Source: a virus
Strand: one strand, 5' to 3'
IMG/VR virus record: IMGVR_UViG_3300007722_000041
Location: 1-39,703 of that record
DNA: 39,703 bases
In this document: positions 1 through 39,703 of the stretch, in pieces
Position numbering within the stretch: the stretch's first letter is position 1
How the letters are laid out: the number at the start of each line of letters is the position of its first letter
The notes under the pieces: model-generated
What the model was told of the DNA's origin: nothing
Seen by the model: only the letters and a program-made list of their open reading frames with translations
Database searches by the model: none
Position numbers and translations under genes: made by a program

Positions 1-173
1 AATGCTTGGAAGCCGCGCCATATAGACGCACACCGACTGTGGTCTGGTAGTTGGTTTCGCCATGGTGAAGGACCGGCCCAATGTGCCGTGAGATGTTTTG
101 GGTTGATGCTGCCTGACTGGTTCTTTGGTTGGCGTAGCCCAACTTCGGTACGACTATGAAATGGTGTGCTCAT
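1..173 (-). CDS. Endolysin, N-acetylmuramoyl-L-alanine amidase type (N-terminal part only)
   Basis: An open frame starts at 173 with ATG overlapping the TGA of the upstream gene (ATGA) and runs off the window edge after 57 residues. The visible part reads EVGLRQPKNQSGSINP, then HWAGPSPWR, then DHSRCASIWRGFQA. From memory this is how actinophage amidase-type endolysins begin: a peptidoglycan-recognition/Amidase_2 fold whose first zinc-binding His lies in the TAHW segment. The enzyme would cut the amide bond between muramic acid and the stem peptide at lysis. The rest of the catalytic domain and any wall-binding domain lie outside the window. The holin is about 22 kb away, so lysis genes are split within this window. 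Confidence 0.75.
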   Translation of the reverse strand, partial: MSTPFHSRTEVGLRQPKNQSGSINPKHLTAHWAGPSPWRNQLPDHSRCASIWRGFQA

Positions 174-307
174 GAGCGATCCTCCGCTTTTGCAACGGCT
201 GTCAGCCATTCGCCAACTTCGTGTAATTCTAACAAGTCTACTGGAGTTTCTAGATCCATGTCAGACCCAGCATCTTCTGGTTCCTGGTTTTCAGTATCTT
301 CCGGCAT
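170..307 (-). CDS. Small acidic protein of unknown function (45 aa)
   Basis: The 45-residue product begins MPEDTENQEPEDAG and is strongly acidic in its first half. The second half (LLELHEVGEWLTAVAKAED) could form an amphipathic helix. The ATG at 307 follows an AAGG-type ribosome site at about 8 bases, and the stop overlaps the endolysin start, so the two are translationally coupled. I recognise no family. Its place before the endolysin could suggest a lysis accessory, but nothing in the sequence shows that. Confidence 0.6.
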   Translation of the reverse strand: MPEDTENQEPEDAGSDMDLETPVDLLELHEVGEWLTAVAKAEDRS

Positions 308-323
308 TTTTAACCTTCCTTAG

Positions 324-755
324 TTATCGTAGTTTGAATACCATCGATTCTTGACCGTACTTAATTAAGAATCGATCAAAGAATAGTCTTGTTGGTATTG
401 GGTAATTTGCAGAACCAACCGGCCCGACAGTTACGTGTGGGTGGAATGGGTGTTCACTTACGTCATATTTAACTAAAGTATTCCGAATAGCCATAAGCTC
501 TGGGGTTGCCAGTAATCTGATAACGTCGACTTTTTCTTCGTTACCAAAAACCTCAATGCCAAAGGTATCAATGGCCAAAGGACGGCTTAGAACCGCTAAA
601 TCGGAAACTTCTTTTGCCATCTTATTGAACTCTGTTACGGAACTGTCCTTTATTTCGCCCGCATACACCAAAGTAGTGTGTGGAAGCTCAATTTTACACC
701 AATCATTGGTTGTTGGGAGCATTGCAACCATGATTGATTCGTTATATTCGTCCAT
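324..755 (-). CDS. 2H phosphoesterase superfamily protein (2'-5' RNA ligase-like fold)
   Basis: The 143-residue protein carries the two HxT motifs that define 2H phosphoesterases: PHTTLVYAG (His26, Thr28) and FHPHVTVGP (His107, Thr109), spaced as in the two pseudo-symmetric lobes of the fold. Family members hydrolyse 2',3'-cyclic or 2'-5'-linked phosphodiesters in RNA, nucleotides or cyclic oligonucleotides. Phage members include T4 Acb1, which destroys CBASS signal nucleotides, and tRNA-processing enzymes. Nothing here fixes the substrate. The ATG at 755 has GGAGACTTAA before it. It sits between the RNA polymerase-like gene and the endolysin. Confidence 0.75.
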   Translation of the reverse strand: MDEYNESIMVAMLPTTNDWCKIELPHTTLVYAGEIKDSSVTEFNKMAKEVSDLAVLSRPLAIDTFGIEVFGNEEKVDVIRLLATPELMAIRNTLVKYDVSEHPFHPHVTVGPVGSANYPIPTRLFFDRFLIKYGQESMVFKLR

Positions 756-769
756 TTAAGTCTCCAACT

Positions 770-838
770 TTATAGTTCGTGCTTTATTTCTAAGAACTGT
801 ATAACTTTTACGCCATAGTGATCTATAAAGTCACTCAT
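770..838 (-). CDS. Possible 22-residue peptide
   Basis: A short frame MSDFIDHYGVKVIQFLEIKHEL starts at 838, with AGGAATGAG just upstream, and ends 14 bases before the phosphoesterase start. The same frame is open further upstream, but that part runs through the G/C-tract hairpin and looks noncoding. It could be a leader peptide or chance. I recognise no family. Confidence 0.25.
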   Translation of the reverse strand: MSDFIDHYGVKVIQFLEIKHEL

Positions 839-941
839 CTCATTCCTAAAGCGTAACGTTTCTTGGTTTGTCCTCCGAGAATCCAAAAACTTTCCTGAAA
901 ATATCCCTGCGGGGAAAATATAGAGAGGAGGGCGATGCAGA

Positions 942-980
942 GGGGGGGGTGATCTTGCGAGGCCCCCCTCCCCCCCCTTG
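942..980 (-). other. G-tract/C-tract hairpin, possible G-quadruplex
   Basis: On the minus strand a run of eight G, an A and six G (980 to 963) is followed after about 13 bases by eight C (949 to 942). In an AT-rich genome this is conspicuous. The transcript could fold as a very stable hairpin, or the G-runs (with a GGG just upstream) could form a quadruplex. No U-tract follows, so it is not a standard intrinsic terminator. It lies between the genes at 998-1252 and 324-755. Confidence 0.55.
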
Positions 981-997
981 CCCATTCCGCCACAGCT

Positions 998-1252
998 TTA
1001 ATCTTCATCTACCTCTCGTAAAATTTTTATATAATTACCTGGGAGGTTTTCAAATACTGCTTCATCAACTGCTTGCTCAACCGCAAGAGCTTGATCAGCT
1101 TCAGACATTTCATATGAGTTGAAGGTGATCCTAGCTAGGAAAGAGGCAGTATGGTAACCTGCTCTAGTGTCAAACTCATACCACCGACGGTACTCATCAA
1201 AAGGATTGTAAGGATTGTCAATAGTAGAAAGCATTGCTAATCTTAGTGTCAT
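998..1252 (-). CDS. Conserved phage protein of unknown function (84 aa)
   Basis: The product begins MTLRLAMLSTIDNPYNPFDEYRRWYEFDT and continues GYHTASFLARITFNSYEMSEADQALAVEQAVDEAV. From memory, small proteins with this NPYNPF...W..FD...GY pattern follow the RNA polymerase-like gene in related gut siphophages; no function is known to me. It is soluble and mostly helical in the second half. It begins 20 bases after the stop of the large upstream gene, with a clear AAGGAAAGGA ribosome site, so it is probably in the same operon. Confidence 0.7.
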   Translation of the reverse strand: MTLRLAMLSTIDNPYNPFDEYRRWYEFDTRAGYHTASFLARITFNSYEMSEADQALAVEQAVDEAVFENLPGNYIKILREVDED

Positions 1253-1271
1253 CTATGTCTTTCCTTTCCTT

Positions 1272-3953
1272 CTAGTAGAGTGCCTCATCGAGAGTACCAA
1301 GTGGTACTCCCAACTGCTTAGAAATGTCAGCACGAGTGTAACCTTGTGCTAGCATAGCCTCGGCTCGGCGGGTCTTACTTGATGTCATTGTCTTCGATGA
1401 CTTCGGTCTAGCAAACTCTTTAACAGAATCCATATCAGAATTAGTAAGTATCTGCTTAAGGTTACTGTCACTGATAGCACCAGCTTGAATAGCTTCCCAG
1501 TGCTTTGCCGTGATCACAATTTTTTCTTTAGAAGCACCAGTTCTATTGCGTGCTGCAGCAAGAGCTTGATGCTTTACCTTCTTCTGAAGTGCTATGTTAG
1601 TTTGCATTTCTACGCTTGATTCTAACTTAGCTTTGTATGTTGCCTCAGCAATGTTTTGAGCACGCCTCTCGCGAGGGGCGTTGGACTTAGCCAGGGCCAA
1701 GGCTGAGTTAAGTTCCTTAACTTCCTTTGAGTATGTCTTCTTGGCAGAGGGTGACCAGTTTGAACGGGGGGTATTAATTGCCTCCAGCCTAGCCGCGTTG
1801 GCCATACTCTTAAGTCTGTTAGAGTGGTCGGCATAGAGATTTTCTATGCGTCGGTCTTTACCAGACGTGATCTCCCGTGCGTCTCGGGTTACTTCAAGGA
1901 GCGCCTTCCTCTCTTGCTTAGGCTGCCCAGTCTTATAGTTAGTTTGGCCTGATGGTACAAACTCAAGCTCACCAGTCTTTTTATTGATTGGCCCACCTTC
2001 AGACATTGGGCGAGCCTTCATCTTCTCTTGATACCTTGGACTCTGGGCCCTTGAGATGATAGTGGATGATCCACCTGTAGGCTGGTACTTAGCTTTAAGC
2101 TGCTTGATAGCGTTAACCTTAGCTGATTCTTTGTAGTTCAGCGCATGCTTTTCAGCATCAATAACAACCATTGAATGACGTACCGCTCTAACTAACTCAT
2201 CCCTAGATGCACCAGCGATAGTCATGTCGGTTATTAGATTGGATATGCTACCCATTTCGGCTCCCGTGTTTTTCATTACTGGCATGCCTTTGAATCCTCG
2301 ATACTGTTCGCGAGGATTAAAGTTTTTTAGGCCTTCCAACGCTGGCGTTGACTTAAGCTTACCTGAATTATTTGGCACTACAAGTACTGTGTCACCATCA
2401 AAGTCGGCACCAGACAGGCGCTCAGCTACCTTTGAATTAATACCAACGGCATCTCGCGCATTATCTAGGTACTTCTTGGCTTCACGGTTCTTATTGTTTA
2501 CTGTAAGCTCAGGGATCTCAAACGTTCCACCATGTGGATAACGAATCAACGCAACTCGTTCGCCATCATTGTAGTTAGGTGCATAGATCTCTGTGTCTTT
2601 CAAGCTGTTAACTGGAAGGATGGCGTGCCATGACTGCCTAGGAAGCTTAGATGCCTTTAGATGTACGGCTGCTGCATCAACATCTGAAGCAAAGTCTTCA
2701 AGCATCTTCCTTTTTACAGTAGGGTTAGTCAATGTCATTATCTCATCAAGCTGGTTCTTACGAGCCTCATACGTCATATCCAGTTGTTCTTTAGCAAGCT
2801 TTGGTGGCTGCTTAGACAGAACCTGGGATGCTATAGTGTCGGACCAGTTAGACCAATCACCCGCTTCATTCACAATGTTTACTACTGACGTAACCTTTAC
2901 CCTCCCATTAGGAAGCTCTGTACCAATCTGTCTACTGATCACCGTGCCAAACGGGTTGTCTTTGTCTACGGCACCTTTGTCATCTCGGGTAAGTTCCTTT
3001 AGTGAATCAAGCTTATTTCCTGTATCCTTTTTGTTAGTGTTAAACTGTACATCTACACCATCAGGAAGCCCATCCTTATAGATAGCCATACCCTTTATGT
3101 AGTGTCCAGCACCAACCTGAATTCTTACTTGTGCATAACTTGACCCTCCAAGATTAACGTCGTCTACTCCAGGACGGACATACATTACACCATCATTTAG
3201 AGCTCCACCGTCAGGCCCATAGACTATATCAACTCTCTTTAAGTTGAGTGCTAAAGGTTTTTCGATACCAAGCAATGTTTCGCCGGTATCGTTAAGTCTT
3301 TCGTTGACCTGTGAAATCTTATCTTTATTTTTAATAACATCAATAAAGGTCTTGTCTGGAGTTGTAAGTACCTTAAGCCTTGTGTCGAATGCGGTATTTA
3401 GACGTGGTGCTTTAATGTTAGAGTACACTTGATATCCATCAGCACGAAGAATTTCTAGGGAGACATTAAGTCGTTCTTTACTGATGTTAAGTAAGTTCTC
3501 AGTGCCTACACCAACATCGAGGTAACCTTTCTCATCGACTTGTGCTTTAAGAGCATCCACAGATAACTGAATAGAGTCACTACTAAGCTTAGCTGAGGGT
3601 TTAAGTAGTGATCGAACTGTAGCCTCAGGCATGCCAATGCGCTCGCCAATAGCGGTGTTTGACATTCCCTTTTCTTTTAGACGCTCAATCATAGAAATAT
3701 CAGACGCTCTTTGCTCGGACTTAGCCAAGGTACGGGCTGCCCGTAATTGAGTTGTTGACATTCCGAATCCCTCTGCAATTTGGGACTCAGTCATACCTTT
3801 TTTAAACAACGACTTTACGTAATCTAAGAAAGTTCTATTATTCTCGGTAACATAGGTGCTTCCTTCGTTACTACCACCAGATCCCCAAGGATACCTTCCT
3901 GATCGACGGATAATTCCATAGTGTACTAAATATTCCGTTGTTTCTAATTCCAT
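1272..3953 (-). CDS. Putative phage RNA polymerase (double-psi beta-barrel, DFDGD) with helix-turn-helix domains
   Basis: This 893-residue protein contains SGADFDGDTVLVVP, with DFDGD at about residues 517-521. This is the Mg-binding signature of the beta'-like barrel of multisubunit RNA polymerases and of single-chain relatives such as QDE-1 and phage SP-beta YonO. It is preceded by RYPHGGTFEIPELTVNNKN and followed by MGSISNLITDMTIAGAS, conserved in phage homologues I remember. The N-terminus has HYGIIRRSGRYPWGSG (11-26), then two helix-turn-helix segments (about 45-75 and 87-117); a third closes the protein (858-893). It would be expected to make RNA from phage DNA. The family is usually annotated only as an HTH protein. 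It is 21 bases downstream of the RecB-type nuclease gene. Polymerase activity is inferred from the motif. Confidence 0.7.
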   Translation of the reverse strand: MELETTEYLVHYGIIRRSGRYPWGSGGSNEGSTYVTENNRTFLDYVKSLFKKGMTESQIAEGFGMSTTQLRAARTLAKSEQRASDISMIERLKEKGMSNTAIGERIGMPEATVRSLLKPSAKLSSDSIQLSVDALKAQVDEKGYLDVGVGTENLLNISKERLNVSLEILRADGYQVYSNIKAPRLNTAFDTRLKVLTTPDKTFIDVIKNKDKISQVNERLNDTGETLLGIEKPLALNLKRVDIVYGPDGGALNDGVMYVRPGVDDVNLGGSSYAQVRIQVGAGHYIKGMAIYKDGLPDGVDVQFNTNKKDTGNKLDSLKELTRDDKGAVDKDNPFGTVISRQIGTELPNGRVKVTSVVNIVNEAGDWSNWSDTIASQVLSKQPPKLAKEQLDMTYEARKNQLDEIMTLTNPTVKRKMLEDFASDVDAAAVHLKASKLPRQSWHAILPVNSLKDTEIYAPNYNDGERVALIRYPHGGTFEIPELTVNNKNREAKKYLDNARDAVGINSKVAERLSGADFDGDTVLVVPNNSGKLKSTPALEGLKNFNPREQYRGFKGMPVMKNTGAEMGSISNLITDMTIAGASRDELVRAVRHSMVVIDAEKHALNYKESAKVNAIKQLKAKYQPTGGSSTIISRAQSPRYQEKMKARPMSEGGPINKKTGELEFVPSGQTNYKTGQPKQERKALLEVTRDAREITSGKDRRIENLYADHSNRLKSMANAARLEAINTPRSNWSPSAKKTYSKEVKELNSALALAKSNAPRERRAQNIAEATYKAKLESSVEMQTNIALQKKVKHQALAAARNRTGASKEKIVITAKHWEAIQAGAISDSNLKQILTNSDMDSVKEFARPKSSKTMTSSKTRRAEAMLAQGYTRADISKQLGVPLGTLDEALY

Positions 3954-3974
3954 CAGAAAAACTTCTTTCTAATT

Positions 3975-4535
3975 TTATAGGTTATCATCGTTTCTAATTT
4001 CTCTGAGTCGTGCATCGTGACGGACAATTGTTTCCATGATTGTGTCAATAGATTCAGGAATCGCCTCGTATACTCGAATCTCATCTCTTTGATAGATCCT
4101 TAATTCGGTGTCAATATCATACGGAGATATGCTATATTCTAAACAGAATAATGCAGCATACACTTCCAACTGTTTTTCTTTGGCGGCTATAATTCCAGTT
4201 TTTAGATCATGGATTCGTAGTTTGTTTCTTCTAAAAGAAATTGTATCTGCGCTGCCAAAACAGTTTTCAGAGAAATATAAAAGTTGCTCACAAAACATCT
4301 TGTAGCTAATAGCGTCATTAACGTATGTTGATAACGCCTGATTACTTTTTGCTAGCTTGACGCCTAGTCGAATTGCTTCATGAGCTAAGTCGTGTAAATC
4401 AGTTCCTCTACGAGAAGCTTGAGCAGATTGAAATCTAAGCTTTAGCTTTTGGTCGTCATAATTTAACCAACTGTTACTACTCGGGCTCAAAAAGGCGTGC
4501 TTGCCTTGCAACTCTGAATGTTTGTTGAAGAGCAT
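3975..4535 (-). CDS. PD-(D/E)XK nuclease, RecB/Cas4-like
   Basis: The 186-residue product shows the order expected of RecB-family nucleases: LSPSSNSWLNYD near the start, RRGTDLHDLAHEA, then FGSADTI...LRIHDLKTG (the metal-binding Asp followed by D-x-K), then the QLEVYAALFCLEY segment matching the QxxxY motif. Such enzymes degrade or trim DNA ends in recombination and replication. The start at 4535 has GGAG about ten bases upstream and lies inside the preceding VRR-NUC gene in another frame (59-base overlap), so the two are coupled. No iron-sulphur cysteine cluster is visible, unlike Cas4. Confidence 0.75.
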   Translation of the reverse strand: MLFNKHSELQGKHAFLSPSSNSWLNYDDQKLKLRFQSAQASRRGTDLHDLAHEAIRLGVKLAKSNQALSTYVNDAISYKMFCEQLLYFSENCFGSADTISFRRNKLRIHDLKTGIIAAKEKQLEVYAALFCLEYSISPYDIDTELRIYQRDEIRVYEAIPESIDTIMETIVRHDARLREIRNDDNL

Positions 4536-4797
4536 TTAAAACATTCTCCTCGTTTTCTGGGTATATGAATGCCGCAAAAGACAGTCTATTAAACCATTCG
4601 ATATAGTACGGTTGATTTGGTTGAGTTTGAGCATCAGCGGAGCACTTAACCTCAAGCATTGCCCACTTATCCTCAAACAAAATAAGAAGATCTGGAATCC
4701 CTTGTATATAAGACGGATCATTCTTAATAACAAAACATCCAGGTAGAAGCCTACCAAGACGTACTATGATGTCGTTCTGATATTTACTTTCTTGCAT
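4477..4797 (-). CDS. VRR-NUC domain nuclease
   Basis: The 106-residue protein matches a stand-alone VRR-NUC (PD-(D/E)XK) nuclease: KNDPSYIQGIPDLLILF carries the catalytic Asp and WAMLEVKCS the E-x-K pair. Phage VRR-NUC proteins act on branched or flap DNA and are often linked to Holliday-junction cleavage during replication or packaging. The gene begins 50 bases after a copy of the conserved promoter (4847-4875), so it probably leads the left-end nuclease and RNA polymerase operon. Its 3' end overlaps the RecB-like gene. Confidence 0.8.
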   Translation of the reverse strand: MQESKYQNDIIVRLGRLLPGCFVIKNDPSYIQGIPDLLILFEDKWAMLEVKCSADAQTQPNQPYYIEWFNRLSFAAFIYPENEENVLNALQQTFRVARQARLFEPE

Positions 4798-4846
4798 GTC
4801 CCTCCAATTGAAAAAGTAAAGAAATGCGTTTGCATATCCAGAGTCT

Positions 4847-4875
4847 CTCTATTATAAGCGTTGTATTCTTAACGA
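4847..4875 (-). promoter_or_regulatory. Conserved phage promoter, copy 1 (nuclease / RNA polymerase operon)
   Basis: Minus-strand reading AATACAACGCTTATAAT with a perfect TATAAT and the conserved ACAACGC block; the distal block is TCGTT rather than TCGCA. It lies between the NUMOD4 gene stop and the VRR-NUC start and would drive the genes from 4797 leftward. Confidence 0.75.
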
Positions 4876-4884
4876 GAGTATACG

Positions 4885-5400
4885 TTATCCAAATATGTAG
4901 TGTGCTCCTGTTGGGTATACTGCGGTTCCCATTGTAGCTGATTTCCAGACATCTTCAAATAGAAGCCCATCCTTAATAGCCGCATCAATGATTGACGGAT
5001 ATCCTTTACTATTGTCTACATTACTAACTCTTTTTATGTAATAGCTTTCTGGTTGATCTTCTACAAACTGTCGAGAATACTTCCATGCAAACCAAGAAGG
5101 TCGCCATGCTAGGTTTGGTGCAAACGTGTTCTCTTTGTTATTATCCAGCATAATGACGGTATCACAGAATACTCCATAATCGCTTGGGCCAAAATATGGA
5201 GGATCAACAAATGCTTCTGCCACAAGAACTCTTATGGATCTAGTTAGTCTTACACCATACTGTACGAGTGTTACTTTGTAGTCGCCCTGCATTGTTCGGC
5301 TTTTTGCCATTAGCTTATCTGTTCGGTGGTTTAAGACTTCTCCAAACGAACTTATACTGTAACTTGTAAATCTTTCGATTGGTTTCCAGACCTCTTGCAT
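4885..5400 (-). CDS. NUMOD4 / HNH-like protein, catalytic His apparently lost
   Basis: The N-terminus EVWKPIERFTSYSISSFGEV is a NUMOD4 motif, the DNA-binding segment typical of HNH homing endonucleases, and RVLVAEAFV matches the start of the HNH domain. The expected H-x-D-G-N-x-x-N region instead reads TVIMLDNNKENTFAPNLAW: the N...NL.W frame is kept, but the metal-binding or catalytic His is Met and no His precedes it. The roughly 70-residue C-terminal part is unfamiliar. It may be a DNA-binding protein descended from a homing nuclease. The ATG at 5400 follows AAAGGAGAATTAGACA. Confidence 0.65.
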   Translation of the reverse strand: MQEVWKPIERFTSYSISSFGEVLNHRTDKLMAKSRTMQGDYKVTLVQYGVRLTRSIRVLVAEAFVDPPYFGPSDYGVFCDTVIMLDNNKENTFAPNLAWRPSWFAWKYSRQFVEDQPESYYIKRVSNVDNSKGYPSIIDAAIKDGLLFEDVWKSATMGTAVYPTGAHYIFG

Positions 5401-5413
5401 TGTCTAATTCTCC

Positions 5414-5662
5414 TTTTGGCCAGATTTGACCAGTTTTGGGTAACAAAGAGTTGTGGGTAAAATGTCATACCTCTATACTCTCTTCATATATTAAGTCGTA
5501 TAGAGGGGGGTATAAATACGTAGTACTTTTTGAGTTTTAGATTTGACGATCACCACAAAGTTGGTTATCACTAAAAACGCATAATAAATTTGGTTGTTTC
5601 GTATAATTTAACACACTTTCATACACATTCACACACCTTGTTCGTCCGTCAAATCTGACCAA
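5414..5662. other. Repeat-rich intergenic region, candidate origin or regulator-binding region
   Basis: This noncoding AT-rich stretch separates the SF2 helicase and NUMOD4 genes. Its ends are near-perfect inverted repeats of 16 bases (TTTGGCCAGATTTGAC at 5414-5429 against GTCAAATCTGACCAAA near 5647-5662). The AGATTTGAC core recurs near 5540. A further inverted repeat, CCTCTATAC / GTATAGAGG, spans about 5470-5507. This resembles iterons or operator sites. I see no convincing copy of the conserved promoter here. Confidence 0.5.
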
Positions 5663-5675
5663 ATATTTCGCTTTT

Positions 5676-6875
5676 TTAACATTCATCGATTTCAAGTGGC
5701 TCGTTTTCAAGCATTTTAGCTATGTATTTTCTCTCGTTATAGGTTTCCTTAGAGTCAAGTGCATCGCGTATAGCTCTATCAATCTCCGAATTTGCCCACA
5801 AGATATAGTAGTAAAGTGTTGTGAAAGGGGTATCAAGACGGTCTATTCTACCTTGAGCCTGAGTAAAGTTCTTCCAAGAATATGTTAGGGAGTAGAGGAC
5901 CATAGCGTCCGTGGACGTGCAATTCCAACCTTCAGCACCTGCAGTATACTGAACAAGATAAACCCACCTTTCACTATCCGGTATAGGATTCTTACGATGA
6001 CCATTCCATTCACCAATCTCAATACAACCACCTAACGTTCTTAGTAGTTCTAGTTCGTAGTTAAATGTGTAGAATATGATTAACCTATTGTGGCACGTCA
6101 TTAGCTTACGAATCATATCTAGTCGTGATGTATCTTCATTTACAACTCTACGCATTAGTCGAAAGACTTCTGAAATATCGCGAATGGGTTGATCTTTGTA
6201 TGGGTTCCAACGATTTTTCAGGACTACATCAAACTTCTTACGGTCGAAGCCCACTTCAATATAATTTAGCATTCTCTCGGTATGTTTGATAAAAGGCATC
6301 TCAATGAGAATATCATTGCGTAGTACCTCTAGGTGACGCTCGTTAAGATAGCCACGAATCTTTGGGTACTTGGAATATGACGCATACAGTACATGCTTCA
6401 TCTTGAACTCAGTTATGTTCTTAAAGAATCCATTTGCAATGAATACCGGAGCGTAGTCTAACCTGTTGTCTCCTGGTGTGGCACTGAGCATAATCCATTT
6501 GTTTCGCTTAGCAATCTTTATAAATGATTTAACCCAAGAGCCATTACCAACAAGTCGTTGCTCATCAAAAATGAAAAAACAATATTCATAATCTTCAAAC
6601 TTACCAATGTTGTTCCAGGATTCAACAATGAGAGCACCATCTACAGTATATTCTTTATTTGTGGAAATAGTAAGTTTAGCAGCTTCTCGTTCCCAATCAA
6701 GAGTGTCTCTTTTTTTTGCAGTAGTGATGACTACGATGTCTTTTGGAGATTCTCTTTTAGCGTAGTAAGCAAGTGCCGTAAGTGACTTTCCACTTCCAAC
6801 TCCTCCCCACAATATCTTTCCATTACCGAGCCTTTCTATTGCTTCTGTCTGGTGGTCCATGAGTTTTATCATCAT
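5676..6875 (-). CDS. SF2 DNA helicase / ATPase (DEAD/SNF2-like)
   Basis: The 399-residue protein has the full superfamily 2 set: HQTEAIERL (Q-motif-like), Walker A GGVGSGKS (24-31), motif Ia VITTAKKRDTLDWERE, Walker B DEQR (104-107), motif III SATPG (131-135), and in the second RecA lobe IIFYTFNYE, AEGWNCTSTDAMV and motif VI QAQGRIDR (339-346). This is the layout of phage SNF2/UvsW-type translocases that remodel or unwind DNA during replication and recombination. The start at 6875 has TAAGGATT before it and overlaps the preceding small ORF. Confidence 0.85.
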   Translation of the reverse strand: MMIKLMDHQTEAIERLGNGKILWGGVGSGKSLTALAYYAKRESPKDIVVITTAKKRDTLDWEREAAKLTISTNKEYTVDGALIVESWNNIGKFEDYEYCFFIFDEQRLVGNGSWVKSFIKIAKRNKWIMLSATPGDNRLDYAPVFIANGFFKNITEFKMKHVLYASYSKYPKIRGYLNERHLEVLRNDILIEMPFIKHTERMLNYIEVGFDRKKFDVVLKNRWNPYKDQPIRDISEVFRLMRRVVNEDTSRLDMIRKLMTCHNRLIIFYTFNYELELLRTLGGCIEIGEWNGHRKNPIPDSERWVYLVQYTAGAEGWNCTSTDAMVLYSLTYSWKNFTQAQGRIDRLDTPFTTLYYYILWANSEIDRAIRDALDSKETYNERKYIAKMLENEPLEIDEC

Positions 6876-6963
6876 AATCCTTACTATCTATAGTACCAAA
6901 ATTTTTAGCAAAGTAAATAAGCATCCAAAAGTCAAATAATTCTTGTGGCTCAAACTCCTCCAT
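6823..6963 (-). CDS. Small protein of unknown function (46 aa)
   Basis: A 46-residue frame starts at 6963, sharing one base with the stop of the upstream gene (TGATG), and ends inside the helicase gene in another frame. The first half (MEEFEPQELFDFWMLIYFAKNFG) is acidic then aromatic-rich; the second (HGPPDRSNRKAR) is basic. The tight coupling on both sides supports translation. I recognise no family. Confidence 0.5.
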   Translation of the reverse strand: MEEFEPQELFDFWMLIYFAKNFGTIDSKDYDDKTHGPPDRSNRKAR

Positions 6964-7253
6964 CAAAACTCCTCACCAACCCACCCAAGGGCAACTCGAT
7001 TTGCTTCTTCGAATATGGGGTGACCGTCCGGACAAGTCGGGATACCTCCACTAGCATCAATATCTCTTTTTACACCACCCCATTCTCCATTGATACAGCG
7101 TAGTTCTCGGAATTGTTCCCCATAGTTCATAAGAATCACAGCAATGCTGGTATACAACATTTCATCCCGAAAATGATTTTGGCGATACTCAACTTGTTCC
7201 GCAATAGATAACGCATGCTCTACTGATAGTGGCTCACCTGAGATTGGTATCAT
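6963..7253 (-). CDS. Conserved phage protein of unknown function (96 aa)
   Basis: The chosen start at 7253 (MIPISGEPLSVEHALSIAEQ) has AAAGGAGAAATA directly upstream; the frame is open further but that part runs towards the terminator hairpin at 7282. Features include HFRDEMLYTSIAVILMNYGEQ (helical) and a C-terminal CINGEWGG...GIPTCPDGHPIFEEANR segment. It resembles small hypothetical proteins I remember from actinophages. No conserved promoter copy precedes it, so it may depend on read-through. Confidence 0.65.
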   Translation of the reverse strand: MIPISGEPLSVEHALSIAEQVEYRQNHFRDEMLYTSIAVILMNYGEQFRELRCINGEWGGVKRDIDASGGIPTCPDGHPIFEEANRVALGWVGEEF

Positions 7254-7281
7254 TATTTCTCCTTTGGTTACACTATACGAC

Positions 7282-7315
7282 AAAAAAAACCTAAGCCCTT
7301 GTGTAGGGCCTCGGT
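7282..7315 (-). terminator. Intrinsic terminator, family III copy 1
   Basis: Minus-strand hairpin with GGCCCTACACAAGGGC at its core followed by TTAGG and a run of T. It follows the stop of the gene at 7322-7519. About 40 bases are repeated almost exactly at 7583-7615. Confidence 0.8.
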
Positions 7316-7321
7316 CTTGAG

Positions 7322-7519
7322 TCAGTTCTGCTCGTCGATGTAATCTTGGATGTAATGAGCGCGTGCGCTCATGTACAGTTTTGGGTGGTTGTCCTTAATC
7401 TTGTCCAGCTCTTTTGTCAGACTATTAAAAAATTTTATTTCTCGATCAGTCTTTGGTTGAGTGGTCTTAATCGCGTTCATAATTCCGTACAACATATTTA
7501 TCACGTCTTGTTCTAACAT
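7322..7519 (-). CDS. Small soluble helical protein (65 aa)
   Basis: MLEQDVINMLYGIMNAIKTTQPKTDREIKFFNSLTKELDKIKD... is charged and predicted helical, without a membrane segment, unlike most neighbours in the array. AAGGAGTAATT precedes the ATG at 7519. It forms a one-gene unit between a degenerate promoter copy (7543-7571) and the terminator at 7282-7315. I recognise no family. Confidence 0.65.
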   Translation of the reverse strand: MLEQDVINMLYGIMNAIKTTQPKTDREIKFFNSLTKELDKIKDNHPKLYMSARAHYIQDYIDEQN

Positions 7520-7542
7520 AATTACTCCTTGGTAGGTAGTTG

Positions 7543-7571
7543 TCTCATTAAAGGTATTTTATAGTATGCAA
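7543..7571 (-). promoter_or_regulatory. Conserved phage promoter, copy 2 (degenerate)
   Basis: It aligns without gaps to the other copies but has TTGCA for TCGCA, a diverged central block and TTTAAT for TATAAT; the trailing GAGA is kept. It is probably weaker. It precedes the 65-residue gene. Confidence 0.5.
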
Positions 7572-7582
7572 CGTATACGGGT

Positions 7583-7615
7583 CAAAAAACCTAAGCCCTT
7601 GTGTAGGGCCTCGGT
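7583..7615 (-). terminator. Intrinsic terminator, family III copy 2
   Basis: Nearly identical to the hairpin at 7282-7315, with a T-run. It follows the gene at 7638-7784 and stands just upstream of the promoter at 7543-7571. Confidence 0.8.
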
Positions 7616-7637
7616 CTTGAGTCGAAATAAATTGTTT

Positions 7638-7784
7638 TTAATGATTACGTTTTCCTTTGTCTTTTGTTGCTAATACAATAGCTAGGATAATTCCGCCGAT
7701 CACGAAGTTTTTGTTTCGTTCTCGACGTCTATCTTCTGCTCGTTGTTTATTGGCATTTACAAGGTCTAGGAATTTTTTTATCAT
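7638..7784 (-). CDS. Small membrane protein (48 aa)
   Basis: The N-terminal half is very basic and helical (MIKKFLDLVNANKQRAEDRR). A short hydrophobic segment follows (NFVIGGIILAIVLATK, about 27-42) and a basic tail ends the protein. It looks like a single-pass or surface-associated membrane peptide. AAGGAGCAAATA precedes the ATG at 7784. The unit has its own promoter (7802-7830) and terminator (7583-7615). Confidence 0.6.
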   Translation of the reverse strand: MIKKFLDLVNANKQRAEDRRRERNKNFVIGGIILAIVLATKDKGKRNH

Positions 7785-7801
7785 TATTTGCTCCTTATTG
7801 G

Positions 7802-7830
7802 TCTCATTATAAGCATTGTATAATATGCGA
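7802..7830 (-). promoter_or_regulatory. Conserved phage promoter, copy 3
   Basis: TCGCA, five bases, TACAATGCTTATAATGAGA on the minus strand. The -10 hexamer is about 20 bases before the start codon of the 48-residue gene. Confidence 0.85.
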
Positions 7831-7842
7831 CTAAATCAAGAC

Positions 7843-7876
7843 AAAAAAAGGAAACCCGTGTGGGTCTCCTTCTTTT
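7843..7876 (-). terminator. Intrinsic terminator, family I copy 1
   Basis: GGAGACCCACACGGGTTTCC then a T-run on the minus strand. It ends the gene at 7882-8049 and abuts the next promoter. Confidence 0.8.
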
Positions 7877-7881
7877 AACTC

Positions 7882-8049
7882 CTACTCGTTGTTTTCTGAT
7901 AGGTTAACGATGTGCTCACCAATGAGTTCGTACACATAGTCTAACTCATGCTCAAGCTCTGTGATAATCGTATAAAGATTCCATAGAACTTTGGCTAGAG
8001 TCGCTATAGCAGCGAATGCAATGATGAGATATCCGATAGTCCAGATCAT
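7882..8049 (-). CDS. Small membrane protein (55 aa)
   Basis: The N-terminal half is one hydrophobic helix (MIWTIGYLIIAFAAIATLAK), the second half an acidic helix (TELEHELDYVYELIGEH). The topology would place the acidic part in the cytoplasm or outside; the sequence does not say which. AAGGAGTAATC precedes the ATG at 8049. It has its own promoter (8069-8097) and terminator (7843-7876). I recognise no family. Confidence 0.65.
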   Translation of the reverse strand: MIWTIGYLIIAFAAIATLAKVLWNLYTIITELEHELDYVYELIGEHIVNLSENNE

Positions 8050-8068
8050 GATTACTCCTTGTTGGTAG

Positions 8069-8097
8069 TCTCATTATAGGCGTTGTAAATTCTGCGA
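8069..8097 (-). promoter_or_regulatory. Conserved phage promoter, copy 4
   Basis: TCGCA, five bases, TACAACGCCTATAATGAGA on the minus strand; identical over the whole element to copy 9 (9831-9859). It drives the 55-residue gene. Confidence 0.88.
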
Positions 8098-8109
8098 GTA
8101 AATCAAGAC

Positions 8110-8142
8110 AAAAAAGGAGACCCTTGTGGGGTCCCCTCCTTC
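8110..8142 (-). terminator. Intrinsic terminator, family I copy 2
   Basis: GGGGACCCCACAAGGGTCTCC followed by a T-run on the minus strand, just after the stop of the gene at 8152-8373 and 13 bases before promoter copy 4. Confidence 0.8.
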
Positions 8143-8151
8143 TACGAGTTT

Positions 8152-8373
8152 TCAATCCATATCTTGAATTACTTTAGTGGATTCTTGCCAAACTGGGTTA
8201 AATTGCCGGCTCCACATTAATGGTGTAATAGAGTCTCGCCTCACATACCGTACGACTCTTTTAAGCACGACGAATATTAATGCGCCTGCTGCAAATGTCG
8301 CCGCTGTGATTGCGACCTCTTTTGTACCATTTTCTGTGGTCTCGGTCATAGTATCAACTTGGTTGTCATTCAT
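8152..8373 (-). CDS. Small membrane protein, MNDN-family paralogue A (73 aa)
   Basis: MNDNQVDTMTETTENGTKE is a hydrophilic N-terminus, followed by a membrane helix (AITAATFAAGALIFVVLKRVV, about 21-41) and a basic then acidic tail containing PVWQESTKVIQ. The ATG at 8373 follows GGAGAAATT; the longer frame upstream runs across the promoter and is rejected. It shares its first residues with the gene at 9561-9803, and its tail and entire upstream DNA with the gene at 10281-10535. Function unknown. Confidence 0.7.
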   Translation of the reverse strand: MNDNQVDTMTETTENGTKEVAITAATFAAGALIFVVLKRVVRYVRRDSITPLMWSRQFNPVWQESTKVIQDMD

Positions 8374-8400
8374 AATTTCTCCAATGATTAGTGGGTTTGT

Positions 8401-8429
8401 TCTCATTATACGCGTTGTAAATTCTGCGA
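8401..8429 (-). promoter_or_regulatory. Conserved phage promoter, copy 5
   Basis: TCGCA, five bases, TACAACGCGTATAATGAGA. About 55 bases covering this promoter and the leader to the start codon are identical to those at 10537-10591. Confidence 0.88.
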
Positions 8430-8441
8430 GTAAATCAAGAC

Positions 8442-8475
8442 AAAAAAGGAAACCCGTGTGGGTCTCCTTCTTTAA
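8442..8475 (-). terminator. Intrinsic terminator, family I copy 3
   Basis: Same hairpin as 7843-7876 (GGAGACCCACACGGGTTTCC plus T-run), ending the gene at 8480-8614. Confidence 0.8.
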
Positions 8476-8479
8476 AGCT

Positions 8480-8614
8480 TTATCGGGCACTTAGTCCAAA
8501 TATTCCTGAGATCAGTCGAAACATCCGTCCCACAAGTACACTCATCGCCCAAATGGCGATAGCTGCAATTGCGAGAGGGATGAATAAAATGATTAATAGA
8601 AAGATTTCAAACAT
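8480..8614 (-). CDS. Small membrane protein (44 aa)
   Basis: Almost the whole N-terminal two thirds is hydrophobic (MFEIFLLIILFIPLAIAAIA then IWAMSVLVGRMF), followed by a short tail ending GLSAR. It may span the membrane once or form a hairpin. AAGGAGACATAA precedes the ATG at 8614. It has its own promoter (8632-8660) and terminator (8442-8475). A holin-like or exclusion role is possible but unproved. Confidence 0.65.
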   Translation of the reverse strand: MFEIFLLIILFIPLAIAAIAIWAMSVLVGRMFRLISGIFGLSAR

Positions 8615-8631
8615 TTATGTCTCCTTGGTAG

Positions 8632-8660
8632 GCTCATTATAGACGTTGTATTATCTGCGA
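8632..8660 (-). promoter_or_regulatory. Conserved phage promoter, copy 6
   Basis: TCGCA, five bases, TACAACGTCTATAATGAGC on the minus strand. It drives the 44-residue gene. Confidence 0.82.
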
Positions 8661-8662
8661 TT

Positions 8663-8698
8663 AAAAAAAGAAGAAGCCATGTTAGGCTCCTTCCTTTT
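8663..8698 (-). terminator. Intrinsic terminator, family II copy 1
   Basis: GGAGCCTAACATGGCTTCTTC then a T-run on the minus strand, overlapping the 3' end of the gene at 8699-8896. The same hairpin recurs at 9202-9238. Confidence 0.75.
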
Positions 8699-8896
8699 TT
8701 AGAGTTCTTCATATTGTTCGTCATTAAGGTACTTCATCACGTCAATGCCTTCACTTTCCAGGAACGTATAGAAGGATTTTGCGTTCTTTTGCTGTAGGGC
8801 AATTGCTGAAATAGCAAGTGCTCCTAAGGCATAAGAAACGGTGTTACGCTTCAGATGGTTCTTGGTGTTGATAGCAACTTCTTTGATTTTGTTCAT
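8699..8896 (-). CDS. Small membrane-associated protein (65 aa)
   Basis: MNKIKEVAINTKNHLKRNT is basic, followed by a moderately hydrophobic helix (VSYALGALAISAIALQQ, about 20-36) and an acidic C-terminus (FLESEGIDVMKYLNDEQYEEL). AAGGAGACATT precedes the ATG at 8896. It has its own promoter (8916-8944) and terminator. I recognise no family. Confidence 0.65.
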   Translation of the reverse strand: MNKIKEVAINTKNHLKRNTVSYALGALAISAIALQQKNAKSFYTFLESEGIDVMKYLNDEQYEEL

Positions 8897-8915
8897 AATG
8901 TCTCCTTATAGGTTG

Positions 8916-8944
8916 TCTCATTATAGGCATTGTAGATTCTGCGA
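8916..8944 (-). promoter_or_regulatory. Conserved phage promoter, copy 7
   Basis: TCGCA, five bases, TACAATGCCTATAATGAGA. It lies directly after the stop of the gene at 8947-9177, with no terminator between, and drives the 65-residue gene. Confidence 0.85.
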
Positions 8945-8946
8945 TT

Positions 8947-9177
8947 TTATTGGTCACGTTCATATACACGAGAAACTTCATAGTTCAATGAGGTTAAATC
9001 ATCATTCGTAAAGTGAATAAAATACTTACCCGGCTCTTTGATTGTTCCATTCTGAATCGAGTTAGTCAAAGCCGCCGCAAATGGAATCTCGTCACCAACT
9101 CCAGTGACAGGCAACGGTGGAAACTTCTCACCAAGCTCTACCACATAACCATATTGTCCATTTATAAACTGAAACAT
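8947..9177 (-). CDS. Soluble protein of unknown function (76 aa)
   Basis: MFQFINGQYGYVVELGEKFPPLPVTG looks like a small beta-rich protein, with KYFIHFTNDDLTSLNYEVSRVYERD at the end. I start it at 9177, where AAAGAGGACAA lies upstream; the frame is open to 9219 but the extra part is the family II terminator hairpin. It has no own promoter, so it depends on read-through of that terminator. I recognise no family. Confidence 0.55.
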   Translation of the reverse strand: MFQFINGQYGYVVELGEKFPPLPVTGVGDEIPFAAALTNSIQNGTIKEPGKYFIHFTNDDLTSLNYEVSRVYERDQ

Positions 9178-9201
9178 TTGTCCTCTTTCTAAGGCATTTA
9201 T

Positions 9202-9238
9202 GAAAAAAGAAGAAGCCATGTTAGGCTCCCCCTTTTTA
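9202..9238 (-). terminator. Intrinsic terminator, family II copy 2
   Basis: GGAGCCTAACATGGCTTCTTC then a T-run on the minus strand, immediately after the stop of the gene at 9240-9419. Confidence 0.75.
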
Positions 9239-9239
9239 G

Positions 9240-9419
9240 TCAGTTACTTTTGGTTTTGAACATATTCAGAACTGAGTTGGTTGCATTTGTCCGAGTTTGC
9301 GTCAGAGTTTCTTCTATCTTTTCATCAATTGCCATCTTGGCAATGATTCCAGCTAGGAATGATCCTCCGAGTGCAATTACGGTAATTGCGCCCAACATAT
9401 ATCCTGATGTAAATTTCAT
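9240..9419 (-). CDS. Small membrane protein (59 aa)
   Basis: MKFTSGYMLGAITVIALGGS begins a single N-terminal membrane helix (about 6-28), followed by a polar helix with many Thr/Asn (EKIEETLTQTRTNATNSVLN). It may sit in the inner membrane with the polar part forming a coiled coil. GGAGGAATT precedes the ATG at 9419. Own promoter (9437-9465) and terminator (9202-9238). Confidence 0.65.
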   Translation of the reverse strand: MKFTSGYMLGAITVIALGGSFLAGIIAKMAIDEKIEETLTQTRTNATNSVLNMFKTKSN

Positions 9420-9436
9420 AATTCCTCCAGTAGTTG

Positions 9437-9465
9437 TCTCATTATAAGCGTTGTATTATATACGA
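9437..9465 (-). promoter_or_regulatory. Conserved phage promoter, copy 8
   Basis: TCGTA, five bases, TACAACGCTTATAATGAGA. It drives the 59-residue gene. Confidence 0.82.
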
Positions 9466-9490
9466 TTTACTTACGTCCTATGAAGTTGGT
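9466..9490 (-). pseudogene. Relic of a gene 3' end (copy of the end of 9861-10106)
   Basis: Minus-strand AACTTCATAGGACGTAAGTA encodes NFIGRK and a stop. The intact gene at 9861-10106 ends NFIGRE and a stop, also directly upstream of a promoter copy. No gene body precedes the relic, which suggests that a paralogue or recombination intermediate was deleted. Confidence 0.55.
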
Positions 9491-9520
9491 TGTTTTATTA
9501 TAAATAGTATCCCTATACGA

Positions 9521-9554
9521 CAAAAAAGGAGACCCTTGTGGGGTCTCCTCCTTT
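9521..9554 (-). terminator. Intrinsic terminator, family I copy 4
   Basis: GGAGACCCCACAAGGGTCTCC then a T-run on the minus strand, ending the gene at 9561-9803. It is followed by TTGTCGTATA, also seen after the hairpins at 7282 and 10241. Confidence 0.82.
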
Positions 9555-9560
9555 GCGTTT

Positions 9561-9803
9561 TTACTCGCAGTTTTGATTATTCTCATCTTCGTCAGATTCA
9601 CTTATGTAATAAACCGCTTCCAAATCTTTATTAGGACGCAAGCTCTCAAATCCGGTACGAATATAGTTCCATCCAAAGCGCGCGACTGTTGGAAGCGTAG
9701 CGCCTATTACGGCGCAAGCTACTAATGTCATTGCTGTGGTTGGAAACTCACTCGTATCATCTTCGGTGGTCTCGGTCATAGTATTGATGTGGTTGTCATT
9801 CAT
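9561..9803 (-). CDS. Small membrane protein, MNDN-family paralogue B (80 aa)
   Basis: MNDNHINTMTETTEDDTSE matches paralogue A (8152-8373) almost residue for residue at the start. A hydrophobic segment follows (TTAMTLVACAVIGATLPTVA, about 22-41). The C-terminus is acidic and ends ENNQNCE, like the QNCE end of paralogue C (10281-10535). AAGGAGACTTAACC precedes the ATG at 9803. It has its own promoter (9831-9859) and terminator (9521-9554). Confidence 0.7.
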   Translation of the reverse strand: MNDNHINTMTETTEDDTSEFPTTAMTLVACAVIGATLPTVARFGWNYIRTGFESLRPNKDLEAVYYISESDEDENNQNCE

Positions 9804-9830
9804 GGTTAAGTCTCCTTGGTAGGTGAGTTG

Positions 9831-9859
9831 TCTCATTATAGGCGTTGTAAATTCTGCGA
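9831..9859 (-). promoter_or_regulatory. Conserved phage promoter, copy 9
   Basis: TCGCA, five bases, TACAACGCCTATAATGAGA, identical to copy 4. It abuts the stop of the gene at 9861-10106 and drives paralogue B. Confidence 0.88.
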
Positions 9860-9860
9860 T

Positions 9861-10106
9861 TCACTCACGTCCTATGAAGTTATTGTGCTTGGAAAACTTT
9901 TGAAACTCACTTATAATAAGATCAAATCTAATCGTGGCTCCGTTTTCAAAGGCCACGTACCCGTAATCTTTTTTCCCATGACCACAGCAAGCAAATATAA
10001 CTCCGGGGAGCACACCTAGACATGGGTCTGCATAATAACCATCTTCAGTTCTTTCGTTTTCTGTACAAACCAAATTACATACGTTGCACTTCATTCCAGG
10101 ATGCAT
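9861..10106 (-). CDS. Small cysteine-rich, probably zinc-binding protein (81 aa)
   Basis: MHPGMKCNVCNLVC contains CxxCxxxC, and a second group follows (DPCLGVLPGVIFACCGHG), enough for one or two zinc sites. The C-terminal half (GYVAFENGATIRFDLIISEF) looks like a compact beta/alpha region. AAGGAGTAATAAACA precedes the ATG at 10106. No conserved promoter copy lies directly upstream; the 130 bases before it hold nothing I recognise. A nucleic-acid-binding role is possible. Confidence 0.65.
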   Translation of the reverse strand: MHPGMKCNVCNLVCTENERTEDGYYADPCLGVLPGVIFACCGHGKKDYGYVAFENGATIRFDLIISEFQKFSKHNNFIGRE

Positions 10107-10240
10107 TGTTTATTACTCCTTAATTAGTTGGTAAATATAAGTCGTGCCATATATTGGATTTAATCTTAACATGTATAACACCTACAGAATGTTACTCTTT
10201 AAGTCTTCATTACACATTCTTAGTAGTTATCCTTATACGA

Positions 10241-10274
10241 CAAAAAAAGGAAACCCGTGTGGGTCTCCTTCTTT
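10241..10274 (-). terminator. Intrinsic terminator, family I copy 5
   Basis: GGAGACCCACACGGGTTTCC then a T-run on the minus strand, ending the gene at 10281-10535. It matches 7843-7876 and 8442-8475. Confidence 0.82.
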
Positions 10275-10280
10275 GCGTTT

Positions 10281-10535
10281 TTACTCGCAGTTTTGTTTTT
10301 GATCAAACTCTACTATTACATCTTTAAGTAATGTAGTGGATTCATTCCAAATTGCATTATATGGGCTGTCGCTCATTAATGATAAAAGCCAGTCCCGCGC
10401 ACATGCAACAAGTACGGCTTCAACAGCCATGATGCCTATTAAGGCTTTGGATGTTAATTCTACTGTTGTGATTGCGAACTCTCTTTTACCACTTGTTGGG
10501 CTCTTTGCCAAAGCATTCATTAGGTTGCCATTCAT
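10281..10535 (-). CDS. Small membrane protein, MNDN-family paralogue C (84 aa)
   Basis: MNGNLMNALAKSPTSGKREF is followed by a hydrophobic stretch (ALIGIMAVEAVLVACARDWL, about 31-50). The tail NAIWNESTTLLKDVIVEFD resembles paralogue A (PVWQESTKVIQ), and the last residues QNCE match paralogue B. The start at 10535 has GGAGAAATT and the same leader and promoter DNA as paralogue A. So it is a mosaic of the other two. Own promoter 10563-10591, terminator 10241-10274. Confidence 0.7.
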   Translation of the reverse strand: MNGNLMNALAKSPTSGKREFAITTVELTSKALIGIMAVEAVLVACARDWLLSLMSDSPYNAIWNESTTLLKDVIVEFDQKQNCE

Positions 10536-10562
10536 AATTTCTCCAATGATTAGTGGGTTTGT

Positions 10563-10591
10563 TCTCATTATACGCGTTGTAAATTCTGCGA
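10563..10591 (-). promoter_or_regulatory. Conserved phage promoter, copy 10
   Basis: TCGCA, five bases, TACAACGCGTATAATGAGA, identical to copy 5 including the leader. It drives paralogue C. Confidence 0.88.
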
Positions 10592-10594
10592 GTT

Positions 10595-10726
10595 TTACCT
10601 AGTCCAACGGAGTTTTACATATGGGTATCGAGAAGACTTCTTGTAATGAAGCCCACGATGGAATAAAAAGCGTTCACATTTAAAGTCTTCACCGTAAGTA
10701 CTTCGGCATTTAAATAATTTAAGCAT
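10595..10726 (-). CDS. Small basic protein (43 aa)
   Basis: MLKLFKCRSTYGEDFKCERF and HRGLHYKKSSRYPYVKLRW make a very basic, aromatic-rich product with two Cys. Its net charge suggests nucleic acid binding. GTAGGAGTAATA precedes the ATG at 10726. The stop is a few bases before promoter copy 10. I recognise no family. Confidence 0.55.
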   Translation of the reverse strand: MLKLFKCRSTYGEDFKCERFLFHRGLHYKKSSRYPYVKLRWTR

Positions 10727-10750
10727 TATTACTCCTACGAGTTAGATGTA

Positions 10751-10987
10751 TTATATATCTAGGTCTACAACTTCACCAAGCTCTTGAATAATACTATTTA
10801 GTTCTTTTTGGGCTTCTCCAGCAAAGCTGTCAAGACCATAGAAGTCGTCTCCATTACGGAGCTTAAGATGAATGTGATACCTTGGCAATGGCTTTGTTGA
10901 ATCAATAGCCTCAATCCTAACGTATAAAATCTCTTCTGCATCTACTGCGAACTGTGCATCACCACGAATTTTAATGAACTTACGCAT
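10751..10987 (-). CDS. Small protein sharing its N-terminus with the gene at 11871-12293 (78 aa)
   Basis: I start it at 10987 (MRKFIKIRGDAQFAVDAEEI), where GGAGGAAATA lies directly upstream, rather than at 10999, which lacks a site. The first 30 residues match the C-terminus of the 140-residue protein at 11871-12293 at both protein and DNA level. The rest (RYHIHLKLRNGDDFYGLDSFAGEAQKELNSIIQEL) looks like a small alpha/beta domain, possibly DUF-like. It follows the structured noncoding stretch 10995-11215. Confidence 0.65.
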   Translation of the reverse strand: MRKFIKIRGDAQFAVDAEEILYVRIEAIDSTKPLPRYHIHLKLRNGDDFYGLDSFAGEAQKELNSIIQELGEVVDLDI

Positions 10988-10994
10988 TATTTCC

Positions 10995-11215
10995 TCCATT
11001 AGTTGTTTGCGAATAGGAGCAGTTTGTATCCCGCGTGCTCAGGCGGGGAGACGCCCACAGGAGCGAAAGGTACCCAGCAGTGGTTTCCGCACTACCTTAC
11101 TGTTTTTCTGCCACTCTAAAAAAGGGACAGTTATCAGTTTGTGTGACGATTAGATGTAAACCCGGTTATGTTACGCGAGCGATCTAGGTCACTTTCCTCC
11201 GGGCCAGAGGAAATA
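10995..11215 (-). ncRNA. Structured noncoding region, candidate RNA or leader
   Basis: The roughly 230 bases between two small genes have no ORF but several perfect stems: TTTCCTC/GAGGAAA (11193-11213), GTGAC plus TAGAT pairing with ATCTA plus GTCAC (11143-11192), AAGGT/ACCTT enclosing AGTG/CACT (about 11067-11097), and GGCG/CGCC (11042-11055). A run of six T near 11115 could end a first domain. The strand is inferred from flanking genes. It could be a trans-acting RNA or a 5' regulatory leader of the gene at 10751-10987. No known family is recognised. Confidence 0.5.
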
Positions 11216-11223
11216 TAAAAGAG

Positions 11224-11367
11224 TTACTCTTTTGTAACGGTAGTTATAACATCCTGTAACGCGTAGGCACTTGCTGCCATAACGAGTGCTATAGACCAAA
11301 GCCTTAACGTTGTTTTTATAAAAATCGCTGGTTTTATAGAAATTTTTACCTCTATAACTTTACTCAT
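11224..11367 (-). CDS. Small membrane protein (47 aa)
   Basis: MSKVIEVKISIKPAIFIKTT is followed by a hydrophobic helix (LRLWSIALVMAASAYAL, about 21-37) and a short polar tail. GGAGGAAAGCA precedes the ATG at 11367, which overlaps the upstream stop (ATGA). It is coupled to the gene at 11364-11594. Function unknown. Confidence 0.6.
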   Translation of the reverse strand: MSKVIEVKISIKPAIFIKTTLRLWSIALVMAASAYALQDVITTVTKE

Positions 11368-11594
11368 TGCTTTCCTCCATTATTGGTTCTTGATAGTATT
11401 ATTACCGAACTTAACTTATACCCTTCTGGGTGATAGTCTTTTGCATACCTGAAGCAATCTTCTTGAGTCTTAAGCTTGGTTCCATCTCTTGGATTTAAGA
11501 TAGATCCCATGATTGCGTCTCGAATAAGTTTTGCCGTGCTGATGTTGATGTTGTCATCAAACTCAAGCTTTCCAATAGCACAGGTTAATATCAT
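11364..11594 (-). CDS. Small protein of unknown function (76 aa)
   Basis: MILTCAIGKLEFDDNINIST is followed by KLIRDAIMGSILNPRDGTKLKTQEDCFRYAKDYHPEGYK, a soluble alpha/beta-looking protein. TAGGAGAATAA precedes the ATG at 11594. Its 5' region is the structured element 11620-11736 and promoter copy 11, so it is the first gene of that unit if transcription passes the U-tract. I recognise no family. Confidence 0.6.
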   Translation of the reverse strand: MILTCAIGKLEFDDNINISTAKLIRDAIMGSILNPRDGTKLKTQEDCFRYAKDYHPEGYKLSSVIILSRTNNGGKQ

Positions 11595-11619
11595 TTATTC
11601 TCCTAATTAGTTGGTAAAG

Positions 11620-11736
11620 AAAAAAAGAGAAGCGTGGGTTACTAGCCTATCGAAAACTAGTCGTTAAGCACTTTTTCAGGTGCCGCCAGGTAGGTATAAG
11701 TTTTCTCTTATACACCTTCGTATCTTACCTCTTCTC
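11620..11736 (-). ncRNA. Multi-branched small RNA with intrinsic terminator-like end
   Basis: Transcription from promoter copy 11 would start at or near GAGAAG (11736). That strand pairs with CTTCTC (11632-11627), immediately before seven T. Inside are AGGTA/TACCT enclosing GTATAAG/CTTATAC, then GCAC/GTGC, then ACTAG/CTAGT. This makes a closed junction with three arms, about 117 nucleotides long, ending in a U-tract: the layout of a discrete noncoding RNA, or of a leader that controls read-through into the gene at 11364-11594. No known family is recognised. Confidence 0.6.
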
Positions 11737-11763
11737 TCATTATAAGCATTGTATTAATTGCGA
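11735..11763 (-). promoter_or_regulatory. Conserved phage promoter, copy 11
   Basis: TCGCA, five bases, TACAATGCTTATAATGAGA. Its nearest product is the structured RNA at 11620-11736 rather than a coding sequence. Confidence 0.85.
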
Positions 11764-11766
11764 ACT

Positions 11767-11838
11767 GGGCGGCCTGACCGGGAGTCATAGGGTTACTCTC
11801 CGCAGACTGTAGAACTCTCGCAATAGGTTCTAGCGCCC
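11767..11838. other. 72-base folded element between a gene end and a promoter
   Basis: GGGCG (11767-11771) pairs with CGCCC (11834-11838) and encloses two hairpins: one from GGGAGT to ACTCTCC and one from TAGAAC to GTTCTA. The size is like a tRNA, but no T-loop GTTCGA, anticodon arm or CCA is seen. It may be the 3' processing or termination element of the gene at 11871-12293, or part of a second RNA. The strand is not decided. Confidence 0.4.
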
Positions 11839-11870
11839 TAAAATATTAACTACCTGCGTCTAACTTATTA

Positions 11871-12293
11871 TCAATCTGATACAATCTCCGCAATACTTTC
11901 CGCAATAGCCTCAAGCTTAACGTATAAAATCTCTTCTTCATCTACTGCGAACTGTGCATCACCAGGAATTTTAATGACCTCGCGAACACTTTCATCCTCT
12001 TCTTTGTTTAGGAAGTCAACCCAAGACTGTGTTTCAGGTTCTATTGCAATAAACTGCTCGTTAAAGATTCTTTCCGAATAACAACGAATGTTGTCACCCA
12101 TCTTAGTCATCCAGAACCCTGGGTAGACTCGGAAAACATTCGGGATGAGACGACGATCAACTTGAATATAAGGTGTTCCGTCATCCTTTGTACGCATAGT
12201 GCCTACGAACTCAGAAATATCATTGATGTTCTCAACGGTTACTTCAATTGCCTCTACAACAAAAGGCTTACGGACAAACGTCTGAAATTCCAT
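11871..12293 (-). CDS. Conserved phage protein with duplicated C-terminal segment (140 aa)
   Basis: The main part (MEFQTFVRKPFVVEAIEVT..., RLIPNVFRVYPGFWMTKMGD, SERIFNEQF) matches a widespread small phage protein of unknown function that usually ends soon after this last motif. Here a tail EVIKIPGDAQFAVDEEEILY has been added that copies the N-terminus of the gene at 10751-10987, including near-identical DNA. AAGGAGAATTAAAGT precedes the ATG at 12293. It looks like a fusion created by local duplication. Confidence 0.7.
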   Translation of the reverse strand: MEFQTFVRKPFVVEAIEVTVENINDISEFVGTMRTKDDGTPYIQVDRRLIPNVFRVYPGFWMTKMGDNIRCYSERIFNEQFIAIEPETQSWVDFLNKEEDESVREVIKIPGDAQFAVDEEEILYVKLEAIAESIAEIVSD

Positions 12294-12296
12294 ACT

Positions 12297-12401
12297 TTAA
12301 TTCTCCTTCGAAATTGGGTTGGTAGCTGCTTGCGAAATTCCGTATCCCGACAAGACGCCAAACAGCATGATACAAGCTCCTAACAGAATATCCCAATTCA
12401 T
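12297..12401 (-). CDS. Tiny membrane protein (34 aa)
   Basis: MNWDILLGACIMLFGVLSGY is a single hydrophobic helix followed by a short polar tail. The ATG at 12401 shares a base with the stop of the ssDNA-binding candidate (TGATG), and its last codons form the ribosome site of the next gene. This arrangement supports translation. No family recognised. Confidence 0.55.
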   Translation of the reverse strand: MNWDILLGACIMLFGVLSGYGISQAATNPISKEN

Positions 12402-12865
12402 CAGCTTGGGTCCTGATTTTTGGAGTACTTACGCTCTAGTTCATCTTCATGTATCGTGATAAAGAGAGACTGCAAATATGCCTTTGTTCCCGTTTTACCA
12501 TTAACATTCCAGTCATACCCACGAGCAATTAGGTCTGCAAACTCAACATCGGCCCAATCCAAAACCTCAACACTATCCTCATCTAACTGCGTACGACTGT
12601 TGGCGGAGATCATAATAACTCGTGGGGGACGGACATTGAAGTTTACTGCCACCTGAATATAGGGTGTAGGTAAATCCCCTTCTTCCCTAGGGTCAAGGTA
12701 TCGGACGTTCCACCCGTCCTCCAACATCTTCACCGCAACTTCTTTGTCAAGAATAACAGCGAAGTTTCGATCACCTTCCCTATTGTACTGCCCTTCCTTA
12801 CCTGTGAAGTTACGGAAAATGATTTGTGCATCTTCAACCATAAAGGTCTTAGCTTCGTTACTCAT
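12401..12865 (-). CDS. Probable single-stranded DNA-binding protein (154 aa)
   Basis: The sequence (AQIIFRNFTGKEGQYNREGDRNFAVIL at 14-40, NVRYLDPREEGDLPTPYIQV, and WADVEFADLIARGYDWNVNG near the end) matches a family I remember next to replication genes in actinophages and gut phages. Its beta-rich pattern with conserved aromatic and basic residues suggests an OB fold. It would coat ssDNA at the fork. The position, directly after the fused helicase-primase-polymerase gene, agrees. AGGAGAAAATTAA precedes the ATG. The function is inferred, not shown by a diagnostic motif. Confidence 0.55.
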   Translation of the reverse strand: MSNEAKTFMVEDAQIIFRNFTGKEGQYNREGDRNFAVILDKEVAVKMLEDGWNVRYLDPREEGDLPTPYIQVAVNFNVRPPRVIMISANSRTQLDEDSVEVLDWADVEFADLIARGYDWNVNGKTGTKAYLQSLFITIHEDELERKYSKNQDPS

Positions 12866-12915
12866 TTAATTTTCTCCTCAATAGTAGAACTTTCCTCGAA
12901 TATGTCATTATTCAT
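12862..12915 (-). CDS. Possible 17-residue leader peptide
   Basis: MNNDIFEESSTIEEKIK starts at 12915 after AAGGAGATAATA and ends in TGA overlapping the next ATG. The strong ribosome site and ATGA overlap suggest that it is translated to couple the following gene. It is too short to assign a function. Confidence 0.4.
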   Translation of the reverse strand: MNNDIFEESSTIEEKIK

Positions 12916-12952
12916 TATTATCTCCTTATTTAAAGTATTTGAAGTTTTCTTT

Positions 12953-15900
12953 TTATGAAATAAACTCTTTGTATGATCCAAATTTCTCGATAGATTCAAT
13001 TGCCGAATCCACTAACTTTCTAAAATATGATTGGTCAATGTGTGGATCTTCACCATTCTGTACACGGTTTTCTGCAACTTCTTTTTCAATCCACAAATAT
13101 CCTTTTGTTCCTGTTACTGCATAGGATTTATTATCCTTTACTCGAAGAAGGGTTCCTCCTCCTTCAACAACGGGAACAAAAACTCCAGTCCTACCAACGT
13201 GTCTAAAATTGTTTTGGTCGCCGTCACCAACAAAGTCAAGGTACATTATTCCTTGCATGACGCTTCTTGCTTCGCAGTAGTCATTGAATTCTATGGGTTC
13301 TTTTGAGAGAAGTTTTTTGTAGACGTATGGATGCTGGAAACGAGCACCAACAGTAGTCCACTCAGGACCATTCTTAGCAATATAGACCGCATCGTTGATA
13401 AGACAAAGCTTATCGTAAGTTTCTTCATGCTCAAAGTCATAGCCATACTTCTTCCCAAAATTTACTACAAATTCGATAATATCTGACGTTGCATTGGGAA
13501 TCTTGATCGAATCCGTTTTGATGTGTGCAACAGTAAACCCTTGCTCTTTAACAGCGTGTTTTAGGTCTACCATAAATAAGGCTCCGCGTTTAGCTACGAT
13601 GTTATCCTTGTTACGGTTATCCCTGAATGGATTTTCGAATCGTGCACTAGTAAGCCCGTAAACGCTGTTGATGACAATCTTAAGAGCGTAGGACAATGCC
13701 TTAGCATCCTGAGTATCCCCCAGATGCTTTTCAAGTTTACCTCCAAGTAAAGTCCTGGCTTCTGTGTAGTCCTCACGTTTAATCGCCATACGTGCTTTCT
13801 TGAGTTCTGAAAAGGCCTCCGTGTATTGTCCAAACAAATGTAAGGCTTCGATACTCGTTGGATGCATACTCGCAACGTCCAAAAGGGCAACGTTCTTGTA
13901 TATTCCTGGTTCTGCATAAACATAACCTCCTTCTCCTGTTACTTCTCCGCGATAGGTGCTTTCTTTTCCATTAAACTTATATCCCGGAAATTGGTTACTC
14001 AAATCGGTATAAATAAACGAGTTTTGAGGACGTTTGGCATCTCCAAATATGATTTTAGATGTCTGGGCTTGAGTAGTATGATTGACGGAAAGCCCAGATA
14101 GTTCCGATAGAATTTCTCTTGCAACAAAATCTTGCTTTCTGCTGTTGAATACAGCTTCGGTAGCAATGACATCGTTTTCGCAATACTCAACAACCTTGTC
14201 CCAAAGGGCTTCATCTACAGGCTCATCCCAAGGAATATCCATTTCCATATGACGAATACCAAGTTCGATCATGAACTTTTTAAGCCCTTGTTTTTTAGAA
14301 CTAAAGTCATAAATATCCGCATAAGAGAGGTTGTATGCCTCTCCAAACAATACCTGACGAGAATTTGCCCCATTTATGATTTTGTGACTTAGATGGTAAA
14401 GTTCCTCGTTTGAGTAACCAAGGAACCGCGCATATAAAATATGATTGTCATACCGACGATTGTTGAATCCGACAAGCTTTTGCGAAAGTAGTGGTTCAAT
14501 ATCTTTAGGTTCTGGATTAACCATCTTTACTACTTCATCAGTGTCTTTGACTTTCCAACACACAACGAACAAGTTTGGGTAAACTTCAACGTCATAGAAT
14601 ACGATGGGTTTATTTGCCATGTCTGTAATTTCAGGCATTTCTTTCTTTCCTACGAACTGCATTTTTTGAACAACTTTGATGCAGTCCAAGGAATGATTTG
14701 TGCTTTTAGAGGCAAACCCAAGAATATCCCCTCGGAGATCTCTAACATCATAGGACAGATCAGACTCGTGAGCATCATCAAGAATTTTGTGAATGAAATC
14801 CACGGAGGGCTTTGTCCCTGGATGAATCTCTTTCCGAAGGTTCCTTGTTATTATATCACGAAGCCCTTTTTCGCTCTTAATACTCTGGGCATTAAGCATC
14901 TTCTTCTCCTTTTTTGGGAGACCACTGTTAAGCGGCGTCAAGTTTACGTCATTACAAAAAGTCAGCTTTCGGCGAAGTGATGAGTCTCCGAGTAGAGTTT
15001 TGGTCTCGATACCAACGCTGTAAATATTAGAAAGCTCATGTACATTTCCACCAGTGTACTCATAGTGTAGATGCAGTCCGCGACCACTTTTACTTAACTC
15101 AGTATAAGTCGCTGGCCACTTGTTTGCTTCATCCAAGTTCTTTTCCAAAGACTTTTCGCCATTTTCGTCCGTAAGATCGAAGTCTATGACAATGTAGATT
15201 TCTGGAATCTTAACGTAGTGGAGCTTCGTTGTGTCCAGGTCAACTAGAGTTGAGGTTACATTCTCCCACTTCTTTTCAGGAATACCTTGCTCGTTGGCAT
15301 ACTGAGCTGGCATGTTAGATTGCAACTGATCAAAGACAGATACAGTTTCACTTAGATCAATGTGGTTTGGTTTATCCGTCTTGATAGGGAACCCAGGTTG
15401 TGGTGGGTTCGGTGACATATGCTTAAACCCTTTATAATAGCTCCTCAAGTCGACTCCATCCTCACGGTATCTTTCATGGAATTCAAAGAAGTAATCTTTC
15501 AACTGTTCGCGAAGCTTGTACTGAGGTAGCATCTTTTCAATGCCAGTCTCAGAACAGAACTCTTTATACAAAGACCAAGCTTTTTTTAAAGTAACGCCGT
15601 CATTGTCTTTGAAAATATCAAAATACGCTTCAATAAAGTTGTAAAATACGTCGGTTTGAAGCATCATCTCTGTGGGCTTGTAATTGCTATAGTAGTTAGA
15701 ACCCATTGAAATATACTTTTCTAAACAGTGATATGCAATCCCGCCCAATTCAAACTTGATCCTATCCATTAACTCGTGATATAGATCATGCTCAATAGTT
15801 CTTTGTGTTGGGACGACGTCAATCAATCTTCTAATGATACCTGACTTTGCGTCTGTTATCTTAACTGGCAGGTTAGTACCCATAAATAAGAAGGAATTAG

Positions 15901-16714
15901 ACTTAGATTCAAACGGTGTTCTATACTTTTCGTTAACGGTCATTGTTTCATGTGCTACAATTGAGTTTAGTTTGGTGTTGTCATAAATCCTTGATAGATC
16001 TCCATCATGCTGGATTGCGACAAGAGGATTGGATTTAAACGCTGCCGTAGCAAACGCATTGTTGTTGCCCGCAAGTTCTCGGGCGTCAAACACTGAAGTA
16101 TAACCAGTAAACAAATCTCCGATGATGTTTAGGATTGTCGACTTACCGCTTCCCGGAGGACCATAAAACACCAGAAACTTCTGAATATGTTTTGAGTCCC
16201 CCGAGACCACTGCGCCAATAGCCCACTCAATTTTAGCACGTTCCTCTTCAGAATATAGCGTACTAACAATAGTTTCCCAAGCATTACATTTAGTCGACCC
16301 TAAAGAATAGGGCAATCTTTTACTGACGTGATCCGACTTTTTTACTTCAGTATTAGCAAATGTTAACTTATCATCGAGGTTGTTGCTGTTGTTACCACTG
16401 TTTCTAATGAACCTCTGGAATTCATCCCACAATCTTGTTGAATTGGATTCGATAGTTGCCACTTTGTACGTGTTTCCACTTTTAGACTCTAACTCTGTAG
16501 CATATCGCCTTAAGTCATCGTCTACAAGGCGTTGAACGTCATAAATATCCGTTGACCAGAGACTAAGCTCTTCATTCCAAATGGCGTAGAATGTGCCACC
16601 ACGAGTCATAAGATCTTTAGAACGCCCAACTTTCCAGTCAGGGCGGATCTGTAGTGTTCCTTCTTTAGTTTCTTTAACGACAATCTTATAAAAATCCACA
16701 GAACCTCCCGTCAT
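12953..16714 (-). CDS. Fused SF3 helicase, AEP primase and family B DNA polymerase (1253 aa)
   Basis: Three replication modules lie in one frame. Residues about 150-430 form an SF3/D5-type helicase: Walker A GPPGSGKS (185-192), Walker B VAIQHDGD (232-239), motif C FLFMGTN (275-281), arginine-finger region SGIIRRLID. Residues about 490-640 look like an archaeo-eukaryotic primase: IDFDL (Asp511, Asp513) and SKSGRGLHLHY (His548, His550). Residues about 705-1250 form an exonuclease and polymerase: FYDVEVYP (Asp708, Glu710), YCENDVIATE, motif A DVASMHP (Asp946), motif B LKIVINSVYG (Lys1012, Asn1016) and motif C HIKTDS (Asp1068), with Lys where most B polymerases have the first Asp. It would unwind, prime and copy phage DNA. 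Confidence 0.85.
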   Translation of the reverse strand: MTGGSVDFYKIVVKETKEGTLQIRPDWKVGRSKDLMTRGGTFYAIWNEELSLWSTDIYDVQRLVDDDLRRYATELESKSGNTYKVATIESNSTRLWDEFQRFIRNSGNNSNNLDDKLTFANTEVKKSDHVSKRLPYSLGSTKCNAWETIVSTLYSEEERAKIEWAIGAVVSGDSKHIQKFLVFYGPPGSGKSTILNIIGDLFTGYTSVFDARELAGNNNAFATAAFKSNPLVAIQHDGDLSRIYDNTKLNSIVAHETMTVNEKYRTPFESKSNSFLFMGTNLPVKITDAKSGIIRRLIDVVPTQRTIEHDLYHELMDRIKFELGGIAYHCLEKYISMGSNYYSNYKPTEMMLQTDVFYNFIEAYFDIFKDNDGVTLKKAWSLYKEFCSETGIEKMLPQYKLREQLKDYFFEFHERYREDGVDLRSYYKGFKHMSPNPPQPGFPIKTDKPNHIDLSETVSVFDQLQSNMPAQYANEQGIPEKKWENVTSTLVDLDTTKLHYVKIPEIYIVIDFDLTDENGEKSLEKNLDEANKWPATYTELSKSGRGLHLHYEYTGGNVHELSNIYSVGIETKTLLGDSSLRRKLTFCNDVNLTPLNSGLPKKEKKMLNAQSIKSEKGLRDIITRNLRKEIHPGTKPSVDFIHKILDDAHESDLSYDVRDLRGDILGFASKSTNHSLDCIKVVQKMQFVGKKEMPEITDMANKPIVFYDVEVYPNLFVVCWKVKDTDEVVKMVNPEPKDIEPLLSQKLVGFNNRRYDNHILYARFLGYSNEELYHLSHKIINGANSRQVLFGEAYNLSYADIYDFSSKKQGLKKFMIELGIRHMEMDIPWDEPVDEALWDKVVEYCENDVIATEAVFNSRKQDFVAREILSELSGLSVNHTTQAQTSKIIFGDAKRPQNSFIYTDLSNQFPGYKFNGKESTYRGEVTGEGGYVYAEPGIYKNVALLDVASMHPTSIEALHLFGQYTEAFSELKKARMAIKREDYTEARTLLGGKLEKHLGDTQDAKALSYALKIVINSVYGLTSARFENPFRDNRNKDNIVAKRGALFMVDLKHAVKEQGFTVAHIKTDSIKIPNATSDIIEFVVNFGKKYGYDFEHEETYDKLCLINDAVYIAKNGPEWTTVGARFQHPYVYKKLLSKEPIEFNDYCEARSVMQGIMYLDFVGDGDQNNFRHVGRTGVFVPVVEGGGTLLRVKDNKSYAVTGTKGYLWIEKEVAENRVQNGEDPHIDQSYFRKLVDSAIESIEKFGSYKEFIS

Positions 16715-17238
16715 TCACAATTATTTTCTTCAAGATAGGCAAAGAATTGATCCCAGATTTGAACTTCGCGTTGATCGCTTTGAGGATTTGTCAAAGGTAA
16801 TATACCTCCTTTTCCGTTGTATTCGTATGTTCTCCACACAAAAGTGTTAATTTTATCTAAAAACTCATCCATAACAAAATTATCATTATGCAGATGCGAT
16901 AGCTCCAAGTTCGATATAAATTCCCAAAACCAGTGACAAGGGTCTTTATCCGTTTGAAAGTTTGCCCGCCTTGAGAAGGACACAAACATCTCAAGGACAG
17001 AGCAACTTTGTTTAAGCCAGACGGAGTTTACAATAATCTTTGAGTCTCTTAGAAACTCAAATCTTAGATCTACACCATCATCCGCTCGGTTATCATCTCC
17101 CAAAATTAACCAAATATACTCTACATTATGTAAGGTGTTTATAAGATTGCTGTAGTTATACCATGGTTGATTACGAAGCAACACTTTTGATTGGAGCCAA
17201 CCCAAATATAGATCATCGACCGATTCCGACATAATCAA
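16711..17238 (-). CDS. Conserved phage protein of unknown function (175 aa)
   Basis: Patterns such as IWLILGDDNRADDGVDLRFEFL, PCHWFWEFISNLEL and GKGGILPLTNPQSDQREVQI near the end match a family I recall in many gut and actinophage genomes, with no assigned role. It is Trp-rich, acidic and predicted helical, without membrane segments. It overlaps the replication protein start by four bases (ATGA type), so it may work with it. Confidence 0.65.
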   Translation of the reverse strand: MIMSESVDDLYLGWLQSKVLLRNQPWYNYSNLINTLHNVEYIWLILGDDNRADDGVDLRFEFLRDSKIIVNSVWLKQSCSVLEMFVSFSRRANFQTDKDPCHWFWEFISNLELSHLHNDNFVMDEFLDKINTFVWRTYEYNGKGGILPLTNPQSDQREVQIWDQFFAYLEENNCE

Positions 17239-18020
17239 TCATCCGGTCGGAACTTTGTCGAAGAATGACGAATTGACTCTTCTTTTTCCTGGAATTGGTC
17301 TGCATCAAGTCCGAGTATTTCAATCGCGTAACTTCCACGATCCATTAGAATTTCATACTCTGCTTGCTGCCCAACGTTTCGGACATAGAACACGTTAAGA
17401 TCTCCGGATCCATGCCCAAACTTCAATTCACCAATAACAATGTTGTGGTTGTAGATTGGCACATCTTTATCGTCAACAAGGATATCATCTCCTTGAAAAT
17501 ATGTCAGAGTTGATTGCTCATACCCAGACTCTTCTGCCCAAAACTCGTCTTTGTGTAAGACGTACGGAGCAGTTTTTGTCCTATTCCTTAACTCTTCGTC
17601 GTAATTCCATTTTTCTGAAGTTCCAGCAAACACATTGACTACTCTTTCTTCATCTGACTCGGCATACTCGTCTACCCAAGCGCGCTTCATATCTTCAATA
17701 ATTTTGTTTGCTTCTGAATACCCGTGGTCTGCGGTCAATCTTTCACGAAGCTTTTTTGCTTCATGATCAACCTTTATATCCGCCGGATCTGGGTTAGGCG
17801 TGAGTACGATTTGACGTTTTTCAACAAAGGCTGGTTTGTCAATTTCCATTTCTGTTTTTGGCTCGATAACAACTTTTTGTGGGTGAATTGGTTCTTTACG
17901 ATCCACATAAACTGTGACTTTACGTCGAGCTCCAAACATGTATCCAAGGCTTAGGCCTCCGCAGAACGCAACCACCCCGACCGTAACCGGCATTACAAGC
18001 ACTTTTAATTGTTCATTCAT
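17235..18020 (-). CDS. Single-pass membrane protein of unknown function (261 aa)
   Basis: An N-terminal membrane helix (LKVLVMPVTVGVVAFCGGLS, about 5-30) is followed by a basic stretch (GARRKVTVYVDRKEP), a Pro/Glu linker, a charged region and a C-terminal domain (about 160-261) with DILVDDKDVPIYNHNIVIGE and LNVFYVRNVGQQAEYEILMD. The layout suggests a cytoplasmic domain tethered to the membrane. It overlaps both neighbours and sits between a DUF6353-like protein and the replication block. I know the family only as hypothetical. Confidence 0.65.
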   Translation of the reverse strand: MNEQLKVLVMPVTVGVVAFCGGLSLGYMFGARRKVTVYVDRKEPIHPQKVVIEPKTEMEIDKPAFVEKRQIVLTPNPDPADIKVDHEAKKLRERLTADHGYSEANKIIEDMKRAWVDEYAESDEERVVNVFAGTSEKWNYDEELRNRTKTAPYVLHKDEFWAEESGYEQSTLTYFQGDDILVDDKDVPIYNHNIVIGELKFGHGSGDLNVFYVRNVGQQAEYEILMDRGSYAIEILGLDADQFQEKEESIRHSSTKFRPDD

Positions 18021-18892
18021 TACGCGCCTCCCAGCTTATCATAGATAACTCCGTCAACATTAAAGTCTAGAAGAATTGAACGTTCACTTGCGTTAATAAA
18101 GTCTCTGTTATGGCAGGCATACATACCAAAGTCTATATAGTTATCACCGTCTTTGCCAATGATCCAGCCGACAACCTGACCAGCTTTAGTTCGTTTAATA
18201 CCAAACGTGTCGTACACTTCGTTCAAGAAGACGTGCCCATGTGCTTGTAGTCGATGATTGAAGTAGTTTTGTTGACAGTTGACATAGACTCGATTCAACT
18301 CAGCATTTTTCTCCCAATAGGGCGAGTACTCATCAAAGAATCGTGCATACGGGGACCATGAGTTTGGATCTGCTACTTTTACAATCTCTTTTGAGCCATC
18401 AACTTTCGAGATAATCTTGTTTTCAACAGAATGGTAAATATCTAACTCACGCTCGTTGCCAAGTTCTGCCTTGACCCGAACACGGTAGTTGTCAAATGCC
18501 TGAGCAAGAGTTACTGCAGTAGCACTTAGCGCTGTGTTGCGCCGGGCAAGACTGACGTGCGACCCAGTTAGGGCTGCGATAGATACCGCACCAAGAGCCA
18601 CTGAAGGGCCATACAGACGACCAACACGGATAAGATTCTTACTATAAACGTATCCAACGTCTTTATAGTAATCCGCATTTTTGTTAGTAACTTCGTCCGG
18701 TTTAATTGCTTCTATGTCCCTCTGAATATCATTCAGAGTTTCATCAAGCTTTAGTGTTGCACGACAAGCCATAACAGTTGCACCAACAATACCAATTACA
18801 CCCGCAGCAAAGAAAATATGCGGGGACTGCTTTTTTGTGGTCAAAACTTTGTTTGCCACAGATCGAGTTACTGAGTTTGGAATAAATTTCAT
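18020..18892 (-). CDS. DUF6353-like membrane protein 1 (290 aa)
   Basis: Two hydrophobic segments (HIFFAAGVIGIVGATVMACR, about 25-45, and YGPSVALGAVSIAALTGSHV, about 94-113) are followed by an amphipathic region and a C-terminal globular part (NRVYVNCQQNYFNHRLQAHG, GWIIGKDGDNYIDFGMY). This matches the DUF6353 family found in gut phages and the shorter paralogue at 20497-21240. The function is unknown; a membrane-bound assembly or host-takeover role is possible. It overlaps the next gene by one base. Confidence 0.7.
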   Translation of the reverse strand: MKFIPNSVTRSVANKVLTTKKQSPHIFFAAGVIGIVGATVMACRATLKLDETLNDIQRDIEAIKPDEVTNKNADYYKDVGYVYSKNLIRVGRLYGPSVALGAVSIAALTGSHVSLARRNTALSATAVTLAQAFDNYRVRVKAELGNERELDIYHSVENKIISKVDGSKEIVKVADPNSWSPYARFFDEYSPYWEKNAELNRVYVNCQQNYFNHRLQAHGHVFLNEVYDTFGIKRTKAGQVVGWIIGKDGDNYIDFGMYACHNRDFINASERSILLDFNVDGVIYDKLGGA

Positions 18893-18894
18893 AA

Positions 18895-19035
18895 CTACCT
18901 ACCTAGCTTTCTTTCAGATTGGAGACGAATATAAATCGCCGTGATTTGTTGATCGGACATGTTGTCTACTTTTTTAGCCCACGTCTTAGATGGGTATACT
19001 TTTTTTAGTTGTTCTCTTTCTACATTACCACCCAT
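18895..19035 (-). CDS. Small conserved helical protein (46 aa)
   Basis: MGGNVEREQLKKVYPSKTWA and DNMSDQQITAIYIRLQSERK form a compact helical protein that I remember beside DUF6353 genes. I start it at 19035 because AAAGGAGGT lies just upstream; the longer open frame to 19209 is a shadow of the next gene. Function unknown. Confidence 0.65.
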   Translation of the reverse strand: MGGNVEREQLKKVYPSKTWAKKVDNMSDQQITAIYIRLQSERKLGR

Positions 19036-19045
19036 CATACCTCCT

Positions 19046-19723
19046 TTAGATGTGTTCGGTGGGCGGAAGATCCAATAAATATCCTTCTCTAACCTGACGA
19101 ATCTCTGCAAATCGCAAAGACTCCCAACCCAATTTGTTATCCAAATACGTAGTTGGAATTCCAGCAAGCTCGTGTAGGTCAGCCAACGATGCGACCTGAT
19201 AACGATCAATTACATCCTGAAGCCTTTCAAGAACCATTTCTGCATCACTGCGCGAAGCAAGAATAAGTTCGGTTCCGTCATTCCGTGGTCGTGGTCGACT
19301 AGGTTGATCTGGGAGATTAGCCCTAGTCATTTCATTTCGAGAATATCCACGATTTATCGGGGTATTGTAAGTAACCTTAGGAGAATATCCCGAAGGAGCT
19401 CTCCCTCTTGCAAGAGAAGAATCTCCATAGACTACGCGCTCAACACCCTTTGTAGTTGCATCAACCAAGAGATTACGGAACGCAGGAAGAAGAACTTCGG
19501 CTGCCAAGTACTGCCCAGCAGACTTGAACTCCCCTCCAAGGAAGAGTTCCTTAACGCGCTTTCCAAGAGGCTTCTTTCGAGTAACAACCTCTCCAGATAC
19601 AACCTTTTCGAGCTTTGTTTCTCGATCTGATTCGTCTTTAGGAGCCTTTACCTTTTCAGTAACATCTTTGTTTGTTTCCTGGTTTTTTTCTTTATCTTTA
19701 TTAGTATTCCCTTGATAATCCAT
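19046..19723 (-). CDS. Conserved phage protein of unknown function (225 aa)
   Basis: The N-terminus is charged and disordered (Lys/Glu-rich, 1-45). KVVSGEVVTRKKPLGKRVKE and a hydrophobic-rich helix region follow (YLAAEVLLPAFRNLLVDATT). A middle Arg/Tyr linker leads to a C-terminal domain (about 155-225, LILASRSDAEMVLERLQDVI, GIPTTYLDNKLGWESLRFAE) that looks like a small winged-helix fold. The whole layout matches a family common in gut siphophages. The function is not known to me. Confidence 0.65.
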   Translation of the reverse strand: MDYQGNTNKDKEKNQETNKDVTEKVKAPKDESDRETKLEKVVSGEVVTRKKPLGKRVKELFLGGEFKSAGQYLAAEVLLPAFRNLLVDATTKGVERVVYGDSSLARGRAPSGYSPKVTYNTPINRGYSRNEMTRANLPDQPSRPRPRNDGTELILASRSDAEMVLERLQDVIDRYQVASLADLHELAGIPTTYLDNKLGWESLRFAEIRQVREGYLLDLPPTEHI

Positions 19724-19734
19724 ATAAGATTCCT

Positions 19735-20175
19735 TTATAAGTTAGGGTTGTTTTGAATCGGTGCGATAGGGGCTGGGGGTGGGCCATTCGGTTTGTCTTG
19801 ATCCAGAGCTTCTCCTAATCCCTTAGGGATTACACTATTTATGAACTCAGAAGCAGCGTTTGCATTGGTAGCAAGCTGCATGAATAGCTCAGAATATGCC
19901 GCGCTTTGAGCGAATTCTTCACGGAGCTGGTCGTTTTTGATGAACCGCTTTCCATCAGGAGACTTTTCTCCATAGGAGAACAATACAAGGCGCTTAAACT
20001 CTTTTATAAGCTTTTGAGTGTCTTCAGCTTCGACAATACGGTTTATAGCTTTGTCGAAACCTTCGACGTAATCGACCTGAAGCTCAACAAGCTCGGCCTT
20101 TGAAATATTGAAGTAGAAGATGTCTGAGACTTCTTCATCGTCAAAGGTTGTGTACTTTATTTCTTTCTTAAGCAT
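19735..20175 (-). CDS. Conserved phage protein, tail-chaperone-like (146 aa)
   Basis: KYTTFDDEEVSDIFYFNISK, LIKEFKRLVLFSYGEKSPDG and FAQSAAYSELFMQLATNANA match a family frequently labelled tail assembly chaperone in gut phages, ending here in a Pro-rich tail. Its place among the membrane and replication genes, far from the tape measure, makes that role doubtful. The ATG at 20175 follows AAGGAAATC and lies just after the terminator at 20193-20235, so it depends on read-through. Confidence 0.6.
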   Translation of the reverse strand: MLKKEIKYTTFDDEEVSDIFYFNISKAELVELQVDYVEGFDKAINRIVEAEDTQKLIKEFKRLVLFSYGEKSPDGKRFIKNDQLREEFAQSAAYSELFMQLATNANAASEFINSVIPKGLGEALDQDKPNGPPPAPIAPIQNNPNL

Positions 20176-20192
20176 GATTTCCTTCTTGAAAA

Positions 20193-20235
20193 GAAAAACC
20201 TAAACACATGCCGGTTAGGGCATATGCTTAGGTTT
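20193..20235 (-). terminator. Intrinsic terminator
   Basis: AACCTAAGCATATGCC pairs with GGCATGTGTTTAGGTT around a short loop, followed by a T-run on the minus strand. It ends the gene at 20244-20444 and should limit, but not abolish, expression of the genes from 20175 leftward. Confidence 0.85.
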
Positions 20236-20243
20236 GATGGCTA

Positions 20244-20444
20244 TTACTGAGTTATCGTGTTATTATCTTCGTCTTTGTCTTTATCGTTGTTAGACCTGTC
20301 AATGTATAGATCAACAATAGCATTTACAGTTATTGCGGCAAGTATTCCGGCGATTGAGCCGAGAATACCTTTCACAAACCGAATGTGCAAGTCGTCTTCA
20401 TCTTCAGGTTTATCTACGGCATAAAACTCTTTTAAGTTTTGCAT
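20244..20444 (-). CDS. Small membrane protein (66 aa)
   Basis: An acidic N-terminus (DKPEDEDD) is followed by a membrane helix (FVKGILGSIAGILAAITVNA, about 23-42) and a very acidic Asp/Asn tail (NNDKDKDEDNN). AAGGAGTGATCC precedes the ATG at 20444. It has its own promoter (20465-20493) and terminator (20193-20235), like the units at 7-10 kb. Confidence 0.65.
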   Translation of the reverse strand: MQNLKEFYAVDKPEDEDDLHIRFVKGILGSIAGILAAITVNAIVDLYIDRSNNDKDKDEDNNTITQ

Positions 20445-20464
20445 GGATCACTCCTTCAATAGTT

Positions 20465-20493
20465 TCTCATTATAAGCGTTGTATAATATGCGT
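20465..20493 (-). promoter_or_regulatory. Conserved phage promoter, copy 12
   Basis: ACGCA, five bases, TACAACGCTTATAATGAGA. It lies between the stop of the DUF6353-like gene and the 66-residue gene, and is the nearest copy upstream of the replication block. Confidence 0.85.
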
Positions 20494-20496
20494 TAC

Positions 20497-21240
20497 TTAG
20501 ATTGGCTTGACGTAGTTATAATCAAACGCCAAACATGGCCGTCCGTCTTCGGTCATAACGGTTGAGAACTTAAACTCCAAGAACTCGTATGAGTCCCAAC
20601 CCATTTCGGATGAGTGTGCCGTTGATGGAAGCTTTACCATGTCATAGAAAGAATCAAGCGGTACATACAAATGGTTTACAATCTCTTGGTTTATGTCGTT
20701 TTGTGCTTTACGAAGAGTCTCCATGGTTGAGTTGAAATACCTACCGGTGTATCGCTCGCAACAAAGCACGTCGCCACTCCCTGCAATAACTAGGTTATTT
20801 TTTCCCGGAGGATTCTTCTCAACTTGCTCTTGGGCAATATCGTCTACAATAATTTGCTCTTTGTGCTGCCCAATCTCTTCGACAACCTTATCTTTGTATT
20901 GTGTAAAGGCTTTCTCGGTTATGGAATATGCACTAACCGCTGCCGCAGTTCTGCTTGTGTCAACTTTATGCGATAATAGAATTGCTCCTACAGTCACGGT
21001 TCCAGAAAGAACTGCTGGAACATAGCACGGCCATACAAGCTTAATGTTGTTTTTGATACGTTCTTTTGGGTCATGAGACTCATTTTTGACGGCATCAATC
21101 ATTCGAGCCGCTTTAAACGATCCTTTTGCCGCCAAATAGGCAGTTGTTGCAACACCAGTAACACCAGCAGCCGTCAAAATAATAGGCGAGTTTTTGGTTA
21201 TATGGTGCGTTGCTTGTTGAATAAGATTATTGATCGTCAT
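20497..21240 (-). CDS. DUF6353-like membrane protein 2 (247 aa)
   Basis: MTINNLIQQATHHITKNSPI leads into a first hydrophobic segment (IILTAAGVTGVATTAYLAAK). A second follows at about 72-91 (CYVPAVLSGTVTVGAILLSH), and the C-terminal domain (VPLDSFYDMVKLPSTAHSSE, EFLEFKFSTVMTEDG) is characteristic of DUF6353. It is shorter than the paralogue at 18020-18892 but has the same order of segments. GAAAGGAAATAC precedes the ATG. The function is unknown. Confidence 0.75.
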   Translation of the reverse strand: MTINNLIQQATHHITKNSPIILTAAGVTGVATTAYLAAKGSFKAARMIDAVKNESHDPKERIKNNIKLVWPCYVPAVLSGTVTVGAILLSHKVDTSRTAAAVSAYSITEKAFTQYKDKVVEEIGQHKEQIIVDDIAQEQVEKNPPGKNNLVIAGSGDVLCCERYTGRYFNSTMETLRKAQNDINQEIVNHLYVPLDSFYDMVKLPSTAHSSEMGWDSYEFLEFKFSTVMTEDGRPCLAFDYNYVKPI

Positions 21241-21250
21241 GTATTTCCTT

Positions 21251-21367
21251 TCAAAGTTCTTGGTTTTTACACATATTTTTTTTAAACGTCACGTAAAAAT
21301 ACACAGACGTAAAGAAGACAAATGGTAAGTTAAATAGGATGATTAGGACGAGAAAAAATGTAGTCAT
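21251..21367 (-). CDS. Possible tiny membrane protein (38 aa)
   Basis: MTTFFLVLIILFNLPFVFFT continues into a basic tail (FKKNMCKNQEL). The composition is that of a single membrane helix. It starts three bases after the stop of the next ORF upstream but lacks a clear ribosome site, so it would rely on coupling. Confidence 0.35.
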   Translation of the reverse strand: MTTFFLVLIILFNLPFVFFTSVYFYVTFKKNMCKNQEL

Positions 21368-21369
21368 GA

Positions 21370-21486
21370 TTAATGATTACGCATCTCCCGAACAAAAATC
21401 CAAATAAGCCAAAGTCCTCCCGTGATTATTGTCAGGACGCAGTCCAAGATTAAATTAGCACATCCGTAATTGTTTTGATTACTCAT
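21370..21486 (-). CDS. Tiny membrane protein (38 aa)
   Basis: MSNQNNYGCANLILDCVLTI then ITGGLWLIWIFVREMRNH is a hydrophobic helix with a Trp-rich end, a pattern I recall in several small phage proteins. AAGGAG lies nine bases before the ATG at 21486; an in-frame ATG 45 bases further up lacks such a site. It follows the leader hairpin at 21545-21594. Confidence 0.5.
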   Translation of the reverse strand: MSNQNNYGCANLILDCVLTIITGGLWLIWIFVREMRNH

Positions 21487-21544
21487 TGTGAATGCTTCTC
21501 CTTTGTATTTGTAAATAGATACTTTATTCATGTTAGTAATTTTT

Positions 21545-21594
21545 AAAAAAAGAATGAATGGGTGCTAAGCACTATATTATAATCTCCATTCTTT
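21545..21594 (-). terminator. Leader hairpin / attenuator or end of a very short RNA
   Basis: Directly after promoter copy 13 the minus strand reads AGAATGG, then GTGCTTAGCAC, then CCATTCATTCT and seven T. Transcription would meet an intrinsic terminator within about 55 bases of its start, before any gene. It may make a tiny RNA or control the membrane genes downstream. Confidence 0.6.
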
Positions 21595-21596
21595 CT

Positions 21597-21625
21597 TCTC
21601 ATTATAAGCGTTGTATTTCTTGCGA
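21597..21625 (-). promoter_or_regulatory. Conserved phage promoter, copy 13
   Basis: TCGCA, five bases, TACAACGCTTATAATGAGA. It is followed at once by the hairpin at 21545-21594. Confidence 0.85.
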
Positions 21626-21700
21626 ATTCGTTTTTCTGAGGAAACTCCGCTTAATTTTTTTAAAAACTCAAAAATAAACAATCGTTGTATACAGTACAGC

Positions 21701-21755
21701 AAAAACACAAAAGCTATGCGGGATTATTAAATCTCGCACAGCCTTTGTGTTTTTA
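21701..21755 (-). terminator. Strong intrinsic terminator
   Basis: AAACACAAAGGCTGTGCG pairs with CGCATAGCTTTTGTGTTT around an AT loop, ending in T on both strands, so it may work in either direction. It closes the unit of the gene at 21775-22065. Between it and promoter copy 13 lie about 75 AT-rich bases in which I see nothing else. Confidence 0.85.
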
Positions 21756-21774
21756 CTACTTTAAGTCTGCTTGT

Positions 21775-22065
21775 TTAGTTTCTCGTCTTTAGGATTGTTC
21801 CGAAAGCCTTGCTCGTCATCACGTGCTTCTGTTCGTAGGCGACGATGACCAGGATTCCGATGATGTTTCCAACAACAAGTGCAATTGTGTCACGGCTAAC
21901 GCGCTCAGGCTTGCTTTCAGCCTTGAGTGCGTGAAGTCGTTCCAAATATGCCATTGAGGTGGAGTATTCTTCGGATTCTGGACCATACATCTCCATATCG
22001 TCAGTAACACGGGCGATGAGTCGGTCAACTCTTTCATCCCTATCTTTATTAATAAGTCTAAACAT
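21775..22065 (-). CDS. Conserved membrane protein (96 aa)
   Basis: MFRLINKDRDERVDRLIARV, then a helical region with EMYGPESEEYSTSMAYLERL, then a C-terminal membrane segment (DTIALVVGNIIGILVIVAYE) and KHVMTSKAFG. This resembles a family I remember in actinophages. I start it at 22065, where GAAAGGACAGCA lies upstream; the longer frame runs into the promoter. It is a tail-anchored protein with a cytoplasmic helical domain; function unknown. Confidence 0.7.
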   Translation of the reverse strand: MFRLINKDRDERVDRLIARVTDDMEMYGPESEEYSTSMAYLERLHALKAESKPERVSRDTIALVVGNIIGILVIVAYEQKHVMTSKAFGTILKTRN

Positions 22066-22083
22066 TGCTGTCCTTTCAGGTAG

Positions 22084-22112
22084 TCTCATTATAAGCGTTG
22101 TATTGGCTGCGA
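22084..22112 (-). promoter_or_regulatory. Conserved phage promoter, copy 14
   Basis: TCGCA, five bases, TACAACGCTTATAATGAGA. It is the rightmost copy found and marks the boundary between the virion/lysis genes and the rest. Confidence 0.85.
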
Positions 22113-22129
22113 GAACTATCTGGTTTAAG

Positions 22130-22348
22130 CTACTCGTGTGGTGGGACTACTCGAAACGTAACATTTGTTTTTGTTAATAAATCCTCGGGATCTTCGTTAA
22201 GCTCTAAAGTGTATAGTATTCGCCCCTTTATGGATTCGGTCGCATACAAGGTCCCAGCAGGTTTAGATTTCTTTTTAACGCGATACATCAAAATCATTCC
22301 GATAAGCATGCCAAGAATGAACAATAATACGCCAATGTATGAATGCAT
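22130..22348 (-). CDS. Small N-terminally anchored membrane protein (72 aa)
   Basis: One membrane helix (YIGVLLFILGMLIGMILMYR, about 4-23), then a Lys-rich stretch, then a small globular part with YTLELNEDPEDLLTKTNVTF. The LELDEDPE...VTFRV pattern recurs in small gut-phage membrane proteins. AAGGGGGATATTA precedes the ATG. It is the last gene before promoter copy 14 and probably ends the late operon. Confidence 0.65.
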   Translation of the reverse strand: MHSYIGVLLFILGMLIGMILMYRVKKKSKPAGTLYATESIKGRILYTLELNEDPEDLLTKTNVTFRVVPPHE

Positions 22349-22359
22349 TAATATCCCCC

Positions 22360-22719
22360 TTAATTTTTTTGATTTATAACAATTGGAATAGTTTTTGGCT
22401 TAATGTCGTGACTTTCAAGCTGTTCGGTAAGTCCGTCAATCACAAGTGATAAATGATCGATACGAGTTTCTAAATTTGCAATTTTAGTTTCAAGTTTTGC
22501 CTCTCTAGCATCAGCCAATGCAGTAGTTCTTTCTACTAAATGAACTGCTGCCTTGGTAATAATGTCTACCGCTTTTGCTGAAAGTTCATCTGTTTCGGCC
22601 CCAGTTTTTCTTCTACGAAACCACTCGGTAACCAGGGTTGCTATAGTACCGCCGCCAAGAGCAGCTAAAAGGACTAAGAAAGAATCTGGTGGGTTAAAGG
22701 CAAGGATGCTTGGATTCAC
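22360..22719 (-). CDS. Membrane-anchored coiled-coil protein, lysis accessory candidate (119 aa)
   Basis: An N-terminal hydrophobic segment (SFLVLLAALGGGTIATLVTE, about 13-32), a basic stretch (WFRRRK) and a long predicted coiled coil (ALADAREAKLETKIANLETR). It overlaps the holin gene by four bases. Proteins of this layout often accompany holins as a second holin or regulator; nothing more specific is visible. Confidence 0.6.
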   Translation of the reverse strand: MNPSILAFNPPDSFLVLLAALGGGTIATLVTEWFRRRKTGAETDELSAKAVDIITKAAVHLVERTTALADAREAKLETKIANLETRIDHLSLVIDGLTEQLESHDIKPKTIPIVINQKN

Positions 22720-22991
22720 TCAAACTCCGAATTGTAGGTATTTGAATAGGATGAGGATTCTTCAGTCCAAGGCACAATTGTGTGATTTGATTGAAAAGTG
22801 TTAGTACTAACGCCAAGAATAACACCACCAAAAGTAGCAACTGCTCCTAACGTCCCAACAACTTCGGCAACATAACCAAAACCCCATAAAATAGAAAGGG
22901 CAGAATATAACGTTGCAAAAGCTGGAAAACCAATGGTACTAACCTTTTTAGAAACATCATACATTTTATTTGAAAGATTTAACATTTTCAC
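22716..22991 (-). CDS. Holin, phage Dp-1 family-like (91 aa)
   Basis: MKMLNLSNKMYDVSKKVSTI leads to two hydrophobic segments (GFPAFATLYSALSILWGF and VVGTLGAVATFGGVILGVST) with the P.A.A.LY.AL...WG pattern of Dp-1-type holins, then an acidic Ser-rich tail. It would form the membrane lesion that releases the endolysin. It follows the tail hub gene with a four-base overlap, and a second membrane protein follows it. Confidence 0.75.
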   Translation of the reverse strand: MKMLNLSNKMYDVSKKVSTIGFPAFATLYSALSILWGFGYVAEVVGTLGAVATFGGVILGVSTNTFQSNHTIVPWTEESSSYSNTYNSEFE

Positions 22992-24175
22992 TCCTCAGTG
23001 ATTCCCAGTGTTGGTGTTGAAACATAACCATTCTCGTCCTGAACCTCTGCATACTCTATAACTCGTCTAACGCCAGATGTGCCAAATTCGCCTTCAACAC
23101 CGACCAGATCGCCAATGCTAAAGTCTTTTCTATAGGTAAACTGCGTTAGATTTGCGGCAAGAACCACATTTGATATCTCTATTGCACTGCTTCCACGAAG
23201 ATTTGCCTTGGCCCTTGCGTACATAGAGTTTTTATACCTATCTTTGTTTGTTGGGTAGTCAGTCCAACCTTCTTCAATATCACTACCATCAACAAGTGTT
23301 GATCGCCTAAAATACCCAAGCTTAGGTGTGTCGAGCCTTCTTTTAACGATCTTACCTTGAACAATAACTGAGTTCTTTTCAGGAATATTGGATGCAAAGT
23401 AATCTGCAGTTTCAATCTCCCCTCGTTCGGCAGAAAATCCAACCGAAGAAGTTTTATCAATGCCCTGGTGGATGACTACGTAACAGAAATTGCTTGTTCG
23501 ATTTATAAGAGAGTCGAGCTCTGGATTTTCAGTCCACCTTGGTCGGATAGTTTTAATGCCGAGATCTCCAAGATCAAGTAATTCACTCAGAGCTTTATAG
23601 ACACTCCCCCAGGATAGAGTACGCTCATCAGAAAGATCTGGGTCAGCCGGAACAATTGGGACATACCGAATTAGTAAGTTCTCTATAGAATCCCCGGCAT
23701 TGTCTCCTGCTACTTTATAGGTCTCGCCACTATGTGTTGTTGAAGTTGAGTATTTCTGAAGCAATTGAGCAGCATGAGCCTCAGGGCTACCGGAAGTATA
23801 CCAGTTTTCCCCACTAAACTCAGCCACTAGTTCTGGGTCTGTCATACTTCGATCGCCAATTGTTCGGTGTTCAAAGAATGAGTCAAAACTTCGTCCGGTA
23901 ATTACAATCTCTGGCGAGTTGTTTTTTGTCATACTGATTTCATGGTTTTCAACAATCATAAATTCTGATGAATTTACTTTTGCTATAATTGAACCACGAG
24001 GTAGTAAATCAACTAAACCTGATTCAAGTGGCGAAACTATGGTAAACTCAGAAGCATCACGATAACGCTCAATCCAGGTTAAACTTGTCCAGTCTGAAAT
24101 AAGCTCACCATTTTTAAGAAGTAAACCTTCGTTTTCAGCTGCAACAGATGATGGTTTATAAACAAATGTGTCCAT
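22988..24175 (-). CDS. Tail hub / minor tail protein, ReqiPepy6 Gp37-like (395 aa)
   Basis: LISDWTSLTWIERYRDASEF, then MIVENHEISMTKNNSPEIVI and TGRSFDSFFEHRTI, match the Siphovirus ReqiPepy6 Gp37-like family, which takes the place of the tail-associated lysin N-terminal domain at the tail tip. The C-terminal part (KDFSIGDLVGVEGEFGTSGV, RRVIEYAEVQDENG) completes the hub fold. It lies between Dit and holin. No peptidase or fibre domain is attached, so the receptor-binding part must be elsewhere, perhaps the collar protein at 30222-30917. Confidence 0.75.
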   Translation of the reverse strand: MDTFVYKPSSVAAENEGLLLKNGELISDWTSLTWIERYRDASEFTIVSPLESGLVDLLPRGSIIAKVNSSEFMIVENHEISMTKNNSPEIVITGRSFDSFFEHRTIGDRSMTDPELVAEFSGENWYTSGSPEAHAAQLLQKYSTSTTHSGETYKVAGDNAGDSIENLLIRYVPIVPADPDLSDERTLSWGSVYKALSELLDLGDLGIKTIRPRWTENPELDSLINRTSNFCYVVIHQGIDKTSSVGFSAERGEIETADYFASNIPEKNSVIVQGKIVKRRLDTPKLGYFRRSTLVDGSDIEEGWTDYPTNKDRYKNSMYARAKANLRGSSAIEISNVVLAANLTQFTYRKDFSIGDLVGVEGEFGTSGVRRVIEYAEVQDENGYVSTPTLGITEE

Positions 24176-25044
24176 TATACCCCCCAGAAGGAGTGTCTGT
24201 GGTTAATTTCATGAAGTTTGTATTTTGTTGATTCAATAATAGTAAATTGATTATTTCCAGGAAATATAGCAGGCCAAACAGAAAATGGTTGAATTTTATC
24301 AGCCAATTGAATTTTATTAACACCTCGGATAAGACTCACGGATCTTTGTTTATTAATACTTGAGATATACACAAGGTCGTCATTAATAAAGGTAGTCTCT
24401 GTGGCCGTTATTGGTGGTAGAATTTTAAACGACCAGTCTGGATCGATTCCGGATTCTGTAAATTGAGTAAATTCAATCGAATTGGCCACAGCAACCACCT
24501 TAAATATAAAGGTAGCACCATGTGGGGCTGTAGAAACAAGATCCTGGAACCATGGTGATACTTGGTTTAGACTTTCTCCAGAAATGATTTCGTCTAGTGG
24601 AGCCCTTAACATTGGATCTTGGCAAGTAATGGTCATTTGAAGTTCTGGAACCTCCGAAAAGTGGGCGGCCTCAAATTTACTTACAAACCCCTTCACACTA
24701 GCTTGTTCCACTGCTCCGTCTTTAAACCGAAGTTCTACAACTCCGGTTCTATTTGAGGAAATAGCTCGGTAAAGTCTATCTCTCAAATCTGACACCGTTT
24801 CCCCTGCTTGATAATCTGGATTGAGAACAAGCCTTACAACGATGTCGCGTTTTGGACTAGCCATTGTATAAAATGGGTCATTAGATATAGACCCACTTGC
24901 GTAATAGCTTGATATAATCTCATCTGCATCCAAACCATAGATAGATTTGACATTATACTTATTGGTTGAAGCCGGATCTCGATAGCTTAAGTTTAGGACA
25001 TGCTCTGAACACGAACAATATAGATCTACATTTGTTACTTTCAT
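24175..25044 (-). CDS. Distal tail protein (Dit-like, 289 aa)
   Basis: The product starts VTNVDLYCSCSEHVLNLSYR and has VRLVLNPDYQAGETVSDLRD, RLYRAISSNRTGVVELRFKD and MTITCQDPMLRAP, the pattern of a Dit N-terminal domain (ring-forming belt) with a C-terminal galectin-like part. It would connect the tail tube to the hub. Position directly after the tape measure (four-base overlap) and before the Gp37-like hub fits exactly. Confidence 0.75.
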   Translation of the reverse strand: MKVTNVDLYCSCSEHVLNLSYRDPASTNKYNVKSIYGLDADEIISSYYASGSISNDPFYTMASPKRDIVVRLVLNPDYQAGETVSDLRDRLYRAISSNRTGVVELRFKDGAVEQASVKGFVSKFEAAHFSEVPELQMTITCQDPMLRAPLDEIISGESLNQVSPWFQDLVSTAPHGATFIFKVVAVANSIEFTQFTESGIDPDWSFKILPPITATETTFINDDLVYISSINKQRSVSLIRGVNKIQLADKIQPFSVWPAIFPGNNQFTIIESTKYKLHEINHRHSFWGV

Positions 25045-28000
25045 CGTACGCCCAACTCCTCTTTAGCTAAGACAATCTGACTCTTGGTGCTTCTGTAAAT
25101 ATCACTTGCAGATAATGCCGCAGGTGAGTAGTTGTTCTGCTCAAACTTAATTTCCATTGGTCCTTGCTGCGCAGATTGTTTAGTGGATTCCGATTGAACC
25201 TGCATTCTTGAAATTGCGTTAGCACGACCAAAGGATTCTATAGTGGAGATAGAGTTAGAATCAAACAAGGAAGAAATACTCTTCGCATCTTTCTGAACGT
25301 TAGATAAGTCCAGAACAGGACGAATCTTAGGTGTGAAGTCTGGAGAGGACTCCATTCCCTTCGCTGCCTTGTTGAGTGCTTCTTTAAAACCACTAATTGT
25401 TCCGTTAGCTAAATTCTCGGAAGCTTTAACAACCTCGGCATCATTGTTGAGCCCAATCGCAAGACCACCAACAACACCTTTACCAATCTTAATAAACACC
25501 TTTGATGGTGAATTTTCTTGGAAGATTCCTTTGGCAAAACCAATAACTTTCCCCGCAATTTCTTTTATTTTGTCGTACGCTTCTTGGGCTTTGGTTGCCA
25601 TTCCGCCAGTCATGCCATCAATGATAGCAACACCAAGCTCTAGAGACGCAATTCGGATAGAATCAGCATACGTATCAACAGCAGCTTTAAGCCCTACAAG
25701 AAGTTCCAATATCAATTCGCCCATAAAGAATGCAAAGTCAATTGTCTTGTCAACCATACCAGACAGGAACAGCTTTGTAAGTCTAATTCCTTCATCAATA
25801 AGCTTGTTTCCTTCAATGAAAAGTTGAAGAATTATTCCACCAATAATGCCCCCAACTGTCTTAATAATATTTACAGCTCCAGAGCCAAGACCGGTCAAGA
25901 TGTTTTCTAGAATACCAAATCCAGCGGCTATGATTGGTTCTGCCTGATCGGCGATTGCATTAAGAAATTTCACAATAAGTTCACCTACGGCTACTACAAT
26001 CTTTTCTATATTGTCGCTAATACCCTGAATAATTTTAACAATAAGATCTGCACCAGCATCTATGACTCGCTGGATGTTAGCTCCAATAGCGGTAATAAAG
26101 GCGACAATCAGGTCTGTAGCGGCAATTGCTAGAGCAGGAATTCCTGCAGTAATACCAGCCATGAAGTTGGCAATAATTTCAAGAGCAAGCGTTACAATAA
26201 GCTCAATGTTATTACTAAGTCCTTGCATAAACGCCACAAGAATTTCAAAACCAAGTGTGATGAACTCGGGAATTTTTTCACGAAGATATGTGATCATTAA
26301 TGATCCAATCGCACCAAAAGCCTCGGCAATCTTAGGAGCAATCTCGATGATTTTATCCAAGATAGAAACAATAATATTTCCGAAACCATCGATTAGTTCT
26401 GATCCAGAGTCAAGAAAAGTCTTGATCATACGGACAATGCCTTTGGCAAATGACTCTATAAATCCTGGAAGAGCCATAATGAGAGTATTCAGTATGTTAA
26501 TAATAGTGTCAATACCCTTCTTACCAGCATCGGCGATCAGCATAAATGCCTTGGCAACTAGCATTGCGCCAAGACCGAACGCGGCAAAACCAATGCCAAC
26601 GAGGATTAGGGCAACACCAAGACCCATAAGTGGTAGAAGAATTGGCTTCATTAAAAGAGCAGCTAGTCCAAGAATAAGAAGAACTGCGGCAATACCGACA
26701 AGACCCTTGATGAGGTCTCCCCAACTTAGCTCGGCTATAGATTTAATAACATTACCTAAGATAAATAAAGCCCCAGCCATTACTACCATAGCGGCAGCGC
26801 CAGCAACAGCACCAGTCACAAGTTTTGCCGCAATGACAAGTCCAAATAATACAATCCCAAGTCCTAGGATACCTTTTGCAAGTTCTTCCCAAGACAGTGC
26901 ACCCATACTTTTTATGGCTTCCGACATAATATACAGAGCAACGCTAAGAATAACAATACCAGCGGCTTTCGCCATAAGCTCATTATTATCTGGAAGACTC
27001 TTTAGCGAGATGATAAGAACCCCCATAGTCAAAGCCATTCCAGCCAAGCCTCTGATAAGCTCGCTAGTTTTAATCTCAGCAAAGGCTTTAATGACTTTTT
27101 GAAGGACCCCAAGGCTGATAGAGAATATTAGGAATCCGAAGCTGATCTTATTAAGTTCTTTGCTATCAACAAGATTTGCGAACAGAGCAATAATACCAAG
27201 GCTTACTGCAACAAAGGAAAGACCTTTTCCGAGGTCTTTATAAGGAATTTTTGAAATAGAACTAATGACTTTGCTGAACACCCAAATAGCTGCCGACAAG
27301 ATAATTAGGCTAAGGACGGTACGAATAAAGCTTCCATTAACCTTTGAGAACGCAGCACTTGCGCCAGCCATGACTGCAAGGATACCTACAAGTCCAACTA
27401 GTCCTTTCCCAATTTCCGCCCAACTCATTTTTGAGAGTCTGGCTAAGCCAATAGAAAGCAGTACTGCTGCTGCAGCAATGAAAATAAGAGATACGGAAAG
27501 TGCAAGCATTTTAGCTGGGTCTGATTCGACCTTATCTAGTAAGGCAATAGACCCAACAAGGGCTAGCATACCGCCAGCAAGCGATCCTAAGGCTTGGGCA
27601 AGCTTAGCGCCATCAATCCCAGAAAGAACCAGAAGCGACACTGCAAGTATTCCAACCGCAGCAGCAATCTTAAGAAGCGTCGTTGCTTGGACTTCTCTCT
27701 GCATTGCTTTTAGGTTTTTCTTAAGTTCGCTAAAGACATCTATTAAACCCTGAATAGCATCAGAAAATCCGAGATCAAGTTTGAACCCGTCTTTAGCAAA
27801 CTTGAGAAGTGCTACAGCAATTCCTGCTAACGCACCAGCGCCGACACTCTTCATAAGATTCATAAAGAAGCCCGAGTCAAGGCCTCCGCCAATTCCACTC
27901 AGAACGTCTTTAAACAGTGTGATTATTGCTGATCCAATTTTGGTTCCTGACTCAGCCACAGTAGTAAAAAATCCAGCAACTTTTGAGCCAAATCCCCCCA

Positions 28001-29816
28001 GTGAATTTCCTACAGACGAAGCTGCACCACCAATGCCGGAAAAGACTTCCCTAATTCTCTCTATTGTAGACGCAATAATCCCAGCCCCTGGGATGCCACC
28101 GCCACCGCCACCGCCATCGCCACCGAACACTCCGGCGATCTTATCTTTGGCTTTTTCGGCAAACTCAGCAACTTTTGCAAAGCCTTCCTTGAGTTTATCA
28201 AAGAATGGCGCCAATTCTTGCTGAGCTTTTGACATAAACTCGGGAATCTTTTGGATTCCAGAGTTTATTACGGCAAAAAACTTTTCAATTCCTCCGCTCT
28301 CGACAAGAAGTTGCTGGATTTTTGTTACAAAGCCCCCTACTCCAGCAGCACCCCCGGAAAAACCGCCAATGATGCTAAATAGGACTTTACCAAGATTTAT
28401 GAAGACGCCAAAGATCCCTTTTACAACTTCTATTCCTATTTTGAAGATTGAGAAGATTCCTTGGAACACCGATTGTAATTTAGAAGCACCATCTTCTGAG
28501 ATCATAAGCCCTTTAGCAAAATCTCTGAATCCTTCCGTCATAGAAACAAGCTCTTGCGCTGTTTTCCGTGGAAAGATAGCTCTGAATGCATCAATGATTG
28601 GCCTTATGACTAACTTAATTGCAGCAAGTGCATAGAGAAATCCTTGCAGCATGATGTCTCGCCCTCCAAGGAATTTCCACGCCGAGAGAAGGTCGTTTCG
28701 GGCCGTTGTTATACTTTCGATTGGCCCAGTGATGCCTGCGGCTATGCCAGAGAATAGTCCCTTTGCCTCAATGAAGTCGCCGATGATAATGCGGAAGGTT
28801 GATGCCCACCCGGATCCAATGGCTTCCTTGATAACACTTACCAGCTGGGTCGCGGTCTTTACTTCCGTGGCTGCGGCAACGGCAGTATCCGCCATCTTCT
28901 GGATTGCTACGACCTGCTCGTCTGAGTATCCAGCCGCGGAAAGGGATGCGGCATCCATCTCTCCAGACAGACCGCCAAGGGTAGTGGTAAGAACTTCTGA
29001 GGTTAGCCACCCATCCTTAAGTGACTCTCGGAACAGGTTACCAGCATCTTTCCATTCACCAAATGTTTGATCCATAGGAACATCCACAAGGGTACCCAAA
29101 GCTTTGCCAGTTTCAAACAAGGAATTCTGGAAAACTTCGCCGCCCATGTTGGCATTGTTAACCGAGATCCAGTCCTGAAGTCTAACGGTCCCACTAGCAA
29201 TAGCCTGTGAAAGCTGGTACATGGCGTTAGAGGCTTGCTGTGAAGACGAACCAGAAATTGCCGCGAGGTTAGCAATACCCTTGATTGATCTAACCGATGT
29301 ATCCAAATCAACACCAGCAGCCGTAAAGGTACCAATGTTTTTGGCCATCTCACTGAAGTTGTAGATTGTCTTGTCCGCGTACCTGTTCAACTCGTCAAGA
29401 GCATCGTTAACTTGAGTAATGTTTGTTCCCTTTGTCGAGGTATTAGCCAGAATTGTCTGGATTGAGTTGATGTTAGTCTCGTACTCTTTATAACCATCTA
29501 CGATTGGCGTGATTGTAAGAGCCTTGATTATCTGTGCTCCAGCGTCAACCGCTTTGTTTGTTATATTAGCCAAGGCGGTGATAGCAACAGTAGCTAAAAT
29601 AAGAAACTTTGAACTTACCGCTTCGACTGACGTCGACAATGGGTTGAGGTTGAAGTTCCGGAATGCCGCTGACAGCTGATTCGTGCTATCGGTGCTATTG
29701 CTAAAGTTTAGATTTGACTTCAACTTGTCTAATGTCGACATGGTGTCAGACGTATTCTTTTGAAAAGAAGCGTTATCGAATGTTAACTTAACTACGCGAT
29801 CATCAACTCCGCTCAT
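25041..29816 (-). CDS. Tail tape measure protein (1591 aa)
   Basis: The N-terminus (MSGVDDRVVKLTFDNASFQK, then a TMP-type domain with EYETNINSIQTILANTSTKG and AAGVDLDTSVRSIKGIANLA) is typical. A Gly-rich linker lies near 570, followed by a very long series of hydrophobic segments (about 680-1350) and a C-terminal segment with FQENSPSKVFIKIGKGVVGG. It sets tail length and may enter the host membrane. I start it at 29816, overlapping the preceding stop, rather than at 29834, because of the GGTGAAG site. Antisense frames over this gene are shadows. Confidence 0.92.
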   Translation of the reverse strand: MSGVDDRVVKLTFDNASFQKNTSDTMSTLDKLKSNLNFSNSTDSTNQLSAAFRNFNLNPLSTSVEAVSSKFLILATVAITALANITNKAVDAGAQIIKALTITPIVDGYKEYETNINSIQTILANTSTKGTNITQVNDALDELNRYADKTIYNFSEMAKNIGTFTAAGVDLDTSVRSIKGIANLAAISGSSSQQASNAMYQLSQAIASGTVRLQDWISVNNANMGGEVFQNSLFETGKALGTLVDVPMDQTFGEWKDAGNLFRESLKDGWLTSEVLTTTLGGLSGEMDAASLSAAGYSDEQVVAIQKMADTAVAAATEVKTATQLVSVIKEAIGSGWASTFRIIIGDFIEAKGLFSGIAAGITGPIESITTARNDLLSAWKFLGGRDIMLQGFLYALAAIKLVIRPIIDAFRAIFPRKTAQELVSMTEGFRDFAKGLMISEDGASKLQSVFQGIFSIFKIGIEVVKGIFGVFINLGKVLFSIIGGFSGGAAGVGGFVTKIQQLLVESGGIEKFFAVINSGIQKIPEFMSKAQQELAPFFDKLKEGFAKVAEFAEKAKDKIAGVFGGDGGGGGGGIPGAGIIASTIERIREVFSGIGGAASSVGNSLGGFGSKVAGFFTTVAESGTKIGSAIITLFKDVLSGIGGGLDSGFFMNLMKSVGAGALAGIAVALLKFAKDGFKLDLGFSDAIQGLIDVFSELKKNLKAMQREVQATTLLKIAAAVGILAVSLLVLSGIDGAKLAQALGSLAGGMLALVGSIALLDKVESDPAKMLALSVSLIFIAAAAVLLSIGLARLSKMSWAEIGKGLVGLVGILAVMAGASAAFSKVNGSFIRTVLSLIILSAAIWVFSKVISSISKIPYKDLGKGLSFVAVSLGIIALFANLVDSKELNKISFGFLIFSISLGVLQKVIKAFAEIKTSELIRGLAGMALTMGVLIISLKSLPDNNELMAKAAGIVILSVALYIMSEAIKSMGALSWEELAKGILGLGIVLFGLVIAAKLVTGAVAGAAAMVVMAGALFILGNVIKSIAELSWGDLIKGLVGIAAVLLILGLAALLMKPILLPLMGLGVALILVGIGFAAFGLGAMLVAKAFMLIADAGKKGIDTIINILNTLIMALPGFIESFAKGIVRMIKTFLDSGSELIDGFGNIIVSILDKIIEIAPKIAEAFGAIGSLMITYLREKIPEFITLGFEILVAFMQGLSNNIELIVTLALEIIANFMAGITAGIPALAIAATDLIVAFITAIGANIQRVIDAGADLIVKIIQGISDNIEKIVVAVGELIVKFLNAIADQAEPIIAAGFGILENILTGLGSGAVNIIKTVGGIIGGIILQLFIEGNKLIDEGIRLTKLFLSGMVDKTIDFAFFMGELILELLVGLKAAVDTYADSIRIASLELGVAIIDGMTGGMATKAQEAYDKIKEIAGKVIGFAKGIFQENSPSKVFIKIGKGVVGGLAIGLNNDAEVVKASENLANGTISGFKEALNKAAKGMESSPDFTPKIRPVLDLSNVQKDAKSISSLFDSNSISTIESFGRANAISRMQVQSESTKQSAQQGPMEIKFEQNNYSPAALSASDIYRSTKSQIVLAKEELGVR

Positions 29817-30190
29817 GACTTCACCTGCTTCCAAACATCGTCTGCAATTCTGTCGAATAATGGTCTAATTGACGGGTTGATATAATCGCGTCCAGAAACA
29901 TAGCCGCCAGTTCCCGTACCATGTCCATATTGAATAAGGATTGCCACATTTGCTCCGTTGTTTTTGTTTGTGTTAAACCATTCGATTCCTGGGTTGATTT
30001 TACTTTTTATTATGCGATAACCCCAGGACTGAGCGGTCAAGCCACTGTCACGTGGAGTTGCTTTAGCAAGGGCATCTACGCCTTCTTTTCCGTAACGATT
30101 CAGATCCGAAAGGTAACTCCCGTCCTGGATCTTTTTGAAGAATTTTTCGGTGTTTTTAAAATCACCACTTGATGAAAGTGACATTTCCAT
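29813..30190 (-). CDS. HK97 gp10-like head-tail joining protein (125 aa)
   Basis: LNRYGKEGVDALAKATPRDS, GLTAQSWGYRI, NGANVAILIQYGHGTGTGGY and SGRDYINPSIRPLFDRIADD are hallmarks of the gp10-like family (tail completion or neck protein). It normally sits between head closure and the tail tube gene. Here it is directly before the tape measure, beyond both tail-tube-like genes, the chaperone candidate and the fibre. The stop overlaps the tape measure start (ATGA). Confidence 0.8.
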   Translation of the reverse strand: MEMSLSSSGDFKNTEKFFKKIQDGSYLSDLNRYGKEGVDALAKATPRDSGLTAQSWGYRIIKSKINPGIEWFNTNKNNGANVAILIQYGHGTGTGGYVSGRDYINPSIRPLFDRIADDVWKQVKS

Positions 30191-30221
30191 GGGAGTCTCC
30201 TTTCAGAGTTTGTCTTATATC

Positions 30222-30917
30222 TTATGTCTTGATGAGATAGTTAATGGAAACGTAGGGCTGCATGTTAGTGTGCGCGCTTGAGGAAAGGCCATTACCGTAA
30301 CCTGAGTTTCCGTCTAAAGCAGGAATATTAACCTCAAGTCGGTGTAAATTGTAATATGCATCCAAGCTGCCACCAGCAAGACGGTTAAACCCACCAGAAG
30401 TAGCATTGATAATTGTTGTATCAACATTAACTGACACATTTGGATGATCGTGCCAAATTGTGTGTTGGTGAGGAGGCAACTGCGAAGCAGCGAGCGTCAC
30501 ATTTTCAGAACCACCCAAAGACCCGAGAGCCTTAGTGATACTAACCCCTACTGGAACTCTGTTAGCGAAGTTTGGGAGAGTGAAGTGGTCAATATCAACT
30601 GCTCCATAAACGGTTCCGATTACGGTAAATAAGTCGTTATATGAAGTTCTCTCAATAGATGTGCCATTACATAGTAACCAAGCTGGAGGTAGTGAAAGAG
30701 ATGATCCAGCAAAAGCCTGAATAGACCCTGTTGGAATTTCGGTAATACCAATTGGACCTTGATCTCCCTGAGGGCCACGAACATTTCCAGCATCAACATC
30801 ATTCAAACCATTAAATCGTTTAAGAATAAGATTATCGCCAACTACTACCCCATCAATAATAGCGTTATCTTCAATTTGCTTGCTTCGCTCTGCGGTGAAA
30901 GCTGTAACTGTAGCCAT
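30222..30917 (-). CDS. Tail fibre protein with phage collar domain (231 aa)
   Basis: Residues about 45-58 contain a short collagen-like GPQGDQGPIG stretch. GSIQAFAGSSLSLPPAWLLC, YNDLFTVIGTVYGAVDIDHF and LPNFANRVPVGV form a Phage Tail Collar domain (PF07484-type). LPPHQHTIWHDHP and the end NMQPYVSINYLIKT are the usual fibre tip motifs. It is a likely receptor-binding or decorating fibre. Its place upstream of the tape measure is unusual, since fibres mostly follow the hub. Confidence 0.85.
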   Translation of the reverse strand: MATVTAFTAERSKQIEDNAIIDGVVVGDNLILKRFNGLNDVDAGNVRGPQGDQGPIGITEIPTGSIQAFAGSSLSLPPAWLLCNGTSIERTSYNDLFTVIGTVYGAVDIDHFTLPNFANRVPVGVSITKALGSLGGSENVTLAASQLPPHQHTIWHDHPNVSVNVDTTIINATSGGFNRLAGGSLDAYYNLHRLEVNIPALDGNSGYGNGLSSSAHTNMQPYVSINYLIKT

Positions 30918-30926
30918 TTATCCTCC

Positions 30927-31796
30927 TCAGTAAATACTTCCGTAATTTTCTGTGTATGCGTTAGGTGGGTCGTTTTCGTCTGGAACCTGGATTGACGAAT
31001 CAGTAATAACATATGTGAATGGATCAATATAATATGAATCAACGTTCTGAATCCGAATGTTACTATAGTCTGGACTAGGCGGCATGTTTGGGAAAATATA
31101 GCCTTCGTAGTCAGAAGTTGCTGTCCAAGTGCCGTCTCCATTATCAAAGATCTTAACTCTAAACCATTCGTTCAAATAAGTGACTAAAGCCTCCATATCA
31201 AGAAGCGATGCGTCAGCTGTTGAATTTCCATAAAGAATTTCTTCAATCTGTACTAATAGCAATGGGTCAATTTTGTTTGAATCAAGAATGAGATGTGAGG
31301 ATGGTCTGAAATTTCCTACGTATTGTGGGACGGCTGTAATGTCCCATTCAAACTCAGTAACTTCTGGATCATCGGGCATTGTTGAATAGGTCCTGCCCGA
31401 TGGTACTGCAGAAACATTATAAACTATATGAATCTTATACCCTACCTCTGGGTCAACATCGTTACCTTTACTAGTTCTATAGCAAAAACCAAAACGAACT
31501 GATGGTTGTTCAGAAAGGTAAATGCCTCTGGTAACCTGTGCTGTACCTTCAAGCTTTTGCATTGCATCTGGGTAGGTGATTGCTGAAACTTTAGCTGAGA
31601 AACTACCGTAAGAAACAATGTCGTGAATCTTTACTCCATCATAACTAACGGTCTCTACATTTTGATTAATCTCTTCTGCAACTGAGGTCAACCCATTCCA
31701 AGGAACAGCAATTCCGTTTGGGAGATATATGACTCCGCGATCTAAACCTTGTTCAAAATGTTTTGTTCCAGCATCACCCCAAGTTAGTTCTGTCAT
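30927..31796 (-). CDS. Second tail-tube-like protein, paralogue of the major tail protein (289 aa)
   Basis: WGDAGTKHFEQGLDRGVIYL, PWNGLTSVAE, ITYPDAMQKLEG, FCYRTSKGNDVDPEVGYKIH and VGNFRPSSHLILDS align step by step with the protein at 32381-33259. The C-terminal part differs (VKIFDNGDGTWTATSDYEGY). It lies next to the collar fibre, so it may be a tube-incorporated anchor for that fibre rather than a bulk tube subunit. Both copies look intact. GTAACGAAAGAAGGCGTT precedes the ATG. Confidence 0.75.
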   Translation of the reverse strand: MTELTWGDAGTKHFEQGLDRGVIYLPNGIAVPWNGLTSVAEEINQNVETVSYDGVKIHDIVSYGSFSAKVSAITYPDAMQKLEGTAQVTRGIYLSEQPSVRFGFCYRTSKGNDVDPEVGYKIHIVYNVSAVPSGRTYSTMPDDPEVTEFEWDITAVPQYVGNFRPSSHLILDSNKIDPLLLVQIEEILYGNSTADASLLDMEALVTYLNEWFRVKIFDNGDGTWTATSDYEGYIFPNMPPSPDYSNIRIQNVDSYYIDPFTYVITDSSIQVPDENDPPNAYTENYGSIY

Positions 31797-31810
31797 AACG
31801 CCTTCTTTCG

Positions 31811-32353
31811 TTACCCTTTTGTGCCGTACTTGGCCTTCCGCTTCTCATTCAATTCTCTGTTTCGATTTGCAACCTCATGTCGAGGCATCTTCTTACCAGG
31901 AGAGTTTTTAATGTTGCAAATTCTAATCAAAGAGAACAACCGATTAAGATGCCAACTCTCGCATTCAAAAGGTATCTTGAAAGCAACCAGCCAATAATAG
32001 ATAAGCTCTGATGTGATTATTTCCCCACGGCCTTTTCGTTCAGGCATTATACCAAACGTTGTTGCGGACTGGGAAGACTCTATGTACTTGTTTATTTCTT
32101 CTAAGTTTTTTTCTGATAAGTTATTTAATGTCCCATAAGTTGCATTTGGATCTTGTACCATAGACATTATGTAGTAGGCAATTTCCTCGGAAGTTTTTTC
32201 TCCTGACCCCAAGAATGGTTTATGGTATTTCGACTCCCATTTTGAAAGGGAGACCAAAGAGTGCTCTAAGTAAAGTTCAACACTACCAACAGTTTCAAAC
32301 TCTTCTGTTGTTTCGTTGTAGAACTCTTCTCCTTCTATAATAATTGTAAGCAT
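31811..32353 (-). CDS. Tail assembly chaperone candidate (180 aa)
   Basis: The product begins MLTIIIEGEEFYNETTEEFE and has LEHSLVSLSKWESKYHKPFL, TTFGIMPERKGRGEIITSEL, FECESWHLNRLFSLIRICNI and a basic end with RNRELNEKRKAKYG. I recall this family directly after the major tail protein in gut siphophages, the usual place of the tape-measure chaperone. Chaperones are often made in two lengths by frameshifting; I could not point to a convincing slip site here. GGGAGGCCAAAGA precedes the ATG. Confidence 0.65.
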   Translation of the reverse strand: MLTIIIEGEEFYNETTEEFETVGSVELYLEHSLVSLSKWESKYHKPFLGSGEKTSEEIAYYIMSMVQDPNATYGTLNNLSEKNLEEINKYIESSQSATTFGIMPERKGRGEIITSELIYYWLVAFKIPFECESWHLNRLFSLIRICNIKNSPGKKMPRHEVANRNRELNEKRKAKYGTKG

Positions 32354-32380
32354 TCTTTGGCCTCCCAGTCAAATAGTCTA

Positions 32381-33259
32381 TCAGATGAAAGTAAATAGCC
32401 AATCATCATCAACAAATGCCGGGAAGTAATAACCAGTACCCGGTGCTGCGCTGATAATTGTGTCTTCGGTAATGGTGTAGCCAGTGCTGCCGTCACCGTC
32501 AAGTGTGATTGGTGTGCCGTTTCTATACCAGAGGATACCAGTAGTCTCTGTGATGGTAACGTTGTTACCAATATTGGTGGGCACGACTGGTGTGACCTCA
32601 GTAGCGGTGCCACTAAAGAGGGCAATCACTGCTGCAGGGAGCGGCAATGAAGGATTGGCGCCACCGGTTCCGTAGAGGAAGTTCTCCAGTGTAGTGAGCT
32701 GCCCAGCATCGACCTTACTTGAGTCGATGGTAAGAAGCGACGATGGGCGGAAGTTAGGAACCGAAACCGGAACCGTCATAATTTCCCAGCTAAACGTAAT
32801 TGCTTCTGGAGAGTCATTGACCTTAGTGTAACCCTTCTCGGAAGGGCTTGCTGTTGCACCATAGATAAGGTGCAACTTGTACCCGTAGTCATCGCCCTGC
32901 AGGTCGTTACCAACACGGGTTCGATAAGAAAGCCCAAACTGGTTTCGAGACTGCTGGCCGACTGTAATTCCTTCTGTAGGAACTCCTAGCCCATCAAACG
33001 GAGCAAACTCATCTGGATAAGTGAATGCTTCCAGAGTTGCTCCGAACTCCTCTACAGAGTAAAGGTTAAGGTACTTAATATTGTCTGCGTACTGAGCACT
33101 GGCTTCAGCACCGGTCGGAGTCTCGGAAACCGAGATCAGACCATTCCATGCAACGCCGTTTTCGTAAACGCCTGATGCATTAGGTATGTAAAGGACGCCT
33201 CGGTCAACACCGGTCTCATAAAACCGTTCGCCAACTGGGTCCCATTCAAGGACTGCCAT
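32381..33259 (-). CDS. Major tail tube protein with C-terminal accessory domain (292 aa)
   Basis: The tube domain (about 1-205) contains RFYETGVDRGVLYIPN, GLSYRTRVGNDLQGDDYGYK and VSVPNFRPSSLLTIDSSKVD. The last 70 residues (NVTITETTGILWYRNGTPIT ... GTGYYFPAFVDDDWLFTFI) form an extra domain that resembles the C-terminus of the MCP. Such domains typically sit on the outside of the tube. AAGGAGAAAAAAA precedes the ATG. A paralogue without this domain is at 30927-31796. Confidence 0.85.
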   Translation of the reverse strand: MAVLEWDPVGERFYETGVDRGVLYIPNASGVYENGVAWNGLISVSETPTGAEASAQYADNIKYLNLYSVEEFGATLEAFTYPDEFAPFDGLGVPTEGITVGQQSRNQFGLSYRTRVGNDLQGDDYGYKLHLIYGATASPSEKGYTKVNDSPEAITFSWEIMTVPVSVPNFRPSSLLTIDSSKVDAGQLTTLENFLYGTGGANPSLPLPAAVIALFSGTATEVTPVVPTNIGNNVTITETTGILWYRNGTPITLDGDGSTGYTITEDTIISAAPGTGYYFPAFVDDDWLFTFI

Positions 33260-33271
33260 TTTTTTCTCCTT

Positions 33272-33577
33272 CTAAAAGAAAAGTTTGTATACGTCGTGGT
33301 TAAGATTGTCAGCTGTATAAAATCGGTCGTAGACACAGGAAGGTAACTCAGACACTTTGTCTGGGATCTCACTGTCCGGGTCTCGGTCGATTATTGTAAC
33401 TTGATATCGTCTTGTTCGCATGTAAGGGAAATTGTCTGCAAAGATTGTTGTCTCATCATCTCTCTTGTAGATGATGCATGGATACTTCATTTGAACAGAA
33501 GGTGGCTGTTGGTAATAAACATTGTCGCTACCCAAAATTGTTAACAAAATTGCATGTAGATCAAGGCGTGGGGCCAT
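33272..33577 (-). CDS. Tail terminator candidate (101 aa)
   Basis: MAPRLDLHAILLTILGSDNV, YYQQPPSVQMKYPCIIYKRD, RRYQVTIIDRDPDSEIPDKV and FYTADNLNHDVYKLFF match the small protein found just before the major tail protein in many siphophages, thought to cap the tail tube. I start at the ATG at 33577 with GGGAG upstream; a GTG nine bases earlier is also possible. It overlaps the head closure candidate. Confidence 0.65.
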   Translation of the reverse strand: MAPRLDLHAILLTILGSDNVYYQQPPSVQMKYPCIIYKRDDETTIFADNFPYMRTRRYQVTIIDRDPDSEIPDKVSELPSCVYDRFYTADNLNHDVYKLFF

Positions 33578-33890
33578 TATACACACTCCCGAGACTAAGG
33601 ATTAGGCGGGGGCTCTTAACCTCGACTGATGTAACAGTCCAGAGAACCCCCGCCCATCGCAAATACTTGATTTTAAAAAAGTGCTCGATGGCGTACTGAT
33701 CGGCAACAATACTGATCGAGTTACCCACGGAAATATTGTCGTTGATCGACTCTCCTGAATCCAGCTTTCTGGTATTTCGAATCACATCTCCAAAATATGG
33801 AAACTCATCGATACGATCCAACCAGATACCCGAATCCGGAGGGTTTTCTACTGCTTCTCCATAACCGACTTCTCCGTGAAACCTAGCCAT
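33561..33890 (-). CDS. Head-tail connector / head closure candidate (109 aa)
   Basis: MARFHGEVGYGEAVENPPDS, FGDVIRNTRKLDSGESINDN, SIVADQYAIEHFFKIKYLRW and AGVLWTVTSVEVKSPRLILS fit a conserved small head-tail protein between capsid and tail terminator. It is beta-rich. TAAGGAGTAAG precedes the ATG at 33890. The role is from position and family memory. Confidence 0.65.
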   Translation of the reverse strand: MARFHGEVGYGEAVENPPDSGIWLDRIDEFPYFGDVIRNTRKLDSGESINDNISVGNSISIVADQYAIEHFFKIKYLRWAGVLWTVTSVEVKSPRLILSLGSVYNGPTP

Positions 33891-33903
33891 CTTACTCCTT
33901 AAA

Positions 33904-34941
33904 TCAAGCGCTAGCTGTGTTTAGGAACGTCCAGTTTGTACCAACCGTTGTCGGGAAGTAGTAACCGGTGTCGGCCTCTGCTTCAACAACAAACGAGCCA
34001 CCAGCCTGAACCTCGTACGGAGAACCAGCGGCGTTGATCACATTACCAGTTGCGGCGTTCTTATAGATAACGCCAGTCTGGTTAACGATCGTAACATCAG
34101 ATCCATCGAACGAGGGTGTACCAGGAGTAGCTGCAGTTAGACCAGCGGCAATTTTACGAATGACAAGAGCCGATTTCAGTTTCGCAAGGGCGCCAGAGAC
34201 GCGAGTCTCAATTAGGTACTTGTGCTGGTTATAGTCAATGTCAAAGTCGTCAAACATGGAAATCTGCCCACCAGCATCTGCGCCGACGTTGTAATCATTC
34301 ATGTTAACTAGGATGGCGACAATATCGTCAACACCCTCCATTGCCTCAACTGGAACAATCTCCTGAACGCGAAGCTCTCCGGCCAGCTCGTCTAGGTTCT
34401 TGTAGATCCGTCGACCAACAGTGTCCTTGAGAAGGAGAATGCTGGAAATGTGAGTCTCAGTGGTAAACATTGTTGGAAGACCAGTACCCTTGAAATACTT
34501 TCGGTTCTGAACAATGGCATCAATAACTTCCTGGATTGAGGAGCCTGCATCATCAAGGTTGACCGAAACTGTTGTTGCGTATAGAGAGTGATCAGTTGCA
34601 ATTGGACGAATGTTTAGTTCGTTGATTTTATCCTCATGCGCTACATCGCGACCATCACCAAATAGGATAGCGCGAGCGAGTTCCTCATCCAGCATCAGAC
34701 GCATCTCAGACTTCAGCCATGCCACTACGTCGAAGTCGGTGATGTCAAGCATGTCATCACGATCGAGCTTCTGCTTTTTGTATATTGTCGTGGGGGTAGT
34801 TACACGGCTCTTGACGCCAAAGTACTCGTCTTTTTTCATTGCGCCAGTTACGTAACCACGAGCACGAGCCTCTTCAATAGTTAGGTCTGCCGAAATAGTC
34901 TTGATCCGCGTAAACGGAGACTTGCGGGCACCACTTAGGAC
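33904..34941 (-). CDS. MCP, HK97 fold core plus C-terminal accessory domain (frame displaced from its N-terminus)
   Basis: The frame is open from 34941 and reads VLSGARKSPFTRIKTISADL, TIEEARARGYVTGAMKKDEY, YKKQKLDRDDMLDITDFDVV, LMLDEELARAILFGDGRD and DKINELNIRPI, all classic for this capsid family. No start codon precedes Met at 34839, yet conserved capsid sequence lies upstream of it. That part continues smoothly from the frame ending RRTEWVAR in the preceding gene (34935-35987) if the ribosome steps back one base after AGG. The last 70 residues (DVTIVNQTGVIYKN...TGYYFPTTVGTNWTF) are an added domain like that on the tail tube protein. A sequencing deletion in GGG is the simplest alternative to programmed frameshifting. 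Confidence 0.8.
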   Translation of the reverse strand, partial: VLSGARKSPFTRIKTISADLTIEEARARGYVTGAMKKDEYFGVKSRVTTPTTIYKKQKLDRDDMLDITDFDVVAWLKSEMRLMLDEELARAILFGDGRDVAHEDKINELNIRPIATDHSLYATTVSVNLDDAGSSIQEVIDAIVQNRKYFKGTGLPTMFTTETHISSILLLKDTVGRRIYKNLDELAGELRVQEIVPVEAMEGVDDIVAILVNMNDYNVGADAGGQISMFDDFDIDYNQHKYLIETRVSGALAKLKSALVIRKIAAGLTAATPGTPSFDGSDVTIVNQTGVIYKNAATGNVINAAGSPYEVQAGGSFVVEAEADTGYYFPTTVGTNWTFLNTASA

Positions 34942-35987
34942 CTAGCGACCCACTCGGTGCGTCGCTTGTCCATCTCTGGAGCACTGGTAAGGGTCTGTGC
35001 TTCGGGGAACATCAAATCGATGTCTGTGATTCCGTGCTGAATGGCATAAGCCTCAACAGCGTCTTTCATAGAGCCCATCTTGGTCGCGTCGGAGACGATA
35101 CCCTCAATTTCAGAGTGAGTTAGCGTGTGCTTTGGGCTGCTGCCCTCGGCACCTTTCTCGAAAACGTTGTGCGTCATTGCTTGACCTTTCTGATCAATGG
35201 TGGTGTTGTCTTGCTTAGCGTCTTCCTCTTTAACCGAGGCGCCAGCTTTTATTTCTATAACATCTTCTGGTTTAACTTCTGGTTTAACTTCTGGTTTAAC
35301 TTCTTGTTCAGAGACGCTAAGCGCTTCTCCAAGCATGTAATGAAGAACTTCTTTCTGCTTTTCATTCATGGTGTCATAAATATCCTTAATAGACTCTTCA
35401 CCACCATCTTTAGTGTTACTGATGGTTGCGTCTTGTCCAGGCTCTGATGTATCAGCGTTAGACGTACCGTCTTCGGACTTGACGTCTTCGGACTTCTGGT
35501 CTGGATTTTCTGCATGACTAATATTGATCTTATCAAGATCGAGCCCTGTGTAAATGATGGCCTCGTCTTCAATTTCTTCAAGATCTCCGTCAGAATGACG
35601 AATCGTGACGCTGTCAATCAATGCGCCAGGGTTGGCTGCTGAAAGAACTAGGCTCACTTCACGGATTGCTCCGTGCATAACCCGCTTTGCACGCTCGATT
35701 AGGTCGTTGGCCCAAATTGACATCTGAGTAATGTCTTTGTGCTCAAGAAGACCAGCAACGTGCTTAGCTTTTGCGGACTCGTTGAAGAAACCGTAGGCGT
35801 AAACGCCATCTTCACGATGTTCCAGAATTGCATGACCAAGAACATTCTCTGGGTCGGTGTGTCCGTGCTGCCAGACTAGTGGAACCTGCATTTTATCCTG
35901 GTGCGCAAAGGCACCTGGCATGATAGTCCTACCGTCGGAGCACTTCAGCCCCGCCTTAGTGGCGTAACCGCTAAAATCTGCTTCCAT
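34935..35987 (-). CDS. HK97-type prohead protease with linker and MCP N-terminus (350 aa)
   Basis: Residues 1-165 are a prohead protease (U35 type): PLVWQHGH (His41), ITQMSIWAND (Ser90) and REVSLVLSAANPGALID. An acidic, disordered linker follows (about 140-270), including three VKPE repeats. The last 80 residues, starting MTHNVFEKGAEG at 35177 with AAAGG upstream, are the N-terminal arm of the capsid protein. So the capsid is either made from this internal start or cut from a fusion. The protease would process the capsid scaffold region during head maturation. The stop comes in the middle of the capsid sequence (see the adjacent entry). Confidence 0.85.
   Translation of the reverse strand: MEADFSGYATKAGLKCSDGRTIMPGAFAHQDKMQVPLVWQHGHTDPENVLGHAILEHREDGVYAYGFFNESAKAKHVAGLLEHKDITQMSIWANDLIERAKRVMHGAIREVSLVLSAANPGALIDSVTIRHSDGDLEEIEDEAIIYTGLDLDKINISHAENPDQKSEDVKSEDGTSNADTSEPGQDATISNTKDGGEESIKDIYDTMNEKQKEVLHYMLGEALSVSEQEVKPEVKPEVKPEDVIEIKAGASVKEEDAKQDNTTIDQKGQAMTHNVFEKGAEGSSPKHTLTHSEIEGIVSDATKMGSMKDAVEAYAIQHGITDIDLMFPEAQTLTSAPEMDKRRTEWVARS
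35265..35303 (-). repeat. 12-base tandem repeat encoding VKPE
   Basis: Three copies of TCTGGTTTAACT (plus strand) lie in the protease linker and encode VKPEVKPEVKPE. The copy number may vary by slippage without breaking the frame. Confidence 0.85.
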
Positions 35988-36001
35988 TTTGAAGTTCCTT
36001 T

Positions 36002-37222
36002 CTAAGAGTTAGCCACTTCGGAATCTGTTTGCTGTGGCATGTTGCTATTCATAAGTTTGTCGGCTTTAGGATCAATGGATGGTGGAATTCCCATGTATCC
36101 TCTGATCTCATTTGATGTGAGAATCTCATTTCGAGTAAACTTGTCTGCAATGTTAGCCAAATCATTTGCAGAGACAAGCTTGAATGGGTCCTTGAAGTAC
36201 TGAATTCTTTCCCCTTCTGTAACACCAAGTGGACCAAGGAATGCTCTTTGCATTCCTTCAATAATAGCAGACACAATTGGCTCAACAGAACGATTGAAAT
36301 AGTTAATCATTGCTTTTTCGTCAGCAGTGCCGTCCATGATGGCCTCGGTTATGCCAAGTTGGCCATATAGCATGTTGGTTAGGTATTCCACCTGGCCTAG
36401 GAGATTGTTCTCTGCAGGACGGTTGAGCTGGGTAATCTTTTCGGTACCATCAGTATAGGCAATGCCATACTGGCTGCCCTTAAGCTGGAACTCGATGTCT
36501 TTACGGCGTTGTTCTGCCTGGGTCTTTCGAGCTTCAGACTTAATTACATAAGGGAGCTGAATAATAAGATCCAACTTACCAGAACTTGATGCTTCGTCAA
36601 CAGCATCCAAAAGCGTCAACTTTCGAATTAGCCTTTGCAGTGTTGAGTTGGGCTCGTTCATCACTGCATAGAGAGGATTCTCTACAATAGCAACAAACCT
36701 TTTTTCAAGCGTAATTTCTTCTCGGTCACCTTTAGCTTCATTATAAAGATTTACTCGGACGTGCCTTGGATACCAAGCTACAATCTCACCAACACGAAGA
36801 GTGTATATATCAAACCGCTCTTTTGTCTGTGGATTGTAGTTTGTATCAACTGGAACAATTGCACAAGAACCCTTATCAAACAGAGTTGTAGCAATGTCTT
36901 GACGAAAAGCTCTAGGCCCTTGATCAATATTTGCCTCTAAAGTTAGAGCACTATTTAAAGCACTCTTAACATCTTTTGTGTAACGTCCTTGATCATCAAC
37001 ACGAACATGTTTGAAGCTAAGTCCAGACACGTCAATACCCATTCGAGTATAAATTGATGTGACAAGTGATCGCTCGTTGTTATAACGAAGTCTAACTCTA
37101 TCGGGTCGACCTGAACCATAACTAGGAGAACTTCCATAAAACGAGGGGTCTTGTTTCCAAGGATCTTCGTCATTATTTCTAAACGCATTCCATGCGCTTC
37201 GTACTCGATCTAAAACTGCCAC
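36002..37222 (-). CDS. Portal protein (406 aa)
   Basis: MAVLDRVRSAWNAFRNNDED, NNERSLVTSIYTRMGIDVSG, NQGPRAF-like DQGPRAFRQDIATTLFDKGS and GQLGITEAIMDGTADEKAMI, then the C-terminal SANDLANIADKFTRNEILTS and GYMGIPPS, are typical of HK97-type portals. It forms the dodecameric DNA channel at the capsid vertex. It is shorter than many portals and has no attached head-morphogenesis domain. AAGGAGGTGATGCT precedes the ATG. Confidence 0.9.
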   Translation of the reverse strand: MAVLDRVRSAWNAFRNNDEDPWKQDPSFYGSSPSYGSGRPDRVRLRYNNERSLVTSIYTRMGIDVSGLSFKHVRVDDQGRYTKDVKSALNSALTLEANIDQGPRAFRQDIATTLFDKGSCAIVPVDTNYNPQTKERFDIYTLRVGEIVAWYPRHVRVNLYNEAKGDREEITLEKRFVAIVENPLYAVMNEPNSTLQRLIRKLTLLDAVDEASSSGKLDLIIQLPYVIKSEARKTQAEQRRKDIEFQLKGSQYGIAYTDGTEKITQLNRPAENNLLGQVEYLTNMLYGQLGITEAIMDGTADEKAMINYFNRSVEPIVSAIIEGMQRAFLGPLGVTEGERIQYFKDPFKLVSANDLANIADKFTRNEILTSNEIRGYMGIPPSIDPKADKLMNSNMPQQTDSEVANS

Positions 37223-37260
37223 ATAGCATCACCTCCTTAGTTATGGCTTGTTAGATTTGA

Positions 37261-37425
37261 TTAGGGGTTCTCCAACGCATCAATTCGAGCTTCATAGTCT
37301 GCAAGAACATCAACAAGGTTAGCGCCATCCTGACGGTATAGAGAGAATCGTTCAAGCTTTTGATTTGAATCAATTTCAGTCTGAGCTGTAACGACAGCTT
37401 GTGTGGTCTTTTGGTTGGTATCCAC
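37261..37425 (-). CDS. Small protein between terminase and portal (54 aa, GTG start)
   Basis: The product reads MDTNQKTTQAVVTAQTEIDS and QKLERFSLYRQDGANLVDVL, ending DYEARIDALENP. I choose GTG at 37425 because TAAGGAGGC lies eight bases upstream. It is hydrophilic and helical, possibly a coiled coil. Similar short ORFs sit here in related phages; function unknown. Confidence 0.6.
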   Translation of the reverse strand: MDTNQKTTQAVVTAQTEIDSNQKLERFSLYRQDGANLVDVLADYEARIDALENP

Positions 37426-37499
37426 TATATAGCCTCCTTAAGGCTTGTGTTGATTTCTTATTTGGTTCCATGAGGTTTTAAGTTTCTAAATATTTATAC

Positions 37500-39245
37500 T
37501 TATTCAAATGCCTCTTTATTGGACTTGTAGGCAATGTATGCGTCCATAAGTGCAGATACATTATCAATCTTTTCTTCCGCACGCTTTTTGAGAAGTTTAC
37601 GGTTTCCGTTTGTGTCTTCCAGCGTGACTGCATTACCCATGGCAAAAGTCATTAGGTCTTGATCAAATATGAGAGCCCTTTGTTCTGCAAGAATCTTTAA
37701 CTCACCTAATGGGACCGATTCGGTTCGAGCGCCCTGTTGGACTTTCTCAATCCCAAATGGACCATTTTCAGCTTCCCATCTCTCAACAAATTCTTTGGCG
37801 TTGTATGGATCAAATCCAAAACAACGAACATCGTATTCGTTTGTAATGATAAACGCGTCAAGGTCTTCATAGACCTCCATCATGTCCAGAACAGTTCCCT
37901 CAAGAACCTGAAGACTTCCCTCATTAATAAACTCTTCGTACTTTGCTCGCATGGCCCCAGGTAATTTCATTAGAGTCAATGTAGTAATGTAACTACGAGT
38001 CTTTACGCCGAATGATCCGTTTGAAAGCGGAAACAGTAACGTGAATGCACAGAAGTCATCCCCTTGTGAAAGGTCGGCTCCAAGAGAACATGGAATAGAC
38101 CAAAATTCTCTGGATCGGTGGGGAAGAGTTTCCTCGTAAGTAAAGAAATATGTGTATCCCTCCATTGGGATTCCAAATCTCTTAGCAAGGATATCATTCC
38201 TTGACGCTGGGGCTTTCTCTGCTCGTTCTACATCGAGGTGGTATGCATCATAGGTAATTGTTGCACCAAGGTTTGGGTTTGCTTTTAACCAAGCGGATGG
38301 GTCGTTTACTTCTTCGATGTTGTCTAGTTTGTAATGCCAGATAGAAACATGTGGCGCCTGATACTCACCTCGAAGAATACTTTGCAGCTCCATTTTTATA
38401 GTATCACCAGAGCCATTCCGAACAGTACCTTCTGAACTAATTGCAACAATCAGGTAATCGTCCATCTTAGACGCGCCTTGCTCGATAGCACCGACAACAT
38501 CTTCTCTTATGTCTCCGGACAACCACTCGTCAATAGTTGAAACTTTTGGTCGGAGTCCCTGAAGCTTATTTATTGCCATTGGTCGGACTTCAAGTAAAGA
38601 CCCAGTCAAAAAGTTTTCAATACCTTTTTTTGTCGAAGCAAGTTTTAGTTTGTTTGCCGACGGTCCAGAAGTATTCCGAATCGAACCTTCAGTTAGGAAC
38701 TTGAATAATGGCCCTCTTGCCCTTGTGATAGCAGTCCTTATTGGCGACATTATCTCATCAGCTTGTTTCATTGTTGGAGCTGTGCTAACTTGGTGTGTGG
38801 TCGAAGTGTCCACATTAAGGAAATATCCTTGAATACATGCTCCATACATAGACTTAGCTGCGCCACGTGCCACAATAAGGTACTGTTTAGTAATTAGTCT
38901 TTTCTTGACTTGTTTCTTTATAAACGTTCCTTGGCGACCATCTTTAGCTGGTTGATACACACTTCTTTCTACAAAGTAATACCAACCAAAAATTTGTTCT
39001 GCCCAAAGTTTAAATGTATCTAAAAGGTGTAGATCGCTGCCATCAGTTAGCGTGAGTTCCATCTCACAATATTCAATAAACCCGTTGATGGCTTTCTCAT
39101 CATAATAGATTCCCGGATTTGCAATGAGATCGTCAATTCGATTCATTTCTAGAGAGACTTCGCGATTTACTGGAATCTTACCACTAAGAACAGACTCTCT
39201 AAAGCGCCCATAGTATAGCGGGACGGCTGTGTTGGAGAGACCCAA
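37500..39245 (-). CDS. Terminase large subunit (581 aa)
   Basis: The ATPase part has a Walker A-like ARGAAKS (126-132) and Walker B VSTIDE (235-240), with a C-motif-like VAISSEGT. The nuclease part has GADLSQGDD (Asp391), CFGFDP (Asp479) and KIDNVSALMDAY (Asp561, Asp568), the three acidic clusters of the RNase H-like nuclease. It pumps and cuts concatemeric phage DNA at the portal. No separate small terminase is recognised in the window; the gene before it may fill or precede that role. TAAGGAGGCGGTTTA precedes the ATG. Confidence 0.93.
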   Translation of the reverse strand: MGLSNTAVPLYYGRFRESVLSGKIPVNREVSLEMNRIDDLIANPGIYYDEKAINGFIEYCEMELTLTDGSDLHLLDTFKLWAEQIFGWYYFVERSVYQPAKDGRQGTFIKKQVKKRLITKQYLIVARGAAKSMYGACIQGYFLNVDTSTTHQVSTAPTMKQADEIMSPIRTAITRARGPLFKFLTEGSIRNTSGPSANKLKLASTKKGIENFLTGSLLEVRPMAINKLQGLRPKVSTIDEWLSGDIREDVVGAIEQGASKMDDYLIVAISSEGTVRNGSGDTIKMELQSILRGEYQAPHVSIWHYKLDNIEEVNDPSAWLKANPNLGATITYDAYHLDVERAEKAPASRNDILAKRFGIPMEGYTYFFTYEETLPHRSREFWSIPCSLGADLSQGDDFCAFTLLFPLSNGSFGVKTRSYITTLTLMKLPGAMRAKYEEFINEGSLQVLEGTVLDMMEVYEDLDAFIITNEYDVRCFGFDPYNAKEFVERWEAENGPFGIEKVQQGARTESVPLGELKILAEQRALIFDQDLMTFAMGNAVTLEDTNGNRKLLKKRAEEKIDNVSALMDAYIAYKSNKEAFE

Positions 39246-39263
39246 TTAAACCGCCTCCTTAGG

Positions 39264-39703
39264 TTAATTTTTATTTTTCGGTGTATTGACCAACCCTTTT
39301 TGGACAAGTTTGTCGTTTATCAATTTTCCAACAACATCGTTAAGAGCTTTTTGAGCTTGCTGCTCCAAGACGTTTTGGCTAATCTTACTTAACTTTTTAA
39401 CAAGCTTTTTTCCTTTTGATTGACTTACGCCAGAGGAATCTGCTTGTAGTTGGTTGTATCTTTTCTCCAACTCCATTCGATCTACTCTATCTTTGAGATC
39501 TGATTGGGAAAGGTCTTTGACTTTTTCTTTATTACCCTTAGAAGATGAATTGCTTTTTTCTTTACTATTAGGCGATTCGTCTTTCTTATTATCTTTTCCA
39601 GAAGAACTACTGCCGGACGATTCGCCTTTCTTATTATCTTTTCCAGAAGAACTACTGCCGGACGATTCGCCTTTCTTATTATCTTTTCCAGAAGAACTAC
39701 TGC
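39264..39703 (-). CDS. Structural-type protein upstream of terminase, 5' end missing (DUF7211-like C-terminus)
   Basis: The frame is open from the window edge to 39264, well upstream of the internal Met at 39476. The visible part has Ser/Gly/Lys repeats (SSSSGKDNKKGESSG), a Lys/Ser linker, then LSQSDLKDRVDRMELEKRYN and a helical C-terminus. Proteins ending DL..RV.R.ELEKRY that stand just before the terminase in gut siphophages usually begin with an H-x-G...K/R-W-G motif, and I place this one there from memory. Its N-terminus is not in the window, so the assignment is partial. Confidence 0.6.
   Translation of the reverse strand, partial: SSSSGKDNKKGESSGSSSSGKDNKKGESSGSSSSGKDNKKDESPNSKEKSNSSSKGNKEKVKDLSQSDLKDRVDRMELEKRYNQLQADSSGVSQSKGKKLVKKLSKISQNVLEQQAQKALNDVVGKLINDKLVQKGLVNTPKNKN
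39573..39703 (-). repeat. 45-base in-frame tandem repeat at the window edge
   Basis: Units at 39573-39617, 39618-39662 and 39663-39703 (cut by the edge) encode GSSSSGKDNKKGESS with one variant unit (DES for GES). The repeat keeps the frame. More copies may lie outside, and an assembly may have ended or collapsed here. Confidence 0.85.

Follow-up and report, generated by a model that had tools for sequence, protein, structure and literature searches.

The minus-strand gene at 1272-3953 of the window, the whole 39,703-base stretch of phage DNA analysed here, probably encodes a single-chain DNA-dependent RNA polymerase of the two-barrel superfamily that transcribes the non-structural genes of the phage from a phage-specific promoter-like element. 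Computation supplied the match in fold, the set of invariant residues and the promoter-like motif, and showed that motif and gene occur together; we infer catalysis, DNA as the template, promoter contact and timing. The source record of 39,703 bases carries nearly all of its genes on the minus strand. The gene (P0001) is an ATG-start open reading frame of 893 amino acids, and a profile search matched the protein over its full length to PHROG 4291 (E=0). An earlier note, made from the sequence of this stretch, had described an open reading frame here with SGADFDGDTVLVVP; both were confirmed, with the aspartates at positions 517, 519 and 521, and the DNA pattern for DFDGDT occurs only once in the 39,703-base record.

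To define the conserved residues, 72 proteins were aligned, consisting of the window protein and 71 from fetched loci, including loci from the best 80, which were kept, of at least 511 relatives of the polymerase in IMG/VR. Asp517, Phe518, Asp519, Gly520 and Asp521 (2391-2405, minus strand), the predicted catalytic metal site, do not vary in any of the 72 aligned homologs (72/72), and the DFDGD motif is therefore not a chance occurrence. Lys287 and Arg471 are also invariant (72/72) and Lys308 is retained in 70 of the 72, which supplies the two lysines of the beta-like barrel that the note had wanted looked for. Among the most conserved segments of the alignment are YAQVR...HYLKGMA...FNTNK and R-x-PHGG-x-FEIP...SGADFDGD. 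The beta-like barrel, placed by conservation and the range of the fold matches, contains Lys287 and Lys308 and covers residues of about 230-310 (3024-3266, minus strand). The beta'-like barrel, placed by conservation and by matches to the largest subunits of Pol I/II/III, which begin near residue 424-436, contains Arg471 and the DFDGD triad and covers residues of about 436-530 (2364-2648, minus strand); the limits of both barrels are approximate. Long predicted helices follow the triad at residues 563-613 (2115-2267, minus strand) with Met567-Gly568, Asn572-Leu573, His593-Ser594-Met595 and Asp599 invariant in the 72-protein alignment, and these bridge-helix-like segments may take the bridge-helix role.

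An AlphaFold2 model based on the 72-protein alignment was obtained with a pLDDT of 84.5 and a pTM of 0.74. The top Foldseek matches of this model in the PDB were QDE-1 (2j7n, E=1.8e-10), P74-26 gp62 (8f5m, E=1.1e-6) and maize RDR2 (7w82, E=1.3e-6), with crAss gp66 (E=1.6e-3) and then cellular polymerases following. By VIA-align, 365 residues were aligned with RDR2 (Z 15.3, rmsd 4.3), 382 with QDE-1 (Z 14.9, rmsd 4.7), 360 with gp62 (Z 13.9, rmsd 4.9) and 362 with the gp64 entry 8f72 (Z 11.8, rmsd 4.8). The note had named a predicted fold lacking two double-psi barrels as an outcome that would refute the polymerase proposal; this was not the outcome, as all four of these alignments lie within about residues 228-730 and span both barrels. 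The largest subunits of Pol I/II/III aligned with Z of about 10.5-11.1 within about residues 424-712. Against predicted viral proteins, the third match was a 616-aa protein of P23-45, equal in size to gp64. The global TM from Foldseek was only about 0.3, and the packing of the domains therefore differs or is uncertain.

At the sequence level, hhalign gave a weak match to the YonO group (probability 57%, E=1.1e-4) over 80 columns in the R-x-P-H and DxDGD region, and its alignments to P23-45 gp64 (3%) and crAss gp66 (1%) were not significant. A Pfam search of the window protein returned no polymerase family, and a PDB sequence search returned no match to a polymerase core. A passage of PMC7824862 describes the superfamily as having a second barrel with two basic active-site residues, and states that YonO-like polymerases lack the sandwich-barrel insert and combine the two barrels in a single chain. 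In the window protein the DxDxD triad and the two basic residues of the second barrel were found in the sequence and the two-barrel fold in the model, and the spacing of 21 residues between Lys287 and Lys308 would leave no room for a large insert between them.

Single-chain two-barrel phage polymerases are already known from YonO, gp64 and gp66. YonO of Bacillus phage SPbeta (PMC5467207) is a one-chain DNA-dependent polymerase of similar size (839 aa) with a DxDGD triad from a phage of a Gram-positive host. It differs from the window protein in that it is reported to transcribe late genes, and in the portion of that paper bearing on it no HTH array or promoter motif appears. A tblastn search with YonO matched 36 records, and the named host genera of the PHROG 4291 family were not among their sources. 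The gp62 and gp64 proteins of the Thermus phages P74-26 and P23-45 are solved single-chain two-barrel phage polymerases, although gp64 is shorter (616 aa). A section of PMC10770324 reports conserved DNA motifs tied to the phage polymerases, gp64 of P23-45 being tied to a GC-rich motif and a tail-fused virion enzyme to an AT-rich one, and uses for these enzymes the same kind of co-occurrence argument as is made below. The crAss-like phi14:2 gp66 (6VR4) is a two-barrel phage polymerase with a weak Foldseek match, but it has 2180 aa, has no sequence-level match and is virion-packaged according to its PDB title. QDE-1 and RDR2, the best fold matches, hold both barrels in one chain but are eukaryotic RNA-silencing enzymes, and neither is known to have a promoter.

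The claim of three helix-turn-helix (HTH) segments is backed by Pfam, by PHROG and NCBIfam matches and by predicted helices. The first (residues 42-72; 3738-3830, minus strand) is supported by predicted helices and by an HTH_7 stretch at 43-70 that scores below gathering. The second, HTH2 (residues 84-118; 3600-3704, minus strand), is sigma region 4-like, contains Glu110 and Arg114, and matches PF13384 (HTH_23) above the gathering score, in two stretches with the best at 88-118, and PF08281 just below it. The C-terminal segment (residues 857-892; 1278-1385, minus strand) coincides with PHROG and NCBIfam HTH/sigma matches near 840-891. The model places helices at 42-51, 56-62, 67-94, 99-106 and 110-117 in the N-terminal part and at 858-869, 874-881 and 885-892 at the C-terminus.

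Ahead of the first HTH lies a conserved but disordered peptide, LVHYGIIRRSGRYPWGSG (residues 9-26; 3876-3929, minus strand), in which His11, Gly13 and Ser18-Ser25 are invariant in 72 sequences although the pLDDT is below 50. Among the fetched loci the pattern GRYP[WY]G is exclusive to the polymerase (110 copies and 2 truncated). A role for the peptide as a general virion tag was rejected, since the pattern occurs in no other protein of these loci; it is possibly a private signal, and its invariance despite disorder may reflect docking or packaging.

The promoter-like element was first seen as a repeat in intergenic gaps read in the transcribed direction, with the common form TCGCA-N5-TACA-N5-TATARTGAG, often followed by ACCCC. 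When the window was scored against the 21-base consensus AATACAACGCTTATAATGAGA with a threshold of 15/21, 14 copies were found on the transcribed strand and one on the other, compared to a mean of 0.98 copies and at most 4 in order-2 Markov simulations of one strand. The core TACA-N5-TATARTGAG occurs exactly 12 times, at 7803-7820, 8070-8087, 8402-8419, 8633-8650, 8917-8934, 9438-9455, 9832-9849, 10564-10581, 11736-11753, 20466-20483, 21598-21615 and 22085-22102 (all minus strand). A weak copy (15/21) is present at 7543-7563 and a variant copy (17/21) at 4847-4867, upstream of the endonuclease, exonuclease and polymerase genes (both minus strand). None of the cores falls within the structural gene block (22.3-39.5 kb), and most are in an array of small genes at 7.5-11.8 kb. 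Downstream of every exact core there is a ribosome-binding-like site, and a candidate start codon stands 18-28 nt past the core, this start being doubtful for the cores at 21598 and 11736.

Several further observations were made around these cores. The ATG within the core (TATAATGAG) is the listed start of three open reading frames, at 22089, 10568 and 9836, and the true starts of these frames probably lie further downstream. Near-identical terminator-like hairpins alternate with promoter cores at 7293-8474 (minus strand), so that each small gene seems to sit in a terminator-promoter cassette of its own. Two long stretches, at 11000-11363 and 11595-11870, contain no clear genes, one of them with a promoter core and a possible structured RNA that has no Rfam match; the window as a whole gave 0 Rfam matches and 0 tRNAs.

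Isolate phages were scanned with the core pattern, allowing up to 2 mismatches. Exact coding-strand copies numbered 10 in DrGrey (Streptomyces), 8 in Eddiemania (Gordonia), 3 in P078 (Lactococcus), 2 in Mudcat (Arthrobacter) and 1 in the oral phage HF4_2, and Microbacterium phage Count held only copies with 1-2 mismatches. On the opposite strand, at up to 2 mismatches, none were found in five isolates and two, both at 2 mismatches, in P078. Scanning with the reversed pattern yielded several copies with 2 mismatches and a single exact one, in P078. Rhodococcus phage ReqiPepy6 has 14 copies on one strand within the 32 kb examined, Bifidobacterium phage BitterVaud1 has 2, and in phage 1706 a variant, TTACA-N4-CTATAGTAGAAAG, precedes early open reading frames. 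No core was present within the 25,488 of 69,826 bases of MT835495 that were examined. The element recurs in Streptomyces, Gordonia, Rhodococcus and oral phages, while phages of Arthrobacter, Microbacterium and Lactococcus carry it with slight changes; from Streptomyces to Lactococcus phages it is nearly identical.

The element and the polymerase gene also occur together in records selected by either one. Of 80 records picked only by their polymerase, 34 hold the core with at most one mismatch. Fragments below 10 kb make up 47 of these records and 6 of them hold it, and it is present in 23 of the 24 records of at least 20 kb and in all 18 of at least 30 kb. The 124 core copies in these 80 records are all on the polymerase strand and none on the other, with 2 copies of the reversed pattern; because nearly all genes are on one strand, this agreement alone shows direction and not cause. 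In the reverse test, 43 records longer than about 20 kb and outside the earlier searches were selected by the motif; the polymerase gene is present in 31 of them, and those over 40 kb have it without exception (23 of 23). Of 36 records for a narrower motif pattern, 17 have the polymerase, many of the records being fragments. A control pattern with the spacing shifted by one base gave 0 stretches in the collection, compared to at least 119 for the true pattern. Motif and gene could co-occur as one phage lineage carries both.

A closer relation between enzyme and element was sought by comparing the recognition helix of HTH2 with the box that stands ten bases ahead of TACA, at sites chosen by the core and not by the box; L088 was omitted because its helix is absent from the alignments. 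CG at -9/-8 was found in at least half of the sites for 28 of 29 polymerases with Arg114, and in HF4_2, which has Ser110, it was found in 4 of 8 sites. The two polymerases lacking Arg114 have AT-rich boxes, with CG in 0 of 3 sites for L017 and 0 of 11 for P078, and L045, in which the helix is altered, has TCGT in 3 of 3 sites. Phage 1706 is an exception, with a canonical helix and CG in only 1 of 9 sites. A Fisher test of 28/1 against 0/2 gave 0.006, the sequences being related. Given this relatedness and the reliance on two losses, the covariation points to an upstream box that partly follows HTH2 but does not prove it. As far as sequence comparison goes, the proposal that the HTH segments could give promoter recognition within one chain gains support from the phage-specific motif and this partial covariation.

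The motif could instead be an extended -10 promoter, recognised by the host RNA polymerase carrying its main sigma factor and perhaps aided by a phage activator, while the two-barrel protein does something else. The motif does contain TATAAT, the universal -10 consensus of the hosts, and the polymerase gene is seemingly behind a motif copy both in the window and in Mudcat, where the copy precedes the nuclease and polymerase genes, so something must start polymerase expression. However, of 67 sites 9 had a TTGACA-like -35 element at 15-19 nt upstream of the -10, fewer than expected from the background rate of 0.19, and sigma-70-like pairs at 4000-23000 of the window were not enriched (49 found, 47.0 expected). 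Furthermore, phages of hosts from Streptomyces to Lactococcus also share TACA, GAG and TCGCA, which do not belong to the -10, and the box changes with HTH2 in two lineages. On balance we consider reading by host sigma unlikely.

A function in copying or amplifying RNA, as an RNA-dependent RNA polymerase, is suggested by the description of PHROG 4291 and by the best fold matches, QDE-1 and RDR2, which are cellular RNA-dependent enzymes. Such a function is highly improbable for a DNA phage protein with HTH DNA-binding segments and a conserved promoter-like DNA element; QDE-1 structures with DNA templates also exist (7y7r, 7y7s), and the relatives gp62 and gp64 are found in DNA phages, where the non-virion enzyme is described in part of PMC10770324 as transcribing phage genes. 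The RNA-dependent label in PHROGs, which comes without a linked promoter, therefore probably names the wrong template. The same label is carried by several GenBank/RefSeq records, and the single paper found to mention a family member, that of phage Scarif (PMC11536984), does no more than list it under this name. Other homologs are recorded as HTH protein, hypothetical, 'structural protein' or 'putative transcription factor D5'. The expectation in the earlier note that such proteins are generally labelled only as HTH proteins was thus mistaken, and of its suggestion of an overlooked single-chain RNA polymerase, the polymerase part is supported by fold and residues, but the family is not entirely overlooked, PHROGs having already labelled it a polymerase, as RNA-dependent. 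Separately, the oral phage homolog at 3007-5667 of locus L012 is annotated as 'tail fiber protein', a label that looks wrong.

By tblastn the polymerase family was found in 250 of 50,697 phage records, with at least 80% covered in 249, from Arthrobacter (95), Gordonia (55), Streptomyces (54), Lactococcus (13) and other hosts; the P078 and Mudcat homologs as queries gave an identical record count and organism breakdown. A small conserved open reading frame of 84 aa (PHROG 4303; 998-1252, minus strand) lies directly downstream of the polymerase, also in relatives, and occurs in 250 records with organism counts identical to those of the polymerase. Its protein has no Pfam family at a useful level, and for its compact model (pLDDT 89.3) Foldseek returned nothing at E<=0.001, the best Z being 4.4. 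It was rejected as a dedicated polymerase subunit because the exonuclease (254 records) and the full-length primase-polymerase (252) behave alike, the linkage being lineage-wide and not specific. Upstream, a Cas4-like exonuclease (3975-4535, minus strand) and an endonuclease (4477-4797, minus strand; VRR-Nuc in relatives) are conserved neighbours by synteny. This position beside nuclease genes within the replication core set might suggest that the polymerase is mainly a replication primase, the least probable of the readings considered, as a primase-polymerase is already encoded in the genome and many motif copies stand just ahead of the ribosome-binding sites of small genes.

For a DNA-dependent polymerase serving gene expression, the active site would lie between the barrel with Lys287/Lys308 and the barrel with Asp517/Asp519/Asp521, and the enzyme would transcribe non-structural genes from TCGCA-N5-TACA-N5-TATARTGAG located about 18-28 nt before the start codon. 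HTH2 would most likely read the TCGCA box while the rest of the enzyme melts TATARTGAG, so that no sigma factor would be needed. The motif copy ahead of the nuclease and polymerase genes would allow self-amplification once some enzyme is present, and the first enzyme may be delivered with the virion or arise through low-level transcription by the host.

Concerning the virion, the homolog in Lactococcus phage 1706 (orf75) bears the deposited label 'structural protein' despite its position away from the structural genes, and the same holds for orf62 and orf71 (12971-13249 and 17577-17930 of locus L334). The label in phage 1706 may derive from mass spectrometry, and a note on ReqiPepy6 repeats this label. 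From these deposits one may tentatively propose, with more doubt than belief, that across a whole lineage of tailed phages of Gram-positive bacteria the polymerase is virion-carried and injected and initiates early transcription with neither host polymerase nor a sigma factor, using one promoter code across hosts of widely differing GC content, with HTH2 as a built-in sigma region 4 and HYG..SGRYPWGSG as a packaging or docking signal.

How sigma-less single-chain two-barrel polymerases find promoters is little known. The present family pairs such an enzyme with an easily assayed candidate promoter in cultured phages whose hosts, such as Streptomyces and Lactococcus, are harmless in the laboratory, and offers natural specificity variants in L017, P078, L045 and 1706. 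A literature search found no paper on this promoter-like motif, and neither a lineage-wide promoter-like element tied to the polymerase nor a box partly following HTH2 was found in the literature searched. The assignment would correct a doubtful RNA-dependent label across public records, and the family could be turned into a small orthogonal system for transcription in Gram-positive bacteria.

Elsewhere in the window, PHROG 2152, an uncharacterised family, is present twice, at 18020-18892 and 20497-21240 (minus strand), and at 39477-39703 a repeated serine/glycine/lysine-rich coding sequence runs off the end of the record.

Follow-up and report, generated by a model that had tools for sequence, protein, structure and literature searches.

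A repeated 30-bp motif ahead of one-gene cassettes in a viral genome as a candidate promoter of the phage RNA polymerase

Introduction

Single-chain two-barrel RNA polymerases are found in many phages, but only a few have a known promoter. In P23-45, a distinct promoter motif has been assigned to each phage polymerase through 5'-end mapping and ChIP-seq (PMC10770324). For YonO, from the Bacillus phage SPbeta, the promoter sequence has been stated as undetermined (PMC5467207). Arrays of small membrane-protein genes have been described in Arthrobacter phages of clusters AM and AU, the Rhodococcus phages Pepy6 and Poco6 and Gordonia phages of cluster DJ (PMC5513430, PMC13313380, PMC9671010, PMC10868162). 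In the Gordonia phage Vardy, a 50-bp intergenic motif containing TATAAT is present five times, together with predicted terminators, and the motif has been reported as sigma70-like in two Gordonia phages (PMC9671010, PMC10868162).

The DNA studied here, called the window, is the whole 39,703-nucleotide stretch of the virus record IMGVR_UViG_3300007722_000041. It is a member of the array architecture known from Gordonia, Arthrobacter, Rhodococcus and Streptomyces phages. The arrangement of small membrane genes is already known; the novel aspect of this case is the kind of promoter.

Layout of the array

Nine units, each with a putative promoter, a gene and a terminator, have been found at 7282-10726, all on the minus strand. 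In eight of them the promoter is a strong, near-identical 30-bp sequence (motif scores 44.8-49.2) of which shuffles predict none; the ninth copy is weaker, and shuffled windows gave zero matches scoring 8 or more. Unit 1 has its promoter at 10562-10591 (score 46.5), a gene at 10281-10535 for an 84-residue single-helix protein, which is a paralogue of the 9561 and 8152 products (166-nt repeat D1), and an intrinsic terminator at 10242-10276 (repeat D6; terminator test). Unit 2 comprises a promoter at 9830-9859 (49.2), a gene for an 80-residue single-helix protein at 9561-9803 and a terminator hairpin at 9527-9549 (generic scan, listed there on the plus strand; terminator test). It is followed by unit 3, with promoter 9436-9465 (45.8), gene 9240-9419 (59 residues, single-helix) and terminator 9203-9237 (repeat D6; terminator test), and by unit 4, with promoter 8915-8944 (46.7), gene 8699-8896 (65 residues, a weak hydrophobic stretch) and terminator 8664-8698 (sequence; terminator test).

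The terminators of the remaining units were called by the generic scan. Unit 5 consists of promoter 8631-8660 (44.8), gene 8480-8614 (44 residues, single-helix) and terminator 8441-8474; unit 6 of promoter 8400-8429 (46.5), gene 8152-8373 (73 residues, single-helix) and terminator 8110-8142; and unit 7 of promoter 8068-8097 (49.2), gene 7882-8049 (55 residues, single-helix) and terminator 7842-7877. In unit 8, the promoter at 7801-7830 (47.7) precedes a gene at 7638-7784 for 48 residues with a short hydrophobic stretch, which is matched in L087 by a homologue that follows the same promoter (E 6e-7), and a terminator at 7593-7611. Unit 9 has a weak, degenerate promoter at 7542-7571 (21.7), a gene for a 65-residue soluble protein at 7322-7519 and a terminator at 7293-7311.

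Terminators thus lie 3' of the nine array ORFs. The generic scan called five of them on the minus strand and 9527-9549 on the plus strand, and those it missed were read from the sequence itself; a separate terminator test, covering up to 60 nt from the stop, was positive for 10 of the 11 motif-driven ORFs of the window. Over 20 kb, the generic sigma70 and terminator scan stayed at chance level overall and was uninformative without the specific motif, so the evidence for the units is the shared specific motif and not generic matches.

The first-pass annotation had described successive, insulated one-gene units whose terminators abut the next promoter and whose products are mostly 44 to 84 residues long with one helix. 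Insulation is borne out by the motif copies and terminators found for each unit, and abutment by a gap of about 3-15 nt between terminator and next promoter for most neighbours. Succession holds in part: there are nine units, but the longest unbroken run is of six (promoters 8915 to 7542), and three genes without a motif promoter intervene (8947-9219, minus strand, 90 residues or shorter; 9861-10106; 10595-10726). The size and helix description fits most products, though not the 7322-7519 protein, which has no hydrophobic helix. On the Kyte-Doolittle scale, six of the nine products have a 19-residue stretch of at least 1.6, and across five genomes membrane helices occur in 62% of the motif-driven ORFs versus 24% of the remaining small ones. 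A PHROGs search of the array proteins matched only 8699-8896 (phrog_12653, uncharacterised, E 0.001) and returned no functions. The array products may act on the host membrane. The first-pass annotation had suggested that each gene is expressed at a set level and that host-takeover, superinfection-exclusion or anti-defence factors might be sought here; these ideas are conjectural, and what the analysis shows is the enrichment in membrane helices.

The same promoter sequence also recurs on the minus strand in a second array, located between the genes for a single-strand-binding protein and a helicase. Here, the copy at 22083-22112 precedes a gene for a 96-residue single-helix protein (21775-22065, phrog_5818), the sole widespread cassette; the copy at 21596-21625 has no ORF and is followed by a short hairpin RNA candidate; and the copy at 20464-20493 precedes a gene for a 66-residue single-helix protein (20244-20444).

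Sequence and conservation of the motif

The motif has the 30-bp consensus TCGCA-N5-(T/A)ACA-N5-TATAATGAGA, and a logo of 79 sites from seven genomes displays sharp bounds and three blocks at fixed spacing. This spacing is shared by actinophages, Lactococcus phage 1706 and Clostridia phages and prophages. Phage 1706 has 10 coding-strand copies of TTTTACA-N5-TATAGT (0.05 in shuffles), and the Faecalibacterium phage FP_oengus has 11 coding-strand copies of an ACGCG...CTTTATGGA form (0 in shuffles). Applied to loci from Clostridia and other bacteria, the actinophage matrix alone yielded 33 matches, all on the plus strand, against 1 in shuffles. Nearly all copies in L087 have shifted jointly to TAACA, a change expected of sites with one reader. 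When upstream regions were searched de novo for motifs, the same element emerged in FP_oengus, in L087 and, partly, in Mudcat; in several divergent genomes, ribosome sites or terminators were returned instead.

Beyond the motif, the stretch after GAGA up to the ribosome site is also conserved in several genomes. The closing stems of some RNA cassettes take in the GAGA directly after TATAAT. By an 8-bp criterion, such stems were found in 16 of 113 non-coding units versus 20 of 546 coding units (p 7e-5), but measured against permuted partners the excess was smaller, 27 versus 16.2 +/- 3.4. These stems provide a moderate argument for the start site, which would lie on or immediately beside the G that follows TATAAT if the phage polymerase reads the motif; a host sigma-A start would fall 6-8 nt downstream of the -10 box.

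An ordinary host sigma-A promoter could be proposed instead, with TATAAT as a strong -10 box, TCGCA and ACA as spacer or UP-like sequence and the host RNA polymerase acting from the start of infection. TATAAT is indeed a perfect sigma70 -10 box, usable by the host RNA polymerase, in the window and in most actinophages, two genome announcements have read the motif in this way (PMC9671010, PMC10868162), and the copy ahead of the polymerase operon needs a prior reader unless the polymerase is virion-carried. However, no -35 hexamer has been found about 17 nt upstream of TATAAT, nor any conserved position upstream of TCGCA among the 79 sites, and the ACA and TCGCA blocks are almost as conserved as the -10 block, at fixed spacing. 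In FP_oengus, CTTTAT stands in place of TATAAT with the other blocks retained, many Clostridia (prophage) copies have TTTTAT, and all examined motif contigs of at least 38.8 kb come from one phage family. We therefore regard host sigma-A promoters as unlikely. The first-pass annotation had assumed ordinary promoters, but a phage-specific one is favoured by the spacing, the conservation across host phyla and the site before the RNA polymerase operon.

The phage RNA polymerase and its operon

A variant promoter at 4846-4875 (score 10.6) heads a minus-strand operon whose first gene encodes a VRR-Nuc-like protein (4477-4797), followed by genes for a Cas4-like exonuclease (3975-4535), both assigned from annotated homologues and tblastn, and for an 893-residue single-chain two-barrel RNA polymerase (1272-3953, phrog_4291), the proposed reader of the promoter. 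An uncharacterised 84-residue protein (998-1252, minus strand) is conserved beside the polymerase. The polymerase has a DxDGD motif at residues 517-521, in which D517, D519, G520 and D521 are invariant among the sequences of 52 relatives. In a Foldseek search with a structure model (pLDDT 84.8), QDE-1 was matched with E 6e-10 and probability 1.00, at a whole-chain TM-score of only about 0.33, and P74-26 gp62 with E 7e-7. A fold with two double-psi beta barrels, as in QDE-1 and the Thermus phage RNA polymerases, is thus predicted. Helix-turn-helix (HTH) matches lie near both ends of the protein; a PDB search with the polymerase sequence profile gave HTH and chance matches only. The homologue in Lactococcus phage 1706 has been annotated as a structural protein.

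The link between motif and polymerase has been followed across 88 loci. A single-sequence polymerase query of viral contigs returned five loci only, and the set was taken from other searches. In 59 of the 88, a motif copy precedes the polymerase gene by 500-1400 bp, mostly by 900-940 bp, versus 1 of 88 in the opposite-strand control; the second matrix used in this comparison was trained partly on those same sites. The other 29, phage 1706 included, have no above-threshold motif before the operon. When large viral contigs were sought with the motif as sole criterion, 41 of the 50 recovered encoded the polymerase, and 47 encoded it or the DNA polymerase of the family; conversely, the motif is present in 32 of 34 DNA-polymerase loci of at least 15 kb. 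The 84-residue protein, the helicase and a 225-residue protein (19046-19723) are also common to the motif phages, so the link of motif and polymerase is not exclusive.

These shared proteins leave room for a phage DNA-binding factor that binds TCGCA and ACA and brings the host RNA polymerase to TATAAT. T4 MotA is an activator of this recruiting kind at middle promoters. Conserved upstream blocks beside a -10-like block would suit an activator site, and the 84- and 225-residue proteins are small, uncharacterised and widespread in these phages. Nonetheless, neither matches any family known to have a DNA-binding domain, CTTTAT and TTTTAT are poor -10 boxes, and the polymerase has HTH matches of its own towards either end. 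Such a factor appears improbable.

Cassette turnover and RNA cassettes

The first-pass annotation had held the cassettes to be swappable and had proposed comparing related genomes for gain and loss. The comparison of eight Gordonia cluster DJ phages has shown whole cassettes gained, lost and reordered, the variable part lying between a first cassette and a tail of cassettes that are both conserved, and it upholds that view. Breakpoints are concentrated at promoters: 81 of 251 distinct alignment breakpoints fall within 40 nt of one, against 21.6 expected with shifted promoters (maximum 53 in 1000).

Cassettes are not confined to proteins. Of 674 motif sites, 120 lack an ORF downstream, with some driving a tRNA or structured RNA; a tRNA search of the window found none. 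The copy at 11734-11763 drives a structured RNA at 11622-11736 (both minus strand), whose covariance-model match (E 9e-25) is that of a training-set member. Comparison with Rfam gave no match at the gathering threshold and none up to E 5. Covariation supports the view that some cassettes encode RNA of a new structured family.

It is very improbable that the repeat is mainly a recombination element or mRNA leader (5' UTR and ribosome site) on a long message from elsewhere: breakpoints do cluster at it and conservation does run past GAGA to the ribosome site, but terminators separate the units, and the ORF-less and RNA-driving sites mean that it is not a translation leader.

Proposed mechanism

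The best reading, which we consider reasonably probable, is that of a phage RNA-polymerase promoter driving swappable one-gene cassettes. The array would consist of nine independent accessory transcription units, each starting at a phage-specific promoter copy, containing a single ribosome site and a single small gene, and closing with an intrinsic terminator just before the next promoter. The polymerase encoded at 1272-3953 would read every cassette promoter, initiating at or beside the G after TATAAT, and would also transcribe its own operon from the variant promoter at 4846. Since all cassettes share their opening sequence, they could then be gained, lost or rearranged by recombination at promoters with expression kept.

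A broader reading has, in our judgement, an even chance of being right. It takes the motif as the promoter of the widespread phrog_4291 polymerases in phages that infect Actinobacteria, Lactococcus and Clostridia, with a compact layout and a start beside the TATA block, feedback on the polymerase's own operon, exchangeable cassettes for membrane peptides, tRNA and a new structured RNA (with loop-loop interaction) and, possibly, a virion-carried polymerase, in keeping with the structural-protein annotation in phage 1706.

If the motif is the promoter of this polymerase, many genomes offer ready in vitro templates, those of cultured Gordonia, Streptomyces, Arthrobacter, Rhodococcus and Lactococcus phages among them, and small membrane proteins and small RNAs become assignable to one phage polymerase. 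The shared promoter at each cassette border would also offer a route for swapping small accessory genes, serving as the joint.

Comparison with known systems

Like YonO, the window polymerase is a single-chain phage polymerase with DxDGD. YonO, however, transcribes late genes, and a profile comparison showed no kinship with it: hhalign of the polymerase family against YonO gave a probability of 0.8% over a 20-column chance match. In the region upstream of yonK, inspected by eye, no similar promoter was noticed. The likeness to QDE-1 and to P74-26 gp62 / P23-45 gp64 lies in the predicted fold and in DxDGD, whereas identity is about 11-12%, the window protein additionally carries HTH regions and its promoter is putative.

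The actinophage arrays (DJ/AM/AU/CC/BI type) likewise have many tiny, often single-helix genes and a repeated intergenic TATAAT motif before single genes. Their phages also share with the window the primase/polymerase phrog_4210, the ssDNA-binding protein, the helicase and phrog_4291 relatives. The structural genes of the window resemble those of Firmicutes phages. The window differs from the actinophage arrays in having a second array, placed between the genes for the single-strand-binding protein and the helicase. Moreover, reports of actinophage arrays have each dealt with one or a few clusters, whereas here the motif extends across host phyla and also heads the polymerase operon.

Organization of the Cassette Array

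The 39.7-kb window, an IMG/VR virus record, carries genes for TerL, portal, protease, tape measure, primase/polymerase and helicase, all on the - strand, and the reported interval (7282-10726, -) is flanked by a single-strand-binding protein gene (12401-12865, -) and, at the other side, by a helicase gene (5676-6875, -). Since a related contig, L342 (99.9% identity over 6.6 kb), bridges both window ends, its positions 1-6556 and 14733-14863 overlapping them, the record is incomplete, with a genome of ~48 kb of which about 8.2 kb are absent from the window. A candidate HNH-type homing endonuclease containing NUMOD4 is encoded at 4885-5400 (-).

Eight strong and one weak copies of a 30-bp promoter (consensus TCGCA-N5-TACAACGC-N-TATAATGAGAC) precede the small ORFs of the interval, with four further strong copies beyond it (11734, 20464, 21596 and 22083) and a variant copy at 4846. 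Every copy in the window is on the - strand; shuffled windows gave no scoring match. The first-pass annotation had described insulated one-gene units, an arrangement borne out for nine array ORFs, each having its own promoter copy and a hairpin and T-run terminator ahead of the next promoter; three interval genes (8947-9219, 9861-10106 and 10595-10726) have no motif promoter. The units with ORFs at 8152, 9561 and 10281 are paralogous copies, the promoter core being identical in two of them, and three 166-nt repeats (8266-8431, 9696-9861 and 10428-10593) spanning the promoter and start of these cassettes point to duplication within the array. The segment 9466-9525 (-), between the terminator at 9527 and the promoter at 9436, resembles a decayed second promoter copy (ATACTATTTATAATAAAACAACC).

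Relatives and Earlier Descriptions

The replication genes and an 893-aa protein (1272-3953) share about 46-58% identity with those of Gordonia, Streptomyces, Arthrobacter, Rhodococcus, Curtobacterium and Microbacterium phages. Between the 893-aa protein and its counterparts in Lactococcus phage 1706 and Faecalibacterium phage FP_oengus, identity is 35-43%. The genome is mosaic: the replication genes (within 998-20175) are closest to actinophages, and the portal, capsid and terminase region (29813-39245) has its matches in Faecalibacterium/Lactococcus phages and Clostridia prophages and none in the searched stretches of five actinophages, from which their structural genes may be missing.

The same promoter occurs in 11-15 copies, mostly between the tail genes and DNA polymerase, in Gordonia phage Petito, Streptomyces phage Rima and Rhodococcus phage ReqiPepy6. 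A logo of 79 sites from seven genomes has sharp edges and the blocks TCGCA, (T/A)ACA and TATAATGAGA, with no conserved positions upstream of TCGCA. In two relatives, L217 and L218, the sequence just before many copies (e.g., CGTAGGGGTCTC) and the leader that follows them (GAGACCCCTACG) are complementary and form a flanking inverted repeat of a type not seen in the window. Arrays of small membrane-protein genes have been reported in Arthrobacter AM/AU and Rhodococcus phages (PMC5513430; PMC13313380), as has a TATAAT-bearing motif in five copies in Gordonia phages Vardy and Conley (PMC9671010; PMC10868162). Because published reports had noted parts of it, the array as such is not new.

Cassette Turnover and Products

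Across the family, promoter-driven ORFs (n=554) have a median length of 75 aa, and 54.5% contain a hydrophobic helix, judged by hydropathy only, vs 11.7% of shuffled sequences; in five genomes the proportion is 62%, compared with 24% of other small ORFs. A terminator lies within 60 nt of 37% of them (0.4% in shuffles). Gain and loss of whole cassettes, anticipated from the window, was found in eight Gordonia DJ phages, where the opening cassette and the final few hardly vary and the intervening ones, including a structured RNA, have been gained, lost or reordered. In these phages 81 of 251 distinct breakpoints lie no more than 40 nt from a promoter, whereas 1000 null shifts gave a mean of 21.6 and a maximum of 53. 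Only one of the window's 11 motif-driven ORFs, that of unit 22083, is widespread, with 81 matches; among the other cargo, unit 8915 has five, units 20464 and 7801 have a single match each, and the other units no homologue at E 1e-3. Cassette turnover and the few homologues among other cargo indicate that the products are fast-changing accessory proteins, which might act, for example, at the host membrane.

Structured RNAs and the Transcription Start Site

The promoter at 11734 drives a structured RNA (11622-11736, -) that belongs to a set of 21, the other 20 coming from relatives (L118, L333, L318, L222, L276, L091, L216 and L349 among them), and that has no match in Rfam. Its helices show 94% pairing, with 19 of 23 pairs changed on both sides and 86 both-side-change cells vs 22 in shuffles (0/500 as high), although fitting the alignment to a model from nine member sequences makes these counts lean towards structure. 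Helix support collapses upon a one-column slide. A loop-loop interaction of CGAA with UUCG, counted among these helices, covaries to CUAA/UUAG and UGAA/UUCA, and its pairs were absent from the nine-sequence model. The RNA represents a new structured family with strong covariation. At 21545-21625 (-) a promoter copy is directly followed by a ~50-nt hairpin RNA with a T-run and no ORF, and the GC-rich intergenic stretch 11000-11220 (-), with several inverted repeats and no assigned ORF, is possibly a further structured RNA.

Of 674 motif sites, 120 (about one sixth) have no ORF behind them; some of these drive a tRNA or structured RNAs. In 49 of 113 ORF-less units, the segment directly after TATAAT can pair with that just before a T-run, the pairing most often beginning with the base that follows TATAAT or one adjacent to it. 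Under an 8-bp criterion, closing pairing occurs in 16/113 ORF-less vs 20/546 coding units (p 7e-5); a permuted-partner control gave a smaller excess (27 vs 16.2 +/- 3.4). Since the sequence right after TATAAT pairs in this way, a start next to TATAAT, unlike that of sigma70 promoters, is moderately favoured.

A Phage RNA Polymerase as the Putative Reader of the Motif

The motif is unlikely to be an ordinary host promoter, because the three-block spacing is the same in phages whose hosts belong to different phyla. Lactococcus phage 1706 carries T(C/T)(G/A)CA-N5-TACA-N5-TATAGTAGA ahead of small genes (10 copies vs 0.05 in shuffles) and FP_oengus carries ACGCG-N5-(T)ACA-N5-CTTTATGGA (11 copies vs 0), the CTTTATGGA form being a poor sigma70 -10 box. 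In a further relative, L087, TCGCA has become TAACA in nearly all 11 copies, as if the copies follow one reader.

A protein-blind exact-pattern scan of 2.9 million viral contigs recovered at least 119 stretches with the motif. Of 50 contigs of at least 32 kb drawn from the matches listed, 41 encode a homologue of the 893-aa protein, 42 the DNA polymerase and 47 one or both. Conversely, of the 34 DNA-polymerase loci that are 15 kb or longer, 32 contain the motif; the shuffled control, 0.9 Mb in all, gave one chance match.

The 893-aa protein belongs to phrog_4291, annotated 'RNA-dependent RNA polymerase', and its DxDGD motif is invariant across 52 homologues. Its AlphaFold2 model (pLDDT 84.8) matches QDE-1 (E 6e-10) and the P74-26 gp62 RNA polymerase (E 7e-7) in the PDB; since whole-chain TM-scores are low (about 0.33), the likeness is one of the two-barrel core. 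No relationship by sequence was detectable with YonO, the other known single-chain phage enzyme.

With a matrix trained partly on these same sites, 59 of 88 loci (opposite-strand control, 1/88) have the motif upstream of the polymerase gene at a nearly constant distance, mostly 900-940 bp, where it heads the VRR-Nuc/Cas4/polymerase operon; prophages of cultured Clostridia, for example Hungatella hathewayi, are among these loci. The actinophage matrix alone gave 33 matches in bacterial-genome loci, all on the + strand, vs one in a shuffled control of 1.29 Mb. On the simplest reading, the polymerase would read the motif and drive its own operon. As the phage 1706 homologue is annotated as a structural protein, a virion-borne polymerase is possible.

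Adjoining the polymerase gene, 998-1252 (-) encodes an 84-aa protein without a family match, conserved in over 80 loci, Lactococcus and Clostridia included, and possibly a polymerase partner. Downstream, 324-755 (-) encodes a 2H phosphoesterase / 2'-5' RNA ligase-like protein (PF13563, PF02834), an anti-CBASS candidate because such enzymes include phage anti-CBASS proteins. For phage two-barrel polymerases using distinct promoter motifs, P23-45 provides a precedent (PMC10770324).
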